DNA of 64,000 nucleotides, from positions 186,001 through 250,000 of IMG/VR virus record IMGVR_UViG_3300031951_000001, one strand, 5' to 3'. Source of the stretch: a virus. Under the pieces are notes generated by a model. It was not told the DNA's origin. It made no database searches and saw only the letters and a list, made by a program, of their open reading frames with translations. The position numbers were made by a program, and so were the translations under genes. Below, in pieces: positions 1 to 64,000 of the stretch (position 1 is the first letter of the stretch; every line of letters begins with the position of its first letter).

Positions 1-1
1 T

Positions 2-964
2 CACGAATGCGGAGACTTGATGCTACTTTCAGAACTTACTTTTAAGTTTGGTCACAAGTTTTTAAATCCATATGAACAATTCAAAGCTTATACCTATAAA
101 GAAGTCGAACAACCTCAAGAAACTTTAACTGAAAATATTACAGTTGTTGTTAATCAAGAAGTTGTTGAAGAGGTAGTACCTGAAAAAATATACGACGGTA
201 ATTACAGGCATAAGTTGAACATGTTAATTACTTGTCACACTAGAGAGGATTATATTCCTCACCTAATTCAAATTATCGAGTCATATAAAAAGATTGATGT
301 AAATTATGCGATTTGTTATAATGGATATGATGATAATTTTAATTGTCATTTTAGAACAGTATACCAACCAAATAATGGAAGAGGTGATGACGGTCATCAA
401 CACGGATGTCCTTATGCCGAAGCTGATTTAGATTTATTATTAGGAGGATATGATTATCTTAAAGACAATGGAGCTCATTTGTGGGTCAAACTGTCGGCCG
501 ATAGCTGGATGCTTGATGAGGATAAAATTATTCAAATTTTGGATGAATTGGAAAAAACTGATTGTGCGTATGCGGGAAACTTTTGGTATGAATACAAAAA
601 TATGTCAACTGACGTTTTCTTCTCAAGTACAAAGGTGAATAATATTTTTGAAGAATTTAAGAAACATAAAACCGAATATTTTGACCAAATATATGAAGTT
701 AAAAGTATGCAAGGGTTAGAAATGTATGTTGGTTTTATAAGTAGAATTTATGATAGACTTATCATTGAAAATCGAGAACCAATGCAAGCGGACTCTACAA
801 GATGGGGGGTACAATCTTTGGGATGGACAATGAGCCATGCGATAGGTAATAATTTGAATTTTGTACAAAATTATGTACCTGATAATGGAAAGGTTACATT
901 TAGAATAGAGAAAGGTCATGGTAATCCTTTCAGCGTAGAAGAAAATAAAATAAACATTTGGTAA
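2..964 (+). CDS. Glycosyltransferase-like protein, 5' end outside window
   Basis: The frame is open to the left edge: codons before the first internal ATG (20) read HECGDL with no stop, so the gene very probably begins upstream and the visible 320 or so residues are its C-terminal part. A Val/Glu/Thr/Pro-rich linker (about residues 30-65 of the visible part) leads into a segment starting LNMLITCHTRED, with a later LSADSWMLDEDKI. This pattern resembles a GT-A type glycosyltransferase, where an acidic cluster binds metal and nucleotide sugar. The family match is from memory and is weak. The gene ends 4 nt before the next one, a second sugar-modifying multidomain protein with a similar acidic linker, so the two probably act together on a glycan. 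The target could be the phage's own adhesins or host surface sugars. Confidence 0.55.
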   Translation, partial: HECGDLMLLSELTFKFGHKFLNPYEQFKAYTYKEVEQPQETLTENITVVVNQEVVEEVVPEKIYDGNYRHKLNMLITCHTREDYIPHLIQIIESYKKIDVNYAICYNGYDDNFNCHFRTVYQPNNGRGDDGHQHGCPYAEADLDLLLGGYDYLKDNGAHLWVKLSADSWMLDEDKIIQILDELEKTDCAYAGNFWYEYKNMSTDVFFSSTKVNNIFEEFKKHKTEYFDQIYEVKSMQGLEMYVGFISRIYDRLIIENREPMQADSTRWGVQSLGWTMSHAIGNNLNFVQNYVPDNGKVTFRIEKGHGNPFSVEENKINIW

Positions 965-968
965 AAAT

Positions 969-3341
969 ATGTTAGAAACAATATTAAATTTTCACAACAA
1001 TCAAGTTGACCCAATTATTATAAACAGAGAACAAGTTGGGTGTTTAGTCACTAATTTGATAGACATCATTGAGAAAAATGTCGAAGGTGACGTAGTAGAA
1101 TTAGGATGTTATGTAGGAGAGTCATCAAAATATTTGATGAAAACTCTTGTAGAATATAATTCAACAAAAAAATTATTCGTATATGACTCATTTGATGGGT
1201 TACCTGAACTTACAAAATGGGAAGAGTCATCAGGATGGCAACCAGGTACTCTTAAAACTACCGAAGAAGTTTTAATTGGTAACTTTAAAAATAATAATCT
1301 TCCTCTTCCTATAATTCATAAGGATTGGTTCAAGGATATTCCTGATTACAAAATTCCTGAAAAAATATCTTTCGCCTTTTTAGACGGTGATTTTTATAAC
1401 TCAATTTATGATAGTTTGACCAAAATTTACGATAAGGTAAGTGATGGGGGATATATTTTCTTTCATGATTTTATGAGAGCTGATTTACCTGGTGTTGATG
1501 CTGCGGTAAGAGACTTTTTATCTGAAAGAGGTTTGAAATATAACGTTGTTGAAATATGTGAGCAGGTTGGTATGATGATTAAAACAGGAGAGAGAATTGA
1601 AGAAGTTGCCGCCACTCCTGAAGAAGTTGTGATTGAAACTGAACAACCTGTTGAAAATTATACATCAAATAAAATCGTAACTTTGGTTACAGGTCTTTGG
1701 GAGATTGGTAGAGAAAATCTTGAAAATGGATGGTCTAGAAGTTTTGAGCATTATATCGAAAAATTTGTACAGCTTTTAAAGACTGAAGATAACATGATTG
1801 TCTTTGGTGATATTGAATTACAAAAAATAGTTTTCGAACATAGAACACAAAAAAATACACAATTCATAGTTAGGGATTTAAGTTGGTTTAAAAGAAACGA
1901 TTATTTTGAAAAAATTCAAAAGATAAGAACCAACCCAAAATGGTATAATCAGGTAGGGTGGCTTACCGAATCAACTCAAGCTAAATTAGAGATGTATAAT
2001 CCTTTAGTAATGTCTAAAGTCTTCTTACTCAATGATGCAAAAATATTAGATAAATTTAATTCAGATTATCTATTTTGGATTGATGCGGGTTTAACTAATA
2101 CTGTACACGCCGGTTATTTTACACACGATAAAGTAATAAAAAAACTTCCTGATTTAATTAAAGATTTTCATTTTGTTTGTTTTCCATATGAAGCAAATTC
2201 AGAAATTCATGGTTTCGATTATGAAGAAATGAAAAAATATTGTGATGGAGCTAAAGTTAATAAAGTTGCAAGAGCTGGTTTCTTTGGTGGTAAAAAAGAT
2301 ACAATCGGTCAAATAAACGCAATCTATTATAGTTTATTGAATGAGACTTTAGATAGAGGTTTCATGGGTACTGAGGAGAGTTTATTTACAATTTTAGTTT
2401 ACAAATATCCCGAATTGGTTGGTTTTTCCGAAATCGACGAAAGTGGATTGATGGGTAAATTTTTTGAGGAATTAAAAAATTCTGAAATAAAAGTAAAATC
2501 TGAAAAAGTTAATCAGTTGAGTGATTTGGACGTAAGTAAAACCGCTCTATATGTTTTAACTTTTAATAGTCCGAAACAATTTGAAACTTTGATTGACTCG
2601 ATGTTATTGTATGACGCGGACTTCATACATAAACCAATGAAATTCTTGATTGACAACTCTACAGATAGTTCTACGTTCGAAAGATATACTGAACTTTGTG
2701 AGAGATATAATTTTGAGCATATCAAGAAAGAAAACTTAGGAATTTGTGGAGGTCGTCAGTTTATCGCCGAACACTTTGAAGCAACTGGATATGATTACTA
2801 TCTATTCTTCGAGGATGATATGTTTTTCTACACAGGAAACGAAAGTACATGTAGGAATGGTTTCCCTAGACAATTGAAGAGTTTATACGAGAAAACATTG
2901 AGAATTATAAATAAGGAAAATTTTGACTTCTTGAAATTTAATTTTTCGGAATTTTACGGAGATAATTCAACTCAATGGTCTTGGTATAATGTACCTCAAA
3001 ATGTAAGAGAGCAATATTGGCCTCATTATTCAAAATTACCTCAAATGGGTACCGACCCAAATGCTCCAAGAGCGCAATACGATAATGTAAAATCATATGA
3101 CGGTGTACCATATGTAACAGGTGAAGTATATTATTGTAATTGGCCTCAAATAGTATCAAGAGACGGTAATAAGAAAATGTTCCTCACCGATAAGTGGGCT
3201 CATCCGTATGAACAAACATGGATGAGTTATATGTACCAAGAATTGAAAAAGGGTAAACTCAGGCCGGCTTTATTATTGGCTAGCCCAACAGAACATAACA
3301 GGTTTGAGCATTACGACGGGTCGTTAAGAAAAGAAAGTTAA
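969..3341 (+). CDS. TylF-like methyltransferase / HtrL-YibB-like / GT2 glycosyltransferase fusion
   Basis: The 790-aa protein has three apparent domains. Residues about 20-205 look like a TylF/macrocin-type O-methyltransferase: SAM loop VVELGCYVG at 42-50, acidic motif FLDGDFYNS near 138-144, and GGYIFFHDF near 160-168. After an acidic linker (210-232), residues about 235-500 (TLVTGLWEIGREN, later FWIDAGLTN) resemble the HtrL/YibB family of putative sugar transferases. Residues about 522-790 look like a GT-A family 2 glycosyltransferase, starting ALYVLTFNSP and carrying FFEDDMFFY near 613 as the metal-binding acidic motif. Known for the families: sugar methylation and glycosyl transfer. Inferred: sequential building of a methylated glycan on phage adhesins. 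The position directly upstream of three giant Thr/Ser-rich proteins supports this. Domain order is clear; substrates are unknown. Confidence 0.7.
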   Translation: MLETILNFHNNQVDPIIINREQVGCLVTNLIDIIEKNVEGDVVELGCYVGESSKYLMKTLVEYNSTKKLFVYDSFDGLPELTKWEESSGWQPGTLKTTEEVLIGNFKNNNLPLPIIHKDWFKDIPDYKIPEKISFAFLDGDFYNSIYDSLTKIYDKVSDGGYIFFHDFMRADLPGVDAAVRDFLSERGLKYNVVEICEQVGMMIKTGERIEEVAATPEEVVIETEQPVENYTSNKIVTLVTGLWEIGRENLENGWSRSFEHYIEKFVQLLKTEDNMIVFGDIELQKIVFEHRTQKNTQFIVRDLSWFKRNDYFEKIQKIRTNPKWYNQVGWLTESTQAKLEMYNPLVMSKVFLLNDAKILDKFNSDYLFWIDAGLTNTVHAGYFTHDKVIKKLPDLIKDFHFVCFPYEANSEIHGFDYEEMKKYCDGAKVNKVARAGFFGGKKDTIGQINAIYYSLLNETLDRGFMGTEESLFTILVYKYPELVGFSEIDESGLMGKFFEELKNSEIKVKSEKVNQLSDLDVSKTALYVLTFNSPKQFETLIDSMLLYDADFIHKPMKFLIDNSTDSSTFERYTELCERYNFEHIKKENLGICGGRQFIAEHFEATGYDYYLFFEDDMFFYTGNESTCRNGFPRQLKSLYEKTLRIINKENFDFLKFNFSEFYGDNSTQWSWYNVPQNVREQYWPHYSKLPQMGTDPNAPRAQYDNVKSYDGVPYVTGEVYYCNWPQIVSRDGNKKMFLTDKWAHPYEQTWMSYMYQELKKGKLRPALLLASPTEHNRFEHYDGSLRKES

Positions 3342-3366
3342 TTTTCTGAATTTTAATAACTCGTAG

Positions 3367-3374
3367 TATTTATA
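3367..3374 (+). promoter_or_regulatory. TATTTATA motif before the 3704-aa adhesin gene
   Basis: TATTTATA ends 16 nt before the ATG at 3391. It is one copy of the recurrent motif found at transcription-unit heads in this window. I infer a phage promoter element; no experimental support is visible. Confidence 0.5.
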
Positions 3375-3390
3375 ATCAAATAAGTTTTTG

Positions 3391-6300
3391 ATGGAGTTTG
3401 TAATCAGGAAAAATGCCACTTTACCACTGCTGAAAATGCAGATAGTTAAAGATGGTAGGGGTACGTATGAGGATTTTATGAATTTTATAGAGACCTCGAC
3501 TATCTATTTTTCGATGCAAAATTCTGAAACTGGTGTTATGAAAATTAACACCAAATTTGCAGGCTATGTTGAGAAGGAATTTATTGAGCCAAACTCTCCT
3601 CCCGAATATTACATTTATTATAAATTTACCAAAAGAGAAACAAACAAAGTTGGTAAATATGAAGGTCAATTCCTTTTAAAGAATGAAATAGGTACTTTAG
3701 TTCTTCCGATACGAGAAAAACTAAACATCACAATTAAAGATTCAAATTTAGAAGATGATTTAGACTATAATGAATGTTTTGTAGGACAATTCCAATGCTG
3801 TGTAATAGGACCTCCAGGTCCAAATACTCCATATGAATTTGAACTTAATGCTAACTATTCACCCGGCTCCGTTATTGCCGATTATACTCTAACCGCGAGT
3901 AAACCTGTCGATGCGACTACTACGGTATTATTTGAAAATATTTTAGTAACTTATACAGGTGAATCAATTACAATATCTACAGGAATTACAATAAATAGAG
4001 GTCAGACCACATCCTCGGTTGAAGTTGTAACTGATGGTGATTTTAGTAATTTAACACTGGCAAATTATTTTGATAATGTTTTAATTACACCTTCTACAAG
4101 TTTAACCCCAGATTCTATAGATATTAAACAATCATTTCCTCCATCAGTTCTTACAGGAGATTGTTATTGTTATAGATTTATTAATACTCAAGGTAAACCT
4201 GCAAAATTAAGATATACCCATTGTAATGGTACACCAGTCGAAACATCAATTTCACCAAATGGTAGTTACCAAGACTGTATTCAAACCAACCAATATAATG
4301 TATCAAGTGGAGTTATTGCCGGTGTGAGTCAGGAATGTTTCGGTCCTAATTATTTATGTTTTACGGCTGGTACTCCTTGTAAATGCTACAGGTACAACTA
4401 TATAGGTAATGGTGCTCAAATAGGTCAGATAAGGTATGTCGATTGTCAAAATAATACAATATCTGATAATTCAACTGATTCTGTTGTTGAGTTGTGTGTT
4501 TCTGAAAGACTTGGTGAAAAATATTATACTCATACTGAATTAGATGCGACTTGTACCACCGAAGCTGATTGTTCTTTTTGTTGTTCGGCGTCTCATAATT
4601 TAGTACTTACAACTGGAATATCCGGTGAAATAGACGAAAATGTTACAAAATTATATCGTTATAACACTCTAACCGGTAATCAAACTCTCATTTTAACAAT
4701 AGACCCTGTTTCATCACCCCCATATCAAGCTTTGGATGTTGCCCATAAATTTAGTCCTATCACTAATAATGGTAAAATTTGGATAAGTTTTAAAGGGTTA
4801 AATTCTGATAATTTACCGGACCAATATATTGAAGAGTATGACATTGATTCATCATATAACGTCCAATATAACCGTAGAATTAATATACCGTGGCTCAATG
4901 GATTACGAGAAATTGGTCACGGGTTGAGTCTTTACAATGAAAATAATTTAATTTTAACATTATGTCTTTTTGGGGTAAACGAAGAATTTGTACTTCTAAA
5001 TATAAATAATACAGGTGATATTCCTGATGCGAACTTGATACCTACCGGTATTTACTCACCATTCGAACCCACACAATTACCAAATACTCTTGATTCTGAA
5101 GGTAGAGTTAACAAAATTGTTGATATATTAATTACTTCTGACTCTAAAATAGTTGCGACTAATTACGGAATTTTGGCGAATGGGGCGGTCAATACAATAC
5201 TTCAAATTGATATAACGACTAACGATTATGAAACATTTTTTTATTGGCCAGATGTAAATAATTATGTTCAAAATTCATACCAAGGAATATTTGAAAGTTG
5301 TGGGACATTTTATTGTTTTACATATTCTGAAAATTTTAATGAGTTATGGAGTGTGGATACCGAAACTTATGAGTTAAATCAAGTTCAACCATATAATTCA
5401 AATTTACGAGTTGTGGTCGGGTGTTCATCATTATTGGTTTGCCAAACTCAAAGTTTTGTTCCTGACACTCCTTGTGCTCCTGATGCCGAGGGATGTAATA
5501 TCGCTATTACGGGTACTGTTCATAATGTATCATTTACTTATGAATACACTGGAGACGTGGTGGTGTATTCACCTCAAGATAATACAGAAGATAGTTTTAT
5601 TTGTTATGAAGATTGTATAAACGTTTATAACATCGAAGCTCTATTTTGTGGACACGGTGATGGCACCCCAACACCTGGAAATCCGTCAACCCACTTTACT
5701 GTAACATTTAATTTTGCTTCAGAAGTTAATGATGTTAGAATTGTAATATGGGGTTCAGGATGGGGAGGAAATGAAAATTTTCATATAATGACTGACCAAG
5801 GAGTCCCAACAATAACTTCATATTATAGTTGTTATAGTGAGATTATTGGTAACACAATTTATTCGGGGGCCGAACCATATCCACCTTATAAAGGTGGGGG
5901 TATTTTTAATGTAAATTCTAATAATGATTTTACATCGATTGTAATCAGTGGTGATGGCGGATGGGCTGGGTCATTTATTTATTTGTGTACAGATAGCTCT
6001 TTATGTTTTGATAATTGTACACCAATTCTATTGAGTCCTTTAGCACAAATAACTTTATATAATGGAACAAATCAATATTCAATAACTTTACCATACATAA
6101 ATGGAGGCCCATTTCCTAATCCAGGGACGAGTTATAATTACAACGCAATTGCTCATACCCCTAACAAATTGTGGATATCTAATTTCCTTTTCACAAGTGA
6201 CCCAACCAACTGGTATTTGTTAGAGTGGGATTTATCTCTGTGTCCATTTTCTGTAACGTACAATACAAGATATGTCCAAAGTGTTGATAGTGGAGTAACA

Positions 6301-9300
6301 TCCATAAGATTTGGAGAGAGTAGTAGTCCTGGACTTTTTGCCTTGAACGATACAACTTTATTGACCTCAATCAGAATTAACCAAAACAGTCCTCAGGAAA
6401 AAATAGTAATAGTTTCATTATCATCACCATTAATGACTGTTGTTGATTTATATTCATTACCAGGACAACAAGCGGTTTCGGGGGATATAATAGCAACTAA
6501 CAATTTTAATTTATTAGTTTCTACGGTAGATAATACGAACACATATAGATTATTACAATTAGATTTTATAACCGGTAATTTAGAAATAGAAGTACTATAT
6601 AATATAGGAGGAGCAAATATACGAGGTTTGTTCGAATACCAAGGTAACTTGTTCGCAACAACATCCAATGGATTATATCAGATAAACCCTAATTACCCCT
6701 ACCAATTTACCCAAGTTAACGCTACTACAACAAACCAAGATTCATCATCATCTATTTTATTTTGTAACCCAACTTATTTGTTACCACCACCAACACAAAC
6801 ACCGACTCCGACTCAAACACAAACGAATACCCCATCTAGATTACCTTTGGGTGAATTATGTAGATGTCATTATATAACTAACTATGAGAACAAACCTATC
6901 ACATTTACAGCAACAACTTGTGATTCTTCAATACCCCAAACTTATACGCTACCCGCTAATACAAGTTATCCTCCATCATGCTTCAAATTAGGTTCAGTAT
7001 ATAGTTTTAATGCTCAAGTAACAATCACATATTCTATAACACCTTGTGTATTTTGTAATGGTAAATATGTTTGTAACTCCGTATTGTGTCCTACACCTAC
7101 ACCAACTCCTACTAAAACTAGTACACCTACACCAACGTCACCATGTCAACCTCCCCAAGTTGGGGTTCAAACTTTTACCCAAGCTTGGTCAGTAAATAAC
7201 ACCTGTGTTGCCGCAGAGTTAGGTTATTATTTATTTACAACCGGTACAACTGAAGAGGCATGTCAGTCATTTGTTGGGTTCGCTGAAACTCCAGAAGGAA
7301 GTCAATATTGCCCTTCTTTAGGTACTAACACAATAACTCCATCAACCCAACAAAAAACTTTTGGTGTTTATCCTTATCCTGTAGAGATAGGAAGTAGACT
7401 TTATTCTACAGTCCCAACGTCATGTAACTGTCCATCTTTTTGGTTTAATGGGTGGGGCGGTCCTAATAATGACCCTGGCGCTCCTTTTTTGTTTCTTTCT
7501 AATGGCCCATATAAAGCTTGGTATAATGACGGGGTCATTGTAAACGGTGATAATACGTCTGTAAAAATAGCCACGATATCAGGATGTACCGTGATTGATA
7601 TAGAAATTTGTGAAGTGGTGGGATTCAATGTAAATATAATTGCGTCACCAGGTTCTGTCGATATGATATATAACTTTACGTCAACTCAACCTGTTAAATC
7701 CGCAGTTACTATTAATTTTACAAACATACTTCAAACATATACCGGAGACTCAATCTTTATCACCACAGGACTTACTTTAAATAGTGGTGAAACATCAACA
7801 TTTGTAACAGTTTCAAGAGATGTCGATTTTGATAATCTTACCTTAGGTTATTCTACTATAGATTTTTCAGTGACCTCTAATTTATACATTAATCCTGAAT
7901 TAATATATTTTAATTTCTCAATACCAACAATACCAACACCATCAAACAAATGTTACTGCTATGAATTAACAAACACGAGAACAGATGTAACCGCAATAGT
8001 CAAATATAGAACTTGCGAGAATGAAATAATTACAGATTATTTGAGCCCCCTTGAAACAATAAATGATTGTATAAGATTTAATTCAATTTCAGCTAGCTCA
8101 ATAGTCGATATTACTCAAATATCAGTTTGCGGTCCTCCTGATTATAGTTGCGTAACACCAAATGTACCATGTTATTGTTATAAATTAACTTATGATAATT
8201 CAGGTTATTTAGGTGCGATTCATTATATTGATTGTGCGGGTGAAAATCAAAGTATAACAAATACAACTCAATCATTATATGAAATTTGTGCCAGAGAAAT
8301 AACCGGAACTTTTAAATACAAGGCAGACCAATTAGGGGAATGTACCTCAACCACTCAATGTTCTCAATGTTGTACAACCAGTAAAGTTTTAGTTTTAACA
8401 AATGATTTCCCGAATGGTTCTCCTGGACCTACAGGGGTGGCCATCTATAACCCATCGAATGGTACATCAACTTTGATGAGTTTAACTTTAACAGGGTTAC
8501 CATATTCTCTTACTCACATTTACGATAACACCACAAACACAGGAAGAATGTGGATTGCTTTTGATGCCCCTGTACGTATAGAAGAATACACGCTTGACGC
8601 AAACTACAATCCTTCTTTTGATAGATATATTTTCATATCAGGAAATGAGTTTGAGATTGGAGAGTCGATAACTTATCTAAATTCAAATACTTTATTAAGT
8701 ACTAGACGGGGAACAAACCCAAGAAGAGTTGTTACAATAGATATATCTACACCAAATATTGACATCACCGTACCTCTAGTTAATACAATTTACACTATAC
8801 CATTAATTACTACTAATGCCGACGACATTACAAGTTTATTAGTGACCACTAATAATAGACTTATTGGTACTAGATATAGTGGAACATATACACAGAACGG
8901 TAGTTCAAATACAATTTTCCAAATTGACATGAACACAAATCAGCTCGAATATTTGGCGACATGGCCTGATGTTCCTTGGGAAGGCTGGTGGGACGGGATA
9001 TTCATAAACTGTAACAAATATTATAGGTTTGTTAATAATCAAGTTTCATTAAATCAATTATGGACATCCTCAACAAATTCTAATGGTATACCTACATATA
9101 GTTTAGTATTTAATAACAATAATTCATTATCAAACATATGGGACACATCTTCAAACCCTATTTGTAACACTTTTAATTTTAACCCTAACCAAATTTTATT
9201 AACACCCACACCTACTTTAACCCCAACAATAACTAAAACACCTACTAAAACACCTACCCCTACCGTAACCAAAACAAAAACTCCAACAGTTACTCCAACA

Positions 9301-12300
9301 TCAACTGATTATAAATCCGATTGTGCTTGTTATACTATAACTAACACTAGTCCATATAATTCTATTCCGATATTTTATTTTTATCGTAGATGTAAAACAA
9401 ACACACTAACGGTGGGTGTTGTTTATGGTAACACAACGTTTAGTGATTGTTATGTTCCTGGTTCGGTAACCGCATTCAACAACAATCCTAATTTAATTAT
9501 TACTTTGGGCGCGGAATGCAGTGATTGCAGCCAAGGATTTACATGTAATCCATGCCCATCTAAGACCCCAACTAAAACGCCTACCAACACTAAAACCCCA
9601 AGTAACACACCGACCAAGTCATTAACCCCAACCAAAACACCCACACCAACAATAACACCAACCGATTATCCTTATTCGGCGGACTGTAAGGTTTATTCTT
9701 TCAGTTTAATAACAGGTACTTTATATGGGTATGGGGTTGAGTCGGGGGACATAATCTATGAAATGGTATTACCAGTTCTAGGTGTTCCGACAAATATTGC
9801 AATATCTAATGTAAGTAATTTATTGTTTATATATTTTTCTCAAACTAATTTATTAATAACTTTTCAGTTTGATTATATTACAAATCAAATTATAGATGGG
9901 TCATTAACAACGTATGATATACCCGAACCAATTTTTAATCCAATAGAACAAAATCCTTATCAGAGTATAACTTCTATGGATAATGGACAAGGAGTATTTT
10001 TTACTTCACAAGGTTATAATCAAGAAAATTTAGAAACTTATTCTTTATTAACTTATGAATTAACCGGTACAATTACTTATTTATCCGATTTCCCCAATGG
10101 GTTATCTTCAAAAACAATAATTAGGGGTTCAAATAATTTAATTTTTGCATTGGTTGTAGAACAAAATTCATCCGATTGTGCAATACAACAATGGTATTGT
10201 GACGGGACCTTTGCTAACACGACTCTTCTTTATTCCTTTACATTACCATTATCGTATACGAATGGTACCTCTATATTCATTTATGATGGTGAATTTTATA
10301 TAGTTTCACAACAGTCATCACCTAATGGACCTCATATAGTATATACCGTTGACCCATACCAACCACACACATTGACTGAGGTTTCACAATTCACAATAGA
10401 ATTTGGGTATATAAATGATAGTGAATCTTTCGCTAATTGCAACCAGTTTGAATTTTACCAGTATCCTGACACTCCAACGTTAACTCCTACCCCAACATTA
10501 ACTAAAACTCCCACCCCAACAAGAACACAGACATCTACACAATTAACACCAACACCAACATCAACCAATTTGACTCAAACACCAACGGCAACAAATTTAA
10601 CCCCAACACCAACCCCTAATTGTTTTTGTACGAGCTTTAGAAATACTGTTAATTACGATGTAATTATTACTTTCAATACTTGTGATAAAAAAACAAAATC
10701 AAAATTATTAACACCTGATGGTACTCAAGGAAGTACATTTACAACTTGTGTCACGGATTACGTTGAGGATATTAGAATCAATGTAGTGTCGAATGGCCCA
10801 TGTGTTAGTGAGAGTTGCGGTAGCCCAACACCTACCCCCACAGTTACAAATACACAGACTCCGACAGTTACTTCATCTACAGGATTTATAAATGAGACTC
10901 CGACAGTAACCCCAACTAATACCGAAACCCCAACAATTACACCAACTAATACCGAAACCCCAACAATTACACCAACTAATAGTTCCACTCCTACAATGAC
11001 CTCAACTAATATTACCCCAACCCCAACTATAAGTTCAACACCATCACCAATAATCGAGACTTCAATTCTAATATCCGCAGAATATAAACCAGTCCCTAAT
11101 GGTGTTAATTATAATTTAGTTTTCAAATATAATTTTGTATCCAACACATTACAACCACTAATATCCCAGTCAGGTGAATCAATTCAAGGAATGTTATCAA
11201 CCGGTTTGGCTCACTCATATGATTTGAATACTAATACAGGATACGTTTGGACGAAGTCACCTAATTCATCACAAATAAATGAATATTCAATAATAAATTC
11301 AGATTATAATACATTATTTATAAGAACAATTACCTTGACTGGCTCATCATATGGTAAAGGTTTAACTTATATAAATGACACTACATTAATTAGTACGAGA
11401 AAAATAGGCGCTGAACAATGGGTTATTGAAATAAATATTGACCCGTCATTATCGAGCCCTATTGAGACTTTGAAATTTCAAGTACCGTTCAATCAGTCGG
11501 ATGATTATAGTGACTTAATGTTTACAAGTACAGGTAAATTTATATGGACAAACAATGGTCCATTAGGGTTCAATGTTGAGCAGTACATTTACGATACGGG
11601 GGAACTTAATTTTAGAGCACCTGCTTGTTGTACCCCAACCGCACTATGGCAATATAATGGGAATATTTATTCTTCTCAGTCGGGGGCAAATATGAGAATA
11701 AGATATGACTTAACAACCGCCGAAAAGACATTCATTTGTCCCCCAATCGGATGTGGAGAAACATCATGTGAAGACCCACTTAGTTGTATTTGTTCGGGAC
11801 CCTGTACGGTTGATTTTATATCTTTCGGAGGTTCTTCATTAGTGGAAGATAACAATGCCGAATTTGTGCCAAATATTGACCCAATTATTATTAATTTAAC
11901 AACCACTTTTGAGGAGGGTTCTATACAAATAACTTATAACATGGTTTCTAATAATCCTGTTATAGAAGCGATTAGAGTTAATTTTACAAATGTAATCGGT
12001 ACCCAGCTTGATTCTTGGTGGGCGGGAGAGCCAATAACTATTGATACTGGGGTTACAATATATTCAGGACAAACTTCAGGTTCTACTTTAGTCACACTTG
12101 AAGATAGTATTTATGATTTAGATAAAACAAGTTATTTTACTAATATCTCGATATACCCTCCTTATTTGAGTGGTATAACTACAATTGTGGAGACCAATGT
12201 TTTCCCAACCCCAACATCTACCGTAACATCAACAATAACCCCAACACCATCTATCACACCTAGTATAACCCCAACTAATACCCCCATATTCCCTCAAAAT

Positions 12301-14505
12301 ATTGAATTAATCTTGAGCACAAGTCTTGTTTATTATGTTGATTCATTCGAAATTATTTACAATTTGGTATCGAATTTACCACTAACTTATTATTTTGATT
12401 TGTTCTTTACAAATACCTTGGGTACAACAATTTATGGACCATTCCCAATTGAAACTGGAGTGTCAATAAACGTTGGTGAAGTTAGTGGAACAACATCAAT
12501 AATATTTGAAATACCCCCAAGTGTTTTAGATAGAACAAGTACCTTTAGTGGATTTACTTACGACCCATATTTTTATAGCGGAACGACCCAATTAAATGTT
12601 AATACGATGTTCCCAACCCCAACCCCAACAGTAACTATAACTCAAACCCCTCAATTTGACATAACTTCAACACCAACAAGAAGCGTAACCCCAACAAGAA
12701 CTCAAACTCCAACTCAATTGGCTTGTTCGGCAACCACTTCAATTATTAATACAAACACAGCAATAGTATTATCAAGAAAGAGTGATTTGGTATATAGTCA
12801 GCAAGGAACATTGTTCTATCCTATAACATTCACTTTAAGTGGTACTAGTCCAGTATACGATGCGACATCGACAACTGTACCGGTATGGGATACATCAAAT
12901 GTTAATAACGGTCCATTAAATAGAACTGGAGTTTGGACAAACTCAGGGCAACCTGTTGATATATGGATTGGAGATACATTCTGTTTTACAAGTGCAACAG
13001 ATAACAAGAGATATTACATAGGTATTGGGGCGGATAATGACTTTAGAATCCGACTCGACGGAGTACAGATTGTAAATTCTAGTATTGGTCCGTATAATAA
13101 TACAAATATACCATTCTTGTGGTGGCACGTTTATCCTATAACTGTTAATTCAGGAGCGCATACAGTTGAGGTCTATGGTTTAAATGACAACTCAATAGGT
13201 TCATTTGGATGTGAGATTTATGATAACACTCTATCCCAATTAACCGCAGCAACTTCAGTAAGTGACCTTAATATAATTTACAGTACAAGTGCATTAACAG
13301 CGGCTACTATAGTTCAGAGTATGGCGGGAGTTTATTTATCAAGCGGGTATACTTGTCCTTCAGGTTATGAATTAGACGTGTGTAAAAACTATTGTATTAG
13401 TTATGCTAATTGTCCATCACCAACTCCTACAAATACGCCATCTAATACACCAACAAAGAGTATAACACCAACTATAAGTTTAACACCGTCAATTACCCCT
13501 ACAATAAGTTTAACACCGTCAATTACCCCTACAATAAGTTTGACGCCATCACCAACCGCGTCACCATCACCACTCATTTGTCCATATCAAGTTGGAACTA
13601 AAGGATTTGGTTCTCCTATCTATAGGATAGGTTACAATGATTATACTAATTACATTTACGTGGTTACCACTGGTGGCACGGTTGTATTAGATAGTTCGTA
13701 CTTAACTATTGATACTTATCCAAATTCATTAAGTGGTGGAAGTGTAACTTATGCTAGTATGACATTTGCGCAAAGTACTTATAAGTATGTTTATGTTGGA
13801 CATGATGGGGATTTAAAGTATGTTGATTACTATGATATAACTAACCTTACTTCAGGTATAATATCCACCACTATAGAACCAACTGAGATAGATGTAGACA
13901 GAACCAATTCTTTTATAGGAATGATAGGGGTTAATGATGAATATAAACAAATAAACATTTCAACTCAATTAGTTAACTATACTGTTAATGTTAGTGCAAC
14001 CACTAATGGTGATATCGCTTGGTCCAGACTTAATGACACGTTTTGGATTGTTTCTACTGGAGACACGATTGTGTATATTGACCCAACGGCCAAAGATATA
14101 GTTGGTACAGATACTATTCCATCAGGAGGTTATAGTGGATATGGTAAACGATTACTTTATGACAATACTAATTCTTATACGTATTTACTTGTTGATAGTC
14201 AAAGATTATTTATATATGACGCCGTAGGTTCGGCAACATCTTATGTAGATTTAACTCCATACAGTGGAACTAATACAAGTATGACAATCGATATAAATAA
14301 TAACAAACTTTATATTCTAAATGTTGATGACAATGTGTTTGGATTAATTAAGATTGACATAACAACACTAACTGATGAAGGATTATCAGTACTTGGGACT
14401 TATAGTGGTAAGTCTAACGGAAGTATACTATATGAGCCAAATAATTCTGAAATTATATTGAGTCTTGAGCCATTTACTAATACGTTCTATATATTCTGTA
14501 CTTAA
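3391..14505 (+). CDS. Giant modular Thr-Pro-rich adhesin / tail fibre-like protein
   Basis: This 3704-aa protein is a mosaic. ATG 3391 is preferred over TTG 3388 because the product then begins MEFVIRK, like its paralogue (MEFFIKK). Residues 1-135 form a domain shared with that paralogue and resembling baseplate-attached BppU-type N-termini. Then follow, in mixed order: four copies of a beta-sandwich module of about 100 aa (near residues 150-250, 1412-1512, 2830-2935 and 2970-3075); seven Cys modules starting CxC; about five beta-propeller-like blocks; a PA14/lectin-like block near 3110-3340; and a YVTN-like propeller at about 3400-3704. Linkers of repeated TPT, TNT and TKT join them. Inferred role: host-surface recognition on the virion. 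No transmembrane segment or clear signal peptide is visible. The exact sugar or protein target cannot be read from the sequence. Confidence 0.65.
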   Translation: MEFVIRKNATLPLLKMQIVKDGRGTYEDFMNFIETSTIYFSMQNSETGVMKINTKFAGYVEKEFIEPNSPPEYYIYYKFTKRETNKVGKYEGQFLLKNEIGTLVLPIREKLNITIKDSNLEDDLDYNECFVGQFQCCVIGPPGPNTPYEFELNANYSPGSVIADYTLTASKPVDATTTVLFENILVTYTGESITISTGITINRGQTTSSVEVVTDGDFSNLTLANYFDNVLITPSTSLTPDSIDIKQSFPPSVLTGDCYCYRFINTQGKPAKLRYTHCNGTPVETSISPNGSYQDCIQTNQYNVSSGVIAGVSQECFGPNYLCFTAGTPCKCYRYNYIGNGAQIGQIRYVDCQNNTISDNSTDSVVELCVSERLGEKYYTHTELDATCTTEADCSFCCSASHNLVLTTGISGEIDENVTKLYRYNTLTGNQTLILTIDPVSSPPYQALDVAHKFSPITNNGKIWISFKGLNSDNLPDQYIEEYDIDSSYNVQYNRRINIPWLNGLREIGHGLSLYNENNLILTLCLFGVNEEFVLLNINNTGDIPDANLIPTGIYSPFEPTQLPNTLDSEGRVNKIVDILITSDSKIVATNYGILANGAVNTILQIDITTNDYETFFYWPDVNNYVQNSYQGIFESCGTFYCFTYSENFNELWSVDTETYELNQVQPYNSNLRVVVGCSSLLVCQTQSFVPDTPCAPDAEGCNIAITGTVHNVSFTYEYTGDVVVYSPQDNTEDSFICYEDCINVYNIEALFCGHGDGTPTPGNPSTHFTVTFNFASEVNDVRIVIWGSGWGGNENFHIMTDQGVPTITSYYSCYSEIIGNTIYSGAEPYPPYKGGGIFNVNSNNDFTSIVISGDGGWAGSFIYLCTDSSLCFDNCTPILLSPLAQITLYNGTNQYSITLPYINGGPFPNPGTSYNYNAIAHTPNKLWISNFLFTSDPTNWYLLEWDLSLCPFSVTYNTRYVQSVDSGVTSIRFGESSSPGLFALNDTTLLTSIRINQNSPQEKIVIVSLSSPLMTVVDLYSLPGQQAVSGDIIATNNFNLLVSTVDNTNTYRLLQLDFITGNLEIEVLYNIGGANIRGLFEYQGNLFATTSNGLYQINPNYPYQFTQVNATTTNQDSSSSILFCNPTYLLPPPTQTPTPTQTQTNTPSRLPLGELCRCHYITNYENKPITFTATTCDSSIPQTYTLPANTSYPPSCFKLGSVYSFNAQVTITYSITPCVFCNGKYVCNSVLCPTPTPTPTKTSTPTPTSPCQPPQVGVQTFTQAWSVNNTCVAAELGYYLFTTGTTEEACQSFVGFAETPEGSQYCPSLGTNTITPSTQQKTFGVYPYPVEIGSRLYSTVPTSCNCPSFWFNGWGGPNNDPGAPFLFLSNGPYKAWYNDGVIVNGDNTSVKIATISGCTVIDIEICEVVGFNVNIIASPGSVDMIYNFTSTQPVKSAVTINFTNILQTYTGDSIFITTGLTLNSGETSTFVTVSRDVDFDNLTLGYSTIDFSVTSNLYINPELIYFNFSIPTIPTPSNKCYCYELTNTRTDVTAIVKYRTCENEIITDYLSPLETINDCIRFNSISASSIVDITQISVCGPPDYSCVTPNVPCYCYKLTYDNSGYLGAIHYIDCAGENQSITNTTQSLYEICAREITGTFKYKADQLGECTSTTQCSQCCTTSKVLVLTNDFPNGSPGPTGVAIYNPSNGTSTLMSLTLTGLPYSLTHIYDNTTNTGRMWIAFDAPVRIEEYTLDANYNPSFDRYIFISGNEFEIGESITYLNSNTLLSTRRGTNPRRVVTIDISTPNIDITVPLVNTIYTIPLITTNADDITSLLVTTNNRLIGTRYSGTYTQNGSSNTIFQIDMNTNQLEYLATWPDVPWEGWWDGIFINCNKYYRFVNNQVSLNQLWTSSTNSNGIPTYSLVFNNNNSLSNIWDTSSNPICNTFNFNPNQILLTPTPTLTPTITKTPTKTPTPTVTKTKTPTVTPTSTDYKSDCACYTITNTSPYNSIPIFYFYRRCKTNTLTVGVVYGNTTFSDCYVPGSVTAFNNNPNLIITLGAECSDCSQGFTCNPCPSKTPTKTPTNTKTPSNTPTKSLTPTKTPTPTITPTDYPYSADCKVYSFSLITGTLYGYGVESGDIIYEMVLPVLGVPTNIAISNVSNLLFIYFSQTNLLITFQFDYITNQIIDGSLTTYDIPEPIFNPIEQNPYQSITSMDNGQGVFFTSQGYNQENLETYSLLTYELTGTITYLSDFPNGLSSKTIIRGSNNLIFALVVEQNSSDCAIQQWYCDGTFANTTLLYSFTLPLSYTNGTSIFIYDGEFYIVSQQSSPNGPHIVYTVDPYQPHTLTEVSQFTIEFGYINDSESFANCNQFEFYQYPDTPTLTPTPTLTKTPTPTRTQTSTQLTPTPTSTNLTQTPTATNLTPTPTPNCFCTSFRNTVNYDVIITFNTCDKKTKSKLLTPDGTQGSTFTTCVTDYVEDIRINVVSNGPCVSESCGSPTPTPTVTNTQTPTVTSSTGFINETPTVTPTNTETPTITPTNTETPTITPTNSSTPTMTSTNITPTPTISSTPSPIIETSILISAEYKPVPNGVNYNLVFKYNFVSNTLQPLISQSGESIQGMLSTGLAHSYDLNTNTGYVWTKSPNSSQINEYSIINSDYNTLFIRTITLTGSSYGKGLTYINDTTLISTRKIGAEQWVIEINIDPSLSSPIETLKFQVPFNQSDDYSDLMFTSTGKFIWTNNGPLGFNVEQYIYDTGELNFRAPACCTPTALWQYNGNIYSSQSGANMRIRYDLTTAEKTFICPPIGCGETSCEDPLSCICSGPCTVDFISFGGSSLVEDNNAEFVPNIDPIIINLTTTFEEGSIQITYNMVSNNPVIEAIRVNFTNVIGTQLDSWWAGEPITIDTGVTIYSGQTSGSTLVTLEDSIYDLDKTSYFTNISIYPPYLSGITTIVETNVFPTPTSTVTSTITPTPSITPSITPTNTPIFPQNIELILSTSLVYYVDSFEIIYNLVSNLPLTYYFDLFFTNTLGTTIYGPFPIETGVSINVGEVSGTTSIIFEIPPSVLDRTSTFSGFTYDPYFYSGTTQLNVNTMFPTPTPTVTITQTPQFDITSTPTRSVTPTRTQTPTQLACSATTSIINTNTAIVLSRKSDLVYSQQGTLFYPITFTLSGTSPVYDATSTTVPVWDTSNVNNGPLNRTGVWTNSGQPVDIWIGDTFCFTSATDNKRYYIGIGADNDFRIRLDGVQIVNSSIGPYNNTNIPFLWWHVYPITVNSGAHTVEVYGLNDNSIGSFGCEIYDNTLSQLTAATSVSDLNIIYSTSALTAATIVQSMAGVYLSSGYTCPSGYELDVCKNYCISYANCPSPTPTNTPSNTPTKSITPTISLTPSITPTISLTPSITPTISLTPSPTASPSPLICPYQVGTKGFGSPIYRIGYNDYTNYIYVVTTGGTVVLDSSYLTIDTYPNSLSGGSVTYASMTFAQSTYKYVYVGHDGDLKYVDYYDITNLTSGIISTTIEPTEIDVDRTNSFIGMIGVNDEYKQINISTQLVNYTVNVSATTNGDIAWSRLNDTFWIVSTGDTIVYIDPTAKDIVGTDTIPSGGYSGYGKRLLYDNTNSYTYLLVDSQRLFIYDAVGSATSYVDLTPYSGTNTSMTIDINNNKLYILNVDDNVFGLIKIDITTLTDEGLSVLGTYSGKSNGSILYEPNNSEIILSLEPFTNTFYIFCT
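10921..10980 (+). repeat. Perfect 2 x 30-bp tandem repeat in a Thr-Pro linker
   Basis: Positions 10921-10950 and 10951-10980 are identical 30-bp units, each encoding ten residues of a Thr-rich linker. Perfect identity at third codon positions indicates a recent duplication. Confidence 0.95.
13474..13533 (+). repeat. Perfect 2 x 30-bp tandem repeat, plus a partial third copy
   Basis: Positions 13474-13503 and 13504-13533 are identical. A third unit begins at 13534 and then diverges. Each unit encodes ten residues (ISLTPSITPT) of the linker before the C-terminal propeller. Confidence 0.95.
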
Positions 14506-14555
14506 TTATATAATTACAATGTCTAAATCTTTACTTATTAAAACGTTTACCAAAG

Positions 14556-14563
14556 TATTTATA
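14556..14563 (+). promoter_or_regulatory. TATTTATA motif before the metalloprotease adhesin gene
   Basis: The motif ends 15 nt before ATG 14579, nearly the same spacing as at the preceding paralogous adhesin gene (16 nt). Candidate phage promoter element. Confidence 0.5.
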
Positions 14564-14578
14564 GAATAAAATCTTTGG

Positions 14579-17500
14579 ATGGAATTTTTCATTAAAAAAG
14601 GCGCGACCCTTCCTTTATTAAAACTTAACATTGTTGACAATGGAAGAAGCGATTATAACAACTTTCTAAATACGTTAGAGTTGTCATCTTTATTCTTTTC
14701 AATGACTAATGTTGAAAACGGTACCCCAAAGATAACAAACAAACCTGCAGGTGTTGGCGGCGAATACCCAAACTATTTTATATACTATCAGTTTCAAAAT
14801 ACCGACACAACAAAAGAGGGTAGATTTGAGGGTGAGTTTGTTATAAAAAATGAGTACGGTAATAATGTTTTAACATTAGGTGAAAAACTTTATGTTAACA
14901 TAACCGAGTCATTTATATTAGATGATTTAGATTACGTTTCATGTTACATAGTTGATTATGCTTGTTGCAGTAATCCTATACCAGTGCCATTACCTCAACC
15001 TTCAAGTACTCCTACTCCTACACCTACTGTAACTGACTCTCAATTATCTCTAACTCTACAAGGATTTATAAATCCAGGGTCAGTTGTTATAGATTATGTT
15101 CTAACATCAAATAGATTATTTTCACAGGAACTTACAATGTCGTTCTCAAATTTACTTGGGGTGATTGTTGGAAGTCCTGTATTAATAACAACCGGTGTAA
15201 CTTTGAGTGTTGGTGAATTTACGGGAACTACCCAAGTAATTCTTCCTGATGATTTTCAAAATTTAAATCGTGAAAGTTTATTTTTTGGTAATACCATAAA
15301 TCTTACAGGTTTAACGTATACGACTTACTATCAAAATTCAGTATTCTTTGCAACACCAACACCCACCCCAACTCCAACACCAACTGAAACAATTGTTTGT
15401 GAATGTTTTGAAATTGTTGCTCCATTAGCGAATGGTTCATATTCTTATATCGATTGTAGTGGAATTGAACAACCAGTTGTTGAATTAGGTATAGGTGAAT
15501 CTTCTAGAGTTTGTGTAGGTAATTCTAAAATAAACGCGTTTGACGGAGCCGAATTCTATGTTGTTGGATTATGTTCAGACTGTCTATTACCGACCCCTAC
15601 CCCCACCCCAACTCAAACTGAGGGTGAGATTTTTATGGGTAATATAATAGAAAATATTAACCTTAATGAAACTTTTACAACGAATGAAGAAGAATTAAAT
15701 AGGATTTTACGCGAAAGACCTAAAAAATTAAATATTGATTTACCATTTAAAGATGGGGTCATAAATGTTAATCTAACTAGACGAAATATTTACGAAAATG
15801 ATTTTAGAATATCAAATGAATTCGGAGAGACACTTTATTCAAAATTAGGAGAACATTATGAAGGTATTATTGTTGGTAGTCAAAATTCTACAGTTTCTTT
15901 AAGCATTACAAGCGAAGGGTTCAGTGGGTCCTTACAAGATGAAGGATTAGTTGTTGATATTAATAACATCAGTGGATTTACTCATCACTGCCAAGAAGTA
16001 TTTGAGGAAACTAAACATGATTGTAATACATACAATATTGATTTTCCCGAATTAGATAACTACATCTCCCCAAACCAAGAAATGTTTAATAACTTTGAGG
16101 GTGAGATTATGGCTAACATTAATTTTGAGAATTTGAATTCTTACGTTACCATGGTTGCCAACAAAAACGTGAGGTATCTCTTGGAGGTTGATTACGATAT
16201 ATATCAATATTTTGGTAATGATTTACAGGCAACTACTAATTACATCACCGCGTTATTTAATTCTATATCCGCTATCCATGCCGCTGAAGGGGTGTCGATA
16301 ACAATGAGTGAGATTAAATTTTGGACTTCGGGCGAGTCTCCATATAGGACTTACGGTCATACAATACCATGCACCGCGAACACAAGTAATCTAGACTGCG
16401 CATTAAAAAATTATAGGCAATATTATAAAAATAATAATTTAACTTTCAATGGAGATGTTAGAATGTTGTTAACAGTCGGATGGCCCAATCCTGTTGGTGG
16501 TAGTGCTAGATATAGCTCGGCGTATACTCCGGGTGTGTGCTCCCCCGATTTTTATAATTGTCTTTTCCATCAGTTAAGACCAACAACTGTCAGTCCTGGT
16601 AGCCCACCTCCTGAAGGATATGTCGATGGAGGTAGTAATTTAAGTGTTTACTACGGAAATGCCAATGGGTGGAATGTAATTGCGGGTGCTCACGAAATTG
16701 GTCATACTCATGGATGTTCTCATACATTCAGTTCGGTTTGGAATTGTAACTACACAATAGGTAGCACAAATGTTGCGGGTACATGTTGTTTAGATTGTTG
16801 TTCAGGTCTTGCAAATTGCGCTTGCGTTGGCGGTACAACTATACAAAACCCAACTAACGGTACATGTATAGCGTCAGGTGCGACAATTATGTCTTATAAT
16901 ACAAGACAACCTATATTCGGACCTCAACCACAACAGAAAATGGTCAATACGATAAATGCGGCACTTTGTTTACAAAATTTTACTACACCAACCCCTACAC
17001 CAACCCCTACAAGAACAAGTACAACACCAACTCCAACTCCTACAAGAAACACACCAACTCCAACTAAAACAAGTAATTGGGATTGTGCTGCGTCTTTCAA
17101 TATAAATATTCCAAATACAACCTCAGTAACTATAAGTGGAGTAACATTCGTAAAGTCGGTATCTCAAGTGATGTCAACTCAAAGTTTTGCGATTATACCT
17201 TCGTCATGCATAGGTTCAAGTAATATTAGTGGAGTTAACATATTAACTTCTCTAACTGATACTTCGGGTAACTACACCATGAGTTCCTCGACTTTATTGA
17301 CAAGTATCGCATTATCGTTTGGGGCTTTACAAGCAACTGATGTGATTACGTTTAGTGCAAATAATGGTACTACGTTTGTCGGAATTTGCCAAGGGTGTTG
17401 TGGTCAAAATGGCGCCGCCAATCAAATTGTTGGTACAACTTTATGTAGCCAGCTCGGAAACGTAGATGGAGGTGCATTCCGAGTCATTGTTAATTCAACA

Positions 17501-18820
17501 GAACCGTTCAATCAACTAAATGTAAAAATAAGCAGTCCTTTAAATAACGGGTGGGGTAAGTTTTTAAAAATTAATAATTTTAGAACTTTAGGAACCTCAA
17601 TCACCCCAACTAAAACACCAACAAGAACTGCAACACCAACAGTTACAAAAACCGCCAATTTTGTTGACGTAACTCCAACATCGACACCTACTGTAACGTT
17701 GACTAAAACCCTTACATCCACCCCAACAAGAACATTAACACCTACAAGGACATCCACTCAAACCCCAACAGTAAGTAAAACAAGTAATTTAATTGTTGAA
17801 AGTCCGACCTCTACCCCAACAAGAACATTAACACCTACTCCGACAAGAACCCTCACACCAACTAAATCAACTAATATTACATTAACCCTCACACCAACGA
17901 GAACAAAAACCCCTACTCCGACTAAATCGTCTAATACATCATTAACACCTACTCCGACAAGAACAAAAACCCCAACACCGACAAGAACAAAAACCCCAAC
18001 ACCGACTAAATCGTCTAATACATCATTAACCCCAACACCGACAAGAACAAAAACCCCAACACCGAGTACTTCAATATCGATTTCATTGTGTGATATTTTA
18101 AGTGTTGCAAATACAACGGGTATTATATACAAATATGATTACGTATCGAATACTGTTACCGAATTGCCGGTCAGCGGTAGACAAGTATTACCGAGTGATA
18201 TTGCCGTTTCAGAAAATTATTTATTTACGATATCTTCTAACACTATTAGAAGGTTCCAAATAACTAGAAACCCATGGACCGCAACTAACCCAACCGATTT
18301 CATATATCCGTCAGGTACATTCGCAACAAGTAACAACGGTTTATTTGCATTGAGCGACTCAACACTTATATCATTTAACACTTTAAATCAAATTATATCT
18401 GTTAATTTAACCAATTTGACAACAACAGTTTTATTTAGTTTACCTGCGGGTAGGTCAATTGCGGGAGATATAATATACACAACAAACAATAGATATATAA
18501 TTGTCAACCGAAGTATATCCACATCTACCACATTTGTTTCTCAATTTGATTCATCGGGTAACCCAATGGGTGAAATGAGTATGGCAAGTATTACATTAGT
18601 TAACGGAAGTTTATTTATTTATAATAGTGAATTATATATTCAAAGGCAGTCCACCCCTCCACATAATTATAAATTAACATTCCCATCAACAATAAGTCCT
18701 GTGTTAAGTACCGCCACAGTAACATCACTAGGATTTGCTCAACCACAAAACTGTATAAGTTTTGATTTTCCTGTTTCACCAACACCTACTAAAACAGTCA
18801 CCCCGACAAAAATACTATAG
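14579..18820 (+). CDS. Modular adhesin with embedded metzincin (M12B-like) metalloprotease
   Basis: The 1413-aa protein begins with the same docking-like domain as the preceding adhesin (1-135). A beta-sandwich module (about 155-257) and a Cys module starting CECF (about 272-338) follow. Residues about 350-495 look like a reprolysin-type propeptide, and about 508-800 like the protease. Zinc motif HEIGHTHGCSH at 705-715 fits HExxHxxGxxH exactly (ligands H705, H709, H715; catalytic E706), and IMSYN near 770 provides the metzincin Met-turn. Cys-rich segments surround the site. A domain at about 834-1007, long Thr-Pro linkers and a propeller-like block near 1170-1400 complete it. Known: metzincins are zinc endopeptidases, usually secreted with a propeptide. 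Inferred: the virion carries a protease that clears host surface protein or matures the fibre. The catalytic set looks intact. Confidence 0.75.
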   Translation: MEFFIKKGATLPLLKLNIVDNGRSDYNNFLNTLELSSLFFSMTNVENGTPKITNKPAGVGGEYPNYFIYYQFQNTDTTKEGRFEGEFVIKNEYGNNVLTLGEKLYVNITESFILDDLDYVSCYIVDYACCSNPIPVPLPQPSSTPTPTPTVTDSQLSLTLQGFINPGSVVIDYVLTSNRLFSQELTMSFSNLLGVIVGSPVLITTGVTLSVGEFTGTTQVILPDDFQNLNRESLFFGNTINLTGLTYTTYYQNSVFFATPTPTPTPTPTETIVCECFEIVAPLANGSYSYIDCSGIEQPVVELGIGESSRVCVGNSKINAFDGAEFYVVGLCSDCLLPTPTPTPTQTEGEIFMGNIIENINLNETFTTNEEELNRILRERPKKLNIDLPFKDGVINVNLTRRNIYENDFRISNEFGETLYSKLGEHYEGIIVGSQNSTVSLSITSEGFSGSLQDEGLVVDINNISGFTHHCQEVFEETKHDCNTYNIDFPELDNYISPNQEMFNNFEGEIMANINFENLNSYVTMVANKNVRYLLEVDYDIYQYFGNDLQATTNYITALFNSISAIHAAEGVSITMSEIKFWTSGESPYRTYGHTIPCTANTSNLDCALKNYRQYYKNNNLTFNGDVRMLLTVGWPNPVGGSARYSSAYTPGVCSPDFYNCLFHQLRPTTVSPGSPPPEGYVDGGSNLSVYYGNANGWNVIAGAHEIGHTHGCSHTFSSVWNCNYTIGSTNVAGTCCLDCCSGLANCACVGGTTIQNPTNGTCIASGATIMSYNTRQPIFGPQPQQKMVNTINAALCLQNFTTPTPTPTPTRTSTTPTPTPTRNTPTPTKTSNWDCAASFNINIPNTTSVTISGVTFVKSVSQVMSTQSFAIIPSSCIGSSNISGVNILTSLTDTSGNYTMSSSTLLTSIALSFGALQATDVITFSANNGTTFVGICQGCCGQNGAANQIVGTTLCSQLGNVDGGAFRVIVNSTEPFNQLNVKISSPLNNGWGKFLKINNFRTLGTSITPTKTPTRTATPTVTKTANFVDVTPTSTPTVTLTKTLTSTPTRTLTPTRTSTQTPTVSKTSNLIVESPTSTPTRTLTPTPTRTLTPTKSTNITLTLTPTRTKTPTPTKSSNTSLTPTPTRTKTPTPTRTKTPTPTKSSNTSLTPTPTRTKTPTPSTSISISLCDILSVANTTGIIYKYDYVSNTVTELPVSGRQVLPSDIAVSENYLFTISSNTIRRFQITRNPWTATNPTDFIYPSGTFATSNNGLFALSDSTLISFNTLNQIISVNLTNLTTTVLFSLPAGRSIAGDIIYTTNNRYIIVNRSISTSTTFVSQFDSSGNPMGEMSMASITLVNGSLFIYNSELYIQRQSTPPHNYKLTFPSTISPVLSTATVTSLGFAQPQNCISFDFPVSPTPTKTVTPTKIL
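17918..18060 (+). repeat. Imperfect long tandem repeat in a Thr-Pro-Ser linker
   Basis: A block starting at 17918 (CCGACTAAATCGTCTAAT) recurs at 18002, each followed by copies of a CCGACAAGAACAAAAACC segment. The copies differ at only a few bases. The repeat codes for linker between a beta domain and the C-terminal propeller. Confidence 0.85.
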
Positions 18821-18852
18821 AATTAAATTAAAAAGATAATTATATTAAAAAC

Positions 18853-21729
18853 ATGTTGCAAATTATAACCATAGAAAGTGTCCATTTTGATGGTGAAATT
18901 GCGCAAATTTTATTCCAACCGTTTAATTCCGAACAAATAATTAATTTAGGTTCGGTAACATTACCTTATACATATGAACCCCCTATCGGTGTCGAAATAT
19001 ATGGTACTTACACGATATTGACACAGGAAGACCCGAGCTGCCCTTATTACATTACCGCACCTTATCCCACACCTACTAACACCCCAACTATATCTTTAAC
19101 AAAATCACAGACACCGACACCATCAATTACAAGCTCACCAACTTTAAGTTTAGACCCATGTAAAATACCATTAACACCCTCATCAACAGTTGAGCCAACT
19201 CCGACAAATTCAATAAAACCAACAAGAACTCCAACACCTACTAATAGTAAAATACCTTGTAGTCCTGACCCAACTCCGTCAAATACTCCAACTCCTAGTA
19301 TAACAAGAACTAACAAGCCAACTAGAACTCCGACCAAGACTCCAACTAAAACACCTACCAGTACTCCTTCTAATACCCCAACTATTAGTGTCACATCATC
19401 CAACACTCCTTCTAATACACCCACAAAAACAATTACAAAAACTCCAAGTTCAACAGTAACAAAAACACCAACCAATACCCCAACAAAAACAACCCAACCA
19501 ATTGCCCCAACAAAAACCCCAACTAAATCTGTTACACCTACAATCACAAACACAAAAACCAATACCCCGTCAATAACTCCTACTAAAACACCAGCATCAA
19601 CGACAACTCCTACAAAAACTATAGAACCAACCGCAACTCCACAGTCAATTGCGTCTTGTAATGATACGGTAAATATTAGAAATGGTAGTAGTGGTACTTA
19701 CACGTATGAAGTAGAATTTGGAAATGATACAGGACCGATTAAATTAAATTATAACGCGGTATCGGTACCTGATAGATTTACTGTAGTATGGGATGGAATT
19801 GAAGTGATAAATACAGGATTTGTTGGTTCTCCGACTTACGATTCACAATTAAATGCTCTTGGTTACCCTGGTGTTAGTGGTCCGGGTCGAGGTGTCGCCG
19901 CGTTCACCAAATCGTCCTCAACCCCAACTAGTGCATTTATAACAATATTAGCACCACTCCCCGGTACTGCATGGGATTTTAGTTTCTCATGTCCCGTACC
20001 TCCACCAACTCAAGCCCCTACCAAAACACCTACTTCAACTCGAGGAGCAACACCGACACCAACAAAAACATCCACTCCTACCAATACTTCTCAAGCGGCC
20101 CCACCACCTACTAAAACTCCAACTAAAACTTCAACACCAACAATGACAAGAACTCCGACAAATACACCAATAGGTCAGACACCAACAATGACAAGAACTC
20201 CGACAATGACTAAAACCCCAACGGTTACGCCTACATATACTTCGAGCGTAAATTGTTTCTGCTATAGAGTATTAACTAACCCAGGTATTGCTGTTGGTAG
20301 TTTATTTTACTACGACTGTTACACATCTCAATATGAGGAATCTCAAGTCTTATCGTCTAATACCACCACAACAATATGTGTACAATCTGGTTTCCAAATC
20401 TTTGAGAGTGGAGCGTATCCTGTATTAGTCGGTAATTGTTATGGTGGGCAGTGCATTCCTCTTACATCCACACCTACAACCACTAAAACTCCAACTAAAA
20501 CAATTGCACCATCTAGAACTCCGTCACACACTCCAACTAAAACCCCAACTCAAACTAGTTCTGATATTAATTTATCTTTGGGAGCAATATTCGGACCTGG
20601 CTCAACTATTATTGATTATGTATTGAGTGCTAGTAGAGTTTTATCTGAAACAATAACACTTTCATTCACAAATACTATTGGTGTAATAGTTGGTTCACCA
20701 ATTCAAGTTATCACGGGTGTAACAATAACTTCAGGTATGACTAGTGGGGTTACTCGAGTTACATTGGTTAACGATTTTTATAATCTATCCAAAATAAATT
20801 CATATTCAGGAATAACTTTAAACGGAAGCGGAGGAACATTTAATTACAACATAACTGAAACATCCATTTTCCCAACTAATACTCCAACACTAACTAAAAC
20901 ACCAACTAATACGCCAACCGTTACTACAACAAGAACTCCCGCCGCAACCCCAACAAAAACAATTCCACCTACTCAAACTCAATTCCCTGGACCAACGTCT
21001 ACTCCAACACAAACCCCAACTTTAACAGTTACAAAAACTATACCTCCAACTAAAACCCCAACTAGAACAGTAACTCCTACTTTAAGTATTAGTCCAACTA
21101 TAACTAAAACACCAACAGTAACAAGAACAAATACACCAACACCAACTAATACCGTAAGTATAACCCCTACAATAAGTAATACACCGTCTATTACACCTAC
21201 AATAACCGACACCCCAACAAATACACCTTCTATAACCCCTACTAAAACATCAACACCTTCAAATACACCAACAAAAACTAGTACCCCAACAAATACGCCA
21301 ACAAAAACTAGTACCCCAACAAATACGCCAACATTAAGTATAACACCAACAATAAGTAATACACCGACAATTACACCAACACCGGATTTATATCCTCCAA
21401 TAATTAATGGTGTTGATGTAACAATTACAATTACAGGTACTTCGGTTCAAATAGTTAATACGAATTTCATATATAATCGTATTTGGGTTTGGGATGGTCC
21501 GACTAATAACGCCGGTGATTTCCTTAATGAGATTGCACCTGGAGGAGGAATAGGAGATTGGCTTCCATTATCATTATTCACAACAGGTAAGATTGGTTTG
21601 TCTTATGTTGCACCTCCTACATACCAAACTTGTTATAGTATATACACGTTAGATATGGTAGATTGTTTGGCTCCATTACCAACTAGAACCCCAACAACCA
21701 CACCAACACCAACACCAAGTCCAATTTAA
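18853..21729 (+). CDS. Third Thr-Pro-rich modular adhesin-like protein
   Basis: The 958-aa protein starts 32 nt after its neighbour with no TATTTATA motif, so it is probably co-transcribed. Its N-terminus (MLQIITIESV, about 70 aa) differs from the docking domain of the two larger adhesins. Long linkers of TPT, TKT and SNT repeats separate four folded segments: about 275-382 (GPIKLNYNAVSVPDRF and WDFSFSC), resembling a lectin-like beta domain; a Cys module CFCYRV (about 472-540); a beta-sandwich module of the shared type (about 572-675); and a C-terminal segment (about 850-945). Roughly half of the protein is linker. Inferred: virion adhesin or fibre accessory that shares modules with its neighbours. 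No enzyme motif is visible. Confidence 0.55.
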   Translation: MLQIITIESVHFDGEIAQILFQPFNSEQIINLGSVTLPYTYEPPIGVEIYGTYTILTQEDPSCPYYITAPYPTPTNTPTISLTKSQTPTPSITSSPTLSLDPCKIPLTPSSTVEPTPTNSIKPTRTPTPTNSKIPCSPDPTPSNTPTPSITRTNKPTRTPTKTPTKTPTSTPSNTPTISVTSSNTPSNTPTKTITKTPSSTVTKTPTNTPTKTTQPIAPTKTPTKSVTPTITNTKTNTPSITPTKTPASTTTPTKTIEPTATPQSIASCNDTVNIRNGSSGTYTYEVEFGNDTGPIKLNYNAVSVPDRFTVVWDGIEVINTGFVGSPTYDSQLNALGYPGVSGPGRGVAAFTKSSSTPTSAFITILAPLPGTAWDFSFSCPVPPPTQAPTKTPTSTRGATPTPTKTSTPTNTSQAAPPPTKTPTKTSTPTMTRTPTNTPIGQTPTMTRTPTMTKTPTVTPTYTSSVNCFCYRVLTNPGIAVGSLFYYDCYTSQYEESQVLSSNTTTTICVQSGFQIFESGAYPVLVGNCYGGQCIPLTSTPTTTKTPTKTIAPSRTPSHTPTKTPTQTSSDINLSLGAIFGPGSTIIDYVLSASRVLSETITLSFTNTIGVIVGSPIQVITGVTITSGMTSGVTRVTLVNDFYNLSKINSYSGITLNGSGGTFNYNITETSIFPTNTPTLTKTPTNTPTVTTTRTPAATPTKTIPPTQTQFPGPTSTPTQTPTLTVTKTIPPTKTPTRTVTPTLSISPTITKTPTVTRTNTPTPTNTVSITPTISNTPSITPTITDTPTNTPSITPTKTSTPSNTPTKTSTPTNTPTKTSTPTNTPTLSITPTISNTPTITPTPDLYPPIINGVDVTITITGTSVQIVNTNFIYNRIWVWDGPTNNAGDFLNEIAPGGGIGDWLPLSLFTTGKIGLSYVAPPTYQTCYSIYTLDMVDCLAPLPTRTPTTTPTPTPSPI
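21271..21330 (+). repeat. Perfect 2 x 30-bp tandem repeat in a Thr-Pro linker
   Basis: Positions 21271-21300 and 21301-21330 are identical and encode ten-residue linker units (TKTSTPTNTP register). It is the third perfect 30-bp duplication in the three adhesin genes. Confidence 0.95.
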
Positions 21730-21751
21730 CATTTGACAACCTAACCTTCAA

Positions 21752-21759
21752 TATTTATA
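21752..21759 (+). promoter_or_regulatory. TATTTATA motif before the DNA polymerase gene
   Basis: The motif lies 54 nt before ATG 21814, the longest motif-to-start distance seen here, leaving a leader that contains a small hairpin. Candidate promoter. Confidence 0.45.
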
Positions 21760-21776
21760 ATTGATATAAAGGTAAA

Positions 21777-21794
21777 TGTCGTAATTTCGCGGCA
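21777..21794 (+). promoter_or_regulatory. Hairpin in the DNA polymerase leader, possible translational operator
   Basis: TGTCG (21777-21781) can pair with CGGCA (21790-21794), including one G-U, around an eight-base loop TAATTTCG, 19 nt before the polymerase ATG. T4 gp43 represses its own synthesis by binding a leader hairpin with a short stem and eight-base loop. The resemblance is in shape only, the stem is short, and it may be chance. Confidence 0.25.
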
Positions 21795-21813
21795 GCCAAT
21801 AAACCAATCAATT

Positions 21814-24642
21814 ATGATAAGTCAAGAAGAAATTAAATCGTTTCTAGAAGGAAACGACCCCGAAGAACATATCGTTGCCATAGAATTCGACTATGTTTCC
21901 GATTCTATATTCAAAATCAAAGAAATCCCTGGCAAAGGAAAAGAAATTAAAAAAGATACATTCGTAGCTTTCGCGTGGGTAGGTGACCTACGTGGTCTTA
22001 ACTTTTATCAATCATCAAAGGCCTTACAGAAAGAAGCCATGTCCAAGTACGGGATTATGATTGATAAACTCGAAACGGGGGATAATGACCGTATGGAGGA
22101 AGGTCTGAAGTTTATGGTTAAGTCCTTAAAGGGTTATCGCTCTCTCATTCAGTTTTTCAGAGATGGTGGTGTTGACCCGTGGGGAGAAAGAACCAAAGAC
22201 CTAATAATGATACTACCCCCCACCGAACAGTATCTCATCTCACGAGAAAAAAGATTATTCAAAGGATACGACGAATACAATGACATCACGAGGTTTGTAT
22301 TCGACTTAGAGACAACCGCACTCGAACCCAAAGACGGTCGTATATTCATGATTGGTATCAAGACAAACAAAGGATACCAAAAAGTAATTGAGTGTTCTAA
22401 TGAGGACGAGGAACGTCGTGGTCTTGTAGAATTCTTTAATATCATTGATGAATTAAAACCAAGTATTATAGGAGGTTACAATTCGGCGAACTTCGACTGG
22501 TATTGGATATTCGAGCGTTGTAAAGCTCTGAACCTCGAAATTAAAAGGATTTGTAAAACACTTAACCCAAAATATACAATTAAGGAAAGTGAGAACATGC
22601 TCAAACTTGCCAACGAAGTTGAAAGATACAACCAAGTTGGAATGTGGGGTTATAATGTAATTGACATTATACATTCTGTACGGAGAGCTCAAGCAATCAA
22701 TTCAAGTATCAAGTCTGCGGGTTTGAAATACATTACCCAATATATTGATGCCGAGTCCGAAGACCGAGTTTATATTGACCACACCGAGATTGGTCCGATG
22801 TATTCCAAAAAAGAAGAATATTGGTTAAACATTAAGAACGGAAAATACAAGAAGGCAAATAATCCTGAGTTTGATAACTTGGACGCAAGATTTCCTGGTA
22901 CATACATTAAGACAACAGGTGATGACATTGTGGAGAGATATCTTGACGATGACTTGGAGGAAACATTATTGGTTGACGAAGAATTCAATCAGGGTACATT
23001 CCTTCTCGCTTCACTTGTACCAACAACTTATGAGAGAGTATCCACTATGGGTACAGCTACTTTGTGGAAGATGTTGATGCTTGCGTGGAGTTATAAACAC
23101 AAACTCGCAATACCAAAGAAACAATCAAAGACAGATTTTGTGGGAGGATTGTCACGACTACTGAAAGTAGGATACTCAACCAAAGTATTAAAGCTCGACT
23201 ACTCGTCACTTTATCCTTCAATCCAACTTGTACATGATGTGTTTCCTGATTGTGATATTACAGGAGCGATGAAAGGTATGTTGTCATACTTCCGTAACTC
23301 TCGTATCATGTATAAAAACTTGGCGGCCGAGTGGTATGATAAAGATAAAAAGACATCACTCAAATACGATAGAAAACAGTTACCGATTAAGATTTTCATC
23401 AACTCAATGTTCGGAGCCTTGTCGGCACCACAGGTATTTGCGTGGGGTGATATGTATATGGGAGAACAGATTACATGTACAGGAAGACAATACCTTCGTA
23501 TGATGATTAAGTTCTTTATGAATAAGGGTTATACCCCCCTTGTAATGGATACCGATGGTGTTAACTTCTCAAAACCTGAAGGTGTGGAGGATAGAATTTA
23601 TATTGGTAAGGGTCTAAACTGGAAAGTTAAGGAGGGTAAAGAATATCGTGGTGATGATGCTGACGTTGCCGAGTTTAACGATACATTCATGAGAGGTGAA
23701 ATGGCGTTAGATACTGACGGTACTTGGCCATCTTGTATTAATCTCGCTCGTAAGAACTATGCGGTTATGGATGCGAAGGGTAAAATTAAACTCACGGGTA
23801 ATACAATTAAGTCAAAGAAACTCCCACTTTATATTGAAACGTTTTTGGACAAAGGAGTTAAACAATTACTCGAAGGTAAGGGTCAGGAGTTTATCGAGTG
23901 GTATTATGAATACGTTCAGAAAATTTATGATAAACAAATCCCACTCATGAAAATCGCCCAACGAGCCAAGGTTAAGTTAAGTATTGAGGATTATAGAAAA
24001 CGTTCGAAGGAAAAAACAAAAGCGGGTAATGAGATGTCAAGGATGGCCCACATGGAACTCGCAATTCGTGATAATATTGCGGTGAATCTTGGTGATGTTA
24101 TATATTATGTTAATAACGGTGTGAAAGCGTCTCACGGTGATGTTCAGAAAGTTAATGATAAGATGTCAAAGAAAGAAAAGGATGAGTACAGAGCAAAACA
24201 CGGTAAAGAACCGGTATTAGGTTCTCACATTCAACTTAATTGTTATCGTCTCGACCCAAGTGAGTTAGAAAACAATCCTGATATGACAGGTGATTACAAT
24301 GTGCCGAGAGCGATAGCAACATTTAACAAACGTATCGAACCGTTGTTGGTTGTCTTTAAAGAAGAAGTACGTGACGGTTTGATTGTTGATAATCCCGAGG
24401 ATAGAATGTTCTTTACCAAAGACCAATCAGAATTGATTAATGGATTACCATTTGAGAAGGGAGACCAAGATACGTTGGAAGAAGTTTTGACAATATCTGA
24501 ACCTGAAATGAGGTATTGGGAAAAACGAGGATTACATCCTGATTACATGTACGAACTTGCTTCTGAAGGGTGGAAAGAAAAATTAATCCATTTTGAGACC
24601 ATCGGAGGACAGAACGTACCAATGGTTACCAATGTTAATTAA
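21814..24642 (+). CDS. 43: Family B DNA polymerase (T4 gp43-like)
   Basis: The 942-aa protein is close in size to T4 gp43 (898 aa) and should copy the phage genome with proofreading. Exonuclease motif I FDLETT is near residue 163 and exonuclease II (GGYNSANFDWYW) near 222-233. Polymerase motif A KLDYSSLYPSIQ lies near 460-471, motif B KIFINSMFGALSA near 525-537, and motif C MDTDG near 579-583 with its catalytic aspartates. All key motifs look intact. It is the only replication gene among structural genes here; its usual partners (gp32, UvsX, helicase) lie 30 kb away. Its last 60 bp overlap the end of a convergent minus-strand gene. A leader hairpin may allow autoregulation. Confidence 0.95.
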   Translation: MISQEEIKSFLEGNDPEEHIVAIEFDYVSDSIFKIKEIPGKGKEIKKDTFVAFAWVGDLRGLNFYQSSKALQKEAMSKYGIMIDKLETGDNDRMEEGLKFMVKSLKGYRSLIQFFRDGGVDPWGERTKDLIMILPPTEQYLISREKRLFKGYDEYNDITRFVFDLETTALEPKDGRIFMIGIKTNKGYQKVIECSNEDEERRGLVEFFNIIDELKPSIIGGYNSANFDWYWIFERCKALNLEIKRICKTLNPKYTIKESENMLKLANEVERYNQVGMWGYNVIDIIHSVRRAQAINSSIKSAGLKYITQYIDAESEDRVYIDHTEIGPMYSKKEEYWLNIKNGKYKKANNPEFDNLDARFPGTYIKTTGDDIVERYLDDDLEETLLVDEEFNQGTFLLASLVPTTYERVSTMGTATLWKMLMLAWSYKHKLAIPKKQSKTDFVGGLSRLLKVGYSTKVLKLDYSSLYPSIQLVHDVFPDCDITGAMKGMLSYFRNSRIMYKNLAAEWYDKDKKTSLKYDRKQLPIKIFINSMFGALSAPQVFAWGDMYMGEQITCTGRQYLRMMIKFFMNKGYTPLVMDTDGVNFSKPEGVEDRIYIGKGLNWKVKEGKEYRGDDADVAEFNDTFMRGEMALDTDGTWPSCINLARKNYAVMDAKGKIKLTGNTIKSKKLPLYIETFLDKGVKQLLEGKGQEFIEWYYEYVQKIYDKQIPLMKIAQRAKVKLSIEDYRKRSKEKTKAGNEMSRMAHMELAIRDNIAVNLGDVIYYVNNGVKASHGDVQKVNDKMSKKEKDEYRAKHGKEPVLGSHIQLNCYRLDPSELENNPDMTGDYNVPRAIATFNKRIEPLLVVFKEEVRDGLIVDNPEDRMFFTKDQSELINGLPFEKGDQDTLEEVLTISEPEMRYWEKRGLHPDYMYELASEGWKEKLIHFETIGGQNVPMVTNVN

Positions 24643-24930
24643 TTCTACACAGGCACCTTTTTTCATTTCGATTTCCTCGTAGTATTCATCAATGAGACCC
24701 GAGTTTGTCTTCAATAAAGTATTAGTAAGTGATTTAATAATAAGATGAGTAGTTGTAGTCCTGTCTAAAGTTAGTTGGCAGGATTCAACTTCTCTAACTA
24801 AAATTATATTTTCACCATTTGTGGTATATTCTGACTCGGAGATTGTTTTAATATTTAACTCACTATCAGTCGCAACAGTATATGTTGTTTTATCACCAAC
24901 TATTTTTCTAACGATATTAGATTTCTGCAT
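24583..24930 (-). CDS. Small beta-rich protein, possible virion component
   Basis: The 115-aa protein starts 2 nt after the stop of the gp13-like neck gene, so the two are surely co-transcribed. Its 3' end overlaps the DNA polymerase gene by 60 bp in the convergent direction. I do not recognise a family. Thr/Ile/Val-rich alternating sequence and an ending NHWYVLSSDG suggest a beta-rich fold of the kind seen in small phage decoration or fibre proteins. The overlap with polymerase coding sequence is unusual, but spacing to the upstream gene and normal composition support a real gene. Function is unknown. Confidence 0.6.
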   Translation of the reverse strand: MQKSNIVRKIVGDKTTYTVATDSELNIKTISESEYTTNGENIILVREVESCQLTLDRTTTTHLIIKSLTNTLLKTNSGLIDEYYEEIEMKKGACVELINIGNHWYVLSSDGLKMD

Positions 24931-24932
24931 AA

Positions 24933-26054
24933 TTAGATAACGTAAATTTGTCTTGGCATTGCTGTGAGTTTCTTAATCTTGTTAAGATTTTCAGCAATCA
25001 ACGCCTCTCTCTCCATTACTTTTTCAGGTTTAAGCCTTGTAAGACGACCTTCGGCACCTGTTAATTCTTCAATTAATTTTGTTTTTTCATCTTTGGCTTC
25101 GGTTGCTAAAGATTGATAATCCATTGTTAATTCAGAATCAGGTGTTTTGATGTTACCACTAAACTTACCACGAATTCTAGATAAAGTTTCTTTGGCGTAA
25201 GCAAAGAACCAACGACGAACCCAAATTTGAGCCGGATTATTTAAATCAACCCAATCAATTTTATTAAATGGTACATCAGAAGGTAATTTAATAATATCAG
25301 GATTATCCTTTAAACATTTATCTCTATCAGGACCACCAGCATCATAATACCAATACCATACCTTACCTCTCATCAATGTGGAGTTACCAAAGTCAAATTT
25401 ACCACCAGGTGTATTCATTAAGTGAATTGCCTTTTTACCTTCAGGTAAAGCGGTAACTCTATAAGTTAATTCACCGGCTATAATCCTTCTCTGAATATTA
25501 ATTTCCTGCATTCTTAATAACATATCGAATGCGGGCATCATAAAATATGAACCTGACATACCCATTTGTGCGAATCCACCAGGACCCCCAAAACCACCAC
25601 CACCTAAACCTCCAAAAGTCCAAGGGTCAAATAATAAGTTATTTAATTCTGATGGTGTAAACCACAACAATTCGTTTAGTTCACGACCTGCGGGTATTTC
25701 ATATATTTGTTGGTTTGGTACAAGTTGTATATAATCTTTTTGTAAAACCCAATCACCACCGGCCTGAAGACCAACTATTTTAGAATATGCGTAAGTGTAT
25801 CTTTCCTCAAAACCTTGGCTTTTAGTGATGAAAGCTTTAGCCAAAGATTGGGTATCTAAATTTAGATTATACAATGAAGTCCATTGACTCTCAATCAACC
25901 AATCTTGGATGTATTGTGAATAATCGTCAATAGATAGTTGTAAAAGTGAGTCGAGTTGCTCGTCCTCTAATTCAACACTACGTAACGGAGCTCCTAACAA
26001 GTGTTTTAATCTTGTATATAACTCACTTCTTTCTGGTTCTGCGATTACGGCCAT
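24933..26054 (-). CDS. 13: Neck protein, gp13-like
   Basis: The N-terminus of this 373-aa protein (RLKHLLGAPLRSVELEDEQL, then a run of helices) has the LGAP...VE...Q layout I recall for T4 gp13, a head-completion neck protein that closes the portal vertex. T4 gp13 is shorter (309 aa). A Gly-rich insertion GGLGGGGFGGPGG near 148-160 and a conserved-looking IWVRRWFFAYAKETLSRIRG near 280-300 are visible. A TATTTATA motif sits 14 nt before the ATG. Other neck-like genes lie about 3 kb away on the plus strand, which supports a neck role, although being on the opposite strand from the other tail genes is odd. The gp13 assignment is from memory of the family pattern. Confidence 0.55.
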   Translation of the reverse strand: MAVIAEPERSELYTRLKHLLGAPLRSVELEDEQLDSLLQLSIDDYSQYIQDWLIESQWTSLYNLNLDTQSLAKAFITKSQGFEERYTYAYSKIVGLQAGGDWVLQKDYIQLVPNQQIYEIPAGRELNELLWFTPSELNNLLFDPWTFGGLGGGGFGGPGGFAQMGMSGSYFMMPAFDMLLRMQEINIQRRIIAGELTYRVTALPEGKKAIHLMNTPGGKFDFGNSTLMRGKVWYWYYDAGGPDRDKCLKDNPDIIKLPSDVPFNKIDWVDLNNPAQIWVRRWFFAYAKETLSRIRGKFSGNIKTPDSELTMDYQSLATEAKDEKTKLIEELTGAEGRLTRLKPEKVMEREALIAENLNKIKKLTAMPRQIYVI

Positions 26055-26068
26055 ATTGGTGTTTTATA

Positions 26069-26076
26069 TATAAATA
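26069..26076 (-). promoter_or_regulatory. TATTTATA motif (minus strand) before the gp13-like gene
   Basis: Read on the minus strand this is TATTTATA, ending 14 nt before the ATG of the gp13-like gene. It lies just past the stop codon of the SOD fusion gene. The orientation matches that at plus-strand genes relative to transcription. Confidence 0.5.
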
Positions 26077-27618
26077 TCAACCCAATGTATAAATTAAATT
26101 GTTCTTATCGAATGTGTAATTACCGTCAACAATTTTTGTATCCGAGTTATCAAATACTAAAATACCATCAGGACCACCCTCAAAAATAATCCAATCAGTC
26201 GAATAAACTTTTACTTGTCCTGTATCTAACATTGAAACCAAATTTTCATCGACAACTTTAACCGTTTTATATGGTTTTATTTGAGCGGTATATTCTTCAC
26301 CATCAATAATGATGATACAATCAACACCCATTATCATGTCAGATTTGGCACCTAACTCGCCAATCTTTTTAACATTTTTGTCTCCGAATTTTTCCTTGAG
26401 TTTCTTAACTACTAAATCTTCTCTGGCGTCACCGGCTTTGTTGGTCGAACCTAATATTGCCATGACATTTTGAAATGTGCCTGACTTTGATGAAAAAATT
26501 CTGTCTTTATATTCATCGAGTATTCTAACAAATTTTTTGGTCTCACTAACTTGTTGAGCCGGTGGTAATCCGATTAATTGTAATTCGGGTCTTCTTTCAT
26601 ATCTTAATACTGAATTCAAGTCGTGATATAAAACACAGAACGCATTGTAGTTGGTATTCAGTTTGTTAATTACCGAACGTCCTCTGTTTTCTAAATCAAA
26701 AATACCCGACATAGAACCTTCGGCGTATTCCCCATTCTCATACCAATTATCAGGAAACACTGACTTTAAAATTGACTCGATACCATAACGAAATGTGTTC
26801 TTAACTGCGGGATTGATATTAAAAATCATTCTTATCTCCTCAACTTTTTCTCTCGAACATCTTTCTGACTTACCTTCAGTGATAAGTTTTTTCATAACGG
26901 TGCTCTCGTTGATTTTTGTCTTGAGTTTCATTTCGTATAGTTTATTAACAAATTCCCAATTCACAACTTTCCAAAAGTTTGAAATGTATTCGTCTCGTTT
27001 GTTTCTGTATTTCAAATAATATGCGTGCTCCCAAAGGTCTAATCCAAGTATCGGATATCCACCACCCTTAACAACATTCATTAAGGGGTTGTCTTGGTTT
27101 GGGGTTGTTAAAATCTTTAACGTGTTTCTTTTTGTAAGAACCAACCAAACCCAACCTGAACCAAAACGTTCTTTTGCTTTTTCCTCAAATTGTTTTTTGA
27201 ATTCAACATAACTACCAAAATCACTTTTTATTTTATCTAAAATCTTACCATTAGCTTTTTGTGTTTTTGGCGATAACATCTTCCAAAACAATGCGTGGTT
27301 AAATGCCCCACCGGCATTGTCTCTGACTGTTTTATTGAATCGACTAATTGATTTAACAATTTGTTCTAATTCTAAATCTCCGTAATCTTTTTTTGATAAA
27401 GCTTTGTTTAACTTTTCAACATAACCTTTGTAGTGTTTGTTGTAATGTACATCCATCGTTTCAGAATCGATGAATGATTTTAAGGATGAATAGGCGTAAG
27501 GTAATTTTTCAATACCTATGTTTTTCATTTCGGTGAGTAAAGTTTGACTCGACTCGACCTTTTCTTCTTTCAAAATTGATTTGGTTAAGGTGTCTATTTT
27601 TTTTTCTATGTTCTTCAT
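26077..27618 (-). CDS. Mn-type superoxide dismutase fused to PD-(D/E)XK nuclease-like domain
   Basis: The 513-aa protein has an N-terminal leader (SILKEEKVESSQTLLTE, to about 30), a complete Fe/Mn superoxide dismutase domain (about 38-232) and a C-terminal half of different origin. Metal ligands are H58, H108, D194 and H198; H62, Y66, W196 and E197 match active-site neighbours. NAGGAFNH (101-108) and PNQD (173-176) are the Gly and Gln arrangement of Mn enzymes rather than Fe enzymes. At about 396-450 GDAREDLV, SDMIMGVD and AQIK fit the E...D...(E/Q)xK pattern of PD-(D/E)XK nucleases. MKKLITEGK at 242-250 looks like the leader of a formerly separate second protein. Known: SOD converts superoxide to peroxide and oxygen. 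Inferred: a packaged or early infection protein. A fusion of this kind is unfamiliar to me. Confidence 0.8.
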   Translation of the reverse strand: MKNIEKKIDTLTKSILKEEKVESSQTLLTEMKNIGIEKLPYAYSSLKSFIDSETMDVHYNKHYKGYVEKLNKALSKKDYGDLELEQIVKSISRFNKTVRDNAGGAFNHALFWKMLSPKTQKANGKILDKIKSDFGSYVEFKKQFEEKAKERFGSGWVWLVLTKRNTLKILTTPNQDNPLMNVVKGGGYPILGLDLWEHAYYLKYRNKRDEYISNFWKVVNWEFVNKLYEMKLKTKINESTVMKKLITEGKSERCSREKVEEIRMIFNINPAVKNTFRYGIESILKSVFPDNWYENGEYAEGSMSGIFDLENRGRSVINKLNTNYNAFCVLYHDLNSVLRYERRPELQLIGLPPAQQVSETKKFVRILDEYKDRIFSSKSGTFQNVMAILGSTNKAGDAREDLVVKKLKEKFGDKNVKKIGELGAKSDMIMGVDCIIIIDGEEYTAQIKPYKTVKVVDENLVSMLDTGQVKVYSTDWIIFEGGPDGILVFDNSDTKIVDGNYTFDKNNLIYTLG

Positions 27619-27634
27619 TTGAAGCTTATTTTTC

Positions 27635-27642
27635 TATAAATA
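27635..27642 (-). promoter_or_regulatory. TATTTATA motif (minus strand) before the SOD fusion gene
   Basis: On the minus strand it reads TATTTATAG, 16 nt before the ATG at 27618. It sits in the 33-nt gap behind the SNF2 helicase gene, so the SOD fusion could have its own promoter. Confidence 0.5.
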
Positions 27643-27651
27643 AGCCGAAGG

Positions 27652-29466
27652 TTAGAATTGTCTTACAGAATTTATCTTATTCATTATTTCCTCAACTATG
27701 TCACCGGAATTTATATTATCACCCATCACGGTTTCAATATTTTTCTTCTTGTTATTAACCATATCGTAGATTATTCCTTCGATTGTATTTTCAAATATCG
27801 GATAATAAACGGAAACTGAATTTTTTTGACCGTATCTATAAGCTCTATCTTCAGCTTGTGATAAATCACCTGGCACGAATGCCAAGTCGTTTATGATTAC
27901 CGCTTCTGCGGCGGTTAGGGTAATACCAACACCTGCGGCTTTTAAGTTACCAACGAATACTTTTATCTTTTCGTTGTCTTGAAATTGGTCTACCGCATAT
28001 TGTCTTTGAGCATTACTACAACTACCATCTAAAAATACAGCTTGTTTTCCGAAGTGACTGTAAATTTTATGTAATGTATCTGTAAAGTTTGTGAATATAA
28101 TGACTTTCTTTCCTTGTTCTAAAATATTTTCAGCAATCTCGATTGTGTTATTAACCTTTTCATCGGCAATGACCTGTCTAACTTTCATTAACTTACTAAA
28201 TTGTACGGTCAATGACCCTGATTCTTCTTTTTTGTTGTCATACCAATCATAATAATCACCCATCAATGCTTCGTATTGTTTTGACCTAACACGAAGATAA
28301 ACTGGTGTAATAATCTTGTCAGGTAAATCCAACACTTCTGTCTTCAATCTACGTAAAACTTGTCTTGCTGTTCTATCTCTCAACTCCTCCAAGTTTGATG
28401 CTCCTGTCACATTCCAAACCTTCCTATTACCCGCTCTGAATTGATACCCCTGACAATATCTAATGGCAAATGCCATCCAATTTTGAGCTACAGGACTATC
28501 AATAAGATGTAATAGATTAAAATAATTCATTGGTCGTGATGTCATCGGAGTACCAGTTAATAACCACAACTTATCAACATTCTTACAGATGTGATTAACA
28601 ATCTTTGTTCTTTGAGCTTGAGCATTCTGAACATAGTGGGCTTCATCCAAAATTATCAAATCAAAGTTTGATTGTTTGATTAATGAAGTTTCTTTGTCCT
28701 TTGGGTCATGAAAGTTTTTCAATATGTCATAATTCACAATAACAAAATCATGCTCGGTCGAATATGATTTACCTTCAGAAATAAACACACTTCGGTCTGT
28801 ATAATTCTGAATCTCACGAAGCCAATTGACCTTTAACGTTGCCGGACAGACAATTAAAATCTTTTTGGCTCCCGTTTCTAAAGCCGCAATAATTGTTGAT
28901 GTTGTTTTACCCAAACCCATGTCATCGGCAAGAATAAATCTTTTACTACCTGCCAATTTTTCTATTGCTTCTTTTTGATGTTCGAGTGGAGGACGATGAG
29001 AATACTTTGAATAGTTGATATCGACTTTCTCCATTCTGTGTGACTTAATCAACGCCCCTTTCGGTAACCAAAAATCGTGAATTGTCTCACCTGAAAAAAA
29101 CTTACCCCAAACGTGATAAGCTTTCTCCTTCTCAACCAACAATTTTTCTATCCAACATTCTGTGGGTATCTCCGTATATAATTTTTCATCGGCAATTTTC
29201 TTTGCGAAGTATGGGTCCAAATCAACCCATTTTTTGGCGACCTTTGGTGATGTTTCATGAAAGGTTGTGATATATTCTGATTGAGCTCGGGTGGGGTAAA
29301 ACTTTTTATTATGTTCTTTATTGTATTTTAATTTCAGGATATAGTTGTTTGCCCCCGAATAATTTTCGAGAATGCCCAAAGCTCGTTGCTCAATCAAATT
29401 TGTCGAGGTTGAATTCAACACATTATAAAAATAATAAACAATTCGATATTTATCAATATGGGACAA
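27652..29466 (-). CDS. SNF2-family DNA helicase/translocase
   Basis: The open frame codes for up to 604 aa. It holds Walker A in LADDMGLGKTTST (about 179-191), DEAH (about 274-277), LLTGTP (motif III, about 296-301) and a C-terminal helicase lobe with QAEDRAYRYGQK (motif VI, about 550). This is the SNF2/HARP pattern. In T4-like phages UvsW and similar proteins remodel forks and recombination intermediates; I infer that role here. The start is uncertain. The frame opens with TTG at 29466, inside the divergent neck gene that starts at 29458, and no ATG occurs until deep in the protein. Internal GTG or TTG codons near 29415-29420 are more plausible starts and would remove the overlap. Confidence 0.9.
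   Translation of the reverse strand: MSHIDKYRIVYYFYNVLNSTSTNLIEQRALGILENYSGANNYILKLKYNKEHNKKFYPTRAQSEYITTFHETSPKVAKKWVDLDPYFAKKIADEKLYTEIPTECWIEKLLVEKEKAYHVWGKFFSGETIHDFWLPKGALIKSHRMEKVDINYSKYSHRPPLEHQKEAIEKLAGSKRFILADDMGLGKTTSTIIAALETGAKKILIVCPATLKVNWLREIQNYTDRSVFISEGKSYSTEHDFVIVNYDILKNFHDPKDKETSLIKQSNFDLIILDEAHYVQNAQAQRTKIVNHICKNVDKLWLLTGTPMTSRPMNYFNLLHLIDSPVAQNWMAFAIRYCQGYQFRAGNRKVWNVTGASNLEELRDRTARQVLRRLKTEVLDLPDKIITPVYLRVRSKQYEALMGDYYDWYDNKKEESGSLTVQFSKLMKVRQVIADEKVNNTIEIAENILEQGKKVIIFTNFTDTLHKIYSHFGKQAVFLDGSCSNAQRQYAVDQFQDNEKIKVFVGNLKAAGVGITLTAAEAVIINDLAFVPGDLSQAEDRAYRYGQKNSVSVYYPIFENTIEGIIYDMVNNKKKNIETVMGDNINSGDIVEEIMNKINSVRQF
29447..29454 (+). promoter_or_regulatory. TATTTATC motif before the neck gene, short spacing
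   Basis: TATTTATC, a one-base variant, ends only 3 nt before ATG 29458 and lies inside the 5' part of the divergent helicase frame. If it is a promoter, the transcript would be leaderless or nearly so. Confidence 0.4.
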
Positions 29467-29973
29467 CCGAGAGTACCAATATCAAGGATAGGAAAATTTT
29501 TTGGAGTTGAGGATTTCGACTTGGATATCTCTATGGGTGAGGAATGGTTACACGGTGATATGAATTTCACACTTGTTCTATACCGTGTGGATAGACAAAA
29601 AACCAAAACCGATGATGTATATGGAGAGGCTTTAATGGATGGAATAAAGTTTTTACCACCCGTAGAATTCAAAGCATTTGTACAAATCATGGCCCCTGAA
29701 AACAAATATTTAGGTAACTCAAAGATTGACCAAGTTGAGCCAGGTAACATTAGAATATCGGTGTATCAAAAACAGTTAGATGAACTTGAGATTGATATTA
29801 ATTACGGTGATTACATTGGTTATTATGAAACTGAAAATCGTGTTAGATATTATGTGGTCAACAATGATGGTCGTGTAATTTCTGATAATAAACATACATA
29901 CGCTGGGTACAAGCCATTCTATAGAACAATTATGGCGTCTGCCGTTGTAGATAACGAATTTAGAGGATTATGA
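29458..29973 (+). CDS. Neck / head-completion protein, possibly gp14-like
   Basis: The 171-aa protein begins MGQPRVPISRIGKFFG and includes RISVYQKQLDELEIDINYGD and NKHTYAGYKPFYRTIMAS. I recall these patterns from neck or head-completion proteins of T4-like phages of Bacteroidota and marine hosts, but cannot prove identity. T4 gp14 is longer (256 aa). It lies directly upstream, with overlapping stop and start codons, of a zinc-ribbon gene and a gp15-like tail terminator gene, then the sheath, which supports a head-tail joining role. No membrane segment or enzyme motif is visible. Confidence 0.5.
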   Translation: MGQPRVPISRIGKFFGVEDFDLDISMGEEWLHGDMNFTLVLYRVDRQKTKTDDVYGEALMDGIKFLPPVEFKAFVQIMAPENKYLGNSKIDQVEPGNIRISVYQKQLDELEIDINYGDYIGYYETENRVRYYVVNNDGRVISDNKHTYAGYKPFYRTIMASAVVDNEFRGL

Positions 29974-30128
29974 AAATAAAATTAACCGAAGACCAAATTA
30001 GAAGAATTTTAGAAATTGTTGATTCTGAAAAAGTTAAGTGTGATAAATGTGATTGGGAATGGAACTTATCAGATGGTGGGGATGGCCCATTTATTTGTCA
30101 TAAGTGTTGGCACGACAACGGAAAATAA
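29970..30128 (+). CDS. 52-aa zinc-ribbon protein
   Basis: ATG 29970 overlaps the previous stop (ATGA), and its TAA overlaps the next ATG (TAATG), so the gene is translationally coupled on both sides. The product begins MKIKLTEDQIRRILEIV, then has CDKCDWEW and CHKCWHDNGK. The two CxxC pairs, 18 residues apart, predict a zinc ribbon. The N-terminal KLTEDQIRRILE is an amphipathic helix like the leaders on other proteins here. A structural zinc protein at the neck or a small regulator is possible; the function is not known. Confidence 0.75.
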   Translation: MKIKLTEDQIRRILEIVDSEKVKCDKCDWEWNLSDGGDGPFICHKCWHDNGK

Positions 30129-31162
30129 TGGGATTACCAAAAAAAATAAAAAAATTCTTACCTCTAACAGAGTCGAAAACTTTGTTACCAAGAAGGAGGG
30201 AACTTGTTGATAAAATCAATAAGGATGGAACCTATTTGCCAAAATCTTTATTACATGCCGATTTAGATAAAGGATTTTTAGATTTTGTGAAAACAGATTT
30301 GGAAACGGTAGTGGAAGGTAAGAAAGTGCCTATGGTCGACATTCTAATAACGACCCAAAATTGGGCTCAATTTACAGAAACATGGAATTTTCAAAACCTT
30401 GACAAGAACGCTGAACCACCATTCATCACAGTTGTTAGAGTACCTGAAGTAAAATTTGGTACCAATCCCGCATTGTTGTACAACATACCAAATAGAAAAC
30501 TTTATTTCTATGCTCAAGTACCGACTTGGGATGGACAAAGACACGGATATGACATTTATAGAATACCACAACCAGTACCCGTAGATATATCTTATACCGT
30601 TAAGATTATCTGTAACCGAATGAGAGAACTAAATAAATTCAATAAGATTGTTATTGAAAAGTTTGCCTCAAGACAAGCCTATACTAATATCAAAGGACAC
30701 TATATCCCTATTGTGATGGGTGATATATCTGATGAATCAGTTCTTGATGTTGAAAAAAGAAAGTATTATATCCAAAGTTATTCATTTACCATGCTTGGTT
30801 TCTTAATAGATGAGGATGAGTTTGAGGTTTCTCCGGCAATCAATAGATTATTACAAATTGTGGAAGTCGACGAGAAAGTAGTTAGACGACAAGTTAAAAA
30901 TGAATTAAGTAAAGAACCAAAAATTAACGCTTTGTTTGTTGAGGGTAATGATGAGTTAAACGAGAGATTTGATTACACAACGGATTTGATTTTAGAGAAA
31001 ACAAAAAACGTAGAAACTTTTGAGGTCTATATTAACGGAACATTCTTCGGTGAAAGCCCAAACAAGATTCAAATTAACACGGGGGACGCTTTAAGACTTG
31101 TGGTAAAAAAATTAAATGACGAACAAGAATCGAAAGTAACATTCATGTCGATTGTTATTTAA
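30128..31162 (+). CDS. 15: Tail terminator / sheath stabiliser, gp15-like
   Basis: ATG 30128 is chosen over a longer frame because it overlaps the preceding stop as TAATG and gives MGLPKKIKKF, 344 aa. The central region (PQPVPVDISYTVKIICNRMRE near 155-175, then IPIVMGDISDES and YIQSYSFTMLGFLIDEDEFE) resembles the T4 gp15 layout, where a pro-rich start of a beta-alpha fold is followed by a strand pair naming the upper tail ring. Known role of gp15: caps the tail tube and sheath and joins the tail to the neck. Position just before the sheath gene agrees. Its end overlaps a small minus-strand gene by 4 nt. Identification is by pattern and order. Confidence 0.55.
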   Translation: MGLPKKIKKFLPLTESKTLLPRRRELVDKINKDGTYLPKSLLHADLDKGFLDFVKTDLETVVEGKKVPMVDILITTQNWAQFTETWNFQNLDKNAEPPFITVVRVPEVKFGTNPALLYNIPNRKLYFYAQVPTWDGQRHGYDIYRIPQPVPVDISYTVKIICNRMRELNKFNKIVIEKFASRQAYTNIKGHYIPIVMGDISDESVLDVEKRKYYIQSYSFTMLGFLIDEDEFEVSPAINRLLQIVEVDEKVVRRQVKNELSKEPKINALFVEGNDELNERFDYTTDLILEKTKNVETFEVYINGTFFGESPNKIQINTGDALRLVVKKLNDEQESKVTFMSIVI

Positions 31163-31323
31163 TCCTCCCCGTATATATCTTTTTTTTCCTTACACTTTTC
31201 AATTATTAGTTTCTCCAAGAACCTATACATCTTAATACCGTTCTTATCACAATACTTTTTTAAGATGTCATGGACTTCTTGTGAAATCTTTAAATTTTTA
31301 ATCTGGCGACCATTCTGTGACAT
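31159..31323 (-). CDS. 54-aa ribbon-helix-helix-like protein
   Basis: A minus-strand frame begins with ATG at 31323 and ends at 31159: MSQNGRQIKNLKISQEVHDI..., then KYCDKNGIKMYRFLEKLIIE. A basic N-terminal strand (QIKNLKIS) followed by two helices fits a ribbon-helix-helix DNA-binding fold such as Arc/MetJ-type repressors, though the match is by shape only. A minus-strand TATTTATA lies upstream, separated by a hairpin. It is the only minus-strand gene in the neck-tail block, placed against the sheath promoter region, so it may regulate nearby promoters. Convergent 4-nt overlap with the gp15-like gene. Confidence 0.65.
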   Translation of the reverse strand: MSQNGRQIKNLKISQEVHDILKKYCDKNGIKMYRFLEKLIIEKCKEKKDIYGED

Positions 31324-31331
31324 AAGATAAA

Positions 31332-31354
31332 AAAGGCAGAAAATAGTCTGCCCA
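31332..31354 (-). other. Hairpin in the leader of the ribbon-helix-helix-like gene
   Basis: GGCAGA (31335-31340) pairs with TCTGCC (31347-31352). On the minus strand the stem is followed by six Ts, then the ATG of the 54-aa gene. It could be an attenuator between the candidate promoter and the gene, or a terminator of antisense transcription. The stem is short. Confidence 0.35.
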
Positions 31355-31357
31355 ATT

Positions 31358-31365
31358 TATAAATA
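31358..31365 (-). promoter_or_regulatory. TATTTATA motif (minus strand) before the RHH-like gene
   Basis: Read on the minus strand it is TATTTATA, 34 nt before the ATG at 31323. It would drive transcription away from the sheath gene. Supports the reality of the small minus-strand gene. Confidence 0.4.
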
Positions 31366-31402
31366 GTTATCGGTAAGTCAAGAATTTTGGTTTTTTCTTG
31401 AA

Positions 31403-31410
31403 TATTTATC
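31403..31410 (+). promoter_or_regulatory. TATTTATC motif before the sheath gene
   Basis: This one-base variant lies 31 nt before ATG 31442. The leader between them is A-rich and lacks a Shine-Dalgarno sequence. Confidence 0.45.
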
Positions 31411-31441
31411 AATAAAATAAAAATAAAGAAACTCAAAACTA

Positions 31442-34400
31442 ATGGCAAGCAACAGTAAAGTATTTGTATCACCTGGAGTTTATACTTCAGAGGTTGATTT
31501 AAGTTTTGTGGCACAAAGTGTGGGGGTAACCACACTTGGTATAGTGGGAGAGACTCTACGAGGTCCTGCTTTTGAACCAATATTCATCAGAAATTTTGAT
31601 GAATTCACAGCTTATTTTGGTGGAACCTCACCAGAAAAATTCATTAATACTCAAATTCCAAAGTATGAGGCGGCATATATTGCCAAAGCTTATTTACAAC
31701 AATCTAATCAATTGTTTGTAACAAGAGTACTTGGGTTATCGGGGTATGATGCGGGACCCTCATGGTCAATAACTACAAAGGCAAATGTTGATGGTAGTAC
31801 AGTGGATTTTTATTGTAACTCATCTTCATTAGTTGATTGTGTAACTGAATGTACTGATTATGAAGTAATTGACTTTAGTGTTGATTTCAATGGATGTTCT
31901 AATAACATATCGTCAATCAGTTTCAATACCGCACAAATTCCGTCAGTTATTTTAAACAAACTAAGTAATTCTTTAGAACTATTCAATGGAAGTACTACTT
32001 CATTGTTGGCTCAAATGAACAATCAAGTTTATAACGCAATCTTATCTTCGGGTAACACCACCGGTTCCTCAATTTATTACTATGGTGTAATTTCTGGAGG
32101 TAGTTATAGCGCGTTATCAACTACTTATAGTGCAGAAACAAACGTGTTTGGTGTAGACACCGTAGATTCAACAAATTACAATTACGCTGACCCAAATAAT
32201 GACCCTTGGTATTATGCGTTGTTTGATAATAACTCTCATCAGGTTGGGGGATATTCGGGGTATTCATTTTATACAACTATAAGTAGCTTTATTCCGACGA
32301 CAACATCTAGTAATTGTGCAACTTTCTATTCATTCCAATTAGATGGTACACCTGGTGTTATAAATTACAACACCAATACAATAACAGTTTGTGTAGGAGC
32401 TTTGAGTGCTGCTTTCACACCAACATATACGACTTGTGTTGATGAAGATAATATTACAGGTCCTGGAGGAGCTATTTTATGGAATGGTGCTTCATTCTTG
32501 GATTTAAGTTCAGGTTCGGCAATAGTTCAGATGGTATCTGAAGATGGTACAGTTACAGTAAATTGGAATATCGTTGCAGTTGTAAGCGACCCCTGTAATC
32601 CTTGTACCGCAACAGGTGCTGGCGAAGGTAATGTTGGTTCAATCAATAGATGTTATAGCGGTACTTTGACCGGTAAAATTTATGTATATAGTGGAACACC
32701 GTATTTAGATTACGATAATTTAGTTATTGCTACTCTCCGTTCAAGAGGTCTTGCAACATATGGTAACGATACAGGTGCGGTTTACGAAGTTACAGGATTG
32801 ACTGACGTGAGTATGGTTACAACAGGTCAGTATTCAGGAGTAACCAAAAATCCATTCTCAACTTTTGGATTAAACGTTACAAATAACGATGGAACGACCC
32901 TGTTCTTTCAAACCTCATTTACTAATGCGGACACTCAATATATTTCAAAAGTATTCGGTTCAACAAACTTTGCAAAACCAAGACAAACCGTTCCTTTATT
33001 TGTTGAGGAAAGATATCAAAACTTATTGAGTTACGCTTATAGAAAAGGTTACATTAAAGGTTTAAATACCTCGTTAACCGCACTAAACAGTGCCAGAAGT
33101 GAAGAGATAACAAGTATCGGTTTTTATTTAGAACAATACCAATCATCGTCTTCACCATGGATAGTATCTGAATTAAGAGGTTCTAAAGTATATAATTTAT
33201 TCAGATTCCATACAATTGCTGATGGTGAAGACGCTAACTTACAAGTTAAGATTTCATTGGCTAATATGTCTTTTGCTAATCAGACATTTGATGTGTTAGT
33301 TAGAGATTATTTTGACTCTGATAATTCTCCAGTGGTTATAGAAAAATTCACCAACTGCAGTATGGACCCCAATGAAAATAACTTCATTGCGACTAAGATT
33401 GGTACTTCTGATGGTGAGTATCAGTTAAATTCTAAATACATAATGGTTGAGATGAATGAGGATGCTCCTACAGACGCACTTCCTTGTGGATTCTTAGGAT
33501 TTAATATGAGAGAATATTCAGGAGTTGTACCTCCATTTCCTATTTATAAAACAAAATATGATTTCCCTGGTGAAACAGTATTCAATCCGCCATTTGGCAA
33601 TTCTTCGGGTGCCGATGACGCGGTAACTAGTGCGGGTGACAACGTAAGACGTACATATTTAGGTATCTCGGATACTGTTGGATATGACGTTGATTTCTTC
33701 CTTTACAAAGGTAAAAGAATACCTGGAGCATTTTGTACTGACCCAACAGGAGAGGAATGGGGATATAGAACAAGAGGTTTCCACATGGATATAAACGCAT
33801 CAGGAGTTACAATTGCAAATGGCTTTGCAACTAGTGGCACCCCAACGTTCTTCTGTGGTTCCGCTCCGTTCATTAACGACCCTGAAGACCCAACAAATCC
33901 ATATTATAGATTGTTTGGTCGTAAATTTACTGTGGCGGTACAAGGAGGTTTTGATGGATGGGATATCTATACAGAACGTCGTACAAATTCAGATAGATTC
34001 GTACTTGGTAAGTCAGGTTATTTAAAAGGTGCATGTGAATCAATTCTTTATCCTAATGCTACTGGATGGGGAGCATTTAAGAAAATTACAGTCAATAAAA
34101 ATTCAGTAGACTTTGCAAACACAGATTATTACGCTTATTTATTGGGTCAACAGACCTTCTCAAATCCTGAGGCGGTTAATATTAATGTATTTGTTACTCC
34201 TGGTATTGATTATGTAAATAACTCAAACTTGGTTGAAGCGGCGATAGAGATGATTGAGTTTGATAGGGCTGACTCCTTATACATTTGTACAACACCTGAC
34301 TACAACATGTTTACACCTTCAGCTGGTAATTCAGAAGAAATAATTTACCCACAAGAAGCGGTTGATAATCTTGAAACTACGGGTATTGACTCAAACTATA

Positions 34401-35011
34401 CTTGTACTTACTACCCATGGGTTTTAACAAGAGATAGTGTTAACAATACACAAATTTATTTACCACCAACTGCTGAAGTTACAAGAAACTTAGCATTGAC
34501 CGACAACATTGCATTCCCATGGTTCGCGGCGGCAGGTTACACTCGTGGTATAGTAAACGCTGTAAAAGCTCGTAAGAAACTGACTCAAGAGGATAGAGAT
34601 GTTCTTTACAAAGGTAGAATTAACCCAATCGCAACCTTCTCTGATGTAGGTACAGTAATTTGGGGTAATAAAACCCTTCAAGTTAGAGAATCTGCACTTG
34701 ACAGAATTAACGTTAGAAGATTGTTGTTACAAGCTCGTAAGTTAATTTCAGCAGTTTCAGTTAGATTGTTGTTCGAACAAAATGACCAAAAGGTTAGACA
34801 GGACTTCTTGGATGCGGTTAATCCAATCCTTGACGCAATCAGAAGAGACAGAGGTTTATACGATTTCCGTGTAACAGTTTCTTCAGACACTGCTGACTTG
34901 GATAGAAACCAAATGACAGGTAAGATTTATATCAAACCAACAAGGTCACTTGAATTCATCGATATTACATTCTACATAACCCCAACAGGTGCGTCGTTTG
35001 AAAATATCTAA
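31442..35011 (+). CDS. 18: Tail sheath protein (gp18-like), enlarged
   Basis: The N-terminus (KVFVSPGVYTSEVDLSFVAQ, then GPAFEPIFIRNFDEFTAYFG) and C-terminus (AGYTRGIVNAVKARKKLT, RRLLLQARKLISAVSVRLLF, FITPTGASFE-type ending) are those of contractile tail sheath proteins. The sheath contracts to drive the tube through the cell envelope. At 1189 aa it is far longer than T4 gp18 (659 aa). The extra sequence lies mainly between about 115 and 480, rich in Ser, Thr, Asn and Cys, and resembles added surface domains. Strong terminator follows. The gene heads its own transcription unit, as suits one of the most abundant virion proteins. Confidence 0.92.
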   Translation: MASNSKVFVSPGVYTSEVDLSFVAQSVGVTTLGIVGETLRGPAFEPIFIRNFDEFTAYFGGTSPEKFINTQIPKYEAAYIAKAYLQQSNQLFVTRVLGLSGYDAGPSWSITTKANVDGSTVDFYCNSSSLVDCVTECTDYEVIDFSVDFNGCSNNISSISFNTAQIPSVILNKLSNSLELFNGSTTSLLAQMNNQVYNAILSSGNTTGSSIYYYGVISGGSYSALSTTYSAETNVFGVDTVDSTNYNYADPNNDPWYYALFDNNSHQVGGYSGYSFYTTISSFIPTTTSSNCATFYSFQLDGTPGVINYNTNTITVCVGALSAAFTPTYTTCVDEDNITGPGGAILWNGASFLDLSSGSAIVQMVSEDGTVTVNWNIVAVVSDPCNPCTATGAGEGNVGSINRCYSGTLTGKIYVYSGTPYLDYDNLVIATLRSRGLATYGNDTGAVYEVTGLTDVSMVTTGQYSGVTKNPFSTFGLNVTNNDGTTLFFQTSFTNADTQYISKVFGSTNFAKPRQTVPLFVEERYQNLLSYAYRKGYIKGLNTSLTALNSARSEEITSIGFYLEQYQSSSSPWIVSELRGSKVYNLFRFHTIADGEDANLQVKISLANMSFANQTFDVLVRDYFDSDNSPVVIEKFTNCSMDPNENNFIATKIGTSDGEYQLNSKYIMVEMNEDAPTDALPCGFLGFNMREYSGVVPPFPIYKTKYDFPGETVFNPPFGNSSGADDAVTSAGDNVRRTYLGISDTVGYDVDFFLYKGKRIPGAFCTDPTGEEWGYRTRGFHMDINASGVTIANGFATSGTPTFFCGSAPFINDPEDPTNPYYRLFGRKFTVAVQGGFDGWDIYTERRTNSDRFVLGKSGYLKGACESILYPNATGWGAFKKITVNKNSVDFANTDYYAYLLGQQTFSNPEAVNINVFVTPGIDYVNNSNLVEAAIEMIEFDRADSLYICTTPDYNMFTPSAGNSEEIIYPQEAVDNLETTGIDSNYTCTYYPWVLTRDSVNNTQIYLPPTAEVTRNLALTDNIAFPWFAAAGYTRGIVNAVKARKKLTQEDRDVLYKGRINPIATFSDVGTVIWGNKTLQVRESALDRINVRRLLLQARKLISAVSVRLLFEQNDQKVRQDFLDAVNPILDAIRRDRGLYDFRVTVSSDTADLDRNQMTGKIYIKPTRSLEFIDITFYITPTGASFENI

Positions 35012-35022
35012 TAAATTTTAAT

Positions 35023-35059
35023 AGGACAGGCCGATATAAAAGTCGGTCTGTCCTTATTT
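35023..35059 (+). terminator. Intrinsic terminator after the sheath gene
   Basis: AGGACAGGCCGA (35023-35034) pairs with TCGGTCTGTCCT (35043-35054), one G-U, around an eight-base loop, followed by T-rich TATTTATT. The T-rich tail overlaps the motif of the next gene. Confidence 0.85.
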
Positions 35060-35062
35060 ATT
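35055..35062 (+). promoter_or_regulatory. TATTTATT motif before the HAD gene, short spacing
   Basis: This variant ends 3 nt before ATG 35066 and overlaps the T-tract of the sheath terminator, so its appearance could simply reflect terminator sequence. Candidate only. Confidence 0.3.
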
Positions 35063-35065
35063 AAT

Positions 35066-35884
35066 ATGAGAAAAAAATACATATTAGAAGGTATTACAGA
35101 AGAAGGTACTCCTGACATGAAATATTATGCGTTTGATTGGGATGATAATATCTTAACAATGCCGACCAAAATAGTACTCAAGGATGTTGATGGTGATGAA
35201 GTAGGTATGTCAACTGAAGATTTCGCTCATCATCGTGAAAAAATAGGAAAAGAAAATTTTGAATACGATGGACATGAAATTGTAGGTTTCGCTCAAAATC
35301 CATTTAGATACTTTAGTATAGAAGGTGATAAAAGATTTATTATTGACTCTATGTTAGCAAAACCAGGACCAGCTTGGACTGATTTTGTCGAAGCAATTAA
35401 TAACGGGTCTGTGTTTTCGATAGTCACCGCTAGAGGTCATACTCCAAGTGTTATTAAAGAGTCAGTATATAATATGATTATTTCAAATCATATGGGTATT
35501 AATTCAAATGAGTTAATAAAAAATTTAGAAAAATTCCGTGATTTAGAAGGTGTGGGAAAATCCACCAAAAGAGATATGATATTAGAATATCTTGATATGT
35601 GTCGTTTTTACCCTGTAACTTACGGAGAAGGTAGTGCGACTAATCCTGAAGAAGGAAAAATTAAAGCCCTAAAAGATTTTGTGGATTATGTTAAAAGAAT
35701 TTCTAAAATGATTAATAAGAAAGCATATCTGAAAAATAAGATTTCTAACAGATTTACACCAATGATTGGATTTTCAGATGACGACTTAAGAAATTTAGAA
35801 AAAGTTAAACAACATTTTGAAAAAGACCCAGAAAACATAATTAAAACTATATCAACTGCAGGAGGAATTAAAAAACCTTATTAA
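35066..35884 (+). CDS. HAD-superfamily hydrolase-like protein
   Basis: The 272-aa protein carries YAFDWDDNILTMPTK (about 22-36), a HAD motif I in which the DWD pair supplies the nucleophile and acid. SIVTARGH (about 118-125) fits motif II (Thr), and IGFSDDDLRN (about 232-241) fits motif IV acidic residues. Known: HAD enzymes are mostly phosphatases and phosphotransferases, including T4 polynucleotide kinase phosphatase. The N-terminus MRKKYILEGITEEGTPD resembles the (L/I)TE leaders of other proteins here, hinting at virion packaging. It lies between sheath and tube genes, an odd place for a soluble enzyme. Substrate unknown. Confidence 0.75.
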   Translation: MRKKYILEGITEEGTPDMKYYAFDWDDNILTMPTKIVLKDVDGDEVGMSTEDFAHHREKIGKENFEYDGHEIVGFAQNPFRYFSIEGDKRFIIDSMLAKPGPAWTDFVEAINNGSVFSIVTARGHTPSVIKESVYNMIISNHMGINSNELIKNLEKFRDLEGVGKSTKRDMILEYLDMCRFYPVTYGEGSATNPEEGKIKALKDFVDYVKRISKMINKKAYLKNKISNRFTPMIGFSDDDLRNLEKVKQHFEKDPENIIKTISTAGGIKKPY

Positions 35885-35951
35885 CTGGATACTTATAACT
35901 GGAATCTATTTGAAAAAAAACCAAAGTAAATAGAAAAAAAATAACTTGGTA

Positions 35952-35959
35952 TATTTATA
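35952..35959 (+). promoter_or_regulatory. TATTTATA motif before the tail tube gene
   Basis: The motif lies 43 nt before ATG 36003, with a very A-rich leader between them. Confidence 0.45.
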
Positions 35960-36002
35960 TAATATAAAACAAAAAAATAAAAAATTAAAAAACTGATATA
36001 CG

Positions 36003-36491
36003 ATGGCTGATTTACTGATGAAAATGCCGATACCTTACGAACCCAAAAGGCAAAACCGATTCATTCTACGTTTTGACACTACGTTAGGTATCAACGAATG
36101 GTTTGTTGAGAGTACGGCTCGTCCTCACATTACTATTAATCCTGTGGAAATTCCATTTTTGAATACTTCCACATATGTGGCCGGTAGATTTACATGGGGT
36201 ACAATTAACGTTAAATTCCGTGACCCAATCGGACCATCGGCATCACAAGCTCTTATGGAGTGGGTTCGTCTATGTGCTGAATCAGTTACAGGTCGTATGG
36301 GTTATGCTGTTGGTTATAAGAAAAACGTTGATTTGGAAATGTTAGACCCAACTGGTGTTGTTGTTGAAAAATGGATTTTAGAAGGAACATTCTTATCTGA
36401 TGTTAATTTTGATAGTTTGGCATACAATACAGATGCGTTGGCAACAATCTCAGCAACTCTTCGTATGGACCGTTGTATATTAGTTTATTAA
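36003..36491 (+). CDS. 19: Tail tube protein (gp19-like)
   Basis: The 162-aa protein matches the length of T4 gp19 (163 aa) and its layout: N-terminal PYEPKRQNRFILRFD, then RPHITINPVEIPFLNTSTYVA, a WVRLCAE helix and a C-terminal ISATLRMDRC strand. gp19 hexamers stack into the inner tube that carries DNA into the cell. A strong terminator directly follows, so it forms a one-gene unit, as expected for an abundant virion protein. Confidence 0.92.
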   Translation: MADLLMKMPIPYEPKRQNRFILRFDTTLGINEWFVESTARPHITINPVEIPFLNTSTYVAGRFTWGTINVKFRDPIGPSASQALMEWVRLCAESVTGRMGYAVGYKKNVDLEMLDPTGVVVEKWILEGTFLSDVNFDSLAYNTDALATISATLRMDRCILVY

Positions 36492-36514
36492 AATTCAATT
36501 TACATATTTTATAT

Positions 36515-36548
36515 AATCCCGTATATATTGTTATACGGGATTTTTTTT
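36515..36548 (+). terminator. Intrinsic terminator after the tail tube gene
   Basis: ATCCCGTATA (36516-36525) pairs perfectly with TATACGGGAT (36532-36541) around a six-base loop, followed by T7 to 36548. The next ATG (36549) touches the T-tract. Confidence 0.93.
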
Positions 36549-36677
36549 ATGGAAGAAATTAGTGGATATACATGTAATCGGTGTGGTAAAGTTTTCGATA
36601 CCGAAGAAGAATTTCTTAATCGTCACAATAAGAAAAAAAAGTTAGAGTCTGGTGATAATCAAACAAGTGTTGATTAA
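36549..36677 (+). CDS. 42-aa zinc-finger-like small protein
   Basis: The frame reads MEEISGYTCNRCGKVFDTEE, then EFLNRHNKKKK and a polar tail. YTCNRCGKVF with a His 13 residues later is the start of a C2H2 finger, but the second His is replaced by Asn or Lys, so it is degenerate or uses another ligand. The ATG follows directly on the terminator T-tract of the tube gene, so it would need read-through. A nearby upstream promoter is not visible. Composition is normal for a gene here, and the CxxC argues that it is real. Function unknown. Confidence 0.55.
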   Translation: MEEISGYTCNRCGKVFDTEEEFLNRHNKKKKLESGDNQTSVD

Positions 36678-36711
36678 TTTACTATAATAGTTATTTTATA
36701 AATAAAAAACA

Positions 36712-37470
36712 ATGGATGCTAGTTTATTAAACGCTGCGACGGAAAATTTTAATCTTCCCCACGACGTTGTTACATTACCTTCAGGTGGTGTATTCTATAA
36801 GTCAAAAAAGAAATCAATCAAAGTAGGTTATCTAACCGCGAGTGATGAGAACGTTATTATAAATGCCGCTTTATATAATAAAGATTATTTTGTTCTTAAT
36901 TTATTACGTAACAAAGTTTATGAACATGATTTGAGACCTGAAGAGTTATTGGAGGGAGATGTTGAAGCGGTTTTAATTTTCCTTAGAAACACATCTTTCG
37001 GACCTGAATATTCAATTAACGTAGAAGACCCAGGAACAGGTAAAAATTTCCAAACTACCATTGTGTTAGATGAATTGTATATCAAACAAACTGAACATAA
37101 ACCAAATGAAGAAGGTTTGTTCATTACAAAATTACCTAAAACTGAGTCCGAAGTTAAATTAAGATTACTTACATATAGTGAAGTTATAGAGTTGAATAAA
37201 ATGGCTGATGAATATCCGGCCGGTAGAGTCGCTCCAAGAGTACAATGGAGATTACAAAAACAAATTGTTGAGGTAAATGGTGAAAGAGACAAGGGTGTCA
37301 TTGCTAGATTTATCGAGAACCTTCCTATTATGGACTCTAAATATATTAGAAACTTCCTTATTGACAACCAACCGTCATTAGACCTAAAAAGACAAGTAAA
37401 AGCCCCATCAGGAGAAATTGCAACAGTTACGATTGCGTTTGGGGTTGAGTTTTTTCGGCCTTTCTTCTAA
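36712..37470 (+). CDS. 26: Baseplate hub assembly protein, gp26-like
   Basis: The 252-aa protein contains LPSGGVFYKSKKKSIKVGYLTASDE (about 22-47), the hallmark of the T4_baseplate/gp26 family, and ends VEFFRPFF like other family members. Known: gp26 helps assemble the central baseplate hub. TATAAATA lies at 36697-36704, within TATTTTATAAATA, just before the ATG, an imperfect version of the common motif. The end of the gene overlaps a second frame encoding a gp51-like segment, and a slip-prone TTT CGG occurs at 37453-37458, so a longer product may also be made. Confidence 0.8.
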   Translation: MDASLLNAATENFNLPHDVVTLPSGGVFYKSKKKSIKVGYLTASDENVIINAALYNKDYFVLNLLRNKVYEHDLRPEELLEGDVEAVLIFLRNTSFGPEYSINVEDPGTGKNFQTTIVLDELYIKQTEHKPNEEGLFITKLPKTESEVKLRLLTYSEVIELNKMADEYPAGRVAPRVQWRLQKQIVEVNGERDKGVIARFIENLPIMDSKYIRNFLIDNQPSLDLKRQVKAPSGEIATVTIAFGVEFFRPFF

Positions 37471-37612
37471 TTACCGGCAGTATCTTACAGATGAATTTTT
37501 ATTGATGGGTAGATTTTTGAGAACACAATATAGTGAATTCTTGAGTATGCCCACTTATGTGAGAAAATACTTGGTTGATAAAATCATAGAATATAATACT
37601 CCGAAAAGTTAA
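37418..37612 (+). CDS. gp51-like hub assembly segment, probably expressed by +1 frameshift or re-initiation
   Basis: This frame is +1 relative to the gp26-like gene and overlaps its end. The likely functional part is YRQYLTDEFLLMGRF... to YVRKYLVDKII, which I recall as a pattern of gp51-type tail assembly segments (MPxYxRKxxx). That pattern starts before the only ATG (37505), and the 35-aa product from that ATG would lack its first part. A TTG at 37502 gives no improvement. Slippage of tRNA-Phe from TTT to TTC at 37453-37456, before a CGG codon, would give a fused product of 299 aa. The alternative is re-initiation. The coordinates give the open frame, not a proven start. Confidence 0.5.
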   Translation: MQQLRLRLGLSFFGLSSNYRQYLTDEFLLMGRFLRTQYSEFLSMPTYVRKYLVDKIIEYNTPKS

Positions 37613-37624
37613 AAACTTTAATTT

Positions 37625-37648
37625 GTTCTATTTATATAAAAATAGAAC
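37625..37648 (+). other. Perfect hairpin enclosing the TATTTATA motif
   Basis: GTTCTATTT (37625-37633) pairs perfectly with AAATAGAAC (37640-37648) around ATATAA. The TATTTATA motif lies partly in its left arm. There is no T-tract after it, so it does not look like a terminator. It may be a protein-binding inverted repeat over the promoter. Confidence 0.6.
37629..37636 (+). promoter_or_regulatory. TATTTATA motif before the tape measure gene
   Basis: The motif ends 15 nt before ATG 37652 and is embedded in a perfect inverted repeat. Confidence 0.5.
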
Positions 37649-37651
37649 CTG

Positions 37652-39526
37652 ATGTTAGAAGGAGAAGGTGACAAGAAGGACACCACAAAAAAATCCGCGT
37701 TAGAAGAGATTAAAGGTGTTATTAGTGATTTCGCTACCGAGATAGGAGACGCTCTTGCGACTAACATAAATCCTGATAGGATGTTAGAAAAACTATTTGA
37801 GGTTGATGATGCCGCCAAAGCAATTGCTAAATCTTTCGGTACCGGTACGGATAATATAGTTAATCTAAAGATGTCCATGACCAATGCGGTCACGGAGGTA
37901 ACCAAGTTGGGAGGTAATTTTGAAAAGATTGCTCAAATTCAACAAACAGTCGGTGAGTCAGTAGGTAGAAATGTGGTTATTGCTTCTGAGGCGTATGCAA
38001 AGTTATATGCTGCTGGTGAGGTATCTGGAAAGCAGGCCGCGGAATTTGTTCCAAAATTCAAAGATGTTGGTATCTCAATATATCAAGCGGGAACACAAAT
38101 GGAAAAAATTGTTAATACTGCAAGAGAAATAGGGGTTAATGTGGGGACGGTAACTGGAGAGGTTATGAAACACATGGATAAGTTGAACCTTATTACTTTC
38201 CAAGGAGGAGTTGAAGGTTTAGCTAAAATGGCGGCTCATGCCACTTCTATTAATATGGATATGGGTAAAACTTTGGAATTTGCCGAAAAAGTGTATAATC
38301 CTGAAGGTGCAATTGAAACGGCTGCGGCTTTACAGAGATTAGGTGTAACACAATCACAACTTCTTGACCCTTTGAGATTAATGGATTTGTCACAGAATGA
38401 CCCTGAAGAATTACAAAGACAGATTGCTGATTTAGGTAAAGACTTTGTAAAGTTAAATGAAAAAGGTCAATTTGAAATTATTAAAGGAGAACAAAGAAGA
38501 CTTAAAGAGGTTGCTAAAGAATTGGGTATGATGCCGGCCGAATTTGCAAAAATGGCGATTGGTGCAAAGGAACTCGAAGACAAACTACAGAAGATTAAAT
38601 TCCCTGATACGATAACTGAAGAACAAAAACAATTCATTGCCAACATGGCAGAAATGAATGAAAAGGGTGAGTATGTTATTTCGTATGAGGGTAAGGATAG
38701 GGAAGTTAATGATTTAATGAAAGAGTTTGGTGGAGACCAAGCAAAGTTGGCAAAATTCATGGAAGATAGTAAACCAAAAACCATGGAGGACCTCGCCACC
38801 CAACAATTAACAACTCTACAAGGAATAAAGGCAAGTATTGATTCACTGCAAGATAGAGGAGGATATGCTTTTGGAGGAAGTGAAGTAGGTCAAGACGCTA
38901 TCGAGGCTGTGGTTGCGGGTTATAAAAAAACTGCAGACGCTTTTGATGAAATCGACATCAAAGGTATGAGAAAAATTTATGACGAAGGGGCAACTGATTT
39001 TGTTGATACATTGAATAGAGTTATTAGAGGTGAAGATAGTGTTGAAGCGGTATTCAAATCTATGACAGGAATAGCAAAACAAACATCAGAGTTTTTAGAA
39101 AAAGGATTTAACTCGGCAATAGAAAGTGCGAAAAACAGTACATTAGAGTTATCAACTAGTCAAAATAAATTTGCTCAGTTATTGACAACTGTCACGGGTC
39201 AATTTGCTAAAAACGAAGGAATGACGGGGGATAACCAAACAGCAAACGCTGGTACGACAACCACAACAGCAACAAATCCTAATCTTACACAAATGGCGAC
39301 AAACAATGCCACGATGGGAACAACTGCAAATCAAACAATGACAACCAATTCAAACTCAAATATATCGTTAAATATTAAAATTGATTCCCCTCCAGGAGTA
39401 GATGCTTCAACACTCGAAAAAATATTCCAAGACCCCGTATTCAAACAGACGTTATTACAAGCGGTTGAGACCGCCGCTAAACAAAATGGTTTAACTCCAT
39501 CAGCTACGGGTATTGTGAAAAAATAA
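37652..39526 (+). CDS. 29: Tail tape measure protein
   Basis: The 624-aa protein is largely helical and Ala/Lys/Glu-rich, is similar in length to T4 gp29 (590 aa), and lies between the hub assembly gene and the baseplate genes, where tape measure genes are found. Repeated segments such as VVIASEAYAKLYAAGEVSGK and MEKIVNTAREIGVNVGT resemble the phage tail tape measure core. The C-terminal third has a Thr/Asn-rich linker (about 530-575) and a beta segment NISLNIKIDSPPGV. Known role: sets tail length and is ejected with the DNA. No clear transmembrane stretch or lysozyme motif is visible. Confidence 0.8.
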   Translation: MLEGEGDKKDTTKKSALEEIKGVISDFATEIGDALATNINPDRMLEKLFEVDDAAKAIAKSFGTGTDNIVNLKMSMTNAVTEVTKLGGNFEKIAQIQQTVGESVGRNVVIASEAYAKLYAAGEVSGKQAAEFVPKFKDVGISIYQAGTQMEKIVNTAREIGVNVGTVTGEVMKHMDKLNLITFQGGVEGLAKMAAHATSINMDMGKTLEFAEKVYNPEGAIETAAALQRLGVTQSQLLDPLRLMDLSQNDPEELQRQIADLGKDFVKLNEKGQFEIIKGEQRRLKEVAKELGMMPAEFAKMAIGAKELEDKLQKIKFPDTITEEQKQFIANMAEMNEKGEYVISYEGKDREVNDLMKEFGGDQAKLAKFMEDSKPKTMEDLATQQLTTLQGIKASIDSLQDRGGYAFGGSEVGQDAIEAVVAGYKKTADAFDEIDIKGMRKIYDEGATDFVDTLNRVIRGEDSVEAVFKSMTGIAKQTSEFLEKGFNSAIESAKNSTLELSTSQNKFAQLLTTVTGQFAKNEGMTGDNQTANAGTTTTTATNPNLTQMATNNATMGTTANQTMTTNSNSNISLNIKIDSPPGVDASTLEKIFQDPVFKQTLLQAVETAAKQNGLTPSATGIVKK

Positions 39527-39535
39527 CAAGTCATC

Positions 39536-39543
39536 TATTTATA
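39536..39543 (+). promoter_or_regulatory. TATTTATA motif before the baseplate gene
   Basis: The motif ends 14 nt before ATG 39558, at the head of the 12-kb baseplate/hub operon. Confidence 0.5.
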
Positions 39544-39557
39544 ATAAAGTTTAATTG

Positions 39558-42500
39558 ATGTCCGAAAGTAGTTTATCATTTTCGTCAACACAGTCCTTTA
39601 GAGACAAATTGATTGCGAGAAACTTGGCACCTTATAATGTGCCGGGTGTTTATTCTCCACCGGCAAATCAATTAATGTATGAATATATCCAATCAAATCT
39701 TTCGGTAATTAATTCACCTGATGAATTAATTGCTGAAAACCCATTTGCTAATAAATTATACCCATTAAACGAATTCGGACCTGAAGGTGGATATAATTTA
39801 GACATAACATATAATGGACCTTTATTACCTGTTGACCCAAACCAAGGACCATATTACCCTTTTTCAGTAAGTCCATTAGTTTTGTCATCAGATTATTATT
39901 TGAGTGGGTCGGCATTTGCTCCGAATAATCAGAATAGATTTTTACCTGATGGAGGATATAACTATTTATATAGTACTGAAGATATCCCGTTAAGTTTTAA
40001 ATATTTTGTTCAATACTGGGAACCACCAAGTTTTGTACCTTCAACTTATTCGCCATATCAAATATTATTATCAAATAATCCGACGGGTGACAATGGACCG
40101 TTATCACAGGACTCATATATTGCTAAACTTGGGGCCGAACAATTAAAAAAATTGTTTGAGGTTAGGATTAATGCTGAAATATATCAAAATAGTTTAGGTT
40201 TAGTAAATTTACAGGCATTACAGGACCCGTTTGAGGCTAGTTTAGTTGCATCGGGTAAAGAACCTTTAATATATCGAAATTATAGAATTACTGTTCCTGA
40301 AAACCCTATATCAAGAACAGTAGATTTGGCAACAAGACTTGCTAGTGCTTATTGGCCGGTATCACCAATACCAGGTGATTATTTTGACGAAAATACACCT
40401 AATGGTCAATCACCACAGATATCTAACGCTCTTAATGTTACAAATCAACTAACAGGTGGATTTTTAGGTCCGATATTAAATATTACAAGAAATCCGTCTG
40501 AAATATTTTTGGCGAATACGGGTAATGCTCAAAGGTCGGCACTTTTCAATAACCTTGATTATAATAGGTATCAACCATCATATCAGGAACAATTTGGTGG
40601 TTTATTGGGAATAGCTTCGGGTATAATAAACGCCGCGGTTGATTTATTGGGGGGTAGTAGTGCAGGCCCTGGTTATTATGTAGGAAGTAAGAATGCCGAA
40701 CCAAGTACAATTACTTCTCCACCAAACCAAGTACCGGTTAATCCTTATGGACAACAAGTAAACGCCCCTGTATATGGGCCATCTGAATTAGGTATTTTAT
40801 ATGAAGGGAATGAAACCCAAATTAATTTTGGTTTAAAGGCAAAAAATTATTCTGATACTGGTGATATAACAGGTGCTTTTGTTTGGACATCACCTAAATA
40901 TAAAGGTGCTGCGGGTTATAAACCAACAGTCGGAGGAGGAAAGGGTAGTAGAGACGAAGAGTTTAATATAGTTAGCGGAAATTACACTAAAGGGGAGTCC
41001 ACAAACATTGATTTTAAGAAAAATTCAATATTAGATAACACCCAAAGGATTATTCAATCTGCGGATAACGTACAAGGAATTCAAAAATTAAAACACGTAG
41101 GTAATGCGATTAATCAAGTAAGTAAGGTGTTCAATGACGGGTATAAAGAAATGACAAAAGGTTCTCAAGTTGTTTCTTATACTGATAATACAACTGGTGG
41201 TGAAGTTGGTAGAGAATACTGTAGGGTATTTGCTAAAGATATTCCTTATTTAACATATGCTGATTTACAAAAAAGAGATGGTATAACAAAGTCGGGTAGA
41301 AGATTTACCAATTCTGTAATGGATAGTACCTACAATTTAAATATTGCTCCTTTAAGAGGTTCAGGTGATGATAGAATTGGTTCTACTAATCTATTGAAAG
41401 GAGCGGATGGTAAGATTGTTGCTAAAAAATATATGTTCTCTATTGAGAACTTGGCTTGGAGAACTTCGTCAAGACCTGGTTTTACATATGATGAATTACC
41501 TGATTGTGAAAAAGGACCAAATGGAGGCCGAGTTATGTGGTTTCCTCCATACGATATTAAATTCAATGAGTCAAGTACTGCGAATTGGAACCCAACTTCA
41601 TTTATCGGAAGACCTGAACCAATTTATACCTATAAAGACACAAGTAGAACGGGTAGTTTAAGTTGGAAAATAATTGTAGATAGTCCTTCTGTAATAAATG
41701 CCATAATTGAAAAACAATTAAAGGGACAAAGTAAGGAAAGAGTTAATTCAATAATTGATTCATTCTTTGCGGGATGTGTAAAATACGACATATATGAATT
41801 GGCAAAAAAATTCAACACGATTCCCTCAAAAGATTTATTTACATATCAAGAAATAATCAATAATCCAAGATTAACACCTGAAGAATTGGCCGGTGTTAAA
41901 AGAGAGATTCCTGTCAATTATCAAGTGGATGTTATCACTCCTGGTGTCGCTGAAGAAGTACCACAAGTTACAGAAGACACCACTCTTGCGTCCTTCAACT
42001 CAAATTATTTAGGGTTTGCATTTTATTTTGATAACGATGTGCCTGGCCCTCAAGACAAAACTGTTACAACCACAAGTGAAGATTTTGAAAGTGCTTATAA
42101 TATCTACATAGGACAGAAATCTAATTATAGTTCGACCGCTTCTGTAACTTTTCCTTCAGGAAGTGCTGAGGCGAATACTGATGAGTTCTTTACGGAAATA
42201 ATTGAAAATAATTTTAATATTATAAATAATAAATTTATTCCGGACGCAATAGATATTTTATCAAACAAAAAAGGAACAATCAGTATTACAATGGTTGGTT
42301 CTGCGTCAGCTAAAGCAAGTACTCAATATAATGATGCTTTATCAAAAAGACGTATAGACTCGGTTAAAAATTATTTTCGTAGTAAGGGATTAGGTCAATA
42401 TATTGATACGGATAAAACATTTACAATCACATCAGAACAAGGTTCAGGAGAATCAATCACAATACCCCAATATTCATTAGAAGTGACTACGGGAGCGACT

Positions 42501-44585
42501 ACAGCCTCAACAATTGATTCAGGAACTCAAGGGTCGGTTGATTGTACCGCTGACATTAAAGATAAAAATAATAAAGTAACAACTAACTCACAAACTTATT
42601 CTGTCAGTGCTATGGCATGTAGACGAGTTAGAATATCTAATATAAATGTAACCCCATTACCAACCCCTACACCCCCTAAAAAACCTGACCCTACACCTAT
42701 TAAAACGACAGAAACAAGAACATCCGCATCAACTATAACCGAATACCCACCACAGCCACAACCAACAGTTGACATTGTTAAGAAATTAAAAGATGGTATA
42801 GGTAAGAAAATATTAAGACAATTATTTTCCGAGTGCGATTATTTTGAGGTTATTAAAGAAACTAATCCTTTTGTATACGACTCAATTCAAGAAAAAATAA
42901 AATATTTTAATCCTGCGTTTCACTCTATGACCCCTGAAGGATTAAATGCTAGGTTAACTTTCTTGAATCAATGTGTTAGACCTGGTGAAACAATACCTGT
43001 GATAGGGCCTGATGGAACACCAAAATACAATGATGCCGTGAATACCTCATTCGGGGCACCACCTGTTTTGATTTTAAGAATTGGAGATTTTTTCCACACC
43101 AAGATAATACCAACTAGCTTACAAATAGGATATGAGCCTTTGATTTTTGACCTAAATCCTGAAGGTATTGGGGTACAACCAATGATTGCCAACATATCCT
43201 TATCGTTTAATGTTATCGGTGGTCAGGGTATTGCTAAACCTGTCGAACAATTACAGAACGCATTGTCGTTTAATTACTATGGTAACACTGAAGTTTATGA
43301 CGATAGAGCAGTATTCACGGAAGATACTTCAGCGTTAGATAAAACTTTGGTACAGGGTATTATTGATGGAGAACAGCCTGCAACACCAAATCAAGTTGAT
43401 AATCAACAACCTAATGATGGTGGGACAACTATTGGTACAATAATAACTAATATACCAGCGGCTAGCGGACAAACAGGTGAGATTGGATATAAGGATATTA
43501 TGGACAAACTTTATGATAATACTAAAGATTATTTTTCAACTATCGTTAATCAACTTGAAAAAGTTGTCTTGGTTAATAACTATGGTGTGCTCATGATGTT
43601 AAATGATAGAAGAGAAAGTAATCCTGAAAGTACTGAATTACCGACAAAAAATGGGGATGAAGATGAAAAAGTTATAATATATGGTAATCCTGGAAACTAC
43701 GAAGAACCTGTCCAATCGTTGTTTGACAGAAACATTGAAAATGTAATTAACGATGATAACCCAATTATTTCCGATTTCATAGACAAACATGGAACGGCTT
43801 ACAATGAAACAACTAAAATAGATAACTTGAAAAATAATTTGAATAATTATCTCAAAGCGTTTCAGGCTGAGTTTTCTAATTCGATATCAACTATAGTACA
43901 AGAAATCACTATTTTTGAGCAAGACTTTTATCAGACAGTTAGAAAAGTTAGTTTAGTTTCAGAAAAGTTAGACGGAAAACTTTTATCAGGAAATGTTCCA
44001 AGAGTTTATAATACTGTCGGAACATCTGAAGTATCAACATCTAGTGAAAATTCACCTGCCGATACTTTGGTGGAATTAAGGTCCGACTTCCAATCCTTTA
44101 TTGATGTATTACCAGAATTTAATGAATTAATATCTGTAACATACGCAATCGCCAATAACGCTTATTATGACGGTGACTATGATACTCCAGAATCGAGTAA
44201 TGAATTTGACCCGTCGAATACAGAAAATGATAAACTATTTTATATTATTATAAGTAGAGTTCTTACCGACGATGCTAAATTACAAACATTTCAGAAAGAT
44301 TTGGTTAAAGGGATTGATGAGGATAATCAATTTGTCCGAAGGGTTAATAGAGTGGTGGACGACGTTGCTGACAGGTACAAAAAACAATTGAAGGATGATG
44401 AGAAGTACATGAAAAACTTCAAAAAATCCAAAGATTACAAAGATTTTGAAGATGGGTTAGATAATAAATTATATGTTAAAGGAAAATTAAGAAAGTTCAC
44501 ATATGATACAACACCTGATGCGAATGTTCAGACAAATGGAGAGAAAATTAAAGACTTGTATCTAAACCCATTTAAATTTAAGTAA
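39558..44585 (+). CDS. Giant baseplate / tail-tube-associated protein with OmpA-like domain
   Basis: ATG 39558 is preferred over TTG 39555. The 1675-aa protein is the first of three tightly packed baseplate genes. Residues about 820-1030 resemble an OmpA C-terminal fold: FYFDND, then ITMVGSASA, YNDALSKRRIDSV near 925 and EQGSGES. The RR of the peptidoglycan-binding loop is kept, but the usual Asp (HTD position) is replaced by SAS, so binding to diaminopimelate is doubtful. A Pro-rich linker follows (about 1035-1070). The segment near 1160-1260 (LILRIGDFFHTKIIP, ISLSFNVIGGQG, FNYYGNTEVYDDR) looks like the tail-tube/baseplate interface proteins of T4-like phages (gp48/gp54 neighbourhood). The C-terminal third is helical. 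Inferred role: baseplate core, possibly cell-wall contacting. Confidence 0.6.
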   Translation: MSESSLSFSSTQSFRDKLIARNLAPYNVPGVYSPPANQLMYEYIQSNLSVINSPDELIAENPFANKLYPLNEFGPEGGYNLDITYNGPLLPVDPNQGPYYPFSVSPLVLSSDYYLSGSAFAPNNQNRFLPDGGYNYLYSTEDIPLSFKYFVQYWEPPSFVPSTYSPYQILLSNNPTGDNGPLSQDSYIAKLGAEQLKKLFEVRINAEIYQNSLGLVNLQALQDPFEASLVASGKEPLIYRNYRITVPENPISRTVDLATRLASAYWPVSPIPGDYFDENTPNGQSPQISNALNVTNQLTGGFLGPILNITRNPSEIFLANTGNAQRSALFNNLDYNRYQPSYQEQFGGLLGIASGIINAAVDLLGGSSAGPGYYVGSKNAEPSTITSPPNQVPVNPYGQQVNAPVYGPSELGILYEGNETQINFGLKAKNYSDTGDITGAFVWTSPKYKGAAGYKPTVGGGKGSRDEEFNIVSGNYTKGESTNIDFKKNSILDNTQRIIQSADNVQGIQKLKHVGNAINQVSKVFNDGYKEMTKGSQVVSYTDNTTGGEVGREYCRVFAKDIPYLTYADLQKRDGITKSGRRFTNSVMDSTYNLNIAPLRGSGDDRIGSTNLLKGADGKIVAKKYMFSIENLAWRTSSRPGFTYDELPDCEKGPNGGRVMWFPPYDIKFNESSTANWNPTSFIGRPEPIYTYKDTSRTGSLSWKIIVDSPSVINAIIEKQLKGQSKERVNSIIDSFFAGCVKYDIYELAKKFNTIPSKDLFTYQEIINNPRLTPEELAGVKREIPVNYQVDVITPGVAEEVPQVTEDTTLASFNSNYLGFAFYFDNDVPGPQDKTVTTTSEDFESAYNIYIGQKSNYSSTASVTFPSGSAEANTDEFFTEIIENNFNIINNKFIPDAIDILSNKKGTISITMVGSASAKASTQYNDALSKRRIDSVKNYFRSKGLGQYIDTDKTFTITSEQGSGESITIPQYSLEVTTGATTASTIDSGTQGSVDCTADIKDKNNKVTTNSQTYSVSAMACRRVRISNINVTPLPTPTPPKKPDPTPIKTTETRTSASTITEYPPQPQPTVDIVKKLKDGIGKKILRQLFSECDYFEVIKETNPFVYDSIQEKIKYFNPAFHSMTPEGLNARLTFLNQCVRPGETIPVIGPDGTPKYNDAVNTSFGAPPVLILRIGDFFHTKIIPTSLQIGYEPLIFDLNPEGIGVQPMIANISLSFNVIGGQGIAKPVEQLQNALSFNYYGNTEVYDDRAVFTEDTSALDKTLVQGIIDGEQPATPNQVDNQQPNDGGTTIGTIITNIPAASGQTGEIGYKDIMDKLYDNTKDYFSTIVNQLEKVVLVNNYGVLMMLNDRRESNPESTELPTKNGDEDEKVIIYGNPGNYEEPVQSLFDRNIENVINDDNPIISDFIDKHGTAYNETTKIDNLKNNLNNYLKAFQAEFSNSISTIVQEITIFEQDFYQTVRKVSLVSEKLDGKLLSGNVPRVYNTVGTSEVSTSSENSPADTLVELRSDFQSFIDVLPEFNELISVTYAIANNAYYDGDYDTPESSNEFDPSNTENDKLFYIIISRVLTDDAKLQTFQKDLVKGIDEDNQFVRRVNRVVDDVADRYKKQLKDDEKYMKNFKKSKDYKDFEDGLDNKLYVKGKLRKFTYDTTPDANVQTNGEKIKDLYLNPFKFK

Positions 44586-44586
44586 C

Positions 44587-44913
44587 ATGGCCGGCAGACA
44601 ATATTTTAATAGGTATAGTAATTTTGTAATTAACGGACAACAAACTGTTGTTCCTTATGTAAATCTGCCGAGTAAATCAACAGATAAAAGATTTATATAT
44701 AAGATAGGTCAATCAAGATTAGATAAGATGTCACAACAATATTATGGTACTCCATATTTCGGATGGTTGATATTAGCAGCAAACCCAATTTATGGAGGTC
44801 AAGAATGGAATATTGCTGACGGGTCTATATTGACTATTCCGTTTCCTTTAGTAGCTTCGTTACAAGACTATAAAAACGCTTTAGACAATCACTTCTTCTA
44901 CTATGGTAGGTAA
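44587..44913 (+). CDS. 53: Baseplate wedge protein, gp53-like with LysM-like core
   Basis: The 108-aa protein starts 1 nt after the previous stop. The pattern RLDKMSQQYYGTPYFGWLILAA...NIADGSILTIPF is that of gp53/LysM-like baseplate proteins, where one domain binds the wedge or peptidoglycan. T4 gp53 is larger (196 aa), so this could be the core alone. Its last 11 bases overlap the next gene, indicating coupled translation. LysM domains bind N-acetylglucosamine polymers; whether this one does cannot be told. Confidence 0.65.
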   Translation: MAGRQYFNRYSNFVINGQQTVVPYVNLPSKSTDKRFIYKIGQSRLDKMSQQYYGTPYFGWLILAANPIYGGQEWNIADGSILTIPFPLVASLQDYKNALDNHFFYYGR

Positions 44914-47900
44914 TAACGAAAATATATTAACGGAATTTGATTATAACAACATTACCATAGTTGACCCAAATAAAGTAGTTGACGCTCAAGGTAAAGTTAA
45001 AGAAAGATTTGTGAACCAAGAAGACTTGGTTTATTATGTTAATTTGGAATGTAAAATGCTCCCAAGAACAAAACTAGCTTTGGGAGTTGCTAACAATGAT
45101 TCACTACAAACTATATCGGTCGCTTCGATAAATTTTTTGAAACCTGGTGGTAAAACATTTTTAGATAATTCTTATACCGACGAGATAACAGGAGAAAATT
45201 CAGTAAAAGGCGAAGGTGTTAACCAACCAAAAAAGACGGCAATTTCAAACCCAAATAAGAGTGACGATTTTTATATTAGACAAACAATAACATCAGGTGG
45301 AAAACAAGGGTCTACTGATAATGGGTTATTGGGGGTAAGAAATATAACTGTAAAGTTAGATACTTCATTCTTACCAATTATTACAGTAGAGCTTATTGAT
45401 GTTAAAGGCAGAGCATTATTTGAAGGTGGAAACAATTCTCCATACGCCGCGTTTTTTAATCTACCATACCCCAAATTCTTTTTAACCCTCAAAGGTTATT
45501 ACGGTAAGGCAATTCAATTAGAATTAATGTTACAAAGCTTCAATTCTCGTTTTGATGCTGGAACAAGTAATTTTGAAATATCATTAGTTTTTTACACTTA
45601 CAAATATACAATGTTGTCCGAAATATCGATGGGTATGTTGTTAGCGACCCCTCATATGTATAAATCTAGTGTTCAGGTTGCGGCATTGACAAGTGGTGGA
45701 GGAGCGACAACTCCTGTCAATCAAAGTTTTGCGGAAATTGGGTATGAAAAAATTAAAGAAATGTATTCAGAATATAAATCTAAAGGATTAATTCCTGATG
45801 ATTTTCCTGAATTAACTTTAATACAATTACAATATAGACTTGAGAACTTTATAAAAAACATTTTAGATAACTTTACTAAAGTTAATATGAAGCCTTTGGA
45901 TGACCTAGAGTTATATCAAAAGACTATCAATGAATATATAAGGGATGTTTATACGGCTCAAGGAGAAAAAGCGGGGTCTTGGTTTAACAAGTATATGGAT
46001 ACCAAAGCGCCATTCGTATTGGCAAATCAATTCAAGACCAAAATATATACGTTTAAAGGTAATTTAGATGCTGAAAAAAAACAAGCGGCGATTACAGAGT
46101 TAAAGTCTTTGATATCTAGTTATAATGAGAAACTAAAGACTAATAACACACTTGGGGATAAAGGGTCTTATACTATAGATAATAAGACCATACCGGCATC
46201 AATACCCGTTAAAATAACTTATGATAAAACATTTTTAAGAACATTCACGTCTGAAAATGAAATAAATTTTGAAGAAACGTTTAAGTTAATAAACGGTGTT
46301 CCTGCGACAGGAGATACACAAATTAACGAATTAAAGGCTGACTTTCAGAAAAGAAATTTATTTAATGCTTCTGATACAACAGTTAAAGACGGACAACCTG
46401 AAATAACCTATCAATATTTTGCATTTGATAACAACACCAATGAAATTATTAATAATGTTTCAAATTTTTTAGACCCGACTTTTTTTGGTGAGATAGACCA
46501 AATACAAAAAAAATTAAAAGCTTTTAGAATTCAAATAGAAGAAGACCTAACTAAAGCTCTATCTAATTTATTACAAAATTCAAATAACGGTATTGGGTTT
46601 GTCCCAAATATAAGGAATGTTTTGGCGGTTGTTTTTGCAAGTGGAGAAGCTTTCATAAGATTGATGGATGATGTTCACAGAGAGGCGTGGAATCAAAGGG
46701 ATGCTCCCGCAAGAAAAAATGCAATTTTTAATAAACAAATTGAAAGTGCGTCACAGGACGCTTTGGACCCGGGGTTAAATAATGAAAATCCTGTTTATCC
46801 ATGGCCTCAGTTTTTAGTAGAAACCGCAGGGGAAAACGGACAAGAAAAATATGAAATAAAATACCCTGGAGACAGCGATGTTATACAACAAACTCAAGGA
46901 TTTCAATATGATGTTTGGCCTGAAATAGAATTTGAAGAAGAATTTATAAAAGGATACATAGAAAGAACTTTACCACCACAAAACCCGAGCACAAATTTTA
47001 ATGAACTAACCGAACCAAAGAGAATTTCGTTCAATGCTATGGAATTCCCAATAAACAACATTGTTTTTTCGAATAAAGAAGAGATTAAGTTTTTCTTTGA
47101 AATTTATGAAAGAATAAATTTTGTAACATATTATTCAAAACTTTCGAGATGTTCTAACTCTATTGCGGAATCAGATAAAATAATCGATTTGTTGGCAGAT
47201 GCTGAGGCAACAAATATGGTTACAAGTTTGGGGGATACAAATCCGTTCCTACTTGACAAGTTAAAAAATTATGCGTTCAACTCTCAAAATTATTTATCCA
47301 CACTCAGGGGATTTTCGAATGATGGAACGGGACAAAGTTGGCAGAATTATTTGAGAGGAATTTACAATACAAATTATATAAGAAATTTAATATCAAATTC
47401 TGAGTTTGAATTTATGGATTTGAATACATTACTTGCACCAGTATCAGAACCGCTTGTAAGTTTAGAAAAAGAACAAGATATTATTGATTATTTGGCTCAA
47501 GCATCGCTCTCAAATGTTTTTGATGTTACTGATATATATCCTTTCATAAGTAACGCTTGGTCTAAAAGTGGGTTGGCGAATGGTAAAAATGTGGCCGACG
47601 CTAAACAAGCGTTTACCACCGACAAAATACTGACATTCAATAAAACTAAAAAAGTCATAACGAATTTTTTGGATGCGACAAGTCCCGAAGAAAAAAGAAT
47701 AGTAACTAACTTTATATATAAGACCAATAACGTACCCAACATTACTAACGAAAATATAAAAAGTTTTTACGAAGGAAGAACACCCAAGAAACAACTTGTT
47801 ACTGAAGGTAATATTACTTATTCAGGTTATAATGGGCTGTTAACAAGTAGTCAAACTACCTCAATGTTTAACACTCCATTCTTTATAAATTCAATTTCGG

Positions 47901-50900
47901 AAGGAGTTGAAAAGTTTAGAAATTTTGATAAACATCCATATAAAGTCCCCGCGTATCTTTTTCTAAATTCATTGCCCTTACCTACATTAAGGGAGAAATA
48001 TCAAACATTTGAGTCATCGACTGACGGAGGTGTTTTTAGTAAACCCCTTGACTATATATTTGCTACATTAAAAAAGTTTGGTGCAATCCACAGAGTACCA
48101 TATCCTTGGATTTTAAAGTTAGGTTCTATATGGCATAGATATAAAGAATACACCGATAAAGGTATAGACATACTTGACGGTTCTTGGAAAAACTTTGATT
48201 CAACCCGCAGTTTTGACCCATTTGGTTCTAACCCCTCAAGGAATTACGGATTAATTTTGAATGGTTCTCCATTCGACATTGTACTACAAAAAGATACGGT
48301 ATTTGGTACCGAAACATCTTCATTAATTAACACTGGATTTTATCCTAAACTTATTAATGATTTTAACGTATTCTATCAAGGATATAATATTATAGACACA
48401 AGTACTGAAATTAAAGGTACTTGCACATCCGCTGGAAACATATTAACCGTACTAACTGTAAATCATAATTCATTAACTACTGGATTTATTTTACAAGGAA
48501 ACGGATTAAACTCGGCTCAAATATTGTCACAAACAGATGGAATACCTGGCGGACCAGGCACTTATCAAATAAGCACTTCACAAAATGTGACCAATATAAG
48601 TTTTACAGTAGTAAATGCGTTTAACACACCATACAGTGACCAATCGATACAGGACTCATTTTTAAAAGGATTAAGTATAAACTATTCACAAGACTCTGTC
48701 ATAGATTTGGCGGAAGGTTTTGATGACGAGAACCCACAGAGAGACTTAAGAATTATAACTTGGAGTGTTTTAGTTGACGATAAAAATAGAACAAACCAAT
48801 TTATTATACCATCACAAGGGTCAACCTTCAATCAAACCAAAGTGGAATGTTTTGAAAACGGTAAAATTAAAAAAGAAGTTAATAATAATAAATCTATGTT
48901 TAATGGGTCCGTTAGAATGTTTTGGGCGGCACCTCATTATGGATATTTTGATTTAGACAATTTATTAAAACCATCACCTGAAGAATATCTAAAAACAATT
49001 TTTATAAATCAGGAAGAACAAAATCATTTTACATTAAATTCAAAACCAATTTATACCAAAATAAGTGAAATTTTTTCAGTATTTGAAAAAGAAATTTTAG
49101 ATAAATTTGAAGAAGAGTTCTTGAATTTTTCAGTATGTAAGTATGATTTTGTAGATAGTGGTTTGATAAAACCGATGGCGATGACTAATAGTTACGCCCA
49201 AGCAAGTAATCCGGGAACTACTGGAACGACTGGGGACACCGCGGCAACACAACAAACAGATTTAGAATCGAGTTTAACATCGACACTCAAAAACTTTCAG
49301 ACACTTTTCACAAACATGATGACTGTCGTTAAATTGACCGGAACAACGGGGGACCAATTGATAACAGATGTTCAAAATAAACAGACATCAGTTATTGCAA
49401 ATACACTTACAAAGTTCTTGACATATGATGCTGCGTTCAAATTCGGTAACCCATCTAACTATAATAAAAAATTATTTTATTCTTTTACACCTTCAATAAT
49501 AGAAGACCCTTTTACTTGGGAAAGTTATAAAGAAAAAACACCAAACGCATTACCTGTTGACGGAGGAACTACTACCCTCAGTGATTCTAAATTAAATTAC
49601 CCTGACGCTTGGAAAGCATTAGAAACTTATGTTGGTAAGTCAGATATTTCTAGTCTAACATATTCGGATAATGGGTCATATATTACGGATTTCTTTATTG
49701 ATTTAAATGTTGCTTTTACTGACAATAATGTTAAAAATTTATACCCAATTATAAAAATTTACGCTTCACAAAAACTAGCTCAATTTCAAGTAAATTCAAC
49801 ACCACCAACTTTACCATCAACTCAACCATACGAAGGGGCGTTAATTGAAACCTATGAATTATCTGGAGGGTCAAAAGTTTTAATTTTTAAACAAGGACCA
49901 AGAAAATTCGCGGTACTTGTTAATCAGAATGAAGAGACACTATATATAGGAGAAAAAATATCCATATCAGCAAATCCTGACAGCCAAGGAATTGTCAATG
50001 AAGCGTTACAGGCGTACTATGGTAATCTCGCAGAGTCACCGGAAGTTATTAATATAATTAAAAGTCCGGCACCACAATTTCCCGCAGTACCAGACCCTGT
50101 TGGTAAATGGAGTAAAACAACATTGTCAAACTCATTGGGAGAATTTGTTAGAAATACCGATGACTTCCAAAACAAAATAATAGATAGTTTCTTTACTAAA
50201 ATTAGAAAAAAACTACCCGATATCAGTTTAAAGTCAGAGGTTATTAATCAATCGGCTCTTGAGGGACCACAGAGTAAAGTTGATTTATGGGAAACATTCA
50301 AAGCGATTAATGATAAATGGATTGCCGGTAATGACTTTAAACAAAAAACATTATTTGAAGACATTCTATTATTAGATAGAGCTAGTAGAAATATAGGTGA
50401 TGTTGTTCTTTGTGACATTTATAAATTAAGAAATCAACTTATGACCATTGACCCAACAAACAATATGTTGGGTTTTATAACCACTATTCTTGTTGAGAAT
50501 AATTTTGTGGTAATGAACATACCATCATATGTTAATTTTTATAATGTTCAAGAAGCTCAGAAAAACGCAAAACCAAGATTGGATAGTACTTCAGATTTTG
50601 CTAATAATTTGTTTGGTACATTTTTGAATGTTGACTACCGAGACTCTAGTGCTAAAATGGTGTGTTTTTATGGTGGCAAACCAAGTGAGATTGTTGATAT
50701 AAAAGATAATGTGGATTTTAGATTTAGAGATGATGCGTTTGAAATCACTAAAGCGTCAAGTAATCCATTAGCAGAAAATCAAATTGGTAAAACCGATTGG
50801 GATAAATCAAATAAGGTGGTTGGCTTTAGTGTAGATATCGGACCTCAAAATCAATCAATATTTTATGGATTTAATATTAATCAAGGTAATAGCCAGAGTA

Positions 50901-51901
50901 CCGCAGAAGCTCTCCAAGTCCTAAATCAGATGGCAAACCAAGGAGGGAATAGGGCAGTGGCAACTCAAAACCTATCCCTATATAATTTGTATAAAAACAG
51001 AAGTTATACGTGTACCGTAAGTTTATTAGGCAATGCCATGATACAACCAACAATGTATTTCAATCTTAGGCACGTACCAATGTTTAGTGGTCCATATATG
51101 ATTACAAAGGTTACTCATACTGTAAATCCCGGTAGTTTCGAGACCATATTGGAGGCGGTAAGACAACCGACCGCGTCTTTACCTAAAATAGATAACTTCT
51201 TACAGATATTAAAAACAAATCTTTTAAATTCTGTTATTGCTGAAAGTAATAGACAAAAGGAGGCGATAAACAATGAGGCTAAAAAGGCCGAAAATGTTAA
51301 AGCTCAACAGAAACAATTAAATGATTTTGTTAATACAAATCCTTCTAATACTGCATCGGCTAACCAAACCTGCTCAGCTTCAACTAATTTTGTAGAATTT
51401 ACTTATAAAGCTGCGGTTAAACAGACACTTACAACAAATCAAATGGTTGGGAAAGTAAAATCTTTGGTTGGGGCAACTACGATTTCAGAAAAAGATAAAT
51501 TAAATATGTGTGTGTTTGCAGCGGCTTATATTGCATCAGGAACACAAACAGGATTTCAGGCAAATAATAATAACTTTATCGGATTGGATTTACAACAGAA
51601 TTGGAATAAAAATTATATGGAGACTAGATTTTTCTGTTCTTCGAGTAACGTGCCATTTGCATCATTTGCGAATGCGGATGACTCCATCAAATACTTGGTT
51701 CAAAGATGGAAAGATAGAATGTATCAAGTTCAACAAATTGATGCAAAATTAATTACTAAATTTTACATTTTAAATTTTGCGGCTACCAATACTGGAACTG
51801 GAAGAGAGGATATATATAATTCTTACGACCCAGCACTATTAAGTAATATTGAAACAGAGGTGCAAAACGCAATTAACTTGTTTAATTCCTCAAATGGATA
51901 A
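44903..51901 (+). CDS. Giant baseplate hub protein with gp27-like segment and C-terminal hydrolase-like domain
   Basis: This 2332-aa protein is several times longer than T4 gp27 or gp5. N-terminal segments (VRNITVKLDTSFLPIITVEL, LPYPKFFLTLKGYYGKAI, about 150-235) look like hub beta domains. Residues about 2046-2090 (MYFNLRHVPMFSGPYMIT, then KVTHTVNPGSFETILEAVRQ) match the gp27/late-control-D hub pattern. A module at about 1167-1240 (GNILTVLTVNHNS, GTYQISTSQNV) is the GTYxVSxSQ-type beta repeat often found inserted in phage structural proteins. The last 155 residues (VCAAYIASGTQTG-like helix, NNNNFIGLDLQ, NWNKNYMETRFFC) resemble a glucosaminidase/lysozyme-type fold, but the catalytic Glu is not certain. 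Inferred: hub, spike base and cell-wall hydrolase in one chain. Confidence 0.6.
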   Translation: MVGNNENILTEFDYNNITIVDPNKVVDAQGKVKERFVNQEDLVYYVNLECKMLPRTKLALGVANNDSLQTISVASINFLKPGGKTFLDNSYTDEITGENSVKGEGVNQPKKTAISNPNKSDDFYIRQTITSGGKQGSTDNGLLGVRNITVKLDTSFLPIITVELIDVKGRALFEGGNNSPYAAFFNLPYPKFFLTLKGYYGKAIQLELMLQSFNSRFDAGTSNFEISLVFYTYKYTMLSEISMGMLLATPHMYKSSVQVAALTSGGGATTPVNQSFAEIGYEKIKEMYSEYKSKGLIPDDFPELTLIQLQYRLENFIKNILDNFTKVNMKPLDDLELYQKTINEYIRDVYTAQGEKAGSWFNKYMDTKAPFVLANQFKTKIYTFKGNLDAEKKQAAITELKSLISSYNEKLKTNNTLGDKGSYTIDNKTIPASIPVKITYDKTFLRTFTSENEINFEETFKLINGVPATGDTQINELKADFQKRNLFNASDTTVKDGQPEITYQYFAFDNNTNEIINNVSNFLDPTFFGEIDQIQKKLKAFRIQIEEDLTKALSNLLQNSNNGIGFVPNIRNVLAVVFASGEAFIRLMDDVHREAWNQRDAPARKNAIFNKQIESASQDALDPGLNNENPVYPWPQFLVETAGENGQEKYEIKYPGDSDVIQQTQGFQYDVWPEIEFEEEFIKGYIERTLPPQNPSTNFNELTEPKRISFNAMEFPINNIVFSNKEEIKFFFEIYERINFVTYYSKLSRCSNSIAESDKIIDLLADAEATNMVTSLGDTNPFLLDKLKNYAFNSQNYLSTLRGFSNDGTGQSWQNYLRGIYNTNYIRNLISNSEFEFMDLNTLLAPVSEPLVSLEKEQDIIDYLAQASLSNVFDVTDIYPFISNAWSKSGLANGKNVADAKQAFTTDKILTFNKTKKVITNFLDATSPEEKRIVTNFIYKTNNVPNITNENIKSFYEGRTPKKQLVTEGNITYSGYNGLLTSSQTTSMFNTPFFINSISEGVEKFRNFDKHPYKVPAYLFLNSLPLPTLREKYQTFESSTDGGVFSKPLDYIFATLKKFGAIHRVPYPWILKLGSIWHRYKEYTDKGIDILDGSWKNFDSTRSFDPFGSNPSRNYGLILNGSPFDIVLQKDTVFGTETSSLINTGFYPKLINDFNVFYQGYNIIDTSTEIKGTCTSAGNILTVLTVNHNSLTTGFILQGNGLNSAQILSQTDGIPGGPGTYQISTSQNVTNISFTVVNAFNTPYSDQSIQDSFLKGLSINYSQDSVIDLAEGFDDENPQRDLRIITWSVLVDDKNRTNQFIIPSQGSTFNQTKVECFENGKIKKEVNNNKSMFNGSVRMFWAAPHYGYFDLDNLLKPSPEEYLKTIFINQEEQNHFTLNSKPIYTKISEIFSVFEKEILDKFEEEFLNFSVCKYDFVDSGLIKPMAMTNSYAQASNPGTTGTTGDTAATQQTDLESSLTSTLKNFQTLFTNMMTVVKLTGTTGDQLITDVQNKQTSVIANTLTKFLTYDAAFKFGNPSNYNKKLFYSFTPSIIEDPFTWESYKEKTPNALPVDGGTTTLSDSKLNYPDAWKALETYVGKSDISSLTYSDNGSYITDFFIDLNVAFTDNNVKNLYPIIKIYASQKLAQFQVNSTPPTLPSTQPYEGALIETYELSGGSKVLIFKQGPRKFAVLVNQNEETLYIGEKISISANPDSQGIVNEALQAYYGNLAESPEVINIIKSPAPQFPAVPDPVGKWSKTTLSNSLGEFVRNTDDFQNKIIDSFFTKIRKKLPDISLKSEVINQSALEGPQSKVDLWETFKAINDKWIAGNDFKQKTLFEDILLLDRASRNIGDVVLCDIYKLRNQLMTIDPTNNMLGFITTILVENNFVVMNIPSYVNFYNVQEAQKNAKPRLDSTSDFANNLFGTFLNVDYRDSSAKMVCFYGGKPSEIVDIKDNVDFRFRDDAFEITKASSNPLAENQIGKTDWDKSNKVVGFSVDIGPQNQSIFYGFNINQGNSQSTAEALQVLNQMANQGGNRAVATQNLSLYNLYKNRSYTCTVSLLGNAMIQPTMYFNLRHVPMFSGPYMITKVTHTVNPGSFETILEAVRQPTASLPKIDNFLQILKTNLLNSVIAESNRQKEAINNEAKKAENVKAQQKQLNDFVNTNPSNTASANQTCSASTNFVEFTYKAAVKQTLTTNQMVGKVKSLVGATTISEKDKLNMCVFAAAYIASGTQTGFQANNNNFIGLDLQQNWNKNYMETRFFCSSSNVPFASFANADDSIKYLVQRWKDRMYQVQQIDAKLITKFYILNFAATNTGTGREDIYNSYDPALLSNIETEVQNAINLFNSSNG

Positions 51902-51919
51902 TTTTTCTATATTGAATAA

Positions 51920-51927
51920 TATTTATA
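51920..51927 (+). promoter_or_regulatory. TATTTATA motif before the 74-aa gene
   Basis: The motif ends 12 nt before ATG 51940 and runs into an overlapping TATAAATA, so this site has the element in both orientations. Confidence 0.5.
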
Positions 51928-51939
51928 AATAAAAATACT

Positions 51940-52164
51940 ATGAACACAAAAGAAGTTTTGGATAGATACTTGGGTAAGAATACCCGTATCACCGAAAAAG
52001 AAACAGGTAATGGTTACAAAGAAGTTTGTGATTTGGATACAGGAGAATGTTATACTTTGAGAATGAAAGATGGGTTGATTGAAAGAGTAGATAACACGAT
52101 GAAACAAAATAAAAAAATCCAAGTCGAAACAATGACTGGTGTTAAACAACTATTAAACGGTTAA
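51940..52164 (+). CDS. 74-aa protein of unknown function
   Basis: The product MNTKEVLDRYLGKN..., with RITEKETGNGYKEVCDLDTG and a basic C-terminal half, is polar, lacks a membrane segment and matches no family I know. It ends 4 nt before the next gene and starts 38 nt after the giant hub gene. A TATTTATA motif at its head suggests that it and the following gene form one unit. The TRITEK stretch near residue 20 fits the recurrent (L/I)TE pattern. Function unknown. Confidence 0.65.
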   Translation: MNTKEVLDRYLGKNTRITEKETGNGYKEVCDLDTGECYTLRMKDGLIERVDNTMKQNKKIQVETMTGVKQLLNG

Positions 52165-52168
52165 AAAA

Positions 52169-52861
52169 ATGTCCATAGATAACAAAATTTTAGAAGAAAT
52201 TCAGAGATATAAGAATATTAATCAATATATCACTGAACAAGAAGTGCCACCGGTTCCCGAAGACCCGGCAGCAGCGTTACCACCCCCACCTGATGCGGGT
52301 GCCGCATTACCTCCTCCACCAGGAGCTCCTGCCCCTGACGCAGGAGCTGCACCACCTCCATCACCACCAGCTGCGGGAGCTGAACCACAACCTGTAGATG
52401 TTGCAACTGACCCTGATGTTGAAAAGGTTGGTGATGAAAAGGAGAAAAGAGAAGAATTAGAAATAACTGACTTGGTACAATCACAACAAAATGTTGAGAA
52501 AAAACAAGAAGAGTATTTCGAAAATTTATTTAAACACCTCGAAGATTTAGAATCAAAACTTGGTAATATGGATTCAATTGTTAGTAAGTTGAATGACCTT
52601 GAAGCCAAAGTTGAAAAATACAGACCAAAAACTCCTGAAGAAAAATTGGAGTTAAGAAGTTTAGATTCAGGACCATTCAATCAAAAATTATCTGAATTTT
52701 TTGAGGACAAACAAGGAGACCTTGAAAAAGCGGGTAAGAATGAGTATGTTTTAACTTCGGATGAGGTTGAAGGATTTTCACCAAACGAAATCAAAAAAAG
52801 TTTTAGAAACTTTGATGATGAAAATGAGGATGATATACAAGACTTCAAAGAAATTAGATAA
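52169..52861 (+). CDS. Pro/Ala-rich coiled-coil protein with ITE leader
   Basis: The 230-aa protein begins with IQRYKNINQYITEQE, then a Pro/Ala run of about 55 residues (PPPPDAGAALPPPPGAPAP type), a helical region VEKKQEEYFENLFKHLEDLE with heptad character (about 105-165), and an acidic C-terminus. The Pro/Ala stretch is more G+C-rich than its surroundings. The family is unknown. The leader resembles prohead-targeting peptides of T4-like internal proteins, and the layout (leader, linker, coiled coil) would suit a scaffold or internal protein. A strong terminator follows. Confidence 0.6.
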   Translation: MSIDNKILEEIQRYKNINQYITEQEVPPVPEDPAAALPPPPDAGAALPPPPGAPAPDAGAAPPPSPPAAGAEPQPVDVATDPDVEKVGDEKEKREELEITDLVQSQQNVEKKQEEYFENLFKHLEDLESKLGNMDSIVSKLNDLEAKVEKYRPKTPEEKLELRSLDSGPFNQKLSEFFEDKQGDLEKAGKNEYVLTSDEVEGFSPNEIKKSFRNFDDENEDDIQDFKEIR

Positions 52862-52863
52862 TA

Positions 52864-52885
52864 AAAAGGGACTTCGGTCCCTTTT
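52864..52885 (+). terminator. Intrinsic terminator before the gp32-like gene
   Basis: AAAAGGGAC (52864-52872) pairs with GTCCCTTTT (52877-52885) around the stable loop TTCG. The T-tract is part of the stem. It separates the structural and replication blocks. Confidence 0.85.
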
Positions 52886-52944
52886 ACATTTGACTACACT
52901 ACGGCTGACACTTATATTTAGTAAACAATTTAAATTTATATATT

Positions 52945-53793
52945 ATGGCGACAAACAATTCTTTAGATGCTGTACTTGCACAGTATGAAAAAGCAAGTCA
53001 AGGAGGTTCATCTAACTCCTCAAAAATGTCTCAAGATGAAAGAATGAAAAAGTATTTCGCAGCAATTCTTAAAGACAGCGAAAAACAAGGTCAGAAAAGA
53101 CTTCGTATTCTACCTACAAAAGACGGAAGCTCACCATTCAAAGAAGTATGGTATCATGAGGTACAAGTTGATGGCAAGTGGAATAAAATCTATGACCCAG
53201 GAAAAAATGATAATGAACGTTCACCACTTACCGAAGTTTATGAAGAACTCATGTCAACAGGTAAAGAGGCGGACAAAGAACTTGCTAAACAATATAAGCC
53301 ACGTAAGTTTTATATTGTAAAAGTTATTGACCGTGATAACGAACAAGACGGTGTGAAATTCTGGCGTTTCAAGCACAACTACAAGAACGAAGGTATTCTT
53401 GATAAGATTATCCCGATTTGGAGAGCTAAAGGTGACATTACTGACCCTGATAAAGGTCGTGACATCATTCTTGAAATGACCAAAGCTAAAACACCAAAAG
53501 GCGCGACTTATACGGTAATTCAAACAATCATGTATGATGACCCAAGTCCTGTTCATGAAGACAAGGCGATTGGTGACTCATGGGTTAAAGATGAGTTGAG
53601 TTGGGCTGACGTTTATTCTAAAAAGCCAGTTGATTACTTGGAGGCTATCGCTCGTGGCGAAACTCCACGTTGGGACTCGGATGCTGGTAAATATGTTTAT
53701 GGCAATTCAGTTGAAGAAACAACATCTATGGGTGGGGCAAAATACACTGACCCACAGTCAGAAGATGAACCTGATGGTGATTTGCCATTCTAA
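52945..53793 (+). CDS. 32: Single-stranded DNA-binding protein, gp32-like, with SSB-type tip
   Basis: The 282-aa protein has the gp32 layout: basic N-terminal part, an OB-fold core with RLRILPTKDGSSPFKEVWYH (about 52-71) and RKFYIVKVIDRD, then a long acidic tail. It coats single-stranded DNA during replication and recombination, next to UvsX. The zinc-binding Cys/His set of T4 gp32 is not visible. The C-terminus DEPDGDLPF mimics the DDDIPF-like tip of bacterial SSB, which recruits host partners, rather than the T4 tail. No exact TATTTATA copy precedes it; TATATTTAG-like sequence lies near 52913. Flanked by terminators, it is a one-gene unit. Confidence 0.85.
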   Translation: MATNNSLDAVLAQYEKASQGGSSNSSKMSQDERMKKYFAAILKDSEKQGQKRLRILPTKDGSSPFKEVWYHEVQVDGKWNKIYDPGKNDNERSPLTEVYEELMSTGKEADKELAKQYKPRKFYIVKVIDRDNEQDGVKFWRFKHNYKNEGILDKIIPIWRAKGDITDPDKGRDIILEMTKAKTPKGATYTVIQTIMYDDPSPVHEDKAIGDSWVKDELSWADVYSKKPVDYLEAIARGETPRWDSDAGKYVYGNSVEETTSMGGAKYTDPQSEDEPDGDLPF

Positions 53794-53804
53794 TAAAATA
53801 ATCG

Positions 53805-53834
53805 GCGTGGGTATTTCGGTACCCACGCTTTTTT
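53805..53834 (+). terminator. Intrinsic terminator after the gp32-like gene
   Basis: GCGTGGGTA (53805-53813) pairs perfectly with TACCCACGC (53820-53828) around TTTCGG, followed by six Ts. Strong and GC-rich for this genome. Confidence 0.95.
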
Positions 53835-53855
53835 CTAATTTATTAAATTTTTTTT

Positions 53856-54080
53856 ATGAAAATTGCGGAAAGTATGTACAAGGCGCTCATGAAAAGATAT
53901 GAGGCCGAAATTGCGGAGGCGGAAGCCACACTCTTGATTTATTTTAATAATCCTGTTGGAATTGGGGAACACCCACAACACTTGGAGGAAATGGACAAAA
54001 TGTTGGAAAAATATGCCAACGCGAAAGACAAATTGGAAATAATTCAAGCTTTAATCAAAATCGAACCAAATGGCAATTAA
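53856..54080 (+). CDS. 74-aa coiled-coil protein upstream of uvsX
   Basis: The product is helical and charged: MYKALMKRYEAEIAEAEATL (about 7-26), a short loop GIGEHPQHLEEMDK, and a second helix. It resembles a two-helix hairpin. Its end overlaps the uvsX start by 11 nt (ATGGCAATTAA), indicating coupled translation and perhaps a shared complex with UvsX or gp32. I recall similar small proteins in other T4-like phages but no function. The ATG follows a T-rich stretch with no Shine-Dalgarno. Confidence 0.7.
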   Translation: MKIAESMYKALMKRYEAEIAEAEATLLIYFNNPVGIGEHPQHLEEMDKMLEKYANAKDKLEIIQALIKIEPNGN

Positions 54081-55080
54081 GAAAAAAGAAATGGGTTTGG
54101 ACTCAATCAAGTCTAAATTCTCGACTTCGGCCAAATATAAACCACAACGGTATTTTGACTTGGGTCCTGAATTTTTGGATGCGGTTGGAATTCCTGGCCC
54201 TGCTATGGGACATATCAATATGTTCCTTGGACACTCTGATACGGGTAAGACAACTGCTCTTGTAAAGGCGGCAGTTGATGCTCAAAAGAAAGGAATTCTT
54301 CCTGTGTTTATTATTACAGAACAGAAGTGGTCATTCGAACACGCTCGAATCATGGGATTTCAGTGTGAAGAAGTTGTTGATGAATCTACAGGTGAAATCG
54401 ATTGGGACGGATTCTATTTGTTCAATAATAACTTTGACTATATTGAACAGATTACCGAATACATCAATTCACTTTTGGACGCACAAGAAAAAGGTGAACT
54501 TGATTACAGTCTTCTTTTCCTTTGGGATTCTGTAGGTTCTGTACCTTGTAAGATGACCTTTGAAGGTAAAGGTGGAAAGCAACATAACGCCTCTGTCTTG
54601 GCCGATAAGATTGGTATGGGTATCAATCAACGTATTTCAGGTAGTCGTAAAGCTGACTCAAAGTTTGAAAATACTTTGGTTATTGTTAATCAACCTTGGG
54701 TTGAATTACCCGACAATCCATTTGGTCAACCAAAAATTAAGGCAAAAGGTGGTGAAGCGATTTGGTTAAACTCATCTTTGGTATTCTTGTTTGGAAATCA
54801 AAAAGGTGCTGGTACAACAAAGATTACCGCCACAAAAGATAAAAGAACTGTTAAATTTGCCGTTCGTACCAAGATATCCGTACTCAAGAATCACATCAAT
54901 GGTTTGGGGTATGAGGATGGTAAAATTATAGTAACACCTCATGGTTTTATGGCGGGTAAAGAACCGGCGGAAGAAAAAGCGTCGATTGAAAGTTACAAAA
55001 AAGACCATGCGGAATATTGGAAAGATATTTTGGGTGTGGCGGATTTGGATTTTGATTTGAAAGAAGAAGTAGAACCTTAA
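54070..55080 (+). CDS. uvsX: Recombinase UvsX (RecA family)
   Basis: The 336-aa protein has Walker A GHSDTGKTT at 54-62 and a Walker B-like LLFLWDSVGSVP near 142-154, with the RecA core through residue 300. Known: UvsX forms filaments on single-stranded DNA with gp32 and UvsY and drives recombination-dependent replication. It is coupled by overlap with the preceding coiled-coil gene and lies close to gp32 and the 5' nuclease. The T4 UvsX is 391 aa, so this one is shorter. No uvsY gene is recognised in the window. Confidence 0.9.
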   Translation: MAIKKKEMGLDSIKSKFSTSAKYKPQRYFDLGPEFLDAVGIPGPAMGHINMFLGHSDTGKTTALVKAAVDAQKKGILPVFIITEQKWSFEHARIMGFQCEEVVDESTGEIDWDGFYLFNNNFDYIEQITEYINSLLDAQEKGELDYSLLFLWDSVGSVPCKMTFEGKGGKQHNASVLADKIGMGINQRISGSRKADSKFENTLVIVNQPWVELPDNPFGQPKIKAKGGEAIWLNSSLVFLFGNQKGAGTTKITATKDKRTVKFAVRTKISVLKNHINGLGYEDGKIIVTPHGFMAGKEPAEEKASIESYKKDHAEYWKDILGVADLDFDLKEEVEP

Positions 55081-55091
55081 TAAACTACAAG

Positions 55092-56096
55092 TTGACCAAA
55101 ACATTATTAATTGACGGAAACAATCTATTAAAGATAGGATTTCATGGTGTGAAAGATTTCTTTCACGAAAACAGACACGTCGGGGGTATTTGGCATTTTC
55201 TGAATACCACCCGACGTTTTATTGAGGAAGAAAACTTCGATAAGGTTGTTGTGTTTTGGGATGGGGAAGGGAGCTCATTGGCTCGTAAAATCATTTACCC
55301 CCAATACAAGGAGAACAGAAAACCTGGTCAGGACTTTAAAGAAGATTCATTTTACGAACAAAAACATAGGGTAAAACAATATCTCGAGGAGATGTTTGTT
55401 CGTCAGGTTGATATTAATAACAATGAGGCGGATGACCTTATCGCCTATTACTGTCAAATCGCAAACGATGAAGTTATAACCATTTTCTCGGGTGACAGGG
55501 ACCTCACACAGTTAATATCTGATAACGTTTCCCTATACTCACCTAATAAGAGATTGACATATAAAAAGGGTGACTATATTAAGTTACAAGATGCGGAAAT
55601 TCCGCACTATAATGTAAAAACATATAAAATAATATCTGGTGACAAATCAGATAATATTGATGGTATCTATTATTTGGGGGAGAAAACTTTATTGAAATTA
55701 TTTCCTGAAATTCTTGACCGTGAGGTTACTTATAACGATATTTTAACAAGGGCCGAGGTTTTATTGACCGAGGACAAAGACAACAAAGCGTTACAAAACT
55801 TACTTTCAGGTAAAACAAAAACAGGTATCTATGGAAATGAATTTTTTGAGATTAACAACAAAATCGTTGATTTATCTAATCCGTTAATCACAGAAGAAGG
55901 TAAGGAATTAGTCGAACTTTATTATCGTGAAACTTTAGACCCCGAAGGAAGGGGACACAGAAACCTCATTAGAATGATGATGGAAGATGGGTTCTTTAAA
56001 TTCCTCCCAAAACATGACGAAGCATGGGTTAATTTCGTTAAACCGTTTATGAAACTAACAAGAAAAGAAAAAAAGCAATTTAAAACAAAAAAGTAA
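55092..56096 (+). CDS. rnh: 5'-3' exonuclease / flap nuclease, T4 RNase H-like
   Basis: The 334-aa protein starts with TTG at 55092, 11 nt after uvsX, since MTKTLLIDGNNLL is the usual N-terminus and no ATG lies nearby. Metal-binding residues appear in LIDGNN, VVFWDGEG, NNEADDLI (about 114-121) and SGDRDLTQL (about 137-145). The helix-three-turn-helix region SGDKSDNIDGI is near 186-196. Known role: removes RNA primers and flaps from lagging-strand fragments. T4 RNase H is 305 aa. The TTG start may lower expression relative to uvsX. Confidence 0.85.
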   Translation: MTKTLLIDGNNLLKIGFHGVKDFFHENRHVGGIWHFLNTTRRFIEEENFDKVVVFWDGEGSSLARKIIYPQYKENRKPGQDFKEDSFYEQKHRVKQYLEEMFVRQVDINNNEADDLIAYYCQIANDEVITIFSGDRDLTQLISDNVSLYSPNKRLTYKKGDYIKLQDAEIPHYNVKTYKIISGDKSDNIDGIYYLGEKTLLKLFPEILDREVTYNDILTRAEVLLTEDKDNKALQNLLSGKTKTGIYGNEFFEINNKIVDLSNPLITEEGKELVELYYRETLDPEGRGHRNLIRMMMEDGFFKFLPKHDEAWVNFVKPFMKLTRKEKKQFKTKK

Positions 56097-56100
56097 TTTT

Positions 56101-56553
56101 ATGAAAGAACAAGATTCAACCAAATTGGAATTCTTGATGATGGTAAATGATAACATCATCGTTCAAAGATTTTTTAACGTAAGAGATTACAATCCCACGG
56201 CTAAATTTTCAGCCGAGTTAATTGAGTATCTCGCCGAATTCAAAGGAATGTTTATGCATCAATTGAAGATGAAAACAATTGATTATATGCTTGAACACTC
56301 TTATGAAATTCAGAGTAATCCGGCAGTGTTGGACACATCATATACTGATGGTCCCGAACACTTTAACATCTTTATTAAACAAGGTGACATGACAATTTGT
56401 CAGCATCAGATTGATGCCAAAGTTTTCCCACCTAAAATAAGATATACCGTGGATATCCGCCCACACATAAAAACTCTACTTTCAACTTTAACTGACATCT
56501 TTTCGTCAAAAAAATTATCTTACGAGTACGCCGGAATTACTTTGAAACACTAA
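56101..56553 (+). CDS. 150-aa protein of unknown function in the replication operon
   Basis: The product has MKEQDSTKLEFLMMVNDNII, then RDYNPTAKFSAELIEYLAEF and a C-terminal half of beta-strand character. It lies 4 nt after the RNase H-like gene and 29 nt before the helicase gene. I do not recognise the family. Lack of Cys, membrane segment or enzyme motif gives no further clue. Given the neighbours, a helicase or primosome accessory is possible (T4 gp59 and gp61 are not otherwise seen), but this is a guess from context only. Confidence 0.65.
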   Translation: MKEQDSTKLEFLMMVNDNIIVQRFFNVRDYNPTAKFSAELIEYLAEFKGMFMHQLKMKTIDYMLEHSYEIQSNPAVLDTSYTDGPEHFNIFIKQGDMTICQHQIDAKVFPPKIRYTVDIRPHIKTLLSTLTDIFSSKKLSYEYAGITLKH

Positions 56554-56561
56554 TATTTATC
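56554..56561 (+). promoter_or_regulatory. TATTTATC motif before the helicase gene
   Basis: This variant ends 21 nt before ATG 56583, directly after the stop of the 150-aa gene. It shows that the motif is not confined to virion genes. Confidence 0.4.
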
Positions 56562-56582
56562 TAACACAACAATATATTTCTC

Positions 56583-57965
56583 ATGGCGTCAAACAAAAAT
56601 TTCGATTATTTAGGGTCTTCTTTTCAGGTTCAATTATTAAATCAAATTATCGTAGATAAGGATTTTGGAAGGTCCATCATTGACGTTATAGAACAACAGT
56701 ATTTCGAAAACAAGTACTTCAAAATCATAATTCAAATGATTAGGGAGTATCACTCAAAGTACGAACACGTACCTACTTTCGATACGTTAGAACAAATAAC
56801 AAAGGCGGAGTTACAACAAGAGTTGGCATCTAAAATTGTTTTGGATACCATAACCAAGATTAAGGAAGTGCAAATCGAAGGTTCACAGTTTGTTCAAGAA
56901 AAGGCTCTCAAATTCTGTAAACAACAAGAATTACAAAAGGCGATTACGAAAGCTCAAAAAGTAATTGATGGTGGTGAATTTGAGAGTTATGACAAACTTG
57001 AAGAGTTGGTCAGAGAAGCGTTACAAGTTGGTGAAAGAGAAGATGGTATGGCTGATGTGTTCTCTAATCTCGATGATGTGTTAAATGAGGATTATCGTCA
57101 CCCTATCCCTATGGGAATACCGGGTATCGACAGATTGTTGAAAGGAGGTTTGGCCAAAGGAGAATTGGGAGTTATATTAGCACCCACGGGAGTTGGTAAA
57201 TCAACTTTCTTAACCAAAATAGCAAACCATTCATTTAACTTGGGATATAACGTACTTCAAATATTTTTCGAGGATAACCCAAAAATTATCCAACGTAAGC
57301 ATATTACTTTATGGACAAAGGTCCATCCTGATGAGTTGTCAAATAAGAAAGACGAGGTGATGGATAAGGTTCGTGAAGTACAAAGTAAAATGGAAAATAA
57401 ACTTATACTTAAAAAGTTACCTTCAGATACTTTGACAATGCTTCAAATCAAAAATCAACTTCGTAAGATGATTGCAGATGGTTTAAAGTTGGATATGGTA
57501 GTTTTGGATTATATCGATTGTATTGTACCAGATAAGAATTTGGGTGATGAATGGAAGAGTGAAGGTTCAGTTATGAGAGGATTTGAGGCGATGTGTCACG
57601 AATTAAATCTTGTGGGATGGACCGCTACTCAAGGTAATAGAAGTTCTATCTCCTCTGAAGTTGTAACCACGGACCAAATGGGAGGTTCTATCAAGAAGGC
57701 ACAGGTTGGTCACGTTATTATATCGGTGGCGAAAACCTTACAACAAAAGGAGATGAAACTTGCAACTATTGCCATTACTAAATCAAGAATTGGTGACGAT
57801 GGTATTGTGTTCGAAAACTGTAAGTTCGATAATGGTATGTTAGAGATTGACACTGAAAGTTCAGTAACATTCTTGGGACTTGAAGAACAGAAAGAAGAAA
57901 ACAACAGGCAGCGAATTAAAGATTTGCTTGAAAAAAGAAAACAAAGAGAACAACAAAATAATTAA
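56583..57965 (+). CDS. 41: Replicative DNA helicase, DnaB/gp41-like
   Basis: The 460-aa protein has an N-terminal helical domain (about 1-165) and an SF4 RecA-like core. Walker [10 protein letters not shown] is near 200-208, Walker [10 protein letters not shown] near 305-313, and the Gln/Arg motif region ([10 protein letters not shown]) near 346-355. Known: a hexamer unwinds the fork on the lagging strand. T4 gp41 is 475 aa. It is followed after 5 nt by nrdB, so helicase and dNTP supply are in one unit. No primase gene is visible in this window. Confidence 0.93.
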
Positions 57966-57970
57966 TTAAT

Positions 57971-58918
57971 ATGGAGAAGATTTTAGTAGAAAACCCAAAT
58001 AGGTTTGTAATATTTCCTATCGAGCATAACGATATTTGGGAGTTTTATAAAATGCACCAAGCCGCATTTTGGACGGCTGAAGAGGTAGATTTGTCAGGTG
58101 ACATCAGAGACTGGCAAAATCTATCCGAAAATGAACAATACTTCGTTAAGAATGTTTTATCATTCTTTGCGGCATCTGACGGTATTGTTAATGAAAACTT
58201 AGCGGAGAACTTCTATCGTGAAGTTCAGTATCCCGAAGCAAAATTTTTCTACGGGATTCAATTAGCTATGGAAAATATCCACAGTTTGATGTATTCACTT
58301 TTGATTGACACCTATGTTTCAAATCCAAAAGAGAAAGACGAGTGTTTTCATGCTATTGACAGATTACCTGCGGTACAAAAGAAAGCAAAATGGGCTTTGG
58401 AATGGATTACAAATGCATCCTTTCAGGAAAGGTTAGTTGCCTTTGCGGCGGTTGAAGGTATATTCTTTTCGGGGTCGTTTTGCTCAATATTTTGGTTGAA
58501 ATCAAGAGGACTGATGCAGGGTTTGTGTAACGCAAACTCACTTATCTTTAAAGATGAAAATCTACATTGTGACTTCGCAATTCATTTGTTAAACAATCAC
58601 GTAGAAAACAAACCAAGTGAAAAAAGAATTAAAGAAATTCTATTGTCAGCTTTGGAGATTGAAAAAGAATTTATTACAGAATCATTACCAGTTTCACTTA
58701 TTGGTATGAATTCAAATCTAATGAAGCAATACCTTGAATTTGTAGTTGATGGACTACTCGTTAAGTTTGGTTGTAAGAAACATTTTAATGTTGAACAACC
58801 ATTTAAATTTATGGAGCAGATTGCAGTAGAAACAAAGGGTAATTTCTTTGAATCTAGAACTGTTGAATATCAAAAAGCAAAGTTGAATGAAACTTTGTCC
58901 TTTACCGACGACTTTTAA
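57971..58918 (+). CDS. nrdB: Ribonucleotide reductase small subunit NrdB, class Ia
   Basis: The 315-aa protein has the di-iron ligands D70 (FFAASDGIV), E101 and H104 (MENIHSLMY), later AVEGIFF and KDENLHCDF supplying E and E/H, and the radical Tyr108 in the expected place. It makes the tyrosyl radical for reduction of ribonucleotides with NrdA. The gene is 5 nt behind the helicase and 19 nt ahead of nrdA. All ligand positions appear intact, so it is likely functional. It is shorter than E. coli NrdB (376 aa), as is usual for phage versions. Confidence 0.93.
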
Positions 58919-58937
58919 TTTGTTATTTTTATAAACT

Positions 58938-61370
58938 ATGATGTCACTAAAAATTAAGAAACGTAGTGGAGACGATGCGTCGTTTAACCCACAGAAAATT
59001 TACAATAGAATTAAGCGAGCTGCTAAAGGTTTGAATGTTAATTCTGATGAGATTTTTATTAAGGTAATCACTTCAGTACCAACTGAAGGCGAGATTACCA
59101 CAAAAGAATTGGACAAATTGGTCTATGAAATAGCAGCTGCTTATACTGGTAGTCACCATGATTATTCTCGTCTTGCTTCATCGGTGGCAATTTCTGCTTA
59201 TCATAAAGAAACTAGCCCAAGTTTCTCAAATACAATGCATACATTACACGTTGATGGTATTATTAATGATAAGTTGATGGAAACCATTGAATTATACGGA
59301 CCAAGTAACATTGATGAGGTTATCAATCACGATAATGATTATAACTTTGACTACTTCGCTTGGAGGTCACTACAAGAAATGTATCTGTTAAAGTTACCAA
59401 GTGGTGAAACTGTTGAAAGACCACAACATATGTATATGCGTGTGGCTCTTTGGGTGACAAAGTCATTTGAACAGGCGGTGGAATATTACAAGTCCTTGTC
59501 AAGCCAACTTATATCACCGGCAACTCCTATTATGATTAACGCCGGTACAAAAGTACCACAACTTGCCTCTTGTGTTCTTCATTATAACGATTCTGACTCA
59601 AGAGAAGGTCTTTTGAATACAATGAGAGATATCTCAACTTATTCATCTGACGCCGCTGGTATCGGACTTTCAATGTCAAACATTCGTAGTAAGGAAAGTC
59701 GTATTTCATCATCAGGTGGATACGCAGGAGGACTTCTGAAGTATCTAAAGATTGTTAATGAATCACTTCGCTTCTTCAATCAACAAGGTCGTCGTCCTGG
59801 CTCCGCGGCAATTTATCTTGAGCCTTGGCATAAAGACATTTTTGACCTTTTAGATATTAAAAAGAATACCGGTGCTGAAGAATTGAGGGCTCGAGATTTA
59901 TTCACGGCTCTTTGGTTACCTGATAACTTCATGAAAGCTGTTAAAGAGAATGATGATTGGTATTTGTTCTGTCCTAATGACATCACAAAGTCAGGATTAA
60001 AGCCACTACAAGAATGTTTTGGAACAGAATATGATGAAAATTATAATAAGGCGGTTAATATGGGCCTTGGTAAAAAAGTTAAAGCCCAAGAAGTTTGGTC
60101 AAAAATTATTGAATCTCAAATTGAAACTGGAGTACCATATCTGTGTTCTAAAGATAACGCCAACAAAAAGACCAATCACCAAAACATTGGTGTTATTAAA
60201 CAATCAAACCTTTGTAATGAGATTTACCAATATACTGATGAAAATACAACAGCAATTTGTACATTGTCTTCAATGGTATTGAAGAACTTTGTTAAAGATG
60301 GAGAATTCAATCACCAACTTTTATATGAAGAAACTCGCAAAGTAGTAAGAGCTCTAAACAAAGTTGTTGATATTAATAGCTACTCAACAGAAAAAGGACG
60401 TAAGGGCGGTTTAGAACAGAGAGCAATTGCTATAGGTACTCAAGGACTTGCCGACGTATTCTATTTGATGGATTATATTTTTACGTCAGAAGAAGCTCGT
60501 AAGCTTAATAAAGAAATTTTTGAAACAATTTATTTTGCGTCGGTAACTGAAAGTTGCTCTCTCTGTAAGTCAGGAGAATACAAACCCTACAATTATTTCA
60601 ACGACTCACCAATGTCAAAAGGAGTATTTCAATTCGATATGTGGGGATTAACTGAGTCTGAACTTTCAGGAAGGTGGAACTGGAATTCATTAAAAGAAGA
60701 AGTTAAAGATTATGGAGTTTGTAACTCTCTATTCACGGCTCAAATGCCTGTGGCGTCATCGGCAAAAATTACAGGGTCGTATGAAATGACAGAACCGGCT
60801 CACTCGGCTATTTTTAACAGACGAGTTGTTGGGGGAGAAATCATGATTGTTAATAAGTATTTGATTAACGACTTTGAAAAGTTGGGTATTTGGTGTGAAG
60901 ACCTAAAGAATGAGATAATTTTAAACGAAGGGTCCATTCAAGGTATTAACTTCAATAATTACCTTGACCCCGAAGACAGACAATACAACAAAAAAGTTAA
61001 AAGAATTGAACACTTAATCCCAAAGTATAAAACAATTTGGGAAATATCTCAAAAAGAATTGATTGAGATGGCATCAGACAGAGGACCATTTATTGACCAA
61101 TCACAGTCAATGAATATCTACATGGGAAATCCATCTTTGTCAAAGATTTCATCATCACATTTTTATAGTTGGGAAAGGGGATTGAAAACACTTTGTTACT
61201 ATGTTAGAACAAAGGCGATTTCAACAGGGGCTAAACACTTGGCAGTTGATATATCAAAAACAACAAAACCAAATGTAACACCTGAACCACCAAAGGTTGA
61301 TTATAGTAGTATGAATTTACCACCAAAACCAGCGAACTCCGATTTCGAATGTTTCGGATGTTCATCATAG
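58938..61370 (+). CDS. nrdA: Ribonucleotide reductase large subunit NrdA, class Ia
   Basis: The 810-aa protein starts with an ATP cone (KIKKRSGDDASFNPQKIYNR) for allosteric control. The active site shows QLASCVLHYN (substrate Cys), NLCNEI (Asn, thiyl Cys, Glu), AICTLSS (second redox Cys) and TLCYYVRT with the Tyr pair of the radical path. The C-terminus ECFGCSS is the CxxC pair that accepts electrons from thioredoxin or glutaredoxin. ATG 58938 or 58941 may be used; the former is given. TATTTTTATA, an imperfect motif, lies before it. A strong terminator closes the operon. It makes dNDPs from host NDPs for phage DNA synthesis. Confidence 0.95.
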   Translation: MMSLKIKKRSGDDASFNPQKIYNRIKRAAKGLNVNSDEIFIKVITSVPTEGEITTKELDKLVYEIAAAYTGSHHDYSRLASSVAISAYHKETSPSFSNTMHTLHVDGIINDKLMETIELYGPSNIDEVINHDNDYNFDYFAWRSLQEMYLLKLPSGETVERPQHMYMRVALWVTKSFEQAVEYYKSLSSQLISPATPIMINAGTKVPQLASCVLHYNDSDSREGLLNTMRDISTYSSDAAGIGLSMSNIRSKESRISSSGGYAGGLLKYLKIVNESLRFFNQQGRRPGSAAIYLEPWHKDIFDLLDIKKNTGAEELRARDLFTALWLPDNFMKAVKENDDWYLFCPNDITKSGLKPLQECFGTEYDENYNKAVNMGLGKKVKAQEVWSKIIESQIETGVPYLCSKDNANKKTNHQNIGVIKQSNLCNEIYQYTDENTTAICTLSSMVLKNFVKDGEFNHQLLYEETRKVVRALNKVVDINSYSTEKGRKGGLEQRAIAIGTQGLADVFYLMDYIFTSEEARKLNKEIFETIYFASVTESCSLCKSGEYKPYNYFNDSPMSKGVFQFDMWGLTESELSGRWNWNSLKEEVKDYGVCNSLFTAQMPVASSAKITGSYEMTEPAHSAIFNRRVVGGEIMIVNKYLINDFEKLGIWCEDLKNEIILNEGSIQGINFNNYLDPEDRQYNKKVKRIEHLIPKYKTIWEISQKELIEMASDRGPFIDQSQSMNIYMGNPSLSKISSSHFYSWERGLKTLCYYVRTKAISTGAKHLAVDISKTTKPNVTPEPPKVDYSSMNLPPKPANSDFECFGCSS

Positions 61371-61373
61371 TAC

Positions 61374-61399
61374 AAAATCCCGAGAAATCGGGATTTTTT
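61374..61399 (+). terminator. Intrinsic terminator after nrdA
   Basis: AAATCCCGA (61375-61383) pairs perfectly with TCGGGATTT (61388-61396) around a GAAA tetraloop, continuing into a T-tract to 61399. Confidence 0.93.
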
Positions 61400-61407
61400 A
61401 TTTTAGA

Positions 61408-61415
61408 TATTTATA
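61408..61415 (+). promoter_or_regulatory. TATTTATA motif before the 207-aa gene, short spacing
   Basis: The motif ends 3 nt before ATG 61419 and directly follows the nrdA terminator, a clean transcription-unit head. A promoter here implies a leaderless transcript. Confidence 0.45.
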
Positions 61416-61418
61416 GTT

Positions 61419-62042
61419 ATGGCAGTTTATAATGAGAACATAGAGTTGTTTAAATGTTTAGTGAGGGTTTCTCACTTTACTAAAAATCCTGAAGATGATA
61501 ATAAGTTTCATAAAGCCTATGCTTTCGCGATACAATCAATTGCCGGTAAAATTTTAACATTTCACGTAATGACCGATTATGGTATGATGAGGTCACGAGT
61601 ACCAATCTCTGAAATATTCTTAAAAGAACCCACCAATGACATACCTTTTCATTTTAAACAATTATGGGATTGTTTTTCAGAGAATGTAACGGTAACCACG
61701 TATGAATATTTATATGAAAAACGCTGTGAAGTTGTTTTAAGGGATGGGTCAAAAATTTGGGCAACTTATTTAATGACGGTTGATTGGTATAGAAATCCAT
61801 ATTCGGACGAACCTTCGGATTATAAGTGTGGGCACATACTTATTGCCGATGACGGTTACTTATTATGCCAACCAAATAATAGAATTTATTGGAGAGACTC
61901 AAATTGGGTAACAAATAAGTTTCCGATAGAACCAAAAAAAATAAAAGTTGATACCGAATTACCTTCTGTTGAAACTTTATCAGATAGGTGGGTTGCGGAA
62001 GATGGTGATAGTTACTACTATAATATAAAACAAACGGACTAG
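61419..62042 (+). CDS. 207-aa protein of unknown function
   Basis: The protein is mixed alpha/beta with many aromatic residues: ENIELFKCLVRVSHFTKNPE, then IAGKILTFHVMTDYGMMRSR and a C-terminal Tyr/Trp-rich half (ADDGYLLCQPNNRIYWRDSN). I recall similar open frames in other T4-like phages without a known role. No signal peptide or catalytic motif is visible. It sits between nrdA and baseplate wedge genes, with its own candidate promoter, and 12 nt before the gp25 gene, which also has a motif copy. A virion or host-takeover role is equally possible. Confidence 0.7.
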   Translation: MAVYNENIELFKCLVRVSHFTKNPEDDNKFHKAYAFAIQSIAGKILTFHVMTDYGMMRSRVPISEIFLKEPTNDIPFHFKQLWDCFSENVTVTTYEYLYEKRCEVVLRDGSKIWATYLMTVDWYRNPYSDEPSDYKCGHILIADDGYLLCQPNNRIYWRDSNWVTNKFPIEPKKIKVDTELPSVETLSDRWVAEDGDSYYYNIKQTD

Positions 62043-62050
62043 TATTTATA
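62043..62050 (+). promoter_or_regulatory. TATTTATA motif before gp25, short spacing
   Basis: The motif starts at the stop codon of the previous gene and ends 4 nt before ATG 62055. Confidence 0.45.
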
Positions 62051-62054
62051 TTAA

Positions 62055-62513
62055 ATGGCTTTAGGTAATACATACGGTATAAATTTTCCTTTTGCGGATT
62101 CGCAGACTGGTAAGTATCTGTTTTTAACTCAAACCGCAGATGAGGAAATTAGAACTGATTTAATTCACCTTCTTTTAACAAGAAAAGGTACTAGATATTT
62201 TTTACCTGATTTTGGAACAAGATTATATGAATTTATTTTTGAGCCATTAGATGGACCAACTTTTTCTGAAATAGAGGCGGAAATCCGTGAGTCGGTACAA
62301 GAATATTTACCTAATCTAACAATCACTCAAATTTCTGTTAAAGCGGCGTCTGAAGGTGAAGAAGGAAAGGGTGAATACGTAAATGATGATGGGCAGAAAG
62401 TTTATAGAGTACCGGGTATTGGTCAAATGGAGCATACCGCGGTTGTAAGAATTGACTACACAATTACAGATAGTGTTTTTAATAGTAGTGATTTTGTTAT
62501 AATTAATATTTAA
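62055..62513 (+). CDS. 25: Baseplate wedge protein gp25 (GPW/gp25 family)
   Basis: The 152-aa protein has the gp25 layout: EEIRTDLIHLLLTRKGTRYF (about 29-48), then PDFGTRLYEFIFEP (about 50-63) and a C-terminal strand RIDYTITDS. T4 gp25 is 132 aa; the extra residues form a small charged loop (EGEEGKGEYVNDDGQ). Known role: initiates sheath polymerisation at the baseplate, with gp6 and gp53. It is 7 nt before the gp6-like gene, as in many T4-like phages. Confidence 0.92.
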   Translation: MALGNTYGINFPFADSQTGKYLFLTQTADEEIRTDLIHLLLTRKGTRYFLPDFGTRLYEFIFEPLDGPTFSEIEAEIRESVQEYLPNLTITQISVKAASEGEEGKGEYVNDDGQKVYRVPGIGQMEHTAVVRIDYTITDSVFNSSDFVIINI

Positions 62514-62520
62514 TAGTACA

Positions 62521-64000
62521 TGGCAAATAAGAAAATATCATATACCACCAGGGATTTTGAAGCAATAAGGACCGAACTTATTAATTTTACAAGAACGTAT
62601 TACCCCGACCTCATTGACAATGTTAATGACGCTGCCGTGTTTTCGGTATTGTTGGATTTGAACGCTGCGGTAACCGACAACCTCCACTTCAACATAGATA
62701 GAAGTATTCAAGAAACAGTATTACAATACGCTCAACAGAGGTCATCAATATATAATATTGCCAGAACTTACGGTTTAAAGGTACCAGGACAAAGACCATC
62801 AGTTGCGTTAGTTGATTTATCAATTACGGTACCGGCATTCGGAGATAAAGAAGATTTGAGATATTGCGGTATATTAAGAAGAGGGTCACAAGTTAATGGC
62901 GCCGGACAAGTTTTTGAAACTGTATATGACATTGATTTTTCTTCAGCGGTTAATGCTGAAGGTGCATCAAACAGGTTGGTAATACCAAATTTTGATTCAA
63001 ATAATATCCTTATTAATTATACAATCACTAAAAGAGAGACAGTTGTTAACGGTATTACAAAAGTATTTAAGAAGGTTATTACACCAAATGATGTGAAACC
63101 TTTTTATGAAGTTTTTTTACCTGAAAAAAATGTGTTAGGAGTTACAAGTGTTTTATTAAAAGATGGAACACAGTATGCAAGTGTACCATCTACCCAAGAA
63201 TTTTTAGGTTTAGATAATAGATGGTATGAAGTACAAGCACTTGCTCAAGATAGAGTTTTTGTTGAAGACCCAACTAAAACCGCCGACTCACCTGGTATTA
63301 AAGTAGGAAAATATATCACAACTTCTAATAAGTTTATTACCGAATTTACACCTGAAGGTTATATGAAAATGACCTTTGGAGGAGGAAGTCAATCTGCTGA
63401 TGAACAATTAAGAGAATTTGCGAGAAACGGGATGAAGTTGGATTTGTATAAATATTCAAACAACTTTGCTTTGGGTAGTACGTTAAAGTCAAATACAACA
63501 TTGTTCGTTCAGTATAGAATTGGAGGGGGATTAAGTAGTAATGTCGGTGTTAATGTAATAACACAAATAGGAACGGTTTCTTTTTACGTAAATGGTCCAT
63601 CTTCTTCAGTTAATACGAGTGTTGTTAATTCATTAAAATGTAACAATGTGACGGCGGCCATAGGTGGTGCGAATATACCAACGGTTGAAGAGGTTAGAAA
63701 TTTAGTAGGATTTAATTTTGCTGCTCAAAACAGAGCAGTGACTGTAAATGACTATGATTCAATCATAAGAACAATGCCGTCACAATTCGGGGCACCGGCT
63801 AAAGTGGCGATTACCGAAGAAAATAATAAAATTAAAATTCAAATGTTGGCTTACGATGAGACAGGTAATCTAACCGAGGTCATCTCAAATACTTTGAAAA
63901 ATAATGTTGCTAATTATTTGTCTAATTACAGAATGTTGAATGATTACATATCAGTTATGTCGGCAAATGTGGTTGACCTTTCAATAATAATTGAAGTTGT
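62521..64000 (+). CDS. 6: Baseplate wedge protein gp6-like, 3' end outside window
   Basis: ATG 62521 starts a frame open to the right edge (at least 493 codons). The N-terminus MANKKISYTTRDFEAIRTEL, then LINFTRTYYPDLI and NDAAVFSVLLDLNAAVTDNL, is typical of gp6-type baseplate wedge proteins (T4 gp6 is 660 aa). A segment RNLVGFNFAAQNRAVTVNDY, near residue 400, is the J-family baseplate pattern in which an NDYxxI motif recurs. Known: gp6 dimers form the inner ring of the wedge. The missing end should be about 150-200 residues. Confidence 0.9.

Follow-up and report, generated by a model that had tools for sequence, protein, structure and literature searches.

The 64,000-nt stretch of DNA that we analysed (the window) belongs to IMG/VR record G000, a 322-kb virus contig of which one further 20-kb stretch, around the head genes, was also covered. 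Between a SNF2-type helicase gene and a neck gene, the window carries a gene for a protein of 513 aa, referred to here as the precursor gene, at exactly the bounds given in the original prediction but on the minus strand. The neck gene lies 22 nt downstream of it on the same strand. The features of this region are as follows:

27652-29466, minus strand: SNF2-type helicase gene, upstream; a conserved neighbour of the cargo locus
27635-27642, minus strand: TATTTATA upstream of the precursor gene
26077-27618, minus strand: whole precursor gene, 513 aa, ATG start
27529-27618, minus strand: leader, residues 1-30, variable, ending in a conserved L-x-E (residues 28-30; predicted cut between 30 and 31; hxE in 52/52)
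26941-27510, minus strand: superoxide dismutase (SOD) module, residues 37-226, with ligands H58, H108, D194 and H198 (Pfam, PDB, alignment)
26869-26922, minus strand: linker, residues 233-250, with two conserved hxE in the alignment (236-238, predicted cut between 238 and 239; 246-248, predicted cut between 248 and 249)
26080-26871, minus strand: PD-(D/E)XK-fold module, residues 250-513 (invariant residues, AlphaFold2 model, PDB fold matches)
26275-26421, minus strand: predicted active-site stretch, E400 ... D427, D433 ... Q446-x-K448, invariant in 67-69 sequences
26069-26076, minus strand: TATTTATA upstream of the neck gene
24933-26054, minus strand: neck / head-tail adaptor-type gene, downstream (phrog_211)

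Judged by its sequence, the region spanning residues 37-226 is a complete Mn-type SOD. Both Pfam domains of the family were found above cut-off, Sod_Fe_N at residues 37-116 (E=8.7e-22) and Sod_Fe_C at residues 123-226 (E=1.9e-40), and the closest PDB match was the S. aureus SodA (E=1.2e-61, residues 36-229). The four metal ligands were present in 28/28 aligned homologues, as were H62, Y66 and the N174-Q175-D176 triplet.

For residues 250-513 we could not detect a significant match in Pfam, PHROG, the known defence families or the Hjc / I-Ssp6803I sequences, and an assignment of this module to a known defence, Pfam or PHROG family was therefore rejected. The missing match is not defining, because the PD-(D/E)XK superfamily is known for such a lack. 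The AlphaFold2 model of the module, built from 67 aligned relatives, was confident (pLDDT 93.5, pTM 0.86), and all of the 21 top PDB fold matches were PD-(D/E)XK enzymes, namely I-Ssp6803I and Hjc-type Holliday junction resolvases, at probabilities up to 0.99 and a best E of 5.8e-3, with none at or below 1e-3 and hence short of the usual E cut-off. The putative catalytic residues E400, D427, D433, Q446 and K448 remained invariant even in a paralogue that is ~20% identical. Together, the model and these residues support a PD-(D/E)XK-type domain that is predicted to be a nuclease. It shares the core with its closest folds, and differs from them in an extra N-terminal helical half with a conserved GRSxxNKxNTNY; many PD-(D/E)XK members carry (D/E)-x-K, whereas the module here has Q-x-K. 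Phages CBB and GAP32 have virion proteins that the module matched weakly in a tblastn search (E 6-7); these matches were dismissed as chance, and no counterpart of the G-x-D ... Q-x-K set was seen in the CBB protein. The original prediction had proposed an Mn-type SOD with four metal ligands and, at residues 390-450, a PD-(D/E)XK domain with E400, D433 and K448; Pfam, the fold matches and the invariant residues support both domains and their catalytic residues.

The fusion is neither an assembly join nor a one-off. A search of IMG/VR matched at least 579 relatives, and full-length fusions, with both domains in one chain, were fetched from at least 80 contigs of many metagenomes, at 53-100% identity; the recurrence of the same fusion in these contigs rules out the assembly join. 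A cellular origin was also rejected, since none of 15 loci from an alignment scan of genome_contigs was identified as a fusion. The loci comprised SODs of bacteria plus a single one from a Fluviicola MAG contig, matched essentially over the SOD region only. The SOD matches in annotated phage records were all unfused, and the nuclease module had no significant match there.

The leader and the linker are strongly variable, apart from L/I-x-E triplets at residues 28-30, 236-238 and 246-248. The hxE motif directly preceded the SOD in all 52 representatives, whatever their architecture, and in 39-41 SOD-nuclease representatives it was found at the three positions in 95%, 100% and 97%, respectively, while the neighbouring residues varied. 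After within-row shuffling, no column exceeded 27% hxE. Four proteins encoded nearby at these loci served as a control and contained 15 invariant hxE in ~2260 residues, of which 3 occurred in a poorly conserved context. The motif also follows the modules: no hxE lies behind the SOD where the SOD ends the protein (L308, L327), and one is found there in nearly all proteins in which another module follows. In the triple-module protein of L181/L294, the linker is repeated between the two nuclease-like modules (KLTE↓STRKNRLLLE↓GSNF; arrows, predicted cuts).

The protein begins with a candidate propeptide ending in L/I-x-E, one of the features expected of a T4-type head protein processed by gp21. 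The gp21 protease cleaves after L/I-X-E, and mature T4 head proteins lose propeptides of 7 to 65 residues (PMC9026906). The residue following the linker sites is mostly S and G/A. Three points run counter to this reading: L/I-x-E is a short and common motif, the pre-SOD site is usually followed by M (or A) rather than by the A/G/S of the other sites and the capsid protein, and, as regards packaging, metallopeptidase variants have the leader internally and not at the N-terminus.

A matching protease is encoded by the same genome. In record G000, a prohead protease of the T4 gp21 type (Peptidase_S77, E 1.5e-25) is encoded at 117.2 kb, L086:11086-11811, and a gp23-type capsid protein (MCP, E 9.6e-65) has LINE↓A at the position where T4 gp23 is cleaved; this sequence is the same in 77/77 aligned capsid proteins. 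Of 12 records of the phage group, 8 contain the S77 protease, among them all three that are longer than 300 kb. Between the prohead protease and scaffold genes lies a paralogue of the nuclease module:

L086:12104-13060 (G000:C1:118104-119060): nuclease-module paralogue, 318 aa, with GxD..VQVK

The two proteins are distantly related (BLAST E 4e-6 across most of the module), this being the independent evidence, since a profile match of E=1e-47 is inflated by a near-identical row within the profile. The paralogue has an ISE↓G of its own, in the start MKITISE↓GQ. Relatives of it occur in L168-L180, L187 and L196, and in record G005 a second copy adjoins the protease. The original prediction had taken MKKLITEGK at residue 242 for an old leader of a second protein; this remark holds, as LITE↓G is one of the two nearly invariant L/I-x-E sites of the linker and the head-cluster paralogue begins in a similar way. 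An N-terminal motif, MK[IL]xx[TS]E-x-Q, recurs on unrelated proteins, its loose form fitting 33 of 1332 distinct ORFs (e.g., window 29970-30128), and could be another short propeptide or tag.

The position of the gene fits a late-gene context, as far as its surroundings indicate. TATTTATA occurs 24 nt upstream of the precursor start and precedes, in addition, the terminase, portal, scaffold, tail tube and neck genes; many structural genes in the window and L086 have it 10-65 nt ahead of them, in sense orientation (e.g., L086 13115-13122). An exact copy stands before 100 of 152 distinct orthologues, and none was found before the SSB, UvsX, DnaB, NrdA and NrdB genes. A copy 62 nt before the DNA polymerase gene means that the element is not strictly confined to structural genes. 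In this phage group it likely serves as a late promoter or start element, a label derived by analogy from T4's TATAAATA. Also before the DNA polymerase gene, the window contains two long ORFs, of 3705 aa (3388-14505) and 1413 aa (14579-18820), with related N-termini (MEFxIxKxATLPLLK).

The composition of the precursor varies between relatives. We fetched 80 loci via the neck gene, not dereplicated, and classed the ORF between the SNF2-type helicase and neck genes: SOD-nuclease was found in 28/80, the nuclease alone in ~14/80, the SOD alone in 8/80, the SOD joined to one or two further modules, of up to 916 aa, in ~13/80, and an HExxH metallopeptidase-like module ahead of the SOD in 12/80. In some relatives the SOD is joined to other nuclease-like modules, and in L304, L316 and L338 the modules form separate ORFs. 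In L309 the SNF2 ORF is followed directly by the neck gene, which shows that the locus can lack the precursor entirely. Exactly one SOD was present in 21 of the 23 records searched, and none was detected in two nuclease-only genomes (318 kb and 308 kb). Mapped onto a tree of the neck protein, the 12 classes of architecture require 13 changes, against a minimum of 11; they appear to be mostly inherited, with some well-supported exceptions such as L312 (nuclease only), which falls inside an SOD-nuclease clade.

Several of the exchanged modules have few or no matches in the databases. A ~130-aa HEWVH (zincin-like) module, located before the leader and SOD in L296 (4882-5271) and also in L308, L326 and L334, ends in MYE↓G or MYE↓S and had no match in PHROG or PDB and one weak match in Synechococcus phage S-SRM01. 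Further C-terminal cargo modules in L296 (5992-6975), L285 (5878-6975) and L334 (5869-6963) are without database matches, and D...(S/E)xK-like patterns in them suggest additional PD-(D/E)XK-like nucleases.

The modules, the conserved sites, the protease, the gp23-type capsid gene, the shared upstream element, the neck neighbour and the module exchange can all be read directly from the genomes. On this basis we consider it probable that the gene, in a T4-like jumbo phage, encodes a modular precursor of head cargo, which is packaged, cut by a protease and delivered along with the DNA; we infer both enzyme activities, as well as cleavage, packaging and injection, from these observations. The precursor would be made late in infection and brought into the prohead by its leader, where the gp21-like protease (Peptidase_S77) would cut after L/I-x-E before the SOD, between the SOD and the nuclease, and where the nuclease begins. 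A free SOD and a free PD-(D/E)XK nuclease would then reside in the capsid and enter the next host together with the DNA, the SOD blunting superoxide at entry, a role proposed by analogy with chlorovirus PBCV-1, and the nuclease acting on host or competing DNA. The nuclease may serve in host DNA attack, superinfection exclusion or the resolution of branched DNA.

The SOD and the nuclease might instead form a stable bifunctional enzyme, joined throughout in the infected cell, with the leader and linker as plain spacers. Retention of the fusion over the wide divergence of the IMG/VR contigs would be expected of such an enzyme, but in relatives its modules are exchanged, missing or found in separate ORFs, its linker varies except at the two hxE sites, and both leader and linker were modelled at low confidence (whole-protein pTM 0.59, part of which the shallow alignment may explain). 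Because the modules separate in relatives and protease-type sites lie at their boundaries, a shared precursor and shared delivery are likelier, and we regard the bifunctional enzyme as unlikely. The same observation bears on the interpretation in the original prediction, in which the two activities act together, for example as a nuclease delivered when infection triggers an oxidative burst, or one domain protects the other: the idea of delivery is retained, whereas joint action as one fusion and protection of one domain by the other are disfavoured by modules that come apart.

Given that its closest folds are Hjc-type resolvases, the nuclease could also be the phage's Holliday junction resolvase for packaging or recombination, active in the cell or at head filling, with the SOD riding along. 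RuvC was not found in six records and endonuclease VII was seen in G000 only below cut-off, both in favour of this explanation, and REase-fold proteins of other jumbo phages have been proposed as resolvases (PMC7824862). An essential resolvase should not be optional, however, and the module is missing at the locus in the SOD-only phages and L309 and from the whole of record G008 (229 kb, which may be incomplete), while the module types found at the locus are diverse; for this reason we doubt a resolvase role and consider it improbable. An equally improbable explanation is that of a late intracellular protein that is never packaged, whose SOD guards the cell or the new virions and whose nuclease degrades leftover host DNA, the hxE triplets being incidental or the sites of another protease. 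The late-type context would be expected equally under it, but the conservation of the sites, the matching protease and the head-cluster paralogue would be left unexplained.

The packaged precursor that we favour has its nearest counterpart in the internal head proteins of T4 (IPI-III, Alt), with which it shares a predicted N-terminal propeptide ending in L/I-x-E, an S77 protease and gp23-type capsid protein in the genome, a probably late expression and a predicted delivery with the DNA. It differs from them in that a single precursor combines several enzymes separated by sites, and in its cargo, SOD and PD-(D/E)XK modules here as opposed to ADP-ribosyltransferase or anti-restriction proteins in T4. 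The likeness of the ~30-aa leader to T4 targeting sequences lies in its place and its L/I-x-E end, and sequence kinship is not claimed. With T4 leader fusions, enzymes foreign to the phage, EcoRI and staphylococcal nuclease among them, are brought into heads and into cells (PMC9026906).

A chain of distinct modules that relatives exchange is also characteristic of the polyvalent proteins of phages and conjugative elements, multidomain and modular proteins that are believed to travel with the DNA and to be split into units (PMC5512222). Their processing is ascribed to an embedded zincin-like peptidase (PMC5512222), whereas here it is ascribed to the prohead protease; Pfam detected no embedded peptidase domain in the 513-aa protein of the window, and an HExxH module occurs in some relatives only. 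The word "superoxide" is absent from the polyvalent-protein paper (PMC5512222). Virion-borne SODs are known from the chlorovirus PBCV-1 and from giant viruses (PMC7019647, PMC9405923). The Cu/Zn SOD of PBCV-1 (A245R) is made late, is packaged in the virion and is associated with reduced superoxide in infected cells (PMC7019647); it differs from the SOD described here in being an unrelated Cu/Zn enzyme, a separate protein and that of a eukaryotic virus. Stand-alone Fe/Mn SODs of Vibrio phage 2.275.O and PA5oct-like Pseudomonas phages are phage-borne like the SOD here and ~28-30% identical to it; in the one record inspected, that of 2.275.O, the SOD is unfused and in another genomic setting.

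Signal peptides in L086 hint loosely at Bacteroidota as hosts, as does a Flavobacterium phage that ranks among the closer relatives by capsid protein; a Microcystis phage is equally near. The Fluviicola MAG contig (L344:5980-6705) encodes an unfused SOD that is 46% identical to the phage SOD and starts with MNLKIVDILRE↓GLKD; the contig may belong to a phage and have been binned with a Bacteroidota genome, and may thereby hint at the host.

We know of no phage with several unrelated enzymes in one precursor split by prohead-protease sites, and of no tailed phage shown to package a superoxide dismutase; a literature search for a packaged SOD encoded by a phage, or for a cargo polyprotein that can be cleaved, found nothing. 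The broader proposal, to which we give an even chance, is that a large clade of uncultured T4-like jumbo phages matures a multi-enzyme cargo polyprotein in the head by means of the prohead protease, with interchangeable SOD, PD-(D/E)XK-type and metallopeptidase-like modules freed and injected as an antioxidant and DNA-attack kit. If this is true, capsid maturation would also serve as cargo release, an antioxidant enzyme would be added to the injected proteins of phages, and the locus would provide a natural example of the multi-enzyme loading of a T4-like head, with the module swaps at this one locus amounting to a readable list of the functions that are useful to phages at entry.
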